Assembly (NCBI RefSeq): GCF_051622035.1
Contig: NC_135362.1
Coordinates: forward strand, 22,715,001 to 22,779,000
From: Arctopsyche grandis
Lineage: Eukaryota > Arthropoda > Insecta > Trichoptera > Hydropsychidae
Reading direction: 5' to 3'
DNA: 64,000 nucleotides
Of this stretch, positions 1 to 64,000 are shown piece after piece. How positions within the stretch are numbered: position 1 is the first letter of the stretch; every line of letters starts with the position of its first letter. The notes beneath the pieces were generated by a model. That model was not told the origin of the DNA, did no database searches, and saw only the letters and a list, made by a program, of their open reading frames with translations. The position numbers and the translations under genes were made by a program.

Positions 1-597
1 GTCAATATTCAAAAAAATTACAAACGTCATATACGAAAGTGAAAGTAAACTAAGTAATTCAATAGTCGTCTTAAAGATGTCTCTATTATTATGATTTTTA
101 TTTCTGGTTTTATTTAACTGTCGATAATATATATGTGGTATGTATTTGGTTATATAAATTAAATATAAATTACATAAATATTTTTAATAATAACGAAAGT
201 TTTTTTTTGAAAGTTTTATTTAAATAATTATACATACATATATACAAATCCACAGCATAATTAACAATATTTTAACAGTTTGAGGATAGTATCAAAGTTA
301 CTGTACAAAATGTATAAATGAAAACCTCCAACGAAAATACACTAATTAAAATATGGCCAAAATATTTTATTAGAAATTTCTAAAATTCTATACAATTTTT
401 TCTAAATTATAATTTTTTAAACTAAAAACATTCTAAGTTTCTACAAAATCCTTACTACATATGACCCGATCGAGTGACCATTGTGTACTAATAGAACACA
501 CACGATAGTTAAAATTAAAAAAAAATTGTATTATACAAAAACCAACAAAAATTATAAAATGATAGGAAATGGCAAACGAATTTTGTATGTACATTGT
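1..597. other. AT-rich intergenic DNA
   Basis: No coding region, RNA gene or mobile element is recognisable here. The stretch is very AT-rich with homopolymer runs and lies downstream of the minus-strand terminal exon that ends at 611. Confidence 0.5.
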
Positions 598-603
598 TTT
601 ATT
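598..603 (-). terminator. polyadenylation signal of the minus-strand exon ending at 611
   Basis: A canonical AATAAA on the minus strand begins 8 nt after the final stop codon (TAA at 613-611). It supports a real transcript 3' end here. It does not decide whether translation ends at 611 or at the upstream in-frame TAA (883-881). Confidence 0.5.
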
Positions 604-610
604 TAAAAAT

Positions 611-1042
611 TTATCGTCGAATTTCGTTGTTGATCGAATTTTCCTTGGATGCCTTAGTGGACGATTTCATTCTGATTGGTTTCGGCGTTGTCACCGGATC
701 GAGCCCTTTAATTTCGAATACGCCCCTGAAGAACGGCTTGAAGAGTCCCAAGAAAGTGCGATAGCGTTCAGCTGAATTCTGCAAACCAAAATGCATACTT
801 ATGTAAATCCAACGTCCATTACGTCTTCGAGGATTAAATTGGGAAGACGATGAAGAACCTGTATGACGCTGCCGATAACTTTAGTAGACTTGATTAGGAG
901 GGACACGGATGGCCCAAACAGCTCTCCCGGGAACTGGAGGCTGACTTTGTTCCTGTCGAAAACCGGGATGTTGTCTGTAGTGGTCGTTATAGTAGTACGG
1001 GGCCGGCGTGTCGTTTTGGATTGGCTCTGGGTTGGTGTACTG
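611..1042 (-). CDS. 3'-terminal coding exon of an unidentified gene, interrupted by one in-frame TAA
   Basis: One minus-strand frame runs from a splice acceptor (AG at 1044-1043, or alternatively 1046-1045) to TAA at 613-611, and is broken only by TAA at 883-881. The 53 codons before the break are Tyr/Pro/Gln/Asn-rich (for example PAPYYYNDHYRQHPGF), with mostly C- or G-ending codons, as in secreted or cuticle-like insect proteins. The 89 codons after it also look coding (for example ERYRTFLGLFKPFFRGVF, then a Lys/Ser/Asn-rich end), and a poly(A) signal follows. No good splice pair removes the stop: an acceptor-like TTTGCAG lies at about 786, but no consensus donor precedes it in frame. Either the protein ends with NQVY and the rest is 3' UTR or a readthrough extension, or the gene carries a nonsense mutation. 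The family is not recognised. Upstream exons are not assigned with confidence. Confidence 0.5.
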
Positions 1043-2429
1043 CTCTGTAATTATATATTATTTATTTGATTACATATCAAAATATCATTCATTTATATTT
1101 ACATGTAATAATATTTGTAATACATATGTATATAATACAATCATATTTAATTAAAATGCGGTACCGAAAATCGACCGTTGCCGAGTCATACAAGTCTCTA
1201 TTAAGGTTTCTAGTTACGAATTTGTCGTAACGAGATGCTACAACGAACTCTACGAGCCACATATCTTGAGACAAATCTTCCAACCTCGTTTCTTGATAAA
1301 ATATATACACCAAGTTATGACTCATTACTTAAATGAAATACATATATTAAATTTTTACGTATTATGAAATAATTCAGGCCTAAATACGAAATATTGAAGT
1401 GGTCTTCGCATTGCCAAAAAATTAAAATTTTTGTTTTCAAATATGTAAGTATGTATACATATTCATATGCATAAGTCTGTTAATATATACATATTCATAA
1501 GTCTGTTGATAAATATCTCATAGGCTATTTTTTTCGTTTAGGAATTGAAAAGCAGCATTGAAAATTATACCTCAAATAGAAAACGGTGAGACTATTTCAG
1601 TCTATTTTTTGAAAATGTGAAAAAACCATTCATTGAAAAACTTGTGAAACCATTCATTGAATTATGGTAAGAACACTCAAAAGTGCGGCGCGGTACGTAT
1701 AAGTGGAATCCAGTGATGAGAGGTGTATCTTCACACCACAGGGTTTGTCCATATCGAGTTTACACGTGGATATGCAATTCGTACGATCTTATTATTCCGA
1801 TAAGTTTCTCCTATATCTCTTCAAATATGGTAATCACTGCTATCGATCACTGTAAAACTTAAGTATGTAAATACAGGTATAAAGTATCACCGAAAATACT
1901 CCAGGAGCTGAAAGACGCTGCGGTACAGCTATGGCGAACTATCTATCTAGTATACTAAAAGCAATTAGAAATAACACGTGCCGCGCACCTCTCTGTGTAC
2001 CTCTCTACTTAGAAACTTGAACGAAACATCAAGTTTCGAAACATTTCATTCTATAGTATATTAGTTTTATGCCCATTGAAATTTCAACGGGTGCTTTCGG
2101 ATTGATACATGATTTAAAATAAAGTTACAATATGAATAGTAATAATTAATCGAAATCGGAACTGAAACAGAAATCGGGAATCGGTTATGCCAATTAAATT
2201 ATGCATTAAAAATTAACAATAGAATTATAAAACCCGAATTTGAAATCCGAATCAGAATCGGATAATATGAATAGTACGTATTTTTACATCGCGTGACGTA
2301 AGCAAAAATGTATGTTTAATTTACAAAACTCAATACCCACAACTATGTATAAACAAACCCCGGTCATTGACCTCGCAACCTTGAATAATATAAATTACAT
2401 ATATATTAAATTTAGAGTACCTCCTTTGT

Positions 2430-2500
2430 CAGCTGTCGTGGTGTACTGGTCAAGCCACCGAGCGGCCTAGGTTCGATCCGAGACAACGAATTAATTTTAT
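2430..2500 (+). repeat. tRNA-like SINE head (fragment)
   Basis: An A-box-like GTGGTGTACTGG is followed after about 20 nt by a good B box (GGTTCGATCC, near 2473-2482), then an AT-rich run. The A-to-B spacing is too short for a functional tRNA. It is more likely a decayed tRNA-derived SINE head or tRNA pseudogene. Confidence 0.35.
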
Positions 2501-2684
2501 TTTTCAAATATCGTTAAAATATAATTAATTTTAATTAAAAAATATATATTTAATTGTTTAATATGAAAACAAAAAAATGGTTCAAAACCTCGCTAAATAA
2601 AATTATTATAATTACGTATTTTTATATGGTGAGAACGAAAAACTTCAATTAATGTTTAAAAAAAAGGACTATTTGAATATTCGA

Positions 2685-2870
2685 CGATGGTTTCACGGCT
2701 AAGTCTCTGAACTCAGGTATACCTATGTATGTATAAGAGGATATTTGTGTTCGCCGGTTCGACTCCGAATGAGAATTTATATAAAGTTTAGGCTTTTTAT
2801 CGATTCATTAATTATGTTCGACTAGCGTTAGGACACACACACAGATTGCCATCTTTATATATATAATTTT
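2685..2870 (+). repeat. SINE-like element with B box and TA-rich tail
   Basis: A tRNA-like start (CACGGCTAAGTCTCTGAA) is followed by a B box (CCGGTTCGACTCC, about 2754-2766). Later come CGACTAGCGTTAGGACACAC and a CACACA run, and the element ends in a TATATATA tract. This order (Pol III head, body, TA-microsatellite tail) fits a tRNA-derived SINE. The family assignment is open. Confidence 0.35.
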
Positions 2871-5220
2871 TAAATTATTCAATTCACGTAATATTTCTTG
2901 TATAAAAACTCATTTAATTAAATACACACTTAAGATGACCCTGTAAAAGAGTTTTTGAATAATTTTATCAAGTAGAATATACCAAAATTTGCATTCGATG
3001 AGTACGTACGAATTTAATTCTAAGTAAACACCTAAAATTTTTCATTACAATGCGGAAAACAAAATCGTGAAATATGTAAGACGATTAAATTTCCATGTAA
3101 GCATTCAGATAATTCACAATGAATGATGTTATTTTAATTGCAAAAAAAGTGCGTATAATTAGTAATCTTGCATCCGATCAAATACAAAGAATAGCGCCAC
3201 GATATGTAATTATTGGGTATTATGGAATCACTCTAAGCAATTTTACGTGTAAATTAAAATGGTCAAGGACTATTACGATAATCTTACGCAATTTAATTGA
3301 TAAAATTAATTAGACATTATTTATTATTTCGGAAGTCTTAGACGTTAATGGACTTTCATCAGATAGCTTCCTGGTCTTTTATCGATCGATTAGTAATGAA
3401 ATATTACGCTAATTGACATTTGAATTAAAAATAATGTATACTTCAAAAGAGGTACTTTTAATGTGATTTCATAATCGACTTCATAAATAACACAAGCTGC
3501 TGATTATTTATTTTAAGAATTTCGAATTAAATTTTCAACAGCACAATTGAAAAAATATATGCGATTTCTATGTAGATAATGAGTTTAAGATTTTAAATAA
3601 TTAGGAAATAGGCTTTTATGTTGTAATAAGCAATTTTATTTAATTCCAATTACTGTACTGGTACTGATTTTGAGTACCTACAATTCACGAGTGCTGTTAT
3701 ACGTATACATATGGAATTTATTAGTGTTTTATTGCAAAATACAATCTCCTGCTATTTTTATTGTATTGAAATTGGGACTTACTTGTTTTGTGTGACATTT
3801 GTCATTTTATTTTTAGACAAAAATAATAGCCCGGAATTTCACACATTGACAGATGGTGCCGTTGATCTTCAGGTCAAAACTCGCATTATTCACAAGTGCT
3901 TTGAAAAATGAGTAATTGCGCATACAGCATTAAAATGCGTAATTCACATTGAAAACGGTACATTCGCATGTATTTTTGAATGTTGCAAATTTAAATTTTT
4001 CGTCACACTATGAAAATGATGAAATTATTAACGCAGGTAGGCGATTACGTCGTGTGAAATGAACGTTTGAATTAATGGTAATTTGGTAATCGCTCTCATT
4101 TTTCAGTTCAAGGTGAGAATCAAATATCAAACAGTGTTATTAGACTCGTGTGGTCCAAATCAAATTAGACCAATTCACAACTTCGGCATAAAAATCTATA
4201 ATTTATTATATATGTACTTATTTACAAAACTACTTTTTATACAAATCAATCTACTGTATAAGAAACTACATACCATACATAGAAAAGGGAATAGGACAAG
4301 GGAAGAAACATAATATACCAAATATAAATAAAAGATGTAAGAAAAGAGATCATAAATTTTATAAAAAATAATTTATTTCAGTTCGCTTCGAAGAAAAAAT
4401 ATTGACAAAAAAATTAAATGATAAAAAAGTACTAAAAAGTTGAATCTTATATACACAAAGACTTTCAAAACGAAAGAATTAGAAGAATTTAAGACAGAAA
4501 AAAATAAAAAAGCAACAGTTTCATACAAAAAAGAAATGACTTTCCCCCTATAAGTAGGCAATAGTTTAGAAATAATTTTATTTCTAAATTAAATAAATAT
4601 TTACAATTTTTATATGCATACATACACACATTCATATTGGTAACTTTTTCCTAAAAAATACCACAATTCAATTGAGCATCGTTCTATTATTTATAAATAA
4701 GTTTTGCGAAGATTTGATACAAAAGAATAGTTCGATAGAAAGAGAGTAGAGGAAAGAGATGTTTAAATATATTTAAAAATATATTTTATAGATAATGATA
4801 TATCTATGGCACAGTAAAACATTCACGAAGTTGATTCCTTTCAAGCATGAAAGGAACTATTTTATGTTATTTTTAATACATATAAAATACATAAAATATA
4901 TATTCACTTAATCTAAATTTTTGTTAGTAATGTATGTAGTAGATATTTATAATTATCGTGGTTCGTTCGTTGTATAGTAAAATCGACGATCCAATTTACA
5001 TTCACATATTGTATGTGAGTAGTCAAAGTAAGATTTACCAACTTTCATAGTGTAAGTTGTTTGATTGAAGTTCTTTTGTATAGAATATTATACATTATTA
5101 TATGATAGATTAAAACAGCACATACTCGATCCTCTAGCTATAGAGAGTGGTGTAAAAAAAGTAAAGAAAATTGAATTGGTGCACAAAAGACTAATCAAGA
5201 ATAGGAAGAAGTGATTGAGT

Positions 5221-8200
5221 TTATTCATTGCTATCGTCATCGTCGTCTTCGTGAGAATCGGACGAATCGGAAATGGTGAGAGTCCCACCACCGCCTCCGC
5301 CTCCGCCTCCAGAGCTGGAGCCAGACAGGCTGGTGAAGATCCTCAAGATGGAGCCAAGGCCACTGCCACCCGATCCTCCATCGTGACCTCCTGAAGATCC
5401 TCCGGAGAGTCCTCCGAGGAGACCGGTGAACGCATTGATCTTGGGAGAAATGATCGACGAGAAGACGCTACCCAAACTAGCGGCTGGAGAGCCCGGTGCT
5501 TCGATTCCGTACATTTTATTCTGGACTATGTTCTGCTTGTCCAATTGGTCAATGAAACGTGTCTTGGAATCGATCAGCTGGTTGATTTTCTATATTTTAC
5601 CAAAAAATCCATCTCAATTATGTTTAACAAATATTTTTTTAATCATAAAACAAGATCAAGATCAAAGTCACAATACAAAAAGTGAACATTCACTTTTACA
5701 GTGCTTTTGTTGCTATTTTTTTTGTAACTAATTATTATAGATACTATGGATTTTTTTTAAATTAGTATCAAATAGTTTCTTTAATATAATTAATCTATAT
5801 ATGTATGATATTTGACATAATTTTGATGACATTTTAAATAAACCAATCCGAGAACATATTACTGCTGAGAAAGAAAGGTATGATATGGAGTTCTTGTACA
5901 GTTGTCATAATATTGTATTAATATACATAGTTCAATTAATGTTAATACATATGTAGATCAAATTGAAAATTTGTTTTCAATTGAAAAACAGCAATTGTCA
6001 TGAACATACTATATTAATTATTTGCTTGATTTTTTGTATAATTTGACTTGGCATTTTATTAACGTAATATATGTATATTAAATTTTATAACTCTTTTTTA
6101 TATATTAAATATTAAACTATTTACGTATATATTTACATATATGTTTCAATATAAATTTCGTGAAAATATATTATTTTCTTCACTTAACCAAATTCACATA
6201 TGAATAATTAAATTTATTTACCCCGAAAACAAAACCAAGAATGGCATTTTTGGCACCATATTTGGCTTGAGTGGCACCTTCCAAGTTTCTCTTGTCTCTG
6301 TCGGCATCATCTCCCGCTACTTCATCCTGCAATAAACCAAAAAGAAAAAGTTAACACAATTCAATGTGTAGATACGCTTTTTCCTTATTGTAATAATTTA
6401 TGTAACGCGGCTGTATTTGTCCGCGGAAATATAAACCTGTCTTCTTCCTCGCGTGTTTTCAATTTTATAACAATAATAACGCATGTAAGTAATAAATGGA
6501 TAGGTAAGATAATATAGTGTGAGCACCCATGTAGGTTAGTTATGAATACTTATGTATATGTAGGAGATTTGACTTTCGCCTTCTACAGCAATCTCACTTT
6601 CTTGCTCTCGCGTCGCAAAAAGGCCAACGAACCTCCGATCTAGACTTATGTAAGTTCAAGTCTTCTCTCGAGCATTTATTGTCGACAGTAAACCAAGTCG
6701 GGTGTGCTTTACCACCTTTTGAAATTGCGTGCGGAAATTGTACCAAGTGACACACGCCTTACAGACCGGTACGGAATTGCTATGTCCGTTTCATTTCCAT
6801 TTTACCCGCTTCGCAAATCATCACTTCCATTTCGTTTATATAAAATACATGCAATTAGAGATATAGAATATAAATATTAATATATTAATGACGTCAGATT
6901 CCAATGCACTCGTATAAAAGAGACTAGAAATTATTGTAAAAAAATATATTACATATATGGAATACTTTTATATGTCGGATGAAAAGAATTTTATTTAATT
7001 AATTGGTGATTATAATTCAAATATCATAGTAACATAGTTAAAATTATGTTAATTTGAAGCTAAGCTTACACGTGTAGTATTCGTGATTTGCCCATTTATA
7101 AAGGTTAATGTTTGTCGCATAAATAAATTGTGAAATTTTATTTTTCGACATTTTTTTCATATCAAAATTATATTTTATGCTTTTTAGATTACTTTTAGTA
7201 ATTCAGCTAGATTTAGTCGTATTTAGACGTGAAGATATTTTATTTATCTGCTAAGCACTCGGCACTCAGATCGTAAGTACATATATTATTTGATGTTCTA
7301 ATATTTTAATTGAAGTGTTTTTTTCAGATATATTGATATAGGGAAATATTAAAAATTATTCGAAAAAAATATTAGTTTTATTTAGAAGAAATATTTATTG
7401 TTGATTTTGAGACCGACATTCAAAAAGGTTCTCGACTTTTTACCTCCATCATATCGAGATTCTTGTGTTTTAAATAATCGTAAAGATCACTAGGTTGACT
7501 AACAATAGTTTCCGAAAGTGAAAATTTGTTATTGAATATTTTTGAACAGTATCGTAACTAAATAATGCTGTCATTTATTGGCTGTCAGTAATATTCATAA
7601 CCATAGTGATTTATGTTATAAATTTAAAATCAACCTACGCAAAGATTACATAAAATTATAGAGCAGAAATATGTATCTAAGACTAAAGTAACGTTCACTC
7701 GGTTCTCGTAAAGAAAGATTAAAATAAAGTAAAAAATCAGCCCACATAGAATTGCCGTTCACCTTGTCTACGAGATAGTTCCAATCGGCGTAATAAATTG
7801 TGCATGAAAAGTGGATCAAACGAGATAAACATTGTTCACTCAATAAAGACAAATTTCACTAGAGAAAAAAAAATGACACGTCACACGATGTAATATAATG
7901 AATGCTAACGACATGCAAAAGAAAGTGTGTGTGGGTTACGTCAAAATTTATCGAGTTCTCTTTCCTATTTTGTAAGAAATTGAATACGTACTTATATGCC
8001 TATGAGACTTGCTGAAACATTAATTTTTTTAAATGGAAAAACTAAATATAAATTATATGTAGTAGGTCACTTAAAGTGTGACCTGTTGGGCCAATGCTAA
8101 CTTCTGCAAACTTGTTCTGTGACAACTTTCACTGGGGCGCGACGATCGTTCTGACTCGTTGGATGTTAATCTGTCCATAGTTGCTCTAAATTTGTCCCTG

Positions 8201-11200
8201 AAGGCCGCAATTATTGTCTCAGGACTGTACAAAGAGCATTTGAAAATAACTGAATTTGACCCAATATTGAAGTACTAAAGTTTCAAAAATTCTCCACAGT
8301 ATGAAAAAATTGAACTACAGTTCTGACCGTGAAAACTTTTATTCTGATCATTTTCACCTTGAAAAAAGTCATTTTTGGGTCACCTGATCATAAAAAAGAC
8401 TCGAAAATGACCTTAACATCAGTACAGGTGCTTAAATCGTGCTGGTCAATAAATTAAATCAAATTCATACATCAAATCTTATAAGATTAATCTCTTTAAT
8501 TTGGACAGCTGTCTATGAGTGTTATAAATATGTAATTTGAAATCTAAATGATTAAAAACTTCTTCTATAATATAGTATTGCTTTTTTTAAATATAAATAG
8601 TGAGATTTTCGTGATTTTATGTATTATATAAATATTAACTTATATACATATGTACAACCTACATACATACATATACTAAAAAGTAATGTAAAAGTTCTCT
8701 TCAAGGATTCGTTTCAACTACCGTGAAATCATGCAATTTTTTGCGACACAATTCAAGGCTTATGACGTATGAGAGTTGTGTCGCAAAAAAGTGTTAATTA
8801 ATAAATATCCTATATAAAAAGTATTCCGATCCCGGAAATTTGATTAAGATTCTATTTTTCAGCACGATTGGAGTGATTTCAAGTAGGCACTGCAAAATAC
8901 CGGAATAAAAATTGCATAAAGTTGTAATTCTCAGGCAATCTTCTTTGAATACAATAATGGACGAGTTTAAAAAGCCATTTTAGTCGAGTTAAAAAATAAA
9001 ACGAACGGTTATGAAACGACGTTTTACGTATGCAAGTGTGCGTCCCTGCGGCTTCAGTTCCAGCTAAACGAGCGTGATGATCAACCCAGATTCTAGAGGC
9101 GATTTCCCAACGCCGTTATAACGAGTAAAGTTCAATCGATGACGGCTTCATATGTGCAATAATACTTAACAATATAATAGTTGCATGCAAAGCTTGCTTA
9201 CTTTGGGCCCTATAATAAAAAGTTGTTGAAAAAGCCAGTCGAATATCCTGTTCGGATGAATCTATTACCATGTTTGTTATGATACTTGTATATAGTATTG
9301 ACCAAACTCACTCATCATCTCATTGTGAATTGTGTACGTGTACAAGGTCTCGATCAAGTGTTTTTTTTTCGTAATCGATTTTGAATTCAGCTTATGTATG
9401 AAGTGCGCTACAAAGCGACACGAATTGGCGACATATGTCGTTAAAACGAAATTGAATCGACTATCATGCTGTTTCAGATATATAATTTTAGTTTATTCAC
9501 CGGGAAAATTGGCAATTCATCATCTAGAACTACATCTTTAATTATTTTGTCATAGTATGTACCTTCTCTAATTTAGACCGTAGAAAAACTTCTTGAAAAG
9601 ACTATATTTTTAACTGATTGTGTTCAATTTTCAGTTACACAAAAAACGCCGGGTAATTTAATTATAATATTATACAAAAATTTATTTAATATACGTATGT
9701 ATCTCCAATGTATCCATAAATTGTTAAATTCCAATAGTTGACAACAGTAAATTATTTTCCTTTTATACTTATGTATATTGAAGATCATTTAAAATTCTAT
9801 CAGTATTGTATCGAATATCTCATCAAAACTTTTATAAAATAATCATAAAATCATACTCTTGATAAAAATCATAATATATTCATATATTATATGCATCGCG
9901 GATATTTTTTATTATTTCTGATTGATTATAAGTTTGATTAAAAAAATGATTACAAAATTCGTATAAGGTTTTAAATAAAATTTAAAACGTCTCAACGGGG
10001 CCGACTTCACTCAAGCTTACATGTAACAGTGAAAGGACATCAAAGTGAAATCTTCCGCAAAATACAGCATATCCATTACAAAATTGCATCGTCCATACAT
10101 ACATACGGTACATTACCGGCAAAATTGAAGCAGTAAAAAGTGTTGTCACGTATCCTGAAATAGCCTAGCCGTGTGGCCGTTTATTTGACCATCGAGATGT
10201 CTATAGGTGAGGTGAAGTTATGATGTAATACGAATATGTATGATGGTGCAAATAGACATGCGGCTAATACAAATATGTAATTCTCTCGCAATAAACTGTT
10301 GACCCACGAAAATACAATAAATTCGGGTGACTTTTGCTTTCCAAGTAAAAGTATTTCATAAACGTATTAGACATTAGGCAATGATGATATTGTTCATCAT
10401 TTCAGATATCTCGAGAGCTTTTCAAGATTGTTTGTCTATTAGAAGAAAGTATTGAACGATTTCTATTTGGAATTGCGTACTGTGAACTATGGACATATTT
10501 TCGTTGTATTTTTTTTCGATTAGACCTTAGAAATGTTAATTGAGTAAACAAGGACGGGTTTACTCATGCGGAAGCCGTTGTGAAAATTCAATAAAGAGCT
10601 GTTGTTGTATTATTTTTGTGTGTTTTTTAATTGTTTCGTTGAGGAATTTTGGTCGATTTACATAAAAATGAAAAATTTAGAAAGAAGCAACCGTGTGAAA
10701 CGCTCAGGTTACACTTTAATTTTTATTAGTGCTCTAAAACTGGCGTTTTCCATTCAAAATATTAAATCATTGTTTTATTTAAAAATAAATATTCAACGAT
10801 AAATATATCCTTGAATAATCTACAGGTAATAACAAGAAACCCCAATGTTGATGGTCAAAAGTATTATACTAATTAATTATTTTATGTTTTTTTTGTTAAA
10901 TTAAATTTTTTAATTCATATTTTGCTTGACTTTATATTTTGTGTAATAAATTAACTTATAATATTATTTCAAGGAAAATATCGAATGAAAATAAAATGTG
11001 AAGAATTTCAGTGACATTGACGAGTGGTCAAGATCGAAACCCAAGGTTTTGTTTTATTCGTAAGTCTTATCAATGATAACTTTGCCATTTGTGCAATTTT
11101 TTAATATGATACTACTAATGAAGTTTTTGTTATTACAGATACAATTTAATCGCACTCCGAATTTAACAAGTTTTTACAGCACACCGTGTTAACTTCTTAA

Positions 11201-11618
11201 CGATTTCAAAATAGCACGTTTCGAAATTCCAAGGCAAACTTCTGTTGCCTTACTGAAGTAATTAATAACATTTCTTCGAAAATGAATACATATTTATACA
11301 TTGTGTTCCGAATCATAAATCTTCAATGTAATCCCAATATTTATTATAAACAATGATCAAATTAAAATAATCAAAACATGAAATTGTGTAAAGCATGTTT
11401 AAAACAAGAATATCATTAACCCAGATGAATGCAATAAAAATAAATCAATTCAAAATGTCAACGCTTCTTACGAAATAGTTGTAAAATATTTGACTTACGT
11501 CTACTGGTGTCAAATTCTCACTGTCCTGCAACTCGATCTGTCTCCTGACCCTGGGGTGTGAGTATGCGACCTGCACCACCAGAACAGACAACAACAGCAG
11601 ACACAACCACCTCGTCAT
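5221..11618 (-). CDS. gene A: secreted glycine-rich protein with acidic C-terminus, 3 coding exons (197 aa)
   Basis: Coding exons on the minus strand are 11618-11499 (40 codons), 6326-6222 (35 codons) and 5589-5221 (122 codons plus TAA). All junctions are GT-AG and phase 0. Residues 1-20 form a signal peptide (MTRWLCLLLLSVLVV start). RVRR at 23-26 is a furin-like site, and KR at 52-53 is a second dibasic site. Residues 60-95 are helical and charged (KINQLIDSKTRFIDQLDKQN). From residue 106 the chain alternates hydrophobic segments (GSVFSSII, FTGLLGGLSG, SILRIFTSLSG) with Gly/Ser linkers. Nine consecutive glycines follow, then a tail of Asp, Ser and Glu. The start is the first ATG after a TATA promoter (about 11741), and a possible acceptor at 11636-11635 would allow a spliced 5' UTR. 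The layout resembles gene B at 27-32 kb. The family and function are unknown; secretion into an extracellular, silk-like or cuticular matrix is only an inference. Confidence 0.82.
5590..6221 (-). other. intron 2 of gene A
   Basis: This intron begins GTAAAT (6221) and ends ATATAG (5590). It is AT-rich and no other feature is visible in it. Confidence 0.75.
6327..11498 (-). other. long intron 1 of gene A
   Basis: This intron begins GTAAGT (11498) and ends TTGCAG (6327). No second gene is supported inside. It holds a strong 18-bp-arm hairpin (8737-8790), a 21-bp AGGTCAC...GTGACCT inverted repeat (8064-8084), and less AT-rich patches at 6550-6830, 8070-8420 and 9000-9130 that could be regulatory or decayed repeats. 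Confidence 0.65.
8737..8790. repeat. perfect-arm hairpin
   Basis: The left arm 8737-8754 (TTTTTTGCGACACAATTC) and right arm 8773-8790 (GAGTTGTGTCGCAAAAAA) pair over 18 bp, with only one T/C difference (a G-U pair in RNA). The loop is 18 nt. It could be a small foldback remnant, a Pol II hairpin RNA or a protein-binding palindrome. Nothing here decides between them. Confidence 0.55.
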
Positions 11619-11703
11619 TATTATTTATCAATTGCTGAAAAGAATAAAAGAGCGTACGTTATTAAATGCGGTAAAAAATTGGAATATCACGTCAGTGAGT
11701 TTC

Positions 11704-11741
11704 TCAACAGTCTGCGCTGGCTGGGTAAAAGTTGTTATATA
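11704..11741 (-). promoter_or_regulatory. putative core promoter of gene A
   Basis: On the minus strand TATATAAC (11741-11734) lies about 30 nt upstream of GCAGACT (about 11715-11709), a plausible start region. The first ATG, of gene A, is about 95 nt further on. Position and spacing fit a TATA promoter, but the initiator is not the canonical TCAGT. Confidence 0.45.
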
Positions 11742-12960
11742 GGTAGGCTTTATTCACACAATCGATACGTAATTGTTACGTAAAAAGAAGTGATACGCTA
11801 AAAACCGTTTCATAAATTATATTATAATTCTATTCTGTAACACCTTATGGCTTTATATCCCCACCCAGTCAGAAAACTATCATCTTCATTATCACCGTAA
11901 GCGTTAACACGATTTGTTCTACAATATATCGTGACACAGATCAATTAAGATTTGATGTATAAATTAACACATTAGAAAGGTCAACGAATTTCAAATTTGA
12001 ATCTTTGTATGTAAAATAAAACTAAAAGAATGACACTAAAATTGCAGTAGCAACCACCATTTGAAAACAGTGCAAAATCTTCTTGATTTCGACTTTTCAG
12101 TAGAAAAATTTCAAGAAATTGAACACTGAAAGACCACACGCTTACAATAATCACAATCGATAACAAAACCACTATATGCACTTAGTAAATAAATACACAA
12201 ACATATGTTTGTATACAGGTATGTATATTAAAAATGAATATTGGTATGTACACTAGAGATGTAACCGCAACGGCCGCCTGTTAACGAGTGACTCTGCGGA
12301 GGAAAGTGTCTGTTGGCTGTTGGAGTTTTGCAGACCACGTGAGGAGGTGGTCTTACGACGGGCGAAAAAGGCGCCAACACAATTCTGTGAGTATCGTACG
12401 TGTATGGGTGCTTTGGTGGCACCTGGGCAAAGTGTTGCAGGATAGTGAATGGCCAGTGCTTGCCAACTGCTTACTTATTCCAACCCGACGCAGCCTTGAG
12501 TCTTGTCCGTTTGAACGTTGGCCAAAGCTTCTATTGTATATGTATGTATATTAAAATTGTGTGGAGAACTTTGGAATGGTTAATGGAGTACTCAGGTGAA
12601 CGTGTTAGGGGGTTGTGGTCGGTTCAATTCTTCACAAAGGCGAGTGCAAGTGTTGCGCTTTTAAGCTACCTACATATTGTACATATGTTGGGAAATGCAC
12701 TTTTAGAATTTGTCGTGGCTTAATTGCAACATGCAATAATGAAAAGATGTCGATAATGAGATATAATTATTATACCGGTAAAATATCACCTTCAGTGTTT
12801 TTGTTAATGGATTGTTTTAATGTGAATTTTATCTGAAATCTTTTGCAACCGATAATTATGAGTTCAACTTGAGAATATTTAAAATATAAAGATTTATATG
12901 TAAATTAAACAATGTATTTACATAAATTAAATTTACATGCTTTAGAGCTACAAACATACA

Positions 12961-12990
12961 TATGTATGTATGTATGTATGTATCTATGTA
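12961..12990. repeat. (TGTA)n microsatellite
   Basis: Tandem TGTA/TATG units, one of many in the window; the local sequence is palindromic with the preceding ACATACATATG. Confidence 0.8.
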
Positions 12991-14089
12991 TATATGAAAG
13001 AAACATGAATGAATTTGAGATATACGCATACTACATACATGTATAATATATATGTACATATGTATATTCTATTTATGGTTATATTATTATGATTGTGCCT
13101 TACAAGGGAGGAGATTACAAACACGAGTATTGATCAAACGAAGATCCTGCACACAGAAAACCAATAGTAAAAAAAACAATAAACAAAACTTGTGTGGTCA
13201 ATCCTCTTGTGTCGAATAATGCAGTCCGTTCACCACTATCTACATATGTACATATGTATGTATATGTATTTAATTTAAAATTATTGTGGGATTTAGTTTT
13301 CTAGCCTAGAAGAATGCATGTATTAATAATTAGGTTGGGATGCATGAGTTGAAGAGTTGTCAACTTGTACCTACATACATACATATGTATTTACATACAT
13401 GTAACACGTCGAACAATGTCGCCGAATAAACATTATTTTAAGCCACTCAACGACCATTTTACGCTACTCGGTCTCATTTCACTCTACTGACTACATCTTT
13501 TTATCCTACATTCTTAGTTCTTTCCCCGCATATGACCGCTATAGACGTCATGCATAAAATGCCAGTAATATAAATGGCGTGACTCCCTTTTTTAAAAAAT
13601 ATTTCAGGTATTAATTGACATACATACATATTTGGTCACTTGAATACATATTATATTATATGTACAATATTTACATATACATATAGTGGAAAACTCGATT
13701 TCCAAATTCGCTAAAAAAAGTGCAGCGAAAGTTGCCGCGGGCAAATGTTTATGGATATAAAATCAAAATAAAATAATAACAACAGGAATCAATTGGGAAA
13801 AATCTGGTTGAATCATGAAAATTTGCTGTTTGATTTGATAGAATTTGTCCAGCATAGACTTAGACTTTTGTTTGATTTTGATCTAAGATGAGGATTTTTC
13901 ATTTTTTTAATATTAAGCCTTTCCTTTTATTTCAGATTTTTCGTTTTTTCAATAATAAGCCTCTTAAAACTGTGGGGAGACGTATCTCGAAATGGCATTG
14001 AAATAAAGATACGTTGAATTGTATATGTCATAGTGAAAATATATTTTCATTGACGTTTCAGTGAAATCATAACCAATTACATTTTCAGG

Positions 14090-14215
14090 GTAGGTTTTAT
14101 TCATTTAAGATTAGATTGTTACGGTTGGTATTATTTAAGGGTTAGGATAGGTTAGGTTAAGTAAGGGTTGGCCCTATTCATTTAAGATTGGGTTGTTAGG
14201 GTTAAATTTAAACGT
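14090..14215 (+). repeat. duplicated segment around a degenerate TTAGG-like tract
   Basis: Two copies of TATTCATTTAAGATT followed by G/A-rich sequence and TTGTTA start near 14098 and 14175. Between them lies GGGTTAGGATAGGTTAGG, a degenerate run of the arthropod telomere unit TTAGG. It may be an interstitial telomere-like repeat or part of a mobile element. Confidence 0.45.
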
Positions 14216-14630
14216 TGTGAATTCATTGTTTGGTACATTTTCACTGCTTGAATTGGTTAAAATATATTTTCACTTGAAATATGCGTTCACTGTAACATAT
14301 ACACATCGTGACGCATCAAACACGTAATTCAAATCCTAGTTATTTAAAATTTTCCATAAGAAAAGTTTAAATTGAATATAATAAATTCAGTGCGGCCCCG
14401 ATGTTGAGAATTGGCGAAACGAGTCCTCGTTCGAAGCTGGCCAAATACACCTCCTCGATGGATATGTCGCCCTCTTACTCCTAGGAGTTTTGCCCACACT
14501 AGCCGCACTTCTATTATCCTATTGTGCTTTTATTTTCAGCTTAAAATTTCAGCATCGTCGGAAAATCGAGTTTTCTCAATGCGACTGACATATATACAAA
14601 TATACATTCGCTCGCTCGAAACACATATTA

Positions 14631-14656
14631 TACATACATACATACATACATACATA
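14631..14656. repeat. (CATA)n microsatellite
   Basis: Six tandem CATA units, extended on the right by TATAATACG. Confidence 0.8.
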
Positions 14657-16532
14657 TAATACGTTCAAACCGTATTATATGTATTCGACACCACGCTATC
14701 ACAGCAAAACCTTCGTACTCAATGTGTTTTTATTCACCGTATAACCAGACTTTATATGTAAAGATTTCCAAACGATTTTCATTATTGGAGATTTTCCCAT
14801 TATTATTAAAATTATAATAATAGGTGTGACGTTTTAGCGAAAGGTGAATTATAAATGCATAATCTACGTTTTGCACGTGATGCAAGTCGCCTTGACCGGT
14901 GAACGGATTTAGATCTGTCTTAAAAGCAAAAACACATCAAATCATCAGCAATTACATTTATAATCACTAATTATTTGATGAAGATATCAATTGGAGATGT
15001 GACACACAAACGACAATAATTTGCTATTGAAATCATCATCCGCTTGAATATATTATATCAAACTGATAATACGTTTAAGATTAAAAAAAAAAAAATTACA
15101 TCACAATACCCGTAGAAACAATGTAATATGCAAAAGAAATTCATGCATTATATATTTTTGATTATATAGAAAGTGAATAAGACATACATATGTATGTAAT
15201 GTAATCGTTGTTTGTATTATATATGTAATTTTGAAATAGCGTTTTTGCATTGCTATTATTTTTATCATATTTACGTATGTATAATAAAACACGACATACA
15301 TACATATGTATATATATTTCAATCGGAGGTTTCGTGTGATATTTTAATCGCACGTCAATCAATGATCTTATAATAGAAACGTGGCTTATTGCGGCATAGT
15401 ATAAATTAAAATAACGTTTTCTTTTGAAGAGCTTTGCTGGTTGTTGATTGGCGGGTTGCGAAATTTTCCACGAACATCTTTTACGAAAAGCGTGCCCTCG
15501 TTTCATGTAAGCTCTGAGTGTTTTGCTAATAAAGCACGACCGTTTCAAAATCGACAATTTTCCATTATACATTGCATAGGATCCCTATCATTTTCCATTT
15601 CAATCATGTAAAATCATCGCTACAACACTCTCCGCTTAAAATTATTATATACGGGTAAATTTTGTAATTTGTTTAATTTCATTTCAAGTGTAATTTGGAA
15701 ATTACAAGATTTCTTATTTTTTATTTTATATACATATATATTTTAATCGTGGGATAGAAAACACTTCCTTCTTCAATTAATTTATTGAAATGTTCGGTGA
15801 AATTCTTCTCCTTTCGTTTTTCTGTGTAATGATAGTATTTATCTTACACACGTACTTTTACGGAGGTATATAATCATGTGTACGTGTTAATATTACATTA
15901 TTTTTACAAATTATACATTACTAGTGGTTTTACCCGGCTTCGCTCGGTATTTTCAATATAAACCGCTTAAATTTTATTAAACTTATTTGAATATTCATTT
16001 GTTTATTTTATTAAATTGAACGTCACGGATTCTACGAACCAAAATCTCTAAATACATACAAAGTCTCTTTCAAAATTATATATTAGATTTAAGTAGTTGG
16101 TATTGATAATATTATTGTGTTTTATTCATACTGGGAAAAATAAATATATAATAATTGGCATTTAAGGCAATTATCATTAAGGATTGCAATTTACCATCAA
16201 AATTAATTTACCGGTAAACGTTAAACAGTTTTACCCACTACCGGTATACTTAAAGGGGTTTACAGTTTTTACCACTGCCGGTATACCGGTATTTATCGAT
16301 AAATAAAAAAGTCGTGGTTTAGATAACTGTATGTGGTTACTTTTCCTAAAATCGTTAGTTTAAATTAAATCATGAATAATTAAAAATAAATGTCCATTCG
16401 TAATAATTAATAATTTTGTTTTAACCAATATTATTTATTTATTTAAAGTTTGGACCATTTGAAAGTTTGGATCGTAGTGGAAACTACCGTCTGATCGCAT
16501 TGATTACGATTTGGTTGGTCTGTGTTGCTACT

Positions 16533-17136
16533 AGGGCTGTGGAGTCAGAGTCGTGGAGTCGGAGCATTTCAAGCGTAGTCGTAATAAAAAATCAACCAAC
16601 TCCGACTCCTTTTTATTATAATAATTTTTGTATTTACAGTATGTGTCAACTAAAACCTTCAATTATATTATAGTAAATCGATGAATAAATTGAAATCAAA
16701 TAATTTTTTTTATAATAGTCATGAATTTAAATTAAATTATAAATAAAATCGTTGAATTTCACGTATTTTGATGTATTTATTTTCTTGTGCTTATATTATA
16801 TATACACATATAAATGAGTACATATGTATGTATGTATGTACTCATTTTTTTTTCATTTTACTCTCATTTTTTTAATTAAATTGATTTGTTTGTGTATGAA
16901 ACTTACTTACTTTTTATTTATACCAATTTCATTACCCACAATTCAATAAATTAGGTAACATGTAAATTTTTAGCGATTTTTTTCAATTCCTTTTATACAT
17001 ACATTGTTTTCATTACTAATAATTTTATTCATTGACAAGAAAAGTCGATCTTACTAAAATAAGTTTGAGTCGGAGTCAAATCATAACAAAAATTCGAATT
17101 CGGAGTCGATACATTTTGATCGGACTACACAGCCCT
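16533..17136. mobile_element. non-autonomous inverted-repeat element with GGAGTCGG subterminal repeats
   Basis: The left end AGGGCTGTGGAGTC and the right end (reverse complement AGGGCTGTGTAGTC) match at 13 of 14 positions. Inside each end lie repeated GAGTC/GTCGGAG motifs (16541-16610 and 17065-17115). The middle holds a palindrome, GAGTACATATG...TATGTACTC (16816-16843). The length is 604 bp. No target-site duplication is obvious and no transposase is encoded, so this is a MITE-like or foldback element of uncertain superfamily. Confidence 0.6.
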
Positions 17137-17139
17137 GGT

Positions 17140-18660
17140 CCTAAGTAAGCATCAGCTTAGCCATTCTCAAGAATGGATTCTTTTGGAAATTTAATACTGA
17201 AAATAAACGAATTCCAAAATACTTAAACCACAAAACGCCATTTGCATCGTTTTATATGCAATATTATGCAATAATGTCTGTATATGCACTTAATTCGCGA
17301 TTTTTTCCAGTCATTTTTTTTAATCTACCGGTAATTCTGGATTGTCAAATTTTTCAGATTTACCTGTTACAATACTATTGATTGTAAAATCAAAAAAAGT
17401 CCACAAGATTTTCGATCAGCTATTGATAACAGGTACTCAGTAACTTTTCAAATAAATAATCAGTAATAATTCGAATTTGATGGCTCAATTTATCAGTTTA
17501 GTTTAATAAAATGAGGAGATCCATCATGTTTTGTTAGCATCAAGAATTAAATTGTTAGCCAACTGTCAAAATAAAACGATCGTTTTATCTATATATGTCC
17601 ATATTCATATAATACATATTTACTATTATAAATATATATGTATAATATAATATGTATCTTTTGTAATTAAAGACAGCTTATTTCATATAATGATCATTCA
17701 TTTTATATATTGATCGTTTATTATTGTTATTGATAATTAATTATATTTCTGAACATTCATTATTATATTAACTGATCAATAACATTAAAAGCTACCGAGT
17801 AATTAAATACATGCTTAAATTAATGCACAGTGAAATCAATCTGTCTTGGGAAAATTTGGTTGGCACTTTTTACAACATTTGTCGTATCCAAATTTTAGCA
17901 TGGTCTATGTAATAAGACCAATTTATCTCTTTACATTTAGACTTGTATCGTTCTTAGATCGCATATAAAGCAGGTTATTGCGGTGCGAAATAATAATTAT
18001 GTACATAATGCAATGCATCATACATAAGTATTAGATATGTAAAACGAATATGTATCGAGTAATAGTAGACTTTTCACATGAACGAACGCATTAATAGCGT
18101 TGGCAAAGAATGCAAAATTGATTATGCAAACTGAATTACATACGTATAAGTGTATTATAGTCCCACGTAGTGAGCATTTCCCGCTTGCGGGAAAATTTTC
18201 GCGCGTGATCTGACAGAAAAAATGCAAGTGTGAAAACTCGGGCACGCCTCTTCCCATAAAATTCGCACACGTACTTGTCGTTATTCGCACGCATTTTACG
18301 CCGAGACAAAAGGTGTCATTTGTGTTGAGAACTTATTATTAGTATTTTTCCTGATCACAATAGCGTGACATTATGAAGCGTGCCTCACGAAATTGAATCG
18401 CTTTTCTTTCCAAAATCATACTTTCGCGGAAAATGAATGTCATGTGTGCGATTTGACACTCACGATTTTAATTTCAATCTTACTTAAGTTGTGTGCTCAT
18501 CATTTAGCTTAGAATTTTGAAGGATTTTTCCATGGAAAATTCATTTTTGAAAATTATTCAACGATTTCAAACAGCCTTCTTTGCAATGCTTAATAGCGTA
18601 TTAAACATTTATCATTTATTGCCATATAAGATGTTTTCGTTCTTGAGTATATGTATGTAA
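17140..18660. other. non-coding stretch
   Basis: AT-rich and palindrome-prone (17580-17780). A more balanced block at 18160-18450 contains CGCG-bearing sequence. No gene is recognisable. Confidence 0.4.
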
Positions 18661-18724
18661 TACAATTGTACTTTGATCGTGTCTCGAAATTATCAGACAA
18701 GATTTCCATCACAGACTAAAGTAC

Positions 18725-19442
18725 ATGATGCGAATTTACGACGTCTGCGCAATCTTTCAAACAATTTCTGACGCCGATGATTTTTACGCACTTATTCGTA
18801 AATGTCATCTTTTATCATGCAATTTCAGAATCCCAGTTCGATACTCTAGACGCGTTGCACTCTTTTCACTTGATCCTTTCAATCCTAATTCCCAAAAATA
18901 TTTTTATCTGCAGCGCGTTTATCGTATGTTTAACGGAGAGCTGAATGAGGTTGATCTGTTTGGTATTTCCCTACATCAATTCAGGTCTAACATCAAGAGA
19001 ATCTTGACCGATTGATTCATTTTTTCTCCTATTCTATTTTTCCAATATTTCCATTATTTTTATACTTTAGTTTAGTTATGTAATGTGCTATTTAATCATA
19101 TTATAGCTTTCATTCTTTTCCTTTTCATTTGTTTATTTTGTATTTACCTTTTTCATTTGTTTTATATTTGTAAATTTCAATTTCTTCTTATATTCTATCT
19201 TATAACCTTTTCCAAATATTTTAATACTATAGTTTAATTATGCAATGTACTACATATTTTGTCATGCCTTTATTCTTTACTTTTTAATTTGTTTTCCTTA
19301 TATTTATCTTTTTCATTTTTGTAAAAATCTATTATTGGACTCGGATGTTACATATATTATTTATTTACTTTTTGTTTTTTTTATACCTATCTCTGTACAT
19401 CCTGTCTGTTGATTTTTCAATTAATAAAATAAAATAAAATAA
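18725..19442 (+). mobile_element. 5'-truncated non-LTR retrotransposon (LINE) 3' end
   Basis: A 96-codon open frame (18725-19015) resembles the extreme C-terminus of a LINE reverse transcriptase polyprotein (CHLLSCNFRIPVRYSRRVAL, then FNPNSQKYFYLQRVYRMFNG). It is followed by a 3' UTR of about 400 bp and an (AAATA)n tail (about 19421-19442). The UTR contains two diverged copies of one block (about 19040-19150 and 19210-19300). A weakly similar AGAC(T/C)AA-type sequence flanks both sides and could be a decayed target duplication. The ORF differs from the LINE in the esterase gene, so two families are present. The LINE call rests on the tail and layout plus a remembered family resemblance. Confidence 0.55.
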
Positions 19443-22400
19443 AGACCAAGTGTATATTGTGTTTTTAAACTTTGGGTCAAACTTCAATAAACCATAGTTA
19501 ATTATTCATACACCTATTTATGTACACACATACATTTTAATATTGAACGTGCTATAATATTTTCGGTTCTCATTATCACCCGTTTTGATTACGAAATGTA
19601 TGCATGTACAAAAACATCCGAAGATGCAGAAGAAGATATATCGTTTTTTGCATATTGCAAAAGCTAGTGCAATACTGTCATAATGGGGCTAACAACATTC
19701 TCCATTGCGCTATGAATTGATGTAGTAAAAAGTAATAAAAAAGTCATAGTATGTAATGTATGTATGATAGTATTAAAGCACAACATTTCTTTTGTACTGT
19801 CTTTATTGTTTAAAAACTCGTTTTAAAAGTCAAACAATTTTAAACAACCTTCAAGGTGGAAATTATATGATTTTTTTCTTAATTATATTTTTTTAAGTAT
19901 ATGTAGAATACATACATATGTAAGCATTTAAAAATATTTATATCTATCTTGAAATTTGATTCAATTTATTTACTGATGGTTGCATTGGAAAATTTATTGA
20001 CTTTTATTTGTAATAACATTTGTAGAGAATTTAACATCAGTATTTTATTAACAAAGGGATCAATATTATTTTAATGAAAAAATAATTTTTAATGTATACA
20101 ATTTTAAATGGTCAGTAAACATATAAAAACGTAAAGAAACTGATCCTAATGCATGGTAATAATGATTATTAAATTAAATTTATACTGTACATTTGTATAA
20201 AAAAACTGATCATACTGTAATAAAAATGACCACTTTTTATTTATACTAATAACTTTTATACTCACGTATATAACTGTTTAATAAAAAAATATCATAAATA
20301 CTGATCATCCACATATAGATATTGACATCGAAATTTTACCCAAACGTCTAATAGAAGTAGTAATTAAAAGATTACTCTGATATTAGCTGTTTTATAGCCA
20401 AAACAGCAAGAATTTATATATGTATTATATTTTTTGTGAATATGAATCATCGGTTTCAACAGTTTCATTAATACATTACCAGCGTTTAACTTTCACTGGA
20501 ACATATCTTAAATTAAAACAGTTACTAATTGAAAGTATCTGCGTATTTTTTATATATGTTAAACACTGATTAAAATACTGGAAATGTATAGTAATGCTTG
20601 ACACTTGTTTTTTTGAAGTATTCGGTGATGACATTATATAATTAAACGCATCGACAACTGACTTAAACATAGATCATAGTTGTAATTGCGATTCGTAAAG
20701 TCTGCATTTATTACTGTAATTATATTATATGCACGATTTGATCGTATATTATTATCGAAAAATGATTGCGGAAGACTAAAACTAGATTTGCAATACAATC
20801 TAATGCTAAACTATTGAATTTTTTTTATTCATAAATAATAAACATTTACACCGTGGAAAAATCACACGACAACGCACAACAAAGTGTGACTAATATTTTA
20901 ATAAAAAAATAATTGTTTTAAACGTTACTAATGATAGATATATTGTTCTTTGCGGATGTAAAATAATGAAATATATTTGTATGTTATCGAAAATGTTGTT
21001 TTATGTATTTTTTTAAGTAAAATCTATCATGCCTAATTTGAAATCCAATATTTCATTAAATTTATTACATGATACCAATTCATAAAATGAAGAACTAAAA
21101 TTATTCAGTTATGCATTTATGTATTGTAATATTATTATCGTGATCGGTATACATATGTATGAGAATAATGAAACTTTATCGCGGGTGAGATCTCTGATTA
21201 GTAATGGATTTTCCGATTTAAATGCGATTAAGCAGACAGTCAATCAAGAATGCATGTAATGCTTAACTGCACATGCAATAATTTAAGAAGTGCAGTATGA
21301 ATCATAAAGGCCATTAAAAGCCGACTGTCCCGTTTGGAAAGTGGACGCGACACAGTGAGAGTAACTTTCAGTTTCGCTCACAGCTGATTCCTCTTCGCTT
21401 ATTTGCTTATATTATAAGATTGAATAATAAGACAGCCATTCGTTTTTATGCAACGGACTAAACCAGCATCTCTCTCTGATTCACCACAAATGTGGTTCAC
21501 TTTGTTTCGTAATCATCTCACGGATACGTACCGATAGAACCTTTCAAAAAGTAGTCATATCCGTTTATGCGTAATTTTTATAGTTTATTTTATGATAAAA
21601 AAGGGCATCCTTGAGAATTTTAACGTCAGATTAAATCTAGATGTAATTTAACATATAACTATCCAAAAAAATATGTACATAGCTTTACATAAACGTGTTG
21701 CCCAATCGACGCGCAAATTTATCGCATTTTAATCGCAAAACAATGTTAATTTAATGAATTACTGAGGTGGTTGTAAAATAAAGGTCATGGGTTTCTCTAG
21801 TAATCGGATATGTGGAATTGCATAACGCGACGGTGAAATTGCCATTAAATTTGCATTAATGTTGGAAAAGTATCCTTATGCAAAGTCTTTGGTGTTGAAT
21901 TATGGTCCGGATTGGACTGGTTTTCGCAGAGAGCTTTGTCAGCTAGACAAAACCGGAAGTCGACTGTTGCAATGTAGATCTTTCACTTCCTCGTTTGTGT
22001 TACACATTAATTATTCGTTGCAAATGTCTAATATGTGTTGATAAACCTTTGCTGTGACGCAATTCACTAATTTACTTAAACGTTTGGTATTTTTTTATTG
22101 GGTCGCTACTATAATTTAATTTTAGTATCGTGTCGTCAGATTTCTCAAGTGTTTATGATAATAAGAGTCCAAATGTTGAATATTCAAAATTTTATTTGAT
22201 GTATGCAATTCAATTGAACAATATTTACATATAGCAATTAATGAGCAGAAAAAATTATATTAGTGAATCGTTCAGTATATGCAAATGGTTTATTTAAAAT
22301 ATTGACTATTTATCATAAGGACAAATTTACATAGATCAAAATACTGTCATTATACATTAAGATTCTACATTTTTTAAACAGATTTGAAGTATCAAATATC

Positions 22401-23300
22401 TTAGGCACGTAACTGCCATGCTGCACGGGCATGCGGTAAAGGTTTTAAATACAAAAATTTACATTTTTCAAATAAAACTCTTGGAAGTCTTAAAAATTAT
22501 TCATATAACTAATTAAAAAAAAGCACAAATTAAAAATGTATACTCGTAATTTGATGCGAAACACTTTGCGTGTCGAATTTTCAAGATTTTGTACTTCTTA
22601 TTTAATAGTTTTACATTATGGTACAGTAATTATGATTGTTTGCAATAGATCTATAAAAACGATGTTAAAAAAAATCAATGGTTAGTAAAATATTTTCGCT
22701 TCATTTGTTAATGTCAATCTCCAGTTTTCTTTCAGACACGCTAGAGACACGTTGTTGCATTTGCTATCGTTTGAGATTTTCGGATAGTTATTTTATTTTA
22801 AATGAAATATTCGATAACGTGATTAAGTGGAGTTTTTTTTTTCAAACATAATTTTTGAATCCGTTTTCTATTATTTTAATCAGAAATTTTAAATGAATTT
22901 AGTGTACGAATAAAATTTAGTGTAAATAAATAAACCAATTGTAATATAAATTTAGTGTAAATAAATAAACCAATTGTAAAAAGTAACAATCCAAAAATTG
23001 ATAGTTTAAAAAAAATAATTGACTGAGTGGAGCATAGAAAAGAAATAATGAAACAACAACATGAAGCATTAAATAATAATATTTCCAAAACTTGACCAAT
23101 TTTTAGTGAAAAATCAACGAAGAATTGAAAAAATCAACCAAACTTTTAATAAAAATAATCAATTTAATTTTAATAAAAAAAATACTAAGCTGGGCCTTTT
23201 GTTAAAATTTGCATGCGGGCCCAATTTTTCTAGATACGCCACTGTCAGTACATATGTATGTATGTTTGTAATAATGAATTGCTAATATTTATGTATTTAC
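19443..23300. other. non-coding stretch
   Basis: No gene is supported. AT-rich sequence with short open frames lacking codon bias. A tandem duplication is at 22913-22979. A solitary repeat end, GGGCCCAATTTTTCTAGATA then CGCCACTG, lies at about 23217-23252 and looks like one terminus of a DNA transposon. Confidence 0.45.
22913..22979. repeat. 35-bp-period tandem duplication
   Basis: A 32-nt unit (from AAATTTAGTGTAAATAAATA to CCAATTGTAA) occurs at 22913-22944 and 22948-22979. A partial third copy begins about 22895. The copies are identical, so the duplication is recent. Confidence 0.85.
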
Positions 23301-23308
23301 ATCTGTAT

Positions 23309-24013
23309 TAGTGGTGTGCCGTTTTTGGACTAAAGAGATTAAGCTAGTTCCCAAAAATCTTTTTCCTAAAATTCAAAAATATCTATTATTCAATTACAAT
23401 AAATTCAAATCATTGTCTTTATTGATATAGTTCATTCTATTAGCGAAGTTCAGAAACCGGAATGGGCCTTACCTAAGTTAGTGGTAGTGGATTGTAATAG
23501 TATGGTCCGTCGCGTTGTTCGCTTGCACGGACTCGCCGTCTCGATTCTGTTCCCTTCACGATACTGGCGAATTGTTATATATGTACATATAGGCGTTCCG
23601 TCGAAGACAAAACATTTTTTAATGTACTCGTTTATGGAATTTTCACTAAGGATATTCTGATTTGTGTCAATTTTTTTTGTTATAATAACACATATTTACT
23701 ACACATAACTTTTTGACTGCAAATATGGAAATGATTCTCTTAGAACCAATCAGTGCGGAGCGCGCGAAAACAAATAACGAAGCCTTGGAATGTTACATTC
23801 TTGATTGATTGTTCGACAAATCATTCAGAAGATTAAATTTTGAAGACAAACAAGATGTTATTAAGAAAAGTAGGTTGCATAGGATATCTCTGTTGGCGCA
23901 AAAACGAAAAATTGTACTCATCAATTCAAGAGAGATTATTATAATTTCAAAATTAAAAATATTTTTTTTGTCCATACCTAATCTCCTGTTTTAAAAGTCA
24001 CCGCACGCCACTG
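23309..24013. mobile_element. hAT-like deletion derivative
   Basis: The left end TAGTGGTGTGCCGT and the reverse complement of the right end CAGTGGCGTGCGGT match at 11 of 14 positions. Immediately outside are ATCTGTAT (23301-23308) and ATATGTAT (24014-24021), an 8-bp direct duplication with one mismatch, the length expected of hAT transposons. An internal frame (23809-23880: SFRRLNFEDKQDVIKK) faintly resembles the zinc-finger-MYM type hAT transposase N-terminus, but no full transposase is present. The superfamily call rests mainly on ends and duplication length. Confidence 0.6.
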
Positions 24014-24399
24014 ATATGTATGTACATATATAGACTTTTTATAAAAATACCAAGTAAGAGAACGATAAAACAAATCAAGCAAATTTATTGCATATAATAC
24101 AGTGCCTTAGATGAATAAGCCAAAATAATTAAAGTGGTATATTTTTTGTTAATTGAAAATATATTTATGTGGATACAAGCATGTGTGTAAAAAAGAGTAG
24201 TGTCCTTGATATTAAAATCATAACTATTTCCTGTTTTATACTATGTATATTTTTAAATTTTAAATGTATTTATTCATATATAATATTATATATGTAGTAC
24301 ATAAGTACTTTTAGTACGAGCTCCGTATTTAGTATAGATAGTAAATCCGGCCCTTTTTAGTACGAGAAACGGTCTAGGCATTGACCTGATTGTATTCAG

Positions 24400-24800
24400 A
24401 TTACGATGTAATCAAATTGAATTGCCGAATCTCACCTGTTGTGCTGTGCTGTTATCAAAATGACGCCACAGATTCGAATCAACCAATGGCGTCGGTTCGC
24501 GCTCGCGGAAACGACCGGCGAAAGAGAGAGTTTGGCGCGAAAATCACACACGAGTCTAAACAGCGACAATCGCGACCGTAACCTACGTAAAAAAATAAAC
24601 CGGAAAACGACGTAATAGACAAGTAAGCTTAGTTGTAGTAAGTAAGCGATGTCGCGGCGCGGTTCCGACTCTTGGACTTGGTGTTTGTTGGCCACGCGCG
24701 CATTCCTCCCCACCACCTACCACCTATTTTCACTTTTTATTTACCCTCTCCTCGACGTTTGATTAGGCAAAACGGACGCTGGCTGACCGTCCTCCGCCAC
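24400..24800. promoter_or_regulatory. GC- and CpG-rich island, possible promoter or untranslated first exon
   Basis: In an otherwise very AT-rich window this block is GC-rich and CpG-dense, for example CGTCGGTTCGCGCTCGCGGA. It has a CCAAT box (AACCAATGG, about 24480). Donor-like GTAAGC sites lie on the plus strand at about 24623 and 24645 (AAGTAAGC). No long convincing ORF runs through it, so an untranslated first exon or bidirectional promoter is the likeliest reading. Confidence 0.35.
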
Positions 24801-26260
24801 ATTGCACTTTGTATTGCCTATACTCTGTTGTATTTCATTTAACGCAAGTGCTTATTCTTCGAGACGAGCACGCGAAGGCCGCGGTTGCAACAGAAGCTCG
24901 GGATGTTTGTGAAAATTGCTACAATCGCGTGCCTCTATCAATATTTGCATATCTAAAAAATATACAAGTCAATCTGCTACTATTATACCCACTATGGTAC
25001 AAGGATTTAAATGGCTGTGTGTGACTACAGCTTATGAAGGCCTTTACATAGATGAATCATTACACGGACTTAAAGGGTGGTTATTCAGAAACAATCTGAT
25101 CTTATATCTATTCAAATCTTGTTGATCCATATAGGCCGCACTTTTTCAAATAGGTAGTTATTAAAAAAAGAAATAAATTCTATAAAGAGAAGATATAAAG
25201 AGAAGATGACTATGAGAAGATGATGTGTTTATCATGCGAGGGGTGTTTAGTTAGCATACTGGCTGAAATTGGAAAATATATTAGCCTTTCTCGATGATCA
25301 CGAGAATTGTTGTTTGAGAATTTGTTGGTTTAATATAACAATAATTATATCTCCATCATGTAAAATGACACTACCAAAAATCTTACCTAGTTCTTCACGA
25401 AATCATAATCCATTCCCACTTTTGCTCCAGAAGATATCTGCTCGAGATAATAATCATCTCCAAAATAACTTCAATTACATGGAAAATAGAATGAAATATA
25501 TGTATATATGTACATATGTGTCGATAAGATTAAATAGATGATAATTTTCCACAAAATGGGTAGATTAGGTAGTTATAGCCAAGAGAATTTAAGATATGTA
25601 CACATATGTATATTCATGATCTTCAATGGTGCAGAAACAACAAGAAATATACTACACATGGGTATATATTTTTATAAATGAATATTGTATTATGACATAT
25701 GTACATACATGCAGATCTATAAATACAATTGGGAATTATTTTATTTTATTTATATAATATATAATATACAAAAAAGATATATACCAAACTAAAATTAGCA
25801 ACTATAATATAACCCACATGTGTATTTTAATTATCAATCTTAATTCAATTACATCTTCTACAGAGGTATCTATTAACACTTGCCGCACTGTGGTGTATAG
25901 CGAGTGACCAGGACTTATATTTTATTTTATTTCTCCAAATATACTGAATATATTTTATGTGTTCCACGTCAAAACCTCTATGATTCGAATAATGTCATTA
26001 CGAAATAAAAACATTGATCAATGTCAACGGAAATAATTATTTTCACGGTAAGCCCCTTGTACACGTGCCTCACAAATGTGAGAGAGACAGTGGAGTTCAG
26101 TACGCACCACGCTCAGCAGCCAGTGTGAGAATGATATCCGCCTTGTAATGATGGCTCCACTTTAGCCGTTATTTTTATAAATTTCTTGCACTTATTTTAC
26201 ATTATTCGACGTTTATTTTATTATTACGCATTATTTTAACTGAAAACAAACATTTTTCAC
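24801..26260. other. non-coding stretch
   Basis: Short open frames without bias; (TACATATG)-type microsatellite near 25500-25700. A minus-strand donor-like site CTAG|GTAAGATT is present at about 25387, with no convincing exon before it. Confidence 0.4.
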
Positions 26261-26264
26261 TCGA

Positions 26265-26430
26265 CGCCTGGAGTCCACCACAGTGATTACTGGATTTTTT
26301 TGCTCAGTAAGACAAGTTTTAACACCCTTTAAGAAGACACTTATGTTTTTGGCACCTCCAATTTTTTCTGGAAGGGTGTTATAGAACGTCCCGTAGAAAA
26401 CACCTGCAGTTCTTGCTTTCCTAACCTACT
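26265..26430 (-). mobile_element. decayed LINE C-terminal fragment
   Basis: Minus-strand translation from 26425 reads VRKARTAGVFYGTFYNTLPE, then a Gly/Ala/Lys stretch and SVFLKGVKTCLTEQ. This aligns with the LINE fragment in the esterase gene (VRKNKTAGGVFHRGVLMYNA, LPECVRSAKNMDAFLRGAKR): TAG-VF, YN-LPE, F-L-G-K. It is therefore an older, independent relative of that LINE. Upstream it is too decayed to follow. Confidence 0.6.
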
Positions 26431-26996
26431 TATAATTTATTTATTTCTATTTCTATGATTATGCATATCTAAGTGCTTAATTTAAGTATATTTCTAATAT
26501 ACAACCATTTCTTAGATATTTTACATTTATCTTAGATACTCTTAAAATTATATAAGTACATATATACACGTACATATGGATGCTATTGTTCGTGTTGTAT
26601 TTTTGGTATGAAAAAATAAATGAAAAGTTATTTAATAACTGTTTAACAGGATATTGATTTAAAAATGATATATAAAATTATATTTAAACTAAAAAGTTTC
26701 TTAACGACTTTTATATGGGAAATTTTCATCTTTAAATGGACATTATGAATGTATGTATATTAATGATAGATTATATATACCATTTTGAGATAGAGTTGAC
26801 AAGATTGAGATATCAAAAATGACGTACATACAGAAAAGTAAAAACGAATTAATAGGAAGTAGTAAAAGGAGGCAGTTAAATGGGCAAGGAACAGTTTAAA
26901 TATTCTCACATTACAACTTAAAAGGTTTATTTACAAAATCGATTAGATAAATATACAGAAAATCTTAAAGCATTACTGTAAAAATATCGAGAGTAT

Positions 26997-27002
26997 TTTA
27001 TT
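26997..27002 (-). terminator. probable poly(A) signal of gene B
   Basis: A minus-strand AATAAA lies about 220 nt downstream of the gene B stop codon (27224-27222). An acceptor-like TTTTTCAG near 27070 could add a spliced 3' UTR exon before it. Confidence 0.4.
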
Positions 27003-27221
27003 GGCAATTATAATAGCCGATCGAACAGTCATCATTTTGACTCGCCTCATCATATACAGGAACGGCTGAAAAATATTTTTTAATAAAGCGATTACTTGTA
27101 AATACTAATTCAATCGAACTACCACAGTATAATATACATGCATTAGTCAATTAGTAAATTAGCTCACAAATACTACACTAAATAAAATTATCGCATTTAA
27201 AATATATATACCAGAGTTGAA

Positions 27222-30200
27222 TCAGTTCGATTTTGAACTCCCTCCAAACAATGACGATATTAAAGATAAGAAAAAGGATGCAGAATCAGATCCACCGCCA
27301 CCCTCTCCAGAACCACCTCCAGACTGAAAAATTCAACAAACAAGATATGTCAATATAAATATTCATAAATTTACACCACTTACTAATTACCCATCGCCTA
27401 CGACTAATTCCAATCTATATATGTACATACACAAGTAACAGGCCTATAGTAATATATACAGCTTTTAAAGCGCCCACAATTACAATTATAAATTTAAACT
27501 TATTCTAGTGTATTTACACATTCTATAAATCCATATTGAGACGATTTCCGTCATCATTTGACATTTGATTGCGAGAATGTTTGTAATTATTAGCATCGAG
27601 ATAATGACACTTGACTCAATGAGAGAAATCAATAGGCAGGTATCGACGATGGTAGATCTGAAATGACTCTTTGAAAATTTGCATAAAAACTTTCGTATTA
27701 CGTAAAAATAGCTTTTATATCATTACGAGGCTTACAAAATACTATATTAATGCTACTAAAAAAATCACACCTTCACTTAACAGAAAATTATTTTTATTTA
27801 AAACTAGCATTACCGCACTGCTTCCACCGACCACAGTTCCAGCCAAATTTCCAAGGAAAGCTCCATTATTCATCTGAAATTACAAATATGTTTCATAAAC
27901 AGCTGACTTCAAAATACAACAGATACTTTAACGATTATAAATATACCGCTCCTCCTCCTGTAAGTCCTTCTAAAGCAGTTACTATGTAGGTTCCAATAGA
28001 AGTTCCGATATTTTGAGATCCATCGCCCTAAAATCAAATCAAAATTTAATTCAATAAAACACAATAAATACTTAACATGAAAATTAAGATAAATATTCAC
28101 CCCTAAAATACCAGCTAGCAATCCAGCAACAGTTCCAATCAATGAGTTCAAATCGAACCCTTCACCCTAAAATATAAAAAAAGTAATCAATACACAATCT
28201 TTCAATCAATATACATATGTATATGTATGTATGTATTTTCGTACTAACTCCACTTAAATTAGCAACAATTGATCCAACGGTAGTCAAAAGTGTGCCTAAA
28301 TCTGACTGCCCTCCTTCCTAAAATTACCATATCTTGAAGATATATTATAGATATAATAGCTTAAATTATTAAATAGTGAAATTACCCCACTAAGTCCTGC
28401 AAGAAGTCCCAATATTCCTCCTCCCATTCCGTCGCCACCTCCAGGCGGTTCATCTTCATCAGAGTCTTCGGACGACTCTTCGATCTCTTGATTTTCTAAT
28501 TTAGTTTGGTTCATACGCTTCTGTAGTGTTTCTACAATCTATGCACGCATTGTTTAATCTCAAAATCTCAGTGCTCGTTTATACATAGTATGTGCACTAA
28601 AAAAGTATAACTCACCATAGAAACACATACATTAGTCACACGATATTAAAATGAAGACAAATAAAAAAAAAGTTAACGGAAACAACACGATGATGAAATA
28701 TTCTTCGGAATTGTATAAGCTTTTTCGAAGTAAGATTTCAATGAAAAAATGCTGAAAACTGTGCGTGCAAAAAAGATTCACATATATACCAAAACCATTT
28801 CAATACAGTGTTAATATTATAATTGCCTGTAAAATATTGTATTCACCTGTTCAACTTGTCGACGCACTCTTGAATACACTTCGGACACTTTCGAATCCTT
28901 CACCAATCACGTTTATACAAAAAAATTCATATAATGATATATAACAATATATACATAAACATATTACAAAAATATGTACAAATTAATAATATATTTTTAT
29001 ATAGTATACATCTATAATAAATAAATATTTACAAAAGTTGGAATGGGTTTAAATATACTTGTTCATGTCTCTTTGTGATTTATGTATAGTGAACACGATT
29101 AAAAATATTTTAATATTACTTTTTTAATATAATTATAAATATTGAAATTAATACATTTACATATAATCCTTTATTTAAATAAATAAGGCCAACTTGTCAA
29201 TGCGATACCTACTGAAAGTTACTTACCTTCAAATAAATCTACATGCACACGGGCGTTTTTAGTTGGATAGTTTTTTGAGTAATTTTTTGTATGAAATTGA
29301 ACTATTTATATGTAACAGGAAATGATCTAAATGAGATTGTAAACTTGCTCGATAAGTAAAAACCAAATTCGTGTGAAAAACGTTTATGAGTAAAATGTGT
29401 ATGTTTATTTTATTTTTTAAATTAAAAATGTCGTATTTTTTATGAGACTAATAAATACTGACCGAGCCACTGCTGGAACTTCCTAGAATTGATGTAACAA
29501 TGCCAGCCATTCCTCTGCCTGTTTTCTGAAATCAATCAATTAATATTTCTCAAAAATGATTTTCATGAATCATGTGCAAAAAAAATTATTTAAAATTACC
29601 TTTGGGGGATATATAGGTTCTCTGTCAATTTCATGACTAATTTCGTCGTATTCTGTAGGATCCATCTCAATTCGCACATTCTGTCGGCCGACCCGTTTTT
29701 TCTACAAATCAAAAGATGAAAACGATATTTAGAAAGTCAAATAGCACATCTACTAGTGTGTAATGACACAACTGTTGTAATTTTAATTTTCGAGAACGAA
29801 ACACTTGATGCAACGATCATTTAAATCAATATTTCGCACGGGTCAACAATTAATACGTTCGGATATGGTACGCACGCACATTTAAAGATTCGCATTTTCA
29901 TTTAATATTGCGTGTTTTATAACACGACGATTTACATTTTCAATGTTGCAAACAATCAAATTGTCCCATTAAAACTTTGACCTTTCGATCGACTGTAAAC
30001 AAAGCGGTCGTCATTTCATTATATAACACACGGGCTCTCAACTTTCTATGCAAAATTCAATATCAATAATGCTAGTGTTCTTGAAAAAAAAAACACATCC
30101 TTGGATTTGCGGAACGATTCATTGGCATCTAATTTGATTTTTAAATATTTTCTGATTGTCAAAACAAGCAAAAGAGACACTTTTGAGAATTCATGAGATC

Positions 30201-32340
30201 AGATTTAACAAACAACCGGTTGCCTAGATGCAAATATTATACAAATACAGTAATAAACAAAACGAAATTAACTCTCGATTATCCGGGTGCGGATTATCCG
30301 TACTTAAAAAATATTATCATTTTTTTAAATTAATTTAATTTTTTTCTTATATGATTTTGAGACGCACAAGAAAAAAAACATTTTAAAACAAAATATGAAC
30401 AATTCAAAACACAACTTTTATTTTATATATTGTTTTATGTACACAATATTATTATACTCAAATAATAAAATAATTTAAGCTAAATAATTTAAGTAAAAAT
30501 CTTTTGTTTTTTTAGCTTTCTTACTAACGAAAAAAATCTAATTTCAAATTTACATATACAATACAAATTTCTCTATATGCCAGCGGTTTCCAAACTGGGA
30601 GGCGCGCCTCCCTGGGGAGGCGCGGACTATTGCCAGGGGAGGCGCCAAAACTTTTTAATAAAAAAATAATTTTCATACCATAATATCTACAAATAAATAA
30701 AACTTCATATCGTAGCTTAACAATAAAAATTAAATGCATGAATGTTTATTTTTCTCTCATTTTTATATACACATTTAATTAGCAACCTTTCTCGAAGAAA
30801 ACCAACATGAAGAGGCACATTTGTGGTCGAACGATAATTTTATTGTTAAATTTGCCAATTTGGTTAAAATTTTTGGAAAATTGAGCGTTTTAAATAAATC
30901 AATGCGGGGATCACAAATACATCCACCTTTTTCAAAAAGACAAAGTAAAAGCTTTCATTAAAAAGTTGAAGTTATGGAAATCAAATTTACAAAAGAATGA
31001 GTTGGATATGTTTTCACTTTCCAAAGATTTCTGGGCCACAGCCAATATTGAAGCAAGTAAAAATGTTTTTATTGACCACTTAGATGGTTTAGTGCTGCAT
31101 TTTTCCAATTATTTCAAAGACCTCCATTCTATTTTACTATGTACAATGAAGAAAGACGAATTCGAGACAACCATCGAAAAAAACAAAGCGATAGCTCACT
31201 AAAACGAAATTTTCAAAATGAAACCATAATTAAATTTTGGATGAATCTTAGTGGAGAGTATGAATCTTTATATTGCAAAGCAATGCAAATGCCTCTACCG
31301 TTTGTAACGTCTTATTTATGCGAAACGGGCATTTCGGCACTAGCTGCAATGAAAACCAAATCTTGTGTCAAATATCGAGCCAGGTTAATAGTTGAAAAGG
31401 AATTACGAGTGGCACTCTCCATATTGCCCCCAAGATTTGATAAACTTTGTGCCAATAAACAAAAACATCCTTCGCATTAAATTTTGATTTGTTAGATGTA
31501 GTTTAATTAGTAATTTAATATAAAAATAAATATACGTGTTCGTATAAATTTATATTATAGCAAAACCTTTTTATTATTCTGTCTATTGTAGTGTTCATTA
31601 TTTTTAAATAAAAGTTTATTATTTAAAACGTGTCTATATTATTATATCTATTCAAAAATAAAATTAAGGGAGGCGCGGAAAAAAAAATTTTTTTTAGGGA
31701 GGCGTAGTAGCATAAAGTTTGGAAACCGCTGCTATATGCCGTAAAATAAATTATAAAATTAAAATCAATAAAAATGATATTGCCTAAAGACGTATTTTTA
31801 TACCGTTAGCAAGAGGGTGATTTTCAAATCTGTTAGCCTGAATATATTTTCTCTATGCACCTTTTTAATATCACCAAGAACGAAAATCTGTCTGGCACGA
31901 TCTCTGTTACATGGACAGTCGAGACATGGACGCTTAAAATGATATTTATTTACATATTATACTTCATCTTATATTTTATTTTATTAAAAAATGTGTTTCG
32001 ATTTGAAGGCGGTTAAAAAACCCGCGATTTAATATGTACAAAATAATTGTTATTGTAATGAAAACAAAAACAGTATGTTGCATGTCAGTGTACTTTTTCA
32101 AGGCGTCGTAAAAATGGGTCTCCGTTGTTTGGATTAAATTAACCGTAATATTTTAATTGATCTATTATATAATATTAAGTAGGTTACACTTACATCGATT
32201 TTATTTTCAGTTTTTGCTGCTTCCAAAGCGTTGGACTCATCCTTTAACTCTTGGCCGACATTTTGAAGTGGCTTTGCGCAAATTTCGTTAAAAATTATCA
32301 GCAATATCGTAAGATTTATCAAGCTCATTAATTTCTTCAT
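27222..32340 (-). CDS. gene B: secreted glycine-rich modular repeat protein, 10 phase-0 coding exons (297 aa)
   Basis: Coding exons (minus): 32340-32194, 29701-29600, 29525-29463, 28897-28847, 28538-28386, 28317-28249, 28166-28101, 28027-27947, 27873-27814, 27323-27222. Every exon is a whole number of codons (49, 34, 21, 17, 51, 23, 22, 27, 20, 33 plus stop) and every intron is GT-AG. Residues 1-22 are a signal peptide (MKKLMSLINLTILLIIFNEI start). Next come a charged region, RVRRQVEQ at 114-121, a helical QKRMNQTKLENQ stretch and an acidic block (ESSEDSDEDE, about 142-151). Six glycine-hydrophobic modules follow, roughly one per exon (GGGILGLLAGLSG; GTLLTTVGSIVANLSG; GTVAGLLAGILG; GTYIVTALEGLTGGG; GNLAGTVVGG; FFLSLISSLFGG). 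The start is the first ATG after an acceptor at 32364-32363. Exon 4 has a poor polypyrimidine tract, the least certain junction. The family is not recognised. A hAT element sits in the first coding intron. Confidence 0.85.
29227..29238 (-). other. possible 12-nt microexon of gene B
   Basis: On the minus strand GCATGTAG|ATTTATTTGAAG|GTAAGTAAC places 4 codons (IYLK) between an acceptor and a near-perfect donor, in phase 0, between coding exons 3 and 4. The acceptor tract is weak. It may instead be a chance donor. Confidence 0.2.
30581..31731 (+). mobile_element. hAT transposon copy with partial, frame-shifted transposase
   Basis: Terminal inverted repeats CAGCGGTTTCCAAACT at both ends are bounded by a perfect 8-bp target-site duplication CTATATGC (30573-30580 and 31732-31739), diagnostic of hAT. 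A GGGAGGCGCG subterminal motif is present. The 1151-bp body encodes only the C-terminal half of a transposase, across at least two frame changes (about 30780-30960, 30966-31202, 31139-31480). It includes the hAT dimerisation region (FWMNLSGEYESLYCKAMQMP, SYLCETGISALAAMKTK, ending LCANKQKHPSH), as in ZBED5/FAM200-like relatives. It is internally deleted and non-autonomous. It lies in the first coding intron of gene B, in the opposite orientation. Confidence 0.93.
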
Positions 32341-33141
32341 ATTTTCTTCAGTACAGGCTCTGCTAAATAAAGCATTGAGAGTTTCTTAATATCGAAAAAA
32401 CATTTATCATATGGATGTTAATTGATTATTACTATATTTCGCCATTGCGTAATTTATTCGAACTTTTTATAACATTAGTTAGTAAAGACATTTACTAATG
32501 TAATATAATTTATTTAAATAAAAAAGTTGCTTGTGCAATTTAGAAATAAAAATATTTTTTTTTGTCTGAAATTATAGAAATACTTTTAATTTTAATCTTA
32601 TATATAAAACAAAGACCGTTCCTTGTGTGTGTAATTTGTTTCTCATTGGCTATCGTTAAACATTCAAATAAATTCGATTCAAATAAATTTAACAAAAAAA
32701 ATAAATGAATGTTTACTATTAGATTAGGCATAAGAGATCGGAAAAATGTGATTTTATTAATACATATTACAAATACCGGGCATAGCCGGTTGGAATCACT
32801 GGTATACAATAGTTTATTTGCTTAAGAAACTATTTTTATATTTTATTATATCAGAACAGTTGTAGTCTTGTTAGGCATGACTAAGATTACGATATATTAT
32901 ATATGGAAGGTACAAAAATACAGTTACGTATGATTTTGAAAATTATATTAGGTATATGAGAAACACTTTCACTATTGGTAAAATGCAATTACTTGAACAG
33001 TCCACTCGATTTGATCTATATGTTTACGTTTGATATGAAATTAAAGGTTGCACAATTTCGATAAAAGCCTTCGTTTCTAGTAAATGTCTACACGTACATA
33101 TAATAAGTATTTCTATAATGGTATTACGTATGTGATCTTAC

Positions 33142-33220
33142 CTTAGCAAAGTTATTAATGTTTTGATTGCAGTTTGAATGCAATTTTGAAACAATGCGAA
33201 GCGGGATCGAACGAATGACT
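33142..33220 (-). other. non-coding first exon of gene B
   Basis: The start site is inferred from an initiator TCAGTC (33222-33217, A at 33220 as +1). The exon ends at a strong donor CTAAG|GTAAGATC (donor GT at 33141-33140). The receiving acceptor is TTTATTTAG at 32364-32363, giving a short spliced 5' UTR before the ATG at 32340. Confidence 0.6.
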
Positions 33221-33252
33221 GACCGAATGACGATTCGTTGTATCCCTTTATA
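33217..33252 (-). promoter_or_regulatory. core promoter of gene B (TATA plus initiator)
   Basis: TATAAAG occupies 33252-33246, that is -32 to -26 relative to the initiator A at 33220 (TCAGTC, the arthropod consensus). A second TATATAAAA lies just upstream (33262-33254). The spacing is textbook and the following exon ends in a good donor. Confidence 0.65.
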
Positions 33253-33299
33253 GTTTTATATAAATAGCGTGGCAGGCCGACGAAGGTTGTGAAGAAACT

Positions 33300-36200
33300 T
33301 CCTGGGACGACCCTCAATAAAGTGCAATTAAATTTGTATTATTTACCAGTAATGATGCATCTTTGATAACAACACTGAGGAAACTCATTTTTCCGCTAGA
33401 TTAAGCTACGTTTTACGTCGTTTTTTATATTTTTTATACGCACACGAGTCCGCAAATTAAGTCGAATAATTATTATAAAATTACCAATGTGATTTTGGTA
33501 TTGTTATACTAATAATTTATACTAATAAATTAAATTGACTTATAGAAAATAGATATGTATTGAATTATATCACTTGTAATACGATTTATTTTAAATATAC
33601 TGACCTTTTTACTTATACAAGAGTCTCTGAATTTGGATAAATTATCTGAAATTACATTGTAAACTTCAAATTAATGTCTTGGGAGCAATGAAAGCCTATC
33701 ATGTACCTACTTATAATACAAATTGTGATTATACTGTTTATGCAAATTAATTCAATCAACTATTATGAATTTAAGAGGCCTTTAGAACTGTAGAATTCAA
33801 TAAAAAAATCTCACTTCAAATAAACAAAGTAACACAAAATATCTATTGCAATATATTGTAAAAAAATGTATGTATTTTGGGGTAGTTTAGAAAATTTTTC
33901 CGAAAAAGAATAGTCTTCAGTTTTCAATATTTTTAAATTATCTATGGAGTGAATTGTCAACGTCATTTCTAAATTAATCAATTTCATTGACTTCTAACGA
34001 CTCTTTGACTAAATTAATAATTTTCATTGACTTCTAACGGTCATAAATCGTGATTGGAAAATAGCGCGAATTCCAATAAAATAAAATAATTTAATCTAGT
34101 ATTAAAAATAGTTTATACAATTTTAATATTGTGAGAGCCATTTTTGTATGTACATATGTGTATACATATGTGTATAGTATTGTATAATTATTTTTTTTAA
34201 ATATTTTTTGAATATATGTATGTATAGTAGGTATATTTATGTACAAATTTATATAAAGGAAAAAAATTATATATTTAATAAATAATCAAAAAATACAAGC
34301 ATCGTGGTACACTACAATTTTATTTTTTCACGGATGAAAATGAGTAAAAAATGTGTCTCAAAGTTCATGATCTTTTTTAGTACATGTTCCAAAAAGAACA
34401 AATAATATATGTATGTGTGTACTCGTACGCTTGTATAAAATATCGTGTTGTTCACACCATATTTTTAATTAAAATAATGGTCAAAGTGTCAGTGCACTGC
34501 AAATAGTAGATTTTCAAGGCTGCAATGGGCTAATTTGTATAGAAATCTTAACGATACTTGAATTAGACATAATACATCGCTCATTACGCAATTATATAAT
34601 ACGTTGACATAGCGAAAAGGATTCAAATGTATACGCGTGTAATTGCGCTAATTGTGATATAATTTTGATAAAATTAACAAAGATATAATACAAAAACACA
34701 AAAGAGTGGATTTTCTTTTTTTACGTCAAAAGGAAACTGTCAGGAAGGCTACTCAGTATCCACATCGTGTTTTCCAAACATCACCAATATAATAGTAGAG
34801 CACTGTGTCCGCAGGATGTTGCGTTGTTTGCCTACTAATCAATTTACATTTCAACATCGATAAACATAAATTACCTTTTCCGAATTCCCAAGACTCAAAG
34901 TCATGCGTTTTTATTGTGTGGTCAATTATCTAACTCTCTAAATATCAATGTGATTTCAAATTACACGTGGAATTATGTTAAACTTTAAAAACAGCTCCAA
35001 ATTACGAAGGTCATATCAGTATGGTTTGGTTTAAATAAATACATTATGTAAAAATAGTTCACTAAAGTTATTAAAAATCTTAATATTTTAAATATTTCTT
35101 TGTTTAATTGATTGGGAAAATTTCATTTTTTTGTTATTACAATTCAAACCTTACATAATGAACGAGCATGATTAATAATGCATTTTTTTTTAAGTAGAAA
35201 ATTGCGTCAAGCCTTCGAACTTATACGAATATCAGCAGCTCGATTGAACTCTTGAAATTTAAATTTAACGTGAGTAGTACTACAAGTTGTAAGTGTCAAT
35301 ATACTTAAAAAAACATTCCAGTTTTAATAAAAAGAATAAAAGAAAAAATATTAAAAGTTCCAATCCACCTGTTGATAAATGAATGTTACTACTTTGTTCG
35401 ACGTACTTACAATAGGTAGCGCTGCAACTGGACATGCACTTAAAATAATTTTCCAGAGACATTCGTCCAGTTTTTCAATTCGAACTTATCACACAAAGAT
35501 CTGTCTACTTGTTAAATCTACTTCAAGGTGATTTACTTTTAGAAAATCGGTCGGTTTTAAAAGTTTTATCGAACGTGACAAATCCTAATCGTGACGTACT
35601 ATCGTGAAATGCTACGATCCATTAAAGAAAATTGTAGTTAAATTATAAAACAAAAGATCATCATTCAAATCAGTATGATGGAATTGATCCTAACACCCAC
35701 ACACTGGTCTAATTAAGGTGACCAGTTTTCCATTGATACTTTCACAATCTTTATCTATCCGTAGGCTGGTGTCCTTGTACAATAACCACTGAACTTTAAT
35801 TTCATGATTACTTTTTGCTCTACATATTTTATACATTTGTTTTTTTTGTATTAAATGAGTCACAGTACCGGCTACACATTGCTATACCTGTATCGAATTA
35901 TAACTATTATTAATAACAGTGCAGAACATACATAAATTTAATCATGTATTTCAACGATCAAGTGAACATGAGAATTGGGTATTGTATAGTAAAAATAACA
36001 ATTTTTTTATTTAAACTTTGTATTTTTATGAAGCGTTATAAAAAGCATGTAATTGTCTGAAAAAAATATAAATTTAATTCGTCGATAGTAAAAAAATATT
36101 ACACAATTTGATCGAAGGTTTTTTTTTAGAATCAAAATGTTTCAAAATATAAAATATTTTTTCAGTACGCCTACTAAGAGTATACATATGTATTTGATAT

Positions 36201-36915
36201 ATTATAATTAAAATTAAGCGGTACGTGGAACAATTGACATTTACTGGGTCGCAAAAATGTATTTCGATTCGAAGGTCGGTCTACTTTTTTTCCTCTCTCA
36301 ACAGTTCTAATCAATCGTTATCACAATATCTCTTTGTCGTAATAGATTATTCATAATGGGCACAAAAAAGTCCCGCCTTTCAAAATGTCAGTGACGCTTT
36401 ATTTTCAGCCGAATGTTATATTATACAATGTAAAATAACATTGGTATGTATCAAAGATACAATGAGTGAAAATTTCAATTTTGCAAAAAAAGTGTATCTA
36501 TTTGATTGAAACGCTCTTGTGACATTTAACGTGTGATTTCTCTTTTTCGACGCATAAAAATATCATAATGTAGCAATAATATTAAAAAAAACCTAAAACT
36601 TCTTATATAAAATCATTTGTCAAATTCATGACAATTGACTTTTTAAATTTGCCTCAAATATTTATTTCTCTAACGATCACATTTGATCCCATTACGCGGA
36701 AGCTGATGATAACAATAGGTCGTTAACACCGACTGTTTAGATGCTGTGGATTGAGCTTTTCCGGTATCGATTAGTTTACAAATGAAAGTTACATCCTGCA
36801 CTACTTTGACTTTAATTTATTATATTATTTTTCACGTTCAATCTATTCAATTAATCAGACTTTCTAAAGTGATGCTCTTGACTGTACATAAATATATGGA
36901 TAAGGATAGCGATAA
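33300..36915. other. intergenic stretch between gene B and the esterase
   Basis: AT-rich with no supported gene or intact mobile element. A near-duplicate of TTTCATTGACTTCTAACG occurs at about 33984 and 34023. Microsatellite-like TATG/TGTA patches lie at 34140-34240. Confidence 0.45.
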
Positions 36916-36923
36916 GATAACAT

Positions 36924-36955
36924 AAGATAAAAATTTTATATTGCGACTCAGTTCT
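36924..36955 (+). promoter_or_regulatory. possible core promoter of the esterase
   Basis: An initiator-like TCAGTT (A at 36950) is preceded by AAGATAAAAA at about -25. This would give a 5' UTR of only about 18 nt before the ATG at 36968, so the true start may be further upstream. Confidence 0.3.
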
Positions 36956-36967
36956 TCATTGGTAAGC

Positions 36968-39167
36968 ATGGATTTTCCACGTGTTAAACTTAAATTGGGA
37001 GATTTGAAAGGTGTAAAAGTGAAAACCATCAATAATAAAGAATATTTTAGCTTTAAAGGAATACCATACGCTGAACCACCAATTGGAAAATTGAGATTCA
37101 AAGTATGTAAATACATTCATGCTATTAAATCTAAGTACTTTTAAGTAATTCGTAAACATTTTAGGCACCTGTTCCCGTTAAAAATTGGACAGGTATAAAA
37201 GAAGTCACTAAAGAAAATAATATAGCCCTTCAACTTGATGAAAATACTAGGAGTGTAATAGGAGATGAAAATTGCTTATTTTTAAATGTGAACACACCAA
37301 GTTTGCCATCAAAAAATAAATGCTTATATTCAGTGCTTGTATATCTTCATCATGGAGGCTTTATAGTTGGTTCCGGAAGTGCAGCAAAGTTTGGACCTGA
37401 TCTATTCATCGAACAGGACATCGTCTTCGTTTCAATCAACTATCGCTTGGGTGCTTTTGGATTTTTATCCTTAGGTTGTGCAGAAGCAACTGGAAATATG
37501 GGTTTAAAAGATCAAAGTTTAGCTCTTCGTTGGGTTCAAGAAAACATCGCTTTATTTAATGGAAACCCCAAAGACGTTACTTTAATGGGTATCAGCGCAG
37601 GATCTGCTTCAGTCGAATATCAAATGCTTTCGAAGGCATCCGAAGGACTATTTCACAAGGCGATATTACAATCTGGATCTTGTTTAAACCCTTGGGCTCG
37701 CACTAAAGATCCTGTCAAGTTGGCCTATGACTTGTGTAGAGATTTAGGTCAAGATTTTGACGATGTTGAAAATGTATTGGAATATTTGCAATACGTTGAT
37801 TTCCAAAAATACAGAATAAAGCTATGAGAGCTATTTTGAATGTGAGTAGATTTAAGAGTATTGGAAGTATGTTAGATGAATTAGGATGGATGAGTATTAG
37901 AATTAGTCTAAATATTAGTACATTGTCTTTTGTTTATAAGTTAGATCATAAGTTATTACCTAAGTATTTTGATGATTATATAATAAGGAATAGAGATAAA
38001 CATAGTTTTTATACTAGAAATAAGGACAAACTAGTTGTAAGTAGAGTAAGAAAGAATAAGACGGCTGGGGGTGTTTTTCACAGGGGTGTGCTCATGTATA
38101 ATGCCCTCCCTGAGTGCGTCAGGTCTGCTAAAAACATGGATGCATTCCTGCGAGGTGCGAAGAGACACCTCTGTGAGGGACAGTACATATAAGTTAATTA
38201 TAAATTTTAGAGTTAAGTATAATAATTAAGATGTATTTTTTTTTTAAATTAGCTTGATAGCTAAAATATATATAAATAAAAAATAAATAAAATAAATAAA
38301 AATAAAATAAACTCATAATGGCGTCGAACAAACAAGTAAGCGAACAAGATAAAAGGACGAGTGAATTATTCAAATTTACACCTGTTATTGAAAAAAATAC
38401 ACCCGGTATAGAACCATTCATAAGTGAAGAGCCTTTGACTCTGTTTAAAAAAGGAAAATTCTCAAAAATACCTACTATCACTGGATTTTCTGAAAAAGAA
38501 GGCACACTCTTCAAAGAAGACTACGGAGAATGTGTTGAAGATATGCTCAAGCAAAATTTCATAGAATACCTACCATTCAAAGGTAACAAAGCCGATTTGG
38601 ACCAAAGACTAAGACAAATATATAAACCAAGAGAAGAAGATATAAATGATGACGATTTAGTAAACGACTATTTATCAGATTTGCTATTCATCGGTGGCAT
38701 ATTCACATCTTTGTCTCAAAGGTTAAAGTATAATAACGAAGATTATTTGTATAAATTCAAATACAACAGCAAAGTAAATTATTTCAAGGTATGTTACGAT
38801 ATAAAAGAGGCTGGGGCTTGCCACGGAGACGAGGTTTCGTTTTTGGCGATAACCTCTGAGGTCGACGAAGGTAATTTTACCACGAAGGATATCCTCGTCA
38901 GAAAACGAATGGTGCAAATGTGGGCAAACTTTATAAAAACAGGGTAGGTATAATTTTATACACACTAACAAAGTCGTATTATGTTTGAATTGTTATTGTT
39001 ATTTTAGAAATCCCAATTCAAATATGATTAACGGAGTGGATTTTGAATGGCTTCCGGTTATACAAGACGATTTGAAATATTTGGAAATATATGAAAATAT
39101 GTCCATGAAATGCAATCCATGGCCGGAAAGGGCATTGTTTTGGATGAACTTGTATATAAATCAATGA
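36968..39167 (+). pseudogene. carboxylesterase (type-B, alpha/beta hydrolase) disrupted by a LINE insertion
   Basis: Exons are 36968-37102, 37165-37809 continuing at 38312-38943, and 39008-39167; the introns are 62 and 64 bp, GT-AG. Without the insertion the frame codes for about 523 residues, normal for insect carboxylesterases. There is no signal peptide, suggesting an intracellular enzyme hydrolysing carboxyl esters (xenobiotics, lipids or odorants). Family landmarks are FKGIPYAEPPIGKLRF (N-terminus), DENCLFLNVNTP, an oxyanion-hole region HHGGF (107-111, usually HGGGF), NMGLKDQSLALRWVQENI, nucleophile Ser189 in GISAGS (usually GESAGG), Glu323 in FSEKEGTLF, His431 in GACHGDEVSFL, and MVQMWANF near the end. 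The catalytic triad is therefore intact. A 502-bp LINE fragment between codons 260 and 261 brings an in-frame TGA at 37825-37827. It is probably a recent null allele or pseudogene. Confidence 0.88.
37810..38311 (+). mobile_element. 5'-truncated LINE inserted in the esterase exon
   Basis: A 122-codon frame (37824-38192) matches the end of a CR1/Jockey-like reverse transcriptase ORF (QNKAMRAILNVSRF at the breakpoint, then SMLDELGWMSIRISL, KLLPKYFDDYIIRNRDKHSF, MYNALPECVRSAKNMDAFL). It is followed by a short 3' UTR and an (AAATA)n-type tail ending at 38311. The host frame resumes at once with CTC ATA ATG. The left breakpoint falls within a run of A, so any target duplication is hidden. The frame is undamaged, so the insertion is young. 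An older relative is at 26265-26430. Confidence 0.88.
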
Positions 39168-39177
39168 AATTTATTAC

Positions 39178-39186
39178 GAAATAAAA
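39178..39186 (+). terminator. poly(A) signal of the esterase
   Basis: AATAAA in GAAATAAAATTG begins about 12 nt after the TGA that ends the last exon, a compact but usual arrangement. Confidence 0.5.
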
Positions 39187-39189
39187 TTG

Positions 39190-42100
39190 AATGATATTTT
39201 ATCATTTAAATTATAATAGGAATATACCAACCTACACATACCTACATACGTATGTATGTATTTATTTTGATTTTAAGTTATAATTGAAGCTAATTTTAAG
39301 TTATAATTTAAGCTAATTTTGACCCACTTTCCTACTCATATATGATGGTCATGATTCTTAGCCATGAGGATATACATAATAAAGAAGATGAGATATAAAT
39401 GTCTTCGATTTGTAACTTTATTGTAACATACGTAACTTAAGTCTAACTCAATTATTACGAGACACATCTTCGTAAAATTAGTAATTACTTAAATCTACCT
39501 CTATATTAATTTTTGAAATCAGTACTTCTCACCATTTATTAAAAAAAAACTGATATAACGAGGATAGTCTCGTAATAATCCAGTTTTTATTTATTAAATA
39601 TGCATGTTTACACAATCAATACTTCATATAATATTTAATTGAAATAGCTAAAATGACTTTTCATAATAGGCATAATTTTTTTTTAATTTAGGCTGATTTT
39701 AAAAATGCTTAAAGGATATTTATTCTAAGAAATTTTATAATCTCATACCCGTGACGATTGCTTAACATTTTTATTGATGAATTCAAATTTACAAGTATCA
39801 ATGCTTTTATGCGTCTAAAATAGTGTCTTTTTCGAGAGCCGATATTCAAATAATACCATTTATGAATGACAATCTGTACTCTTGTTAGCAATTTTTTTAC
39901 AATGATTGCTATTTCTCTTTTTTTCATTTTTATTTATTTATTTATCTATTAAAATTTGTACCATATATCCAGATAGCGAGTTACTTGCGGTTTATTACTC
40001 TCAATAGCCAAGATATAGCTACAGCCTTCGACTGTGTGTTTCTATCTAAATATATCTACACAATCAAATGTATGTACCTACTTGTATTAATATTTATAAA
40101 AAAATAATGTTTTTTGATTATCAACTATGAAAATCCACAGTTTTTAACTAAAGACCACTAAATTTGGTAAAATATCTCATGGTGCCCTATCTTAGGCAGT
40201 ATTATACAATATAGAAATTACTATACAATATACATACATATATCATATGTATAGTAATATATATTTAAAAAATTAATTATGTGTATATTCGAATTTACAT
40301 ATGTTAAATAAATACATATTAGTACATCTGAATATCAAGTACAAGTATTGATGGTAAGTTGAACGGATATTGAAGGCGAACTGGAGACACGCAACACATA
40401 CGACCTTGAATCTTGAACTGAACGAGGAAGAGGAGACGAGACGAGAAGAGAAGAAGAAGAAAGCAAGTTTGGCGTCCTGCTGCAGCAGTAAGAGTGAAAG
40501 TGGTCGTTACAAAACACACGAGGCGCCTTCTTCGGCCATTGTCGATCCAACTGCCATCTCGCTTTCTCCATACCACCAGTGGGTACACTATGTTATATCA
40601 AGGTAACCAATACCAAGGACTGACTGTCTGTCTGATTAAATCCTCTACTGGGATAACGCAGAAGTAGATATGCAATTTCACTTTCGACTTTTAGATGAAA
40701 TACCAAACCACACGTTGGTGGGTGCTGGAGTCTTCAGCAGCAGGAAGTTGGTGAGTGTGCGAGAGAAATTGACGACATTGAAGTCGTATTTTATTGGGAA
40801 ACGCGGAACTCGAAGATCATTTTTGCGCAACTGAACGCCGACACCCTCTAATAGCTAAACACATTAGGTATAATTTAATTCCTTCCGCGTATGTTCATCA
40901 GCTCTAGTTTGATCAATATCGAATATATCAGTAGTGGTTTTCAACCAATGATATGCAGACATTTCTTACAATGATATTTTTTTTTTTTGAAGATTTTCAC
41001 AATCAGATGAGAAGTCATAATAAAGTTAAATTAAAAGATGACGACTTTATTCGAATATCATAAATAAAAAAAAACTATCCCACACCGGCAAACTCTAACT
41101 TAGACCGCAGACAAAATTTTCCGAAATAGTTCAATTTTTCACTGTTTTCCAACTTTCCAACAGGTAATTTGACTAATTACCAATTACATTTGATAAAATA
41201 ATAAATGTATCATATTTTAAATTATCCAGAGACGTAAAAAGGCTGTAAATCATGGTTCTAAGTACCCTTAAAAAAGTAATAATGCATAAGTGTACTAATA
41301 TATATTCGGATTAACATACATATATTTGTTATTTATATAGATATTGAAAACAGAAACACAGTATTATAATATTTTTTAAAACATTGACACCAAAAAAGTT
41401 TCTACATATTTATTTCTTTATTTATTTATCAAGTATATATTAATCCCGACCATGGGTGCCACTATACATAGGTTGCCCAAGGTGACATATGATCAAACTT
41501 TTGCACATAAGTACCAAATAACATCCTTACACATAATGATTATTCACAAAACATTAGTTGAAAACACTTTTTGATAACCCCTGCCACTTAACTCTTCCAC
41601 TGCGGAAGCCACTATAGCAGCTCCATCGTACGTATGTACATAGATGTTCCTCTTCCCAATTCATCGAGCAGAAAGGTTGGTCTTCATCGCCTGGTTTAGC
41701 AAATATTCCATCGATGACAACCAAACTGCACTTTGCAGCTTTTCTTGCAAAAATGTTGAGATTATTGAATAAACCTTTCACCATCACTTATTTTTAATAC
41801 GATACTATTAAATTATTTAAAAATGAAAATGATATATATTTTTGTTTGTACATATGTACATTCATATAATTTACTATACATGGTTTCCATATAACTCATT
41901 TGCATAAAGTATTGCACACTTTTAGTATGGAAATGCTGTTTTAAATATATTATAGATAAAATCAAATTTTGCCAGGAAGTATAAATAACGTTCCAAATGT
42001 TAGCAACAATCCTTGAATCTTTAAAAAAATTCAATATACTTCAAATGGGAATTCTGAATATTTTCAGACATTCTAAGTATCGATAGATAATTGCAAAAAT

Positions 42101-42930
42101 ATTTATATCAATTGTAGAACGTCACTTCGCTCAGTCGTTAAAGTAAACCGGATACTGCAAAGCACCTAGTGATAAAGTTCATTAAGCTGGCTTACACTTT
42201 TTATCAGATTGCTTGTATTTGTACAAATACAACTACAGATGTGTAGCTATAATATAGTAGAAATAATGAGATGTGGACGCCTAAATAATTTTTTAGACAC
42301 TTCACATTGAAAAAATTAAAACCCACTCGCTTATTTGGAATTGAAAAAAGTCCACCGAAAAAACTGAAATCGTGCACGGTGCAAAAAGTCAAATGTCAAC
42401 TGTCGTATCGCGAATTTAGTCAAGTGTGTCGATCGAACGTATCAACTATTAAACGTTTAGTTGAAATTTATAAAATATATAGTGCTTCTTCATCGCAATA
42501 AAATGCATCATATAAATTTGCAACGCTTTTTGCAATCGAGTAAAATAATGCAATTGATTTCGATCGTGTTGCGAGATTTATAATTCTATTGCCCGATTTG
42601 GACACGTTTCGAATTTTGTTACTCTCTTCAATTACTAAAAGATTTTTACAGAATTTAAACACGTTTGATAATATACTATACATATGTATGTATTATAACA
42701 GTTGAACTGTCTGGCATTGTTCAGGCGTATGAAAATCAGTAGGAAAAATAGGGAAAAACGAATTGTATTTGGAAAATGTTATAGTCTATGATCTTAGCAT
42801 GCATATGTACTAAATCACGAATACATTTTACTATGTATATTCTGTTATTTTAAATTTAAAACTGCAGATTGAGATAATGAACAAATCCATTCAGTATAAA
42901 ATGAGATTTAATATGAATATTAATATAATA
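39190..42930. other. intergenic stretch with two coding-like patches
   Basis: Mostly AT-rich. At 40370-40605 a purine-rich plus-strand block (Glu/Lys/Arg-rich frame) ends at a donor-like ATCAAG|GTAACC, so it could be a 5' UTR exon. At 41554-41787 a minus-strand fragment looks coding but is frame-shifted (listed separately). The rest is unremarkable. Confidence 0.4.
41540..41787 (-). pseudogene. coding-like fragment, family unknown, frame-shifted
   Basis: A minus-strand frame from 41784 reads MVKGLFNNLNIFARKAAKCS, then VVIDGIFAKPGDEDQPF and NWEEEHLC. After a shift at the local TACGTACG sequence (about 41632-41640) another frame continues YDGAAIVASAVEELSGRGYQ before a stop near 41550. The residue mix and codon use look coding in both parts, suggesting a decayed exon or mobile-element ORF. 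I do not recognise the protein. Confidence 0.3.
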
Positions 42931-42938
42931 TATGTAGT

Positions 42939-43380
42939 CAGCAGTATGGCTCGGTGGTTGCGTTTATGTTTAACACCGTGAGGTTACCGGGTTCAATCCC
43001 GTGCTAATTTTTAATCCTCCTGATCAGACTTGGATATTTGCGACTCCAAGCCGATCTTTTCCTATCAAAGCCAATTTATCTGATTTCATTGTTGAAACGG
43101 TTCCTCCATCAAATTGGCAAAAACTATCCTACCCGCTATCGCACAAATATTTGAATTTGATTTATGTACTTGTACATAAATTTTTACATAATTATGTAAA
43201 AATTGATGTACAAGTCTAAATCCATAGATGTCTCTATGGATTCATTCAGAAATACAGCGATTTATCTGTTAAAAAATTCTGCAATGTATGTAATTAATTG
43301 TCTAGGTAGGCGCATTGGGGTTTACCTAATAGGCCTTCCTGGTATATATCTGTGTAAAAATAAAATAAAATAATAAAAAT
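42939..43380 (+). mobile_element. tRNA-derived SINE, full-length-looking
   Basis: The A box TGGCTCGGTGG (42947-42957) and B box GGTTCAATCC (42990-42999) are 43 nt apart, as in tRNA genes. A tRNA-unrelated body follows (GACTCCAAGCCGATCTTTTC, then TTTATCTGATTTCATT and AAATTGGCAA). The 3' segment (TAGGTAGGCGCATTGGGGTT to GGTATATATCTGTG) ends in an (AAATA)n tail. Acceptor-stem pairing is poor, so this is not a working tRNA. A relative with a different head is at 62468. Confidence 0.8.
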
Positions 43381-43524
43381 AGTGCAATTCAGAATAATCA
43401 TATATTGGTTGGTAGAGAATTTTAATCATGATTCATGAAAAACCAAGCTCTGTCCGGGTTATATTTTTACAAACTTGTCCAAATAAGTGACGGTATAATT
43501 AGTACAAACCGGTCTCCGTGACGA

Positions 43525-43897
43525 GCCGGAATGTGAAATTACCGAAAACGCAAATATCGGAAGGCAAAGATCGAAAAACGAAAGATCTTAAGTCGAAAGA
43601 TCAAAAAAAAAAGGGTGCATGGTAAACAGTACATACTCACTTAATTTGCGCGAGCAGGATACAACAGGAACAAGAGGAACAGGCTTTTCCTCCCGTATTA
43701 ATGTGCGCGTGCAGAATACGCGAGGAAAAGCCTGTTCCTCTTGTTCCTGTTGTATCCTGCTCGCGCAAATTAAGTGAGTATGTACGTGAGTATGTACCGT
43801 TTATCATGCACCCTTTTTTTATCTTTCGACTTAAGATCTTTCGATTTTCGATCTTTGCCTTCCGATATTTGCGTTTTCGGTAATTTCACATTCCGGC
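43525..43897. mobile_element. 373-bp foldback element with long terminal inverted repeats
   Basis: The arms 43525-43692 and 43722-43897 are nearly identical inverted copies (both start GCCGGAATGTGAAATTACCG). The 29-nt loop contains its own small stem (CGTATT...AATACG). The flanks CCGTGACGA (43516-43524) and CCGTGAGGT (43898-43906) agree at 7 of 9 positions, so a 9-bp target duplication is possible, as for Mutator-like elements with long inverted repeats. There is no coding capacity. The element is non-autonomous and the superfamily is tentative. Confidence 0.75.
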
Positions 43898-43980
43898 CCG
43901 TGAGGTAGACCCAGTTCAAACATATGTATCTAGAACCATAGTATTATATTAAATATGGTTAGATCAAAATTTGAATTTTA

Positions 43981-44069
43981 TAACATATATTTATCTAAAC
44001 GATTGAAGTATAAATGATATGTATATAACATATATAACATATATTTATCTAAACGATTGAAGTATAAAT
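43981..44069. repeat. 54-bp-period tandem duplication
   Basis: A 35-nt unit (TAACATATATTTATCTAAAC then GATTGAAGTATAAAT) occurs identically at 43981-44015 and 44035-44069, separated by TATA-rich sequence. Confidence 0.85.
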
Positions 44070-47000
44070 CAAATAATAAAGTGCGACCTGATATACATAT
44101 TTTAACCTTGACATTTAGAAATATACCGATTATCTTCGTATTTTCATCAACAGACAATGGCACATACATAATGGTATGTAATAAGTGTGTAAAATTATCG
44201 AAGATTGAGTGTAAATTATATAACAATTACAATACAATCGATTAAATCATTCGTTCCACATTAACATATATCTATTCCCCAGAGGCCTAATTATTTATAT
44301 TCGTTCCTGGTTTATGATAATTATATAGTCATGTAAATGAGCATTGTTTGTCACTGAGCATTGTGTGACGCGTGGTCGACCATGATAATGGTTTCGTTTG
44401 CAAATGTCCGTGCTCTTTTATAGCGAGTAAGCTACATGTGTATAGCAAGAGGAACGAATGTCCACCACTTTCACCTTTCTCCGCATAACACAATGTAAGA
44501 GATCTGCACCAATAACACGTCGTAATGTGTTACGGCCACTTCGTAATAGCACCTCCGACGGTGATGTGAAAGTGTAAAACGTCTTTTTTTTGGAGAACAC
44601 ACTTTGAAGAATTTGGGACAAAACGGTCATCTAAAATGAGTATCATCGTTCAACCGAAAACATACATACCACTTTGTATTGATGACTCTCTCACAGTTTC
44701 TGCAACGCTTTAAGGAGTTAGCTGACACACTTGATTTCATAATTTTGAGGAATATAAATATAATTATTATATATATAAAAAGAAGTTGAATTTATTTTAT
44801 ATTTTCTGCATACTGATGTTTCACAAGTGGTTAAAAACGTACACTTTGTATAGGTAGAATAATCATCGGCGTAAAAACAGTTTCTTCTAGGTTTTTGATT
44901 TTTAAATGCTTTTTATTATTACGAAATTATGTTCACAATACATCTTATATCTATTTTAATAGCTACTGATCTACTGATCATTTTCTATTTTACAATTTTA
45001 ATTTAATTTGGTTAGTAATCACAGTATTATATTATTCTAATGTTAATCTGAAGCATAATAGGAAAAAGAGCTCAAAAACCTATTTACAATCCTTATAAAT
45101 GTTCATAATACATCTAATACATAATATTAATTAAAGACTCTCTAAAGTCGATGACCTAAAGCAGATTGTGTTTAGGTAATCTGTGTGTTATACCTGAAGG
45201 GTATAGACATTTTGTTGTAATCACCGAGACTCTTCACAAGTGTGTTAGTATGGTTATTAGTGATTCTGTCATAGAATCTACTGGTTAGTTTGTTAGTAAT
45301 GTCTGTAACAAACGGAATATTATATATGGCATGCAGTTTTTTCAGGTTAGTATATTCTTCACAATATGGAAAAATATTTTGGATTTAGGACATTACAACC
45401 CCAACAAAACAGCTTAAGATAACAAAATAGTCCACATCCATAATTGGGGCATTTTTTATGGGAACTATTTTATCTTGGGTTCCTTCGGATGCGAGCTTTT
45501 TTTAATGATGTTTTACCTTGAGCTGTTTTATCAAAGGTATCTGTATAAGCACTCCTTTAGATCAGGTATAAATTTCCTCTAATTGGTTAAAATAATGAAA
45601 ATCCAACAAGTTATGACAGTCTAAATCCACATATACACATGTACATATGTATATAAATACTTTTTTTGATAAAATAATTTTAACAAAAAAGGTTTCGAAA
45701 CCTCTTTTTTGACGTAAATAATGTTTTAGGTTTTGTTATTAAATATGAATAATGACTTATTTGGGTTTGAATCATTCTTTTTTAAACGATTTATTATATT
45801 ATTTCATCTATTTAACTTCAGAATTGCATGTATAAAATCAGTAAAGTCGTTATTTTCGAAAGCGATATGATAATTGGGCTTTACCCGACATTATTACATT
45901 CACAGACGACTTAACATAAATTTTTTGCCATTTATTTTTAGATACTGTCAGTTTTTGCGTGTTGGAAGTAAATACCTATAAAATGGCACAAATTAGAACA
46001 CGCAGTTTCAGACCATTTGAATGGAATGACATATATCAAATTAGATTTATAACATTCATTGAATCGTCGATATTTTAGTGGTATTAGAAAATAAATTTAT
46101 CGAAGTGTTGGTAATGAGTGTTGTCGGGAATGCAACTGATTGCAGACTGTAAGTTGCATTGGACAGCTGCACGCACCAATTGCTTCAAATTACACACTTG
46201 CATACGTCTCTGTCGCAGTTGGTTTATTCAAAAATATTCAATTTTGTTTGCGACACTAAAAAATTGAGAGATTATTCAAGAACGATTGATAGTTTTTAGA
46301 CTATCGAAAATTTTAATACAATAGCGTTGCAAACCTCAAACTGCATTTCCGAACCTATAATTTTAAACATTGACAGAAAAAATATTTATAAATTAGAAAA
46401 CGATAAAAGCATACGTTTACTTCTATAAAAATATTTCGAAATGAGTGGATTTTACAACTAAAAAAAGAGCATCTTGCACATTCGTGTACAATTGTGTTGC
46501 CTCACGATCAATTATTATTCCTAAATAATATTCATTTATATTTGGAAATATGGTACAGAATACAAACTGCAAAGTATCACGCAACGATGATAACTCGTTG
46601 AGCTTTAGTCGATATTATTCTGAGAATCGTCATTTGGAGTCATTTTGTATGGAAAAACCGATTCGACAGTGTGACTTGGAAAGCTCGTACGTACGTATGT
46701 TCATTCTGCGAACGTTTCATAACTCAATGATGCATAAAATAGACTTTTAAGTGACGCTATCCGTGAAAAGGTCTCGAAATTGATTCGACAGTGTGTAAAA
46801 TATACGATGAACATTGGTCGTTGATACAAATGAACGGTTGTGAAAATGCAAGTTTGCGCAAAATATAAGGAAAACTTAATCGATAGCTGTGAAACCGGTA
46901 CGAGCAGGAAAACCCAATGAAAAATGATACTAATCGAGTCGGAACGTATTATCAGATATAGATTAGGATTAAGCGGGTGTTTGTCGAATTAGTAATTACA

Positions 47001-50000
47001 TATATTGTGGTTAGTACGAAGTCATCTCAATACGATCTTATACACTCATAGTATATAGTGAAAGTGATTTATTACGCACTACAGGAAAATTCATAAGCTT
47101 GCGTAAGATTGCAATTCCGGGGTAAAAGTGAATCAGGTATATGACTCTCTTAACAGGATTATACTAATCTATTTTAAATACTCTTTATTTTTTGGTTTTG
47201 TGAAAGTTTCCCGTTGAAACTGATATAAATGTATTTAATTAGCTTATAATATAGCTTATATATAGCAAATGATACTTGTATACATGCTGATATATTTTCG
47301 TAGTATCGAATAGAATCATAATTAAACGAGTTATTTAAAATGCAGACTACGTACTCGTATTATATTATTATTATATATGTAGGTATCGTACGAGTTCTAA
47401 TGTTTTTAATAGTGTTTTGCAAAATGTTTGAAAAGCGAACAGTTTAAGAATATTTCATAAAGGCAGGTATATATGTATCTATGTATCTATACATTCACAT
47501 TTAATATAGTGATCTGGACGTTTCTTAAAAAAAATATGTTTTCAGTTTGTCATTGAGTACAAGTTTTATAGATTCATGGTTTCATATATTTACTTTATCT
47601 CCGTACATATGTACATATGTACATCATATATACATATACAGTTTTGTGATCAAGCGAAACTTCTAACTCGAGATTTTGAATGATTCGAACTCAGAATCGA
47701 TCACTGATCACGTTTTCATGATCTAGATAAAATGTGTGTGTGTATGTGGAAGTAGGTGTGTCTGAATTTTGGAGATTTCGAGAAGTCTGTGAGATTTGGA
47801 GAACAGCGTTAATCCTATCGAAGTTTAAGTTGACCATAAATGGTACCTTTTGAATTCAATTATCTCTTTAGGCGTTTTAACGTGTAAAAGAACTATAATT
47901 TTGGAAATTATAATATCTAAAAGTTTAAGCTCAATACAAAGTTATATATAAAATTTGGTGAAGACCCGTCAACCGGAAGTGAGAGTTTACCGAGTTCGAT
48001 TTTTCTTCCTCTATTTTTTTCGACCCTTTAAATATTTGAGCTATTCACGAGAAAATTCAAGTATTATATATAATCCTTGTATTAATGTAATGAAAAAAAT
48101 TATTAAATTTAATAAACCGAAACGGGATTTTTCCTCTTACAAAAGTCAAAAATGTTGTGACCACACGATTTTTCCCACACCACTAAACGTATCATGCTGA
48201 AAATTTATATTTGTATTCTTTATGTACTAACTTTGAGTTGATAAGGTTGTGGCTAGAATTTGTAAAACGAAATTAGTAGTTTTTTTAAAACAATATTTCA
48301 TTATTTTATTTCGACCTTTTAAATTATTTTTATCTTCTTAATATTTTATTTTTATAATATTTATAGTGATATTAAGTGATTTTGAATTGAACAAAATCTG
48401 ACAACCTTTTGTACATAGAAATAGATCTTTGGTCTAGTGTAATTTAACCACATTTGCACTCAATTTGTATCGAAAATCCTCTCATAGCCGGTATGTGTGA
48501 ACTTGTATGTACATACATACATTCATACATATGTTTCATTATCGAATTTTGTTTTTTATATATTCCTCAAATGCATATATAAAGTCATGGTTGCATCCGA
48601 ATTTTTTTTAGGGATGAATGTAAAATAAATAAAAACTATATGTATAGAGTGTATATGTAGATCACACATATTTATATGTAGGTCAACCATATAAAGGTAT
48701 ATTTTTTGTTAATAAAACAAAAAATCACTCGATTTGAGGCTGAGGAAAAATTTTATTTTTTTCTATACTAAATATTTTATTTTTTAAACTTTCACACATA
48801 GATATACTTATACTTAATTTGAATAATTAAAGGAGTAAAAATTTTCGGCTATATAAGGATTTCTTCAATATTTAGTATATTTTTGTACTTTATTTACTAA
48901 TTCATGTATTCTATTGTTTTATACGTCTTTATACATATGTATTTAGAAAACACAATATTTCAAATTATATAAACAGGCAGTTTGGAAAATCGTTCAGCAA
49001 CAATTCCAATTAAAAAAGTGTTGCAAAACGTTTTGTCTTCATTTATAATAGTTTCTATACAAGGATATTAAACTTTATCCTTCTCTAAATCTAGGTCAAA
49101 TGCAATGTTCGAATTTTTAAAGTTTAACGTATCTATATGTCGCGCACTCATTTTGTCCGAGTGATTTATCATTATGTGTGCAGGTGGGCGTTGTCATTAT
49201 AGCAAAAACGGACTTTTGAAAGTTTCCCGTATGTTGCGAAAATTGCAATCGAAAAGAAAAGCTCCAGCTTGTAAATCACAAAAAAATTACACAAATTTCA
49301 CATCAATGGTGGTACCCGTTCGTGTCAATAACGATTCAATTTTCAAACTTGAACTGCTAGTTTTTTTTTTCTAAATAATGGAACTTGAAGACAGGCTGTT
49401 GCTATGGTGTATTTAAAATTATAAATAAATATTGTGACCCAATTATGTACATTAATTGGTTTGATAGAGACAAAGTATAATAATTGCGTAAATTTCCAGT
49501 TATATGTAGACAGGTACACAATTTTTGAAAGAAACTTGAAAATCCGCTTGAATCGAATGCATTATTCATTGCTGTATTTTCTTCACATTGCTCTCATTTA
49601 TTTATTCAGTAAATCGAGCCAAAAGCAATGTCGCAAATAGTCGCTGAAACTTTAATTCCTTCGAAAGCGACAAACAAAAGTGATACATTCGAAACGAATC
49701 TTTGTCAACCGTTACGATAGTGACCTCTTAAATGTCACCGAAGCGATTTGTTGGAAAAATTTCAATCCGTCAGTAATAAATTATTATCAAATGCTTATCC
49801 AAGCTGATTTCACGGATTTTCGCAACTATCGTCGACTGCTTTGTGTTGCTACTTTTTTCTTAAAGTTGTTTAAACATCAACCTTGAACTCGATTATATCT
49901 ACATTTTTTTCTACAAACGTGACATCTTCATTGTCCGTCGAAAAAAAGTCAACCCTGGTGATGGAAGTGTTGCGTGCGAACTCCAACACTTGGGTGAATA

Positions 50001-50390
50001 ATTACAAAAGTGACCTAAAATGATTGAATCATAAAAAGGTACATGTTTTCATGAGATAGATAAGTTTTTATACGTATGAATTAGCCTTGAGTTTAGTAGT
50101 CGTATTCATATGTAGACATTTGTCATAATCCTATTTGAGTTACATAGACCTAATTTTGATAGAAACACGTTCTAATTTTATAACACGATACGTTAAATGT
50201 TAATTCTGAATGTACCGCACGTTTGACAATAATGTACTGCAATAGATAAAAGTTAATAGAAGTAGTAGTGTTTAAAAATTTGGGACAAGTTAGAAACGTG
50301 GGGTTGGGTGTTGGGAGACAAATAAAATTGAAATGAATTTAATTTGCGAATTAATGCTTTTTTTTAAATGAAAATTCTCGAAAGAAAGTT
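44070..50390. other. long non-coding stretch
   Basis: No gene is supported. A more balanced block at 44350-44640 carries a 70-codon minus-strand frame of unknown meaning. The rest is AT-rich with scattered palindromic microsatellites (for example 47600-47640). It could be the intron of, or the region upstream of, a plus-strand gene. Confidence 0.4.
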
Positions 50391-50400
50391 GTCGATCAAC

Positions 50401-50601
50401 TCATTGATGACGTATAAATGCGAAACTTGGCAATTGAATGCCAAAATGTTGCACAAAGTCCAATGCACTCAATACTTTATTTGCTTGATTTAACGGGTGA
50501 GAGGTGTGATTGGAATATTTGACATATCGGAGATAGTGAAGAGATTCAAGTGGCAATGTGGTTAGAATAATAGACAAGAAAATTACTCGAATGGTACCCA
50601 T
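50401..50601 (-). CDS. candidate small secreted peptide, 66 aa, unknown family
   Basis: A minus-strand frame runs from ATG at 50601 to TGA at 50403-50401. Residues 1-20 look like a signal peptide (MGTIRVIFLSIILTTLPLES). The mature part has no cysteines and is rich in His, Tyr, Ser and Phe (HYLRYVKYSNHTSHPLNQAN, ending FAFIRHQ). An acceptor-like AATAAATTTAG directly precedes G-ATG, so an upstream untranslated exon is possible. No dibasic cleavage or amidation site is obvious. A chance ORF is not excluded. Confidence 0.4.
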   Translation of the reverse strand: MGTIRVIFLSIILTTLPLESLHYLRYVKYSNHTSHPLNQANKVLSALDFVQHFGIQLPSFAFIRHQ

Positions 50602-50609
50602 CCTAAATT

Positions 50610-51900
50610 TATTACAGATATATTACATTTGAATTGTAGATAATTCATTAAAAATGAAAAATTTTCTATTAGTTTTCATATGTACTGTATTGTACTGAAT
50701 ATGCATGAGTTCATTATACATATATGCATTTCTGCAATTATCTACGGCAAAAATGACAGTTCAAATGTCATAATAATTACCATCGTAAACAAAGCATTCT
50801 CGAGTGAAAATTATTCACATTCACTTTCATACGAACATTTTTATTGAACAAATGGACAGAAGCAAGAAAATATGAATTCTCATGAAATTAAATATGGACA
50901 TTTTTTAAATTCGTTCTATAGTATCTTTTTTTTTATTTTATGTACATACATTATAAATATATCTCAACATTCAATATAATGTAAATATATTTTTCAAATC
51001 ATATTTTATTGAAAATATAATACTTTTTTAGAAACACTTTCAGCAAACTTTCCGTTCTGAGTCACGTATTTTCAGTCTTCAAACTGCAATCTAGTCGGTC
51101 ATAGTTCCACTTTGATCATAGTTTCGTAACATGAGTCAACATCCAAGGCAAACGGGCGCTATCTACATTTTAAAACTGTCAGAGTTTAATGTCCAGGCTG
51201 TTTTTTTTTTTAAATTTAATAATTAGAGTTGAATATAATACACCGATTTTCCCGTTTCCTTTAGAAAGGTGGTTGTCACAATTTTTAAATCATCAACCAA
51301 CATATCTGTTATATATGTCACATTATTGGCTTTAACAATTACTGTAACACGTGAGAAGTTGGCTTTTTACATGACATAATAATAGAGAAAAAGATAATTA
51401 TGCTTTGGCACGTACTTAGTATGTATGTTACGCAGATGTATGTATGCACGCATAAAACAAAGAATTCTCAAACGCAATATTGCGAGATGTATGTATTATT
51501 GAAGAGTCAATTATATTAATTATAAAATAAATAGTGCACACGATTATATTAATTAAAAAAATACGAACCATTGTGTAATATAAATGGTAGTAATTTTAGA
51601 ATAAATTTCCGGGTCAAATTAAGCAATGATAATATATATGGATTGTGGTGTTTTATTGACGAAAAGCACGTTATGTTAATAATGTATTGTAGGAGGTTTT
51701 TGTATACATATATAATACACACAATACATTGACGTGTCGCAATAAGCGTTTAAATATTTCAATAGTTGTGGGAAGATTAAAGTCAATTTTCTAGTATTTA
51801 TGCTACTAAAAAAGTAAACTTAAATTTATCTTACATCAGACGACGATAGTTCGTAAAATGTAAAAAAATATGGATGATCGTAAAAAATGATAATTTTTCA
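50610..51900. other. non-coding stretch
   Basis: AT-rich; no gene or intact mobile element seen. Confidence 0.4.
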
Positions 51901-51907
51901 TTCACAG

Positions 51908-51950
51908 TGAGGTGAAGGACGGTCAAACTTCATCGTGAATAAGAATAAAG
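51908..51950 (+). other. candidate untranslated internal exon
   Basis: TTTTTCATTCACAG (acceptor, ending 51907) and AAAG|GTAAGTAAGC (donor at 51951) bracket 43 nt. All three frames are stopped, so it would be a 5' UTR exon. Both splice sites are strong. It implies a plus-strand transcript crossing this region. Confidence 0.4.
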
Positions 51951-52724
51951 GTAAGTAAGCATCTATTGTAAGTAAGAAAGTAATAGGTTGTAAATTAAGG
52001 AGTTACTATATTGTTCGTTTAAGAATGGAAAACATGATTTTGCATGTCACGACTTTGCCTTTCTTCTTTTGTGTCTTGAGTAAGGAATGGTCTTTTCGTT
52101 TCCTCTCGACCATGTCTCACTTTTTTGCGTTAGAAAGTCTTTCTGTTTTTGACATGTTGATTGTTTCGTTCTTTGTCGTGCAGACAAGCTATTATTATAT
52201 TTACGAAATCGATAGAAATTAATGAAATATTAATTAGTTCAAAGTATAATCTCCGGTAATACGGTAAAATGTATAGGTATAATCTCCGATATAAAACTAA
52301 TATCAAATTGATTCATCTTATTTTAATTGAATTTTCTATGTATCTACATATCTATATGCATCTACGTTCAATTTTAAAGGCCATTACGTTGGATTTTTTA
52401 AAGGCGGGATACATATATACATACATACGTACATACATATACATATATTTGCATCGTTGTTGTGCAAATCAAGTCGAGAACGAGATCAACTTTCTCTCCT
52501 CTTACTTTTTTGACCTGGAACAAGGCTTTTCAGTATTACAAGGATTTCATATATAACCTTCTGTTAACTTTAAGGATGTTATATAAAATGTTATGATTGT
52601 TTGAATAAAACTTAATGAATACGAAAAAGTAATTTAAAATAAAATTCGAATTGGGTTTCGTTTTGGAAATCTTTTTATTATGTGCTAAATTTTCTTTTAT
52701 TCAGGTTTATTTTCGTCTCATACC

Positions 52725-52774
52725 CGTCTACCCATTAATAGTTTCGTTTCGTCTACCCATTAATAGTTTCATTT
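52725..52774. repeat. 25-bp tandem duplication
   Basis: CGTCTACCCATTAATAGTTT plus CGTTT or CATTT occurs twice in tandem with one mismatch. Confidence 0.8.
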
Positions 52775-52999
52775 ACTCTTTTCTTTTCGAATTTCCTCGC
52801 CCGTCCTGTCGCCACTCTGTATCGGTCCCCATTATCCGATTACGACATTTTTCCTTTTTTATTTTGACACTGAAACGCATTTTTACCAACGAATTTTATA
52901 TTCAACGCATGCAAAAAAGTGTACATCAACGTCTTTTTCATTCTAATGAGCCTGACATTATTATTAGGCACGGCGTCTATAAAAATGGGTCAACGTAAC

Positions 53000-54950
53000 A
53001 TTAATAACTCTCCACAGTATTTGCTATTGATTGCCAAGTTATATATCGATTTTATATAAGTTTATTATTTATTGTTGCGGTTCCGCTTTCAATTTCACCG
53101 GTGAATGTCACGGGCGCGGTTCGTTCGATTTCGTACGCAGAAAAATCTAATGTGCGTCTATTACGCCAAGTATGTACAGGGGATACCAGAAATTGACATA
53201 TTTATCTTACGTGACTCTCAATAGACTGACTAAAGGTAAATTTTCACTAGAAATGTGGCGTCGGTTACACAACGTTACCTCAAACTGAAAATTAACTTGT
53301 GGATATAAAAAACGAGTAAAAAGAAATTGCTCATCAAGACTGGAGTGATTAACGATATGAAAGATAACGAGATTTATAATAAAATATACACAGGTGTACC
53401 TATTTATCTTTTTTGATTCTAGATGGGTATTAGTTTATTTACATTAGTAAATACAATATAATTCCAGTTTTGTATTATAACACATGCTTAATCAAAACAC
53501 TATATATTTTGTACTATATATACTATACTGTACGCTTTTAATTATAATTTAATTAAATAAATTATTAAATTAATGGCTCTTCAATATTATAACTATTTAC
53601 ATATTGATGAACCTTTTGAAATAGTTGACATATTTTTATTACAATTATAAACAATTTTCGATTTTATGTCATTATTAGAACTTTTCAAAGCACTACAGTC
53701 TATTTGGTGAAAATTGATAGATTTTTAATTTATTGTAGAATGTTCACTAATAGAAAATGTGTATTTTAACCTTTTATTTGTGGGGATAAAAAGTCTTACG
53801 TGCTACTTTTGCATGTATATTATACAATTTATTTTTTTCAAAATTGAAATGATAAAAACACCAACCATACCAAACCCTTCATATAATAATTAAATGCTAA
53901 AAGATTGATATAGATTTAATGCAACTTTTGATTTGCCAGTGATATTAATCAGTAGATTATCATAAAATAAACACTAAATGCAAACTTATAGTGGCATAGA
54001 TAAAATCAACAAACTCCAAAAACAACAACAACAAAATTTGTACTGCATTTTCTACAATGAATAGACTTGTCAGTGTTTTAAGCAATGTCTTTCACATAAT
54101 AAATAAATATAAACACATTTTACCAGTAAAACACATTTTATCGAAATTAATAAATAACATTGCACCACATATGTACATATATGTATATGTACATATGGAC
54201 TTAGAACAATAATAAACGGTCAGCTATTACTTTTAGCAAACAGCTATGCATGTGGTTAATACTCGTAATATATTATATGTACATATTTAAAATTCGTTAT
54301 ATTAGGCAATTAAATACTGCAGGCAAAATATAATAGAAATATGAATAATCAATCTGCTAAAACTGAATGAAAGTCAATATTTATTTTTAATAAATTCAAC
54401 GTAATTTTTTTTAGGTTTGGTTAAATAATCAAAAATTATATATGTATGCATTAAGTCACGTATAATTTAGCATTCGTAGGTTTCACTGATTGTAAAACGA
54501 TTTTCGTCAACGACTATTTGCATTCCAACCGTTGTCAAATACTAAAATAGTTTCCAAAAGTGTTTACCAATTAGCGTCAACGCTGACGCCTGGTTAAGCT
54601 TTCTTTATTAAATTGATTGTACAATCAATATAAATACCTTTTCCTAACATTTTTATGACTCATTGAACTTTAGCTATTCAATATTAATCACCTTAATAAT
54701 GTGCATTACACGAGTACTCGTTTTACATCGCAACGTTCCATAATGGAAATGCAATATTAATGCTGTTCCGTAATATGACAAGACTGTGGCGTTTTGGGAC
54801 AACAAACTATGAAATGTGTTTCAAAAAAATTGTGCGTTGTGAAAAATTATACGGACATTAATATGCAAACATGCAGAAGCTACTTTACCACAATTACACG
54901 GTGATCATTCATCAACTTTAATGTCGGCCGGCTTTGTTTCTAGATGACAA
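53000..54950. other. non-coding stretch
   Basis: AT-rich with a palindromic TACATATG microsatellite (54165-54200). No gene is recognised. Confidence 0.4.
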
Positions 54951-54958
54951 CTAATGTT

Positions 54959-55183
54959 TTATGTAACAGTTGCGTCCGAGTGTGGCATAACTTCGTCGAT
55001 GAGTTCAACGGTGGTTAAAATATCGTTATTTTCCTTTATTGTCATTTCGGAAAGACATGCATTTCTAAATCCGTCATTTAGATCATCAATCTTCAGTTTT
55101 TGAAGAAGCTCACTCTGATGAAAGTGGCACGTTGGTGTTTTCACGTACATACCTAGTACATGCATATACAATGGACACGTGTT
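54959..55183 (-). CDS. candidate terminal coding exon, unknown protein
   Basis: After an acceptor-like AATCAATTTCAG (AG at 55185-55184) an open minus-strand frame of 74 codons runs to TAA at 54961-54959. It includes VKTPTCHFHQSELLQKLKID, then FRNACLSEMTIKENNDI and an end with TVELIDEVMPHS. Codon use and the mixed charged/hydrophobic pattern look coding. No family is recognised and no partner exon was found. A plus-strand frame (55171-55314) overlaps its start and is also protein-like, so the coding strand is not certain. Confidence 0.33.
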   Translation of the reverse strand, partial: NTCPLYMHVLGMYVKTPTCHFHQSELLQKLKIDDLNDGFRNACLSEMTIKENNDILTTVELIDEVMPHSDATVT

Positions 55184-56006
55184 CTGAAATTGATTTCGAC
55201 ACTAAAATTTTACCTCACTATTCAAATCCTCACACCCGAACAAAGCGCTGTGTGTTTAAAGTGTATATGACAAAGGCAAAGTTCGTAGACGTTACACAAA
55301 ACGGTCTGCAATAATCTTTTTTCGGTTTTTAGTAATGTAGTCATCGTTTATATAGTCATTAAGAGAGATCATCGCATCGCAACTTTCGTTAACAAATTTA
55401 ACGATCGGTCATTTGTCGCCAAATGTGTCAGTGTCGCATTTAAGCTGTTAGATTGCTCAAAATTATTCAAATCATTAAACAGATGCAATGTTTGAAATAA
55501 TCGTCAAAAATGTAATAATGTTTTTTTTTGGGTTTTGCTTATACTTGCTCATCGATGTCCCCACTATTGTAAAAAAAATGATTTATGTTGAAAATTTCAA
55601 GTATTATATTTACAACAATTAGTAATGAATGTTTAAATTACAATAGGTAAAACTAATACGTACTCAAAAATGTTTGCTGTTTTTGTGCAAGTAGATATAT
55701 TTGTTGACATTTCCCACGCATGAAAACGTCTTTAAAAAAAGGCATATCTATAGACTTTTGGGAATGTATAAATTAGCATGTGCGGCCAGTTTATACGTTG
55801 AATTGATATAAAACTAAATGATATTTGTTGAAACAAAGTGTCGCGTGTGTTATATAGTATTTACATATAATCTGTTATTTAAATTCAAGATGGTTGGTAT
55901 TTGATACAGGTTTTTCAATTCAAGGTGAACCTTCACGGGTTATTTTATGTTTTAAAGAAATTTTTGAATAATTAAACTGTCGGATATATTCATCGGAAGA
56001 GCGGTC

Positions 56007-56171
56007 AGTGTTAACCGGTAGAGAAGTCAACGACGCGTGGCTCTTCCTGGCAGGTTCCAGTGCAGTGCCTGGCACCGCGACTTCGACTTCTCGTTGATCG
56101 GCAATAACGGTTGTCAATCACTGCTGATACTTTATTAACAACAACAACAACGACACCTTAGAGCCTCAGAG
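56007..56171 (+). other. candidate untranslated first exon
   Basis: An initiator TCAGTG (A at 56007), with GATATATT about 24 nt upstream, starts a GC- and CpG-richer block. It contains ACAACAACAACAACGAC and ends at a donor CTCAGAG|GTGAAT (56172). No AUG-initiated frame of note is present. It could be an alternative first exon of the same plus-strand gene as 58.4-58.7 kb. Confidence 0.33.
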
Positions 56172-56179
56172 GTGAATTA

Positions 56180-58410
56180 GTATTTGTCGCGTTCGTGTGA
56201 TCGCGTTTAGCACGTAGCCCTCCGGAAAAGCGGTCTCGTGCAAATATGTATGTGAGCTTTTCCGGACTATATGAGTTCCTATGCTAGTACTAATTGATAT
56301 AGTTTCCGATTCAATGGTTTTTTTATTAGATAGAATTGCAAGTAATTTGAGTTCATGTAATAAATATGTGAGGCTTGGTTCTAGTTTTCGATTTAAATAA
56401 ATAGCCAGTTATATTTGAAAGTGGCGGAAGTTAAATTTTCAGTTCTAAAAACACTATGTGTGTCTAAATTTACAAATTGTTCTTACTTACATATTTTAAT
56501 TCGATTTGTTTTCAGATTCTCGGAAAAGTAGAATAAACGCACTACAGGCCACCAGTAATTTTAAATATTGTTAAACTTTCAGAAAACAGCTCAAATCCTG
56601 GCTACGGAATAATATAACGACATGCTAAATGAATACATATTGCATTCCTTTTTTTGTGTTGCTAATTTTCTTTAAAGAATTCCTGTAATGTCAAACTGTT
56701 TTTTTTTTATTGCCTGTTGTTGCTTAACTATCCTGTGGTAACGATTAAATCTTCATTTGAAAATAATTTTGCTATAAAAATTAAATTTAAATACACCTCT
56801 ATCTGATAATAAGCATGTTATCAAGATGTCTACTTTATCTTTACCAATTTTGCATTTGAAATAATTGGCTTTTAAATACATACATTTTTAATAATAATAA
56901 GCCATTCTACAATTCTTTAGATGTGTGTCTGTCAATCGGTGGGAAAATCATATTATATTAAATAGTTTTCTCTTTATTTATCTCCAAGTCGATACACGCT
57001 AATGTGTATCGACGAGCCGGTTTGTCGAGTGTTTAAATTAGAATTAGAGTTTACATATATTACTTACATTGAAACATGTGTATCGATAAATTTTCACCCA
57101 TTATTTAAATTACACCATTATTCGGAGCATCCAAATAAAAACACTAGAGAGTATAAAAATATAAATATTGCAATTTTAGACTGTTGTAATTATATTTGAA
57201 AGTCTGATATGGCTATTTTGATGTGACCTCGCTTTTATTATTTTCTTCAAACTATGTTATTTGTCAACGACGTAAGGTTTTATTGTTGGGGGAAGTTTTT
57301 TTACGATCAGTTTCCATGTCTAATTTAATATTGTCGTAATGTAGGTAAACTGTTGCAGACTGAAAAATATCGAAGAACCTTGAACAGCTCTGAATTATAA
57401 TTGTCGCTATCCGCCATGTTACACGTCATAGTAGAAATCAAATGTTACACAAATGAAAATGAAAAAAATCGCGTTTTACAATCTTTCACGATGATAATTA
57501 TTTATGGTTAATTTGTCTATTGTTTTTATTTTCATTAAAACTTCCTGAAAATAGTCGAGATAAAAAAAATGCATTTTACATGCACTTTCGTGCCTCCCGT
57601 GTTCCACTGCATTATATCTAAGCTTGCACAACGTTCACTATATTATACAATCCATTATATAATAAGAGGATATAAATGCATGTTTGATATTTGAGAAGAT
57701 TTATGAAATGCAACTATTCTTACAAACTAAGTCAAAGTTGTATGTGCTTTGCTTTTAATTTCAGTTCCGATATTGTTTATTTTTTTACATACCTCCTTTA
57801 CAGTTCACATGGTTTTCGTTTAAGTCGTCATTATGTATCTGTCTTATCTCTCATCCGATCGTTTTCATACTTTGCCATATTGCTCATTTTGGTCATCAAT
57901 ATACGTTAATGTATTGCAATTACGTTGGAGATAAAATATCGTATACAACGCGTATATACAATCGATGTTTTTGGATTCGGTGACGTTTATTATAATATGA
58001 GGTGTCTTTTTAATATATTCATTAAAAAGCTTATAAATATTTAGTAAAAGACTAAAGTAAATTCGTATGTAACTGATGTTTATATAGGTTCAAAAGCCAT
58101 ATGTAGAAGAGAAAGAAATAAATATGTACATATTTATGTAATTTTGTTGTTTAGTTGATGTCACATTCTTTATTGTACGATTAAATTATAGTATTTTACA
58201 AAGCAATCTAATTTGAATGGAGTGATAACAGCAATCGAATAATTGAGGTGTTAGTGGAAAGAGGGAGGGAGTGGTAAAAGGAGAGGGCTATTTTTCGTAG
58301 GAAGGCTTTCAGTGGTGGGGGGTAAAACCTCCTTAGACAGACGTCTGTTAAACAGTCTCATTCACCGTCCTCCATCCGAGAGGGAAGCACGCGTCGGCCA
58401 TAAGACTAAA
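56180..58410. other. non-coding stretch
   Basis: AT-rich; contains an inverted pair of GGAAAAGC/GCTTTTCC (56223 and 56259). No gene is seen. Confidence 0.4.
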
Positions 58411-58419
58411 ACCAACGAC

Positions 58420-58658
58420 TATATAAGTAAGTCGTCTTTTCAAAAAAAAAAAGAAAAGAACAAAAAACAAAACAACAACAAAAAAAAACAACAACCGGCA
58501 TTTAAAACAAACCATCAAACAAAACAAAACAAATTTCCGCGCGAATTTTCAGTCTGTGTGATTTTCGAATAGACAGTGATATCGGAAAGCGTACAAAAGT
58601 GTGTGTTTCCAATTCTTTGAAAAGTGACATTCTTTCAAATTCTGTTTCAAACATTTCG
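58420..58658 (+). promoter_or_regulatory. promoter plus candidate untranslated first exon
   Basis: TATATAAG (58420-58427) is followed by a long A/AAC-rich tract and a consensus initiator TTTTCAGTCTGTG (A at 58551). The block ends in a near-perfect donor CATTTCG|GTAAGTGAG (58659). Upstream GC content is raised. The start site may be near 58450 (TATA-driven) or 58551 (initiator-driven). No coding start is evident, so the coding exons would lie beyond 64 kb or within later unrecognised exons. Confidence 0.5.
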
Positions 58659-58679
58659 GTAAGTGAGTTTTTTTTTTAA

Positions 58680-61600
58680 TAAATCAATAAAAATGTCCGA
58701 TTGAAAGTTGTACGTCGACATCTCGATGGACCGTGGCAACGTTTAACACTTTTACTTTCAATACGCCAATACTAGCTGGCCTCAAACGGATCATTCGCAA
58801 CATTTCTTCTCATATTTACATAATGACAATACCTATGTGATAGAAAGTTAATTTACATAGAATCATACTTAACATTATATAACATTATTTCAATCATTCA
58901 AACGCGTCAACAGCTAACCAAACACTGAAAATATTAACACTTTTTAAGACTATTCAAGGTCATTCTATTACTTGAATTTAACAAGTCGAGAAAAAATTGA
59001 TTAGTAACATTTTTCGTAATGCTTTTTTATGTGCTGGAAAATTCCAATTAAAATATTGTAAATCATATAAAATGGCGGTGTTTCGCGGTCTTGCATAAGT
59101 TAAAGTCAGACACTTTCTTCTCGCTCATGTTACGGTCACTCTGTGCTTTTTATAACATTATTATTTATCACCGAGTCACTCGATTTTGTCGATTTGTTAA
59201 CTTTTCATTCAGTCTGATGCAGTTGTGCAAACACGGTCGAGTTTCAAAACTGAAAACGTTGCCAAATTCGCGCGCAGTTTCGGCTTTTCATCGGAATTTT
59301 ATCACGCCAAATACGTTGTGAAACTAAAGCTGGATATACACTTTATGCACATTCGTATAAACATATGTATGTACAATATGATACTAACAGATGTGATCCG
59401 GTATAGTTTGCAACCGGTTCACGTGCGCGCTTTCGTGAGTTGACCCACGCACGCATTGCGTTAACGAGTCACCGATTATGATTGCCAATATAGGCTGGTA
59501 TAACTATTCGTGTCTTGGTGTTACTGTACTGACCGACCTCCTCAAGTTTTTCTACTCAATTACGTGAGTGTGTATACATATATGTGTGTTTATAAATTCG
59601 ATTTCGTAAATGTAACCTGTTCTAGTTAACTACATCGATCGTTGTAAACGACCGGTAAGTCAGCATTAAAACAATCATTTTCCCACTGTTGAGTAAACGC
59701 ACGAACCTATAATCTAATCAATTTTCAATTCATGTAATCAAATGATGTATTTCATATTGTAGTTTTGTGCTTTCGAAGTTGATTCAATTATAATTGGATG
59801 TTTGATTTATAATTTTAATAAAAGTGCATGGAAAAATTTACATGTTTATAACCTGCAATGTTTATGCTTATTTGGAATAACATATATTGATAATTATGGA
59901 TGCTTTTGTGTCATCTTTTGACATGCATGATGTGAAAATGTTACTCAAACATCAAAAACCATTTCCAGATACCTCGAAATTAAATTAATATTATGTTACA
60001 TTTAGGATCGCAAATACAGACTTATGTAAGGAGTATTATGTATATTTAAATACATTTTTATACACATTGATATTATAGGCTTCAACAATGTTTCACTATG
60101 GCTGAGCATATACAAAGTATAATTACAATATATATACATATGTACATACACTTAAACTGTATAATTTAACAAATATGCACATATATTAGTATAGTAGGAT
60201 TTGCGTACCTATTTAAGCCTCTAGTATTAAATTAATGAAGAACACCTGTCAAATAAATACATATGTTTTGACATTTAGAAGATTAACTTTGATTTGTTTA
60301 CATGCTCAAATCAATCATTTTGAATCTTTTAGTATTAATATGATTTTTGAAAGCCGGTACGTTTTGAACTTGAAAGCTTTGTTGACGTTTCAAGTCCGAT
60401 TGTAATCATTTGGATCCATTTTGCTTAAACAAAAGTTTCACATTTAACGCTCCAGTGTGCCCAAAACATTGTTCTATAGAAAAGTATTAAATTTCCCGCG
60501 TACAATAAGCTTATTTTCACGGTTGTCGAAGAAGTGTCGTAGCGAAACAACAAAATATAGTAGAAGTAATGTCACGTCGCTTAACCGCTAATTTTCCACG
60601 GCAACGATGATATTATAGAATTGCGGTTGAGCAATGTCCACACGTTGCTATGTAATTTGCGATGAAAATTCACATACCTGTAATAGAGGATCATGACATT
60701 GTAATCGTGCGAACAAATGTCAATATCATCACCGGTAACCCTATTATTTCAGCGGATAATTTTATCATCAATATGGTGCGGACTAGTTTGAAATGCATAT
60801 GCATAGCTGGTAGTCGTTTATTAGTCATCTTTTTTATGTCGAATTGTATATGAAATGTCAACAGTATCACTTCCTCGTTCTTTAAAAGTTTTATGCAGAA
60901 GGTCACCGGACATGCTCGCGTTTCGAGAGCCCAATTATTTGCTTAGCTTTTGCACTGGTGTTGAAATATTTGCATTTTCAAATTTTCCACGCATCGTTTA
61001 GCGAATCGCCTTTCGATTTTCAAACTCAGTTTCGACACAGCGTGTGTGTATCCATTTAAGCTCAATTCTAAATTGCATTATTGTTTTTACTATTGTATTA
61101 AATGTATATTGAACTGAAATTAAGTGTGGAAATTGATTGCAAATTAGTTTACATGCATTGTTATTTTTTAAGACATTTTATTTGTCAATATTTGGGAACT
61201 AGATTTATGAAATAAATTTAGCAAGAAGATGTTCATTGGTCAAGATCATTCAGATCTACATGAATATGTACATTGTAGGTATGTTCTTCAATTTTTAAAT
61301 ACATTTTTTTTACATTAACTGAAACCAAATAAATACCTTTTTTAATGATCGAGTTTTTTTTTTAATTTGATTTGGTTGATTTTTAATTGGACTTTTTTCG
61401 AGTTAGATATAATCTTTATTATTATACTTGATTTTAATAATTGAGATTTTAATATAAAGTACAAACTTACAGGAAGTAAATAAATTTAATTGACTCAATT
61501 AGAATCAAATTAAATGTAATAAAAACTCGAATATTCGGATCTTAACACTTGCGCAATTTTCCGAAGTATGTCAGTTTTTTTGTATTTATTTTGTATTAAA

Positions 61601-62290
61601 AAACACCGCATTTTTTTTAAATAGAAAATGTTTTCGGAATTAAATGAAGTTGAAAAAAATATACATACCAAATTTTACGGTTTGTCTCAAAAGTTCACTT
61701 TCATGAAGAGAAAAGGGGCGACGATAAAGACGTCACTTCTTCGTTGGTTGCAATTTCGTCATAGCTACGAGTACATAGCTATAGTCGAGAAACGAAAGTG
61801 AAACAGCCAAATCAATACCCGAAGATTATTATCGAAAAGAGGGAAAGAGAGAGAGTCAACATGTGAGCCATGAATGTATTACGAAATCCTTCATCGCGTC
61901 ACTTTACATAACTGCAAATCGTTTGCATAAAATACTTTTTCATTTTCTTTTTTTACGCATATTTTGACATTAGTGTATCTATCTAATTTGGAAATTTTCA
62001 CAATCACGGGTGCTTCTTCTGGCTGATTCTGCGTGCGTTTTTCCGAACTTCCGTTCCGGACGTTGCGTCACACTGAGACGCAATCTGCATCGATTATTGC
62101 GAACTTTCGCTGGCCATTTGTGAACCTGACTGCCGCTTTCATTTGTCATTTCTATTTTGAAACTTTGAGTAACTGTTAGGTGGTCAGCAAGGTTAAAATT
62201 CGACAAAAGTATCTTTTTTTGGGTCACGACATACGTGTTCGCCTCTAAAATGAATACTAAACACCCAATTTGACATAACGTTATTTCATT
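58680..62290. other. non-coding stretch, probably intron or 5' flank of a plus-strand gene
   Basis: No ORF with convincing bias. Contains a donor-like ACCG|GTAAGTCAG at 59655, a GA-rich run at 61838-61858, and more balanced sequence at 59090-59460 and 61990-62180. No mobile element is recognised. Confidence 0.35.
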
Positions 62291-62299
62291 GCTCTATTC

Positions 62300-62413
62300 C
62301 AGCGTTCTCAAACTTGGGCTTCGCGGTACTTTTGGGTTCCGTAAAAGGCTTAAAATAATTTTCGGTTTCAAATACAAAAAATTAAAGCTCTAAGGAAGGG
62401 TTGAATACCGCTG
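62300..62413. mobile_element. small hAT-like MITE remnant
   Basis: The left end CAGCGTTCTCAAACTTGGG and the reverse complement of the right end CAGCGGTATTCAACCCTT are imperfect inverted repeats of the CAGNG...CAAACT type common in hAT elements. The 114-bp body has no ORF. No clear 8-bp duplication remains, so this is a decayed copy at best. Confidence 0.4.
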
Positions 62414-62467
62414 CTTACTATTTTTTACATTCATATCTACTTTAAAATTAAAAGTAAAGCCACATTA

Positions 62468-62705
62468 GATTGTATGCGTGGACTAGTGGTTAGCGCATAT
62501 GAATTATTTCGAACATAGTGGTCATGGGTTCGAGTCCCACTAGTTGCTGCTTGTCTCGGTTAACATTGGTTTGGGACTCCAGGTCGATCGTTTCCTATCA
62601 GAGTTTGCTAATTTATCTGATTTTCATTGAAACGGCTCCAACAAATTGGCAATCTTTATCCATTTCTCGCAATTATCGAGATTTAAGCATCTCGAATTTT
62701 GAAAT
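62468..62705 (+). mobile_element. tRNA-derived SINE, relative of the copy at 42939
   Basis: The A box TGGACTAGTGG (62479-62489) and B box GGTTCGAGTCC (62527-62537) are 48 nt apart. The body (GACTCCAGGTCGATCGTTTC, TTTATCTGATTTTCATT, CAAATTGGCAA) clearly matches that of 42939-43380, but the tRNA head differs. The 3' part with the (AAATA)n tail is missing or decayed. Confidence 0.75.
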
Positions 62706-62709
62706 TTGA

Positions 62710-64000
62710 CGATTTTTATATTTAAAAAATGCTCAAGAAATTTTTCTAAATTTATCCACATCTGTATCTTTAATGCTTTGTTAAAATTATTCTAGAATAT
62801 GTATAAAAACATAAATAAGGATTTCGATTCATTCTACACAGGATTTGAGGTAATTTAAGGTTCTTAATGTACAGATTTCAAATTACTGTATGTATGTATG
62901 AAATATATTTTCGTAAGAATTTATGATAGAAACATCAAGACAAATGTCAACTCTTTCACAATATGTGTCCAATTTCGAGATGAGTCTTATTTTTAAATTT
63001 ATTGAGATGAAATTTAATTTAAATATGTTCTTCTCAACATTTTACTTAACAATCAAATACGAAAACTTACTTATACATATATCAAGTAACTTTGCGATAT
63101 TCGCTGATTAGCATAACCTAATACATTTTATTTAAATGTTTGATATATACCATGTATCTATATATTTATATGTAAATAACGAAATTCATTGGTATTACAA
63201 TCTTAATATTTAACACGTGTATGTGTGGCTTATTACCATTTGCATTTAACCCACTAACTGACCGGCCTTCTTTTCTTGTTTTTGAGTTTGACGACCCTAA
63301 AATTGTCACCGCTTTCGAAATTTAATTCTTATGAATATTTAATAAAACGACATGGTTTTTCTGTTGACGCGACGTGATGTCACAAAACGTGCATCACATG
63401 ACGATCATTGTATTTAGTATTATAATATATCTACATTTGCTACGACTCTGCAGAAAATCATTGATTTAATCTATTCAAATGTCCATCAAAATGATTTGTA
63501 TGCGAATATTATTATTATCATAATAGATAATTAGTCCTTAATTGTTCATAATGCAAAGTTTAATACCATTCGCATTTATGTACGTGATTGTGATCTCGGT
63601 GACCTATCTTAGGTACCATTTTCAATTTAAAATTTAATATTTAAATAATTGCATTCATCAAAGAAATAATAAGATTCTTTAGATTCTATAATTTCCATAA
63701 ATGGCTAATAAAACTTGAATAAATTCTATTACATAAACTCTTCAAGGTCTGAATGCAGTCTTGCCAATACGTCATCATATAAAATAAAAATTTAATATAA
63801 ATTATCTTTCTGTCCTTTAATTTGGAAAAATTAACAATTTTAATTAAAATTCAAATGAAACCACCCATGACATTAAAATCAATGTCATCTTATAGTTTGT
63901 GCAACTGATTATTTTTCAGCGAGTATATTTTTGTATACTATGGATAGATATGCGTTATATAGTATAAGTAAACCAGTTTGCATTCACTTTTATCTTTGGA
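62710..64000. other. non-coding stretch
   Basis: AT-rich; no gene, promoter or mobile element is recognisable up to the window end. Confidence 0.4.

What the first reader, a model, noticed from the sequence alone, without database searches (positions are those of the whole stretch)
27222..32340. Ten-exon secreted glycine-rich protein built entirely from phase-0 modules
All ten coding exons are whole numbers of codons. Exons 5 to 10 each carry one glycine-hydrophobic module of about 20-30 residues with G/A-xxx-G spacing (for example GTVAGLLAGILG). Symmetric 0-0 exons are what exon duplication or exon skipping would need, so the protein could vary module number by splicing. I recognise no family, so it may be an undescribed structural or membrane-active secreted protein.
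Basis: partly seen in the sequence, partly recalled or inferred. Interest (0 to 1): 0.75.

Follow-up and report, generated by a model that had tools for sequence, protein, structure and literature searches.

The report
Insect gene of helix-bead exons
This looks like a real insect gene for a secreted, glycine-rich protein in which most short exons carry one small amphipathic helix on a flexible linker, so splicing could add or drop helices without breaking the reading frame; what the protein does, and whether splicing really does this, is not known.

Summary
On the minus strand, ten coding exons at exactly 27222-32340 join by AG/GT into a 297-residue protein with a signal peptide; all ten are whole codons and all nine introns are phase 0. 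Exon 4 and the start of exon 5 are the weak parts. A TATA box, an initiator and a non-coding first exon are predicted upstream.

The interpretation needs refining. The strongest regularity in the modules is an amphipathic alpha-helix (100-degree periodicity, z 6.2); G/A-xxx-G spacing is weaker (G/A in trimmed cores: 17-18 of 2000 shuffles). Exon 3 carries a module too.

Two more same-strand genes (11.6-5.2 kb, and a 3' end at 1.0-0.6 kb), read by hand, also show phase-0 introns and helices running across a joint. Pfam and PDB give no credible match. Closest in gene layout: vertebrate SCPP genes. Exon skipping is possible but unseen. Function is inferred: a self-associating extracellular material.

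The parts
33246..33252 (-). TATA box TATAAAG, 32 nt upstream of the initiator
33142..33220 (-). predicted non-coding first exon (79 nt), starting at the A of a TCAGT initiator, donor AAG|GTAAGA
   Evidence: consensus reading, not shown by transcripts
32194..32340 (-). coding exon 1: signal peptide (cleavage probably after ICA, by eye) and pro-region; preceded by 22 nt of predicted 5' UTR from 32362
   Evidence: the gene finder prefers the ATG at 32328
30581..31731 (+). hAT-like transposon relic inside intron 1 (not part of the gene): 16-bp terminal inverted repeats, 8-bp target duplication CTATATGC
   Evidence: Pfam gave no family for the ORF 31076-31480, so the hAT name rests on the ends and on recall
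29600..29701 (-). coding exon 2: charged region (KKRVGRQ...)
29463..29525 (-). coding exon 3: module KTGRGMAGIVTSILGSSSSGS
28847..28897 (-). coding exon 4: helix half with RVRR motif; weak acceptor, not chosen by the gene finder
28386..28538 (-). coding exon 5: helix continuation, acidic Ser/Glu/Asp block, module GGGILGLLAGLSG; acceptor weak, alternative at 28520
28249..28317 (-). coding exon 6: module SDLGTLLTTVGSIVANLSG
28101..28166 (-). coding exon 7: module DLNSLIGTVAGLLAGILG
27947..28027 (-). coding exon 8: module NIGTSIGTYIVTALEGLTGGGA
27814..27873 (-). coding exon 9: module MNNGAFLGNLAGTVVGGSSA (Gly every fourth residue)
27222..27323 (-). coding exon 10: Gly/Ser linker, module DSASFFLSLISSLFGGSS, stop codon
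26997..27002 (-). first AATAAA after the stop (+219); another at +290, ATTAAA at +137 and +585
5221..11618 (-). gene 2, same kind: exons 11618-11499, 6326-6222, 5589-5221 read by hand, both introns phase 0, signal peptide, RVRRQIE motif, helix across a joint, Gly-rich and acidic Ser tail
   Evidence: the gene finder returns these three exactly but adds three exons between 9209 and 6598, one entered in phase 2
611..1044 (-). gene 3, 3' end only: exons 1044-859 and 778-611, phase-0 intron, amphipathic helix across the joint; its 5' exons were not fixed

Best explanation
A real gene (host taken to be an insect), read from the minus strand from a predicted TATA promoter, encodes a secreted protein that acts as a string of beads. 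After a signal peptide and a pro-region come one longer helix (E4-E5), an acidic Ser/Glu/Asp block and short amphipathic alpha-helices (seven modules counting E3), each with a hydrophobic face and small residues (Gly, Ala, Ser) elsewhere, joined by Gly/Ser-rich linkers; nearly every bead is one exon. Shown: the open exons, phases, splice signals, composition and helical periodicity. Inferred: the helices are loose in solution and associate through their hydrophobic and small-residue faces once concentrated outside the cell, giving a film, fibre or coating, with the acidic block as a charge or calcium contact. Because every exon is in frame, bead number can change by exon duplication in evolution or exon skipping in the tissue; the second is only a possibility.
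For: Exons and phases; unconstrained gene finder 69 versus at most 18.9 in 22 tiles; the ten-exon model itself 64.4; TATA, initiator, 5' UTR exon and AATAAA found by consensus. In nine hand-delimited modules (seven here, two of gene 2) hydrophobic residues are in excess at i+3 (28 vs 13.5, z 5.2), i+4 (33 vs 12.8, z 7.2) and i+7 (21 vs 10.9, z 3.9) and short at i+2 (5 vs 14.3, z -3.3). The power spectrum of the seven modules peaks at 100 degrees (z 6.2; 90 degrees 4.0, 110 degrees 2.2), with every value from 120 to 180 degrees below the mean of the shuffles. Summed helical moment over 11 segments of the three genes: z 5.2. Runs of G, and of G/A, at every fourth residue in trimmed cores: 14 and 17 of 2000 shuffles reach the observed value. 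Modules resemble each other (0 of 1000 shuffles) and those of gene 2 (2 of 1000). Six of the seven joints from E3|E4 to E9|E10 have 6 or 7 of 8 flanking residues from G, S, D, N, E; the exception is E4|E5, inside the helix (2 of 8). Helix direction is continuous over that joint and over one joint each in genes 2 and 3 (differences 26, 10 and 8.5 degrees; P 0.003 for random angles, 0.005 for shuffles; joints chosen by eye). AlphaFold of exon 5 alone: helices at residues 2-16 and 42-47, mean pLDDT 67.5.
Against: No transcript, proteome or orthologue was available. Only 4 of the 11 segments tested for helical moment have p below 0.05 alone (E3, E8, one of gene 2, gene 3); E5, E7, E9 and one gene 2 segment lie between 0.17 and 0.28. 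Of 36 module pairs, 7 have p of 0.05 or less, uncorrected. Helix periodicity is common in ordinary proteins and does not show self-assembly. AlphaFold confidence is low (67.5 here; 52.9 for gene 2 exon 3), without an alignment. At the DNA level the modules hardly exceed codon-shuffled controls (15 of 300 reach the score), so recent exon duplication is not shown. E4 and the E5 acceptor rest on weak sites, and leaving E4 out scores slightly higher. The E4-E5 helix is not a significant heptad (1552 of 5000 shuffles reach it).
Confidence: 0.45

Rival explanations
1. An ordinary low-complexity structural protein (cuticle, silk, egg shell or gut lining) whose uniform phase is just inherited; splicing is constitutive and the helices have no special role.
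For: Gly 51 and Ser 35 of 297 residues, the one Cys in the signal peptide, a predicted TATA promoter, and like genes nearby are usual for such proteins (recalled). [quoted passage not shown]
Against: No Pfam cuticle or silk family among the matches up to E = 1. Ten coding exons is many for such a protein (recalled), and the alpha periodicity with depletion at i+2 is unlike beta or Gly-repeat structural proteins.
Confidence: 0.3
2. A precursor of membrane-active defence peptides, the exons giving Gly/Leu-rich helices comparable with frog plasticins.
For: Modules look like short Gly/hydrophobic helices with GxxxG, which a review links to self-association and to plasticins (PMC8156082, passages); RVRR-type cleavage motifs occur in genes 1 and 2. 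A Nasonia defensin-like gene shows one repeat per exon (PMC2853521, passages).
Against: Six of seven modules have net charge 0 to -2; the last 146 residues hold 1 Lys and no Arg, so no basic cleavage sites separate the modules there; no AMP family among the Pfam matches.
Confidence: 0.12
3. A fast-evolving secreted effector (saliva, venom, gall or reproductive fluid) of the many-small-exon kind, like aphid bicycle genes.
For: Many small internal exons of one phase in putative effector genes that sequence search hardly finds elsewhere is how bicycle genes look (PMC9168663, abstract start and passages).
Against: Phase 0, not phase 2, and no cysteines in the mature protein, so no CYC motif; low complexity; nothing known of the tissue or of the rate of evolution.
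Confidence: 0.1
4. The 5' half of the model (E2 to the start of E5) is partly wrong: the real protein has other exons there. This can be true beside any of the readings above.
For: E4 omitted and E5 acceptor moved by the gene finder, a different chain at penalty -3; acceptors weak; variants without E4 or with E5 from 28520 score up to 4 nats higher at -6 and 2 at -4.
Against: E2 and E3 are recovered exactly at -4, -5 and -6; the RVRRQ[VI]E motif of E4 recurs in gene 2; the helix is continuous across E4|E5 (26 degrees).
Confidence: 0.2

Closest known systems
Vertebrate SCPP genes (amelogenin, ameloblastin)
   Same: Secreted extracellular proteins from gene families; [quoted passage not shown] small exons are duplicated in ameloblastin of 12 species (PMC4518657, passages).
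   Different: Vertebrate family; enamel members P/Q-rich (PMC4518657), not Gly-rich helical modules; no Pfam match of any such kind here. Alike in gene layout only.
Tropoelastin and fibrillar collagen genes (recalled; only a search listing seen)
   Same: One symmetric exon per hydrophobic or Gly-rich module in a self-assembling extracellular protein (recalled).
   Different: Elastin introns are phase 1, with crosslinking lysines, and collagen needs Gly-X-Y (all recalled). Here phase 0 and 1 Lys in the last 146 residues.
Frog plasticins, Gly/Leu-rich peptides
   Same: Gly/hydrophobic segments with GxxxG that can be helical and self-associate (PMC8156082, passages).
   Different: Plasticins are single peptides (recalled); here linked modules in one long protein, mostly neutral or acidic.
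Aphid bicycle genes
   Same: Many small internal exons of one phase; putative effectors (PMC9168663, passages).
   Different: Phase 2 and CYC motifs there; phase 0 and Cys-free mature protein here.

Membership tests
[quoted passage not shown]
   9 of 9 introns phase 0 in the hand model
SCPP family | non-coding exon 1, then an exon with 5' UTR end and signal peptide (recalled) | tested here: inconclusive
   predicted from consensus sites only
[quoted passage not shown]
   Pfam lists nothing related up to E = 1, but no tree or synteny was possible; the host looks like an insect, so membership is not claimed
bicycle genes | internal exons almost all phase 2 | tested here: not met
   8 of 8 internal coding exons start in phase 0
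bicycle genes | CYC motifs | tested here: not met
   1 Cys in 297 residues, in the signal peptide
R&R chitin-binding cuticle proteins | chitin-binding R&R domain | tested here: not met
   not among the four Pfam matches up to E = 1
Catalogued Gly-rich insect AMPs (attacin and the like) | family profile match | tested here: not met
   none among the four Pfam matches up to E = 1; whether each such family has a Pfam model was not checked
Gly/Leu-rich plasticin-type peptides | amphipathic Gly/hydrophobic helix with GxxxG | tested here: met
   a resemblance of pattern, not descent
Gly/Leu-rich plasticin-type peptides | released as a free peptide acting on membranes | not testable with these tools
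   1 Lys and no Arg in the last 146 residues, so no basic cleavage sites between modules there

The most novel reading that the evidence does not exclude
An undescribed insect gene family, at least three members on one strand here, builds extracellular material from exon-encoded amphipathic, glycine-faced helix beads with phase-0 introns throughout, and sets bead number, and so material properties, by exon skipping: an insect counterpart, reached independently, of vertebrate SCPP and elastin genes.
Probability: 0.2. Interest if true: 0.65.

Novelty: new variant of a known kind. Interest (0 to 1): 0.4.

Why it matters
Modular extracellular proteins whose exons match structural units are well known in vertebrate matrix genes; an insect gene with about one amphipathic helix per symmetric exon would be a compact, testable case of how module number is set by gene structure, and a possible source of self-assembling helical material. 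The shared layout of neighbouring genes gives a structure-based handle for finding relatives that sequence search would miss.

Tried and rejected
Rejected: beta-sheet or 3-10 periodicity (summed moment z -1.4, -0.2 and -0.3 at 160, 180 and 120 degrees). Rejected: GxxxG as the main regularity (weaker than hydrophobic spacing). Not supported: exon duplication visible in DNA (15 of 300 codon shuffles reach the observed score; one of the best hits, E5/E8, is out of frame as I read it). Rejected: E4-E5 as a heptad coiled coil (1552 of 5000 shuffles reach it).

Led nowhere: viral-contig scans with exon 5, gene 2 exon 3 and gene 3 last exon and genome-contig scans with gene 2 exon 3 and gene 3 last exon: pattern hits, none confirmed by tblastn, as expected for collections of viruses and prokaryotes; phage blastn of gene 2 exon 3; Foldseek of the exon 5 model against PDB, no match (collected); PDB sequence search, best E 0.26; Rfam at gathering scores and tRNA scan of the window, nothing. 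No 5' exons of gene 3 could be fixed. The host could not be named; 'insect' is my inference by recall and no call shows it.

Literature: ten searches listed no paper on such an insect gene. Two returned none; four listings were cut (31: 10 of 124, 32: 10 of 96, 52: 8 of 33, 58: 15 of 18). I saw listings with the starts of abstracts, and passages of six papers; no paper was read whole. The library is open-access only.

Limits of my tests: splice matrices were written by hand from recalled consensus; the gene finder was trained partly on genes 2 and 3, which are of the same kind; its gene 2 chain has three extra exons; modules and cores were delimited by eye before the shuffles; the E5 module was cut out of its exon; intron phase shares are assumptions.
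Full report
What is there. Reading 27222-32340 on the minus strand gives ten open exons with AG and GT borders, all multiples of three, joining to 297 residues and a stop. Intron lengths are 2492, 74, 565, 308, 68, 82, 73, 73 and 490 nt. Upstream, TATAAAG at 33252 lies 32 nt before the A of a TCAGT initiator at 33220, followed by a 79-nt exon with a strong donor (4.1) and a 779-nt intron ending 22 nt before the ATG; AATAAA lies 219 nt after the stop. If so, the gene has eleven exons, ten of them coding.

Is it real. I wrote a small gene finder (codon log-odds, hand-written splice matrices, all three phases free) trained on a carboxylesterase and on genes 2 and 3, not on this gene. At intron penalty -6 it scores the region 69.1. 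Of 24 tiles run elsewhere, two (both strands of 23700-29299) overlap the gene and are dropped; the other 22 score at most 18.9. It omits E4, starts E5 18 nt later and E1 at the next ATG. Results against: at -3 a 15-exon mixed-phase chain wins in the 5' half, and at -8 five exons remain. E6 to E10 hold at -3 to -6; at -8 E6 is lost. The acceptors of E4 and E5 are weak (-1.8, -2.0; median of 240 AG in the region -1.7). Two things speak for E4: its RVRRQVE recurs as RVRRQIE in gene 2, and the helix it begins continues in phase into E5.

What the modules are. Hydrophobic residues in nine modules (seven of this gene, two of gene 2) are strongly spaced at i+3, i+4 and i+7 and avoided at i+2 (z 5.2, 7.2, 3.9, -3.3). 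The spectrum of the seven modules peaks at 100 degrees, z 6.2. Summed helical moment over 11 segments of the three genes is z 5.2, but only 4 of 11 have p below 0.05 alone; E6, E10 and one gene 2 segment lie between 0.05 and 0.1, and E5, E7, E9 and another gene 2 segment above 0.16. For every-fourth-residue spacing, whole modules give z 1.5 (G) and 2.1 (G/A). In trimmed cores, runs reach the observed value in 14, 17 and 17 of 2000 shuffles for G, G/A and G/A/S; pair counts in 72, 18 and 646; pair counts with hydrophobic positions held fixed in 68, 24 and 878. So each module reads as a short amphipathic helix with small residues on its other face. Exon joints from E5|E6 on fall in linkers rich in Gly, Ser, Asp, Asn and Glu. 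AlphaFold on exon 5 alone gives two helices, 2-16 and 42-47, pLDDT 67.5; gene 2 exon 3 gives helices 2-26, 40-46 and 50-58 at pLDDT 52.9. Both are single-sequence models and only suggestive.

Relatives in the window. Gene 2 (11618-5221, minus), read by hand, has a signal peptide, two phase-0 introns, an RVRRQIE motif, a helix across a joint, Gly-rich modules and an acidic Ser tail. The gene finder, which had it in training, returns its three exons exactly but puts three more between them, one entered in phase 2; I take these as false, without proof. Gene 3 (3' end, 1044-611) has a phase-0 intron and an amphipathic helix across it. With the acceptor before 1044, which also fits phase 0, 13 of 13 introns of the three hand models are phase 0. 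Modules of genes 1 and 2 resemble each other beyond composition (2 of 1000 shuffles), but a shared helical pattern could produce this without descent.

What it is not. Pfam up to E = 1 gives four weak matches for gene 1, all below their cut-offs (best E 0.038). PDB best E is 0.26. Bicycle, R&R cuticle and Gly-rich AMP membership fail on tested features. No eukaryotic collection was searched, and the own-genome search did not complete. Absence of a match therefore says little about orthologues, and I expect some to exist as uncharacterised insect proteins.

How it may work. The best reading is a secreted string of helix beads that associate outside the cell through hydrophobic and small-residue faces, with the acidic Ser/Glu/Asp block (also seen in gene 2) as a charged or calcium contact. 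Gene layout, not sequence, resembles vertebrate SCPP genes, where phase-0 introns throughout most members keep splice variants in frame (PMC5118209, passage). Skipping any internal exon here would keep the frame, but nothing shows that it happens.

Verdict.

Noticed in passing
5221-11618: A second secreted Gly-rich gene, read by hand with only phase-0 introns, on the same strand (exons 11618-11499, 6326-6222, 5589-5221).
   Followed up: partly
611-1044: 3' end of a third same-strand gene with a phase-0 intron and an amphipathic helix across it; 5' exons not fixed.
   Followed up: partly
30581-31731: hAT-like transposon relic in intron 1 with 16-bp terminal inverted repeats and an 8-bp target duplication CTATATGC; Pfam gave no family for its ORF at 31076-31480.
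   Followed up: partly
36968-39167: Carboxylesterase gene on the + strand (Pfam COesterase in two pieces) whose coding region is interrupted at about 37815-38320 by what looks, by recall, like a 5'-truncated non-LTR retrotransposon end (Pfam gave no family for 37800-38192); this copy looks broken.
   Followed up: partly
43511-43911: Nested near-perfect inverted repeats (98-nt arms 94% and 71-nt arms 99% complementary), perhaps a foldback element.
   Followed up: partly
39500-45099: Minus strand gives the highest null gene-finder score (18.9, four exons, mixed phases); could hold a weak gene or reflect the inverted repeat.
   Followed up: no
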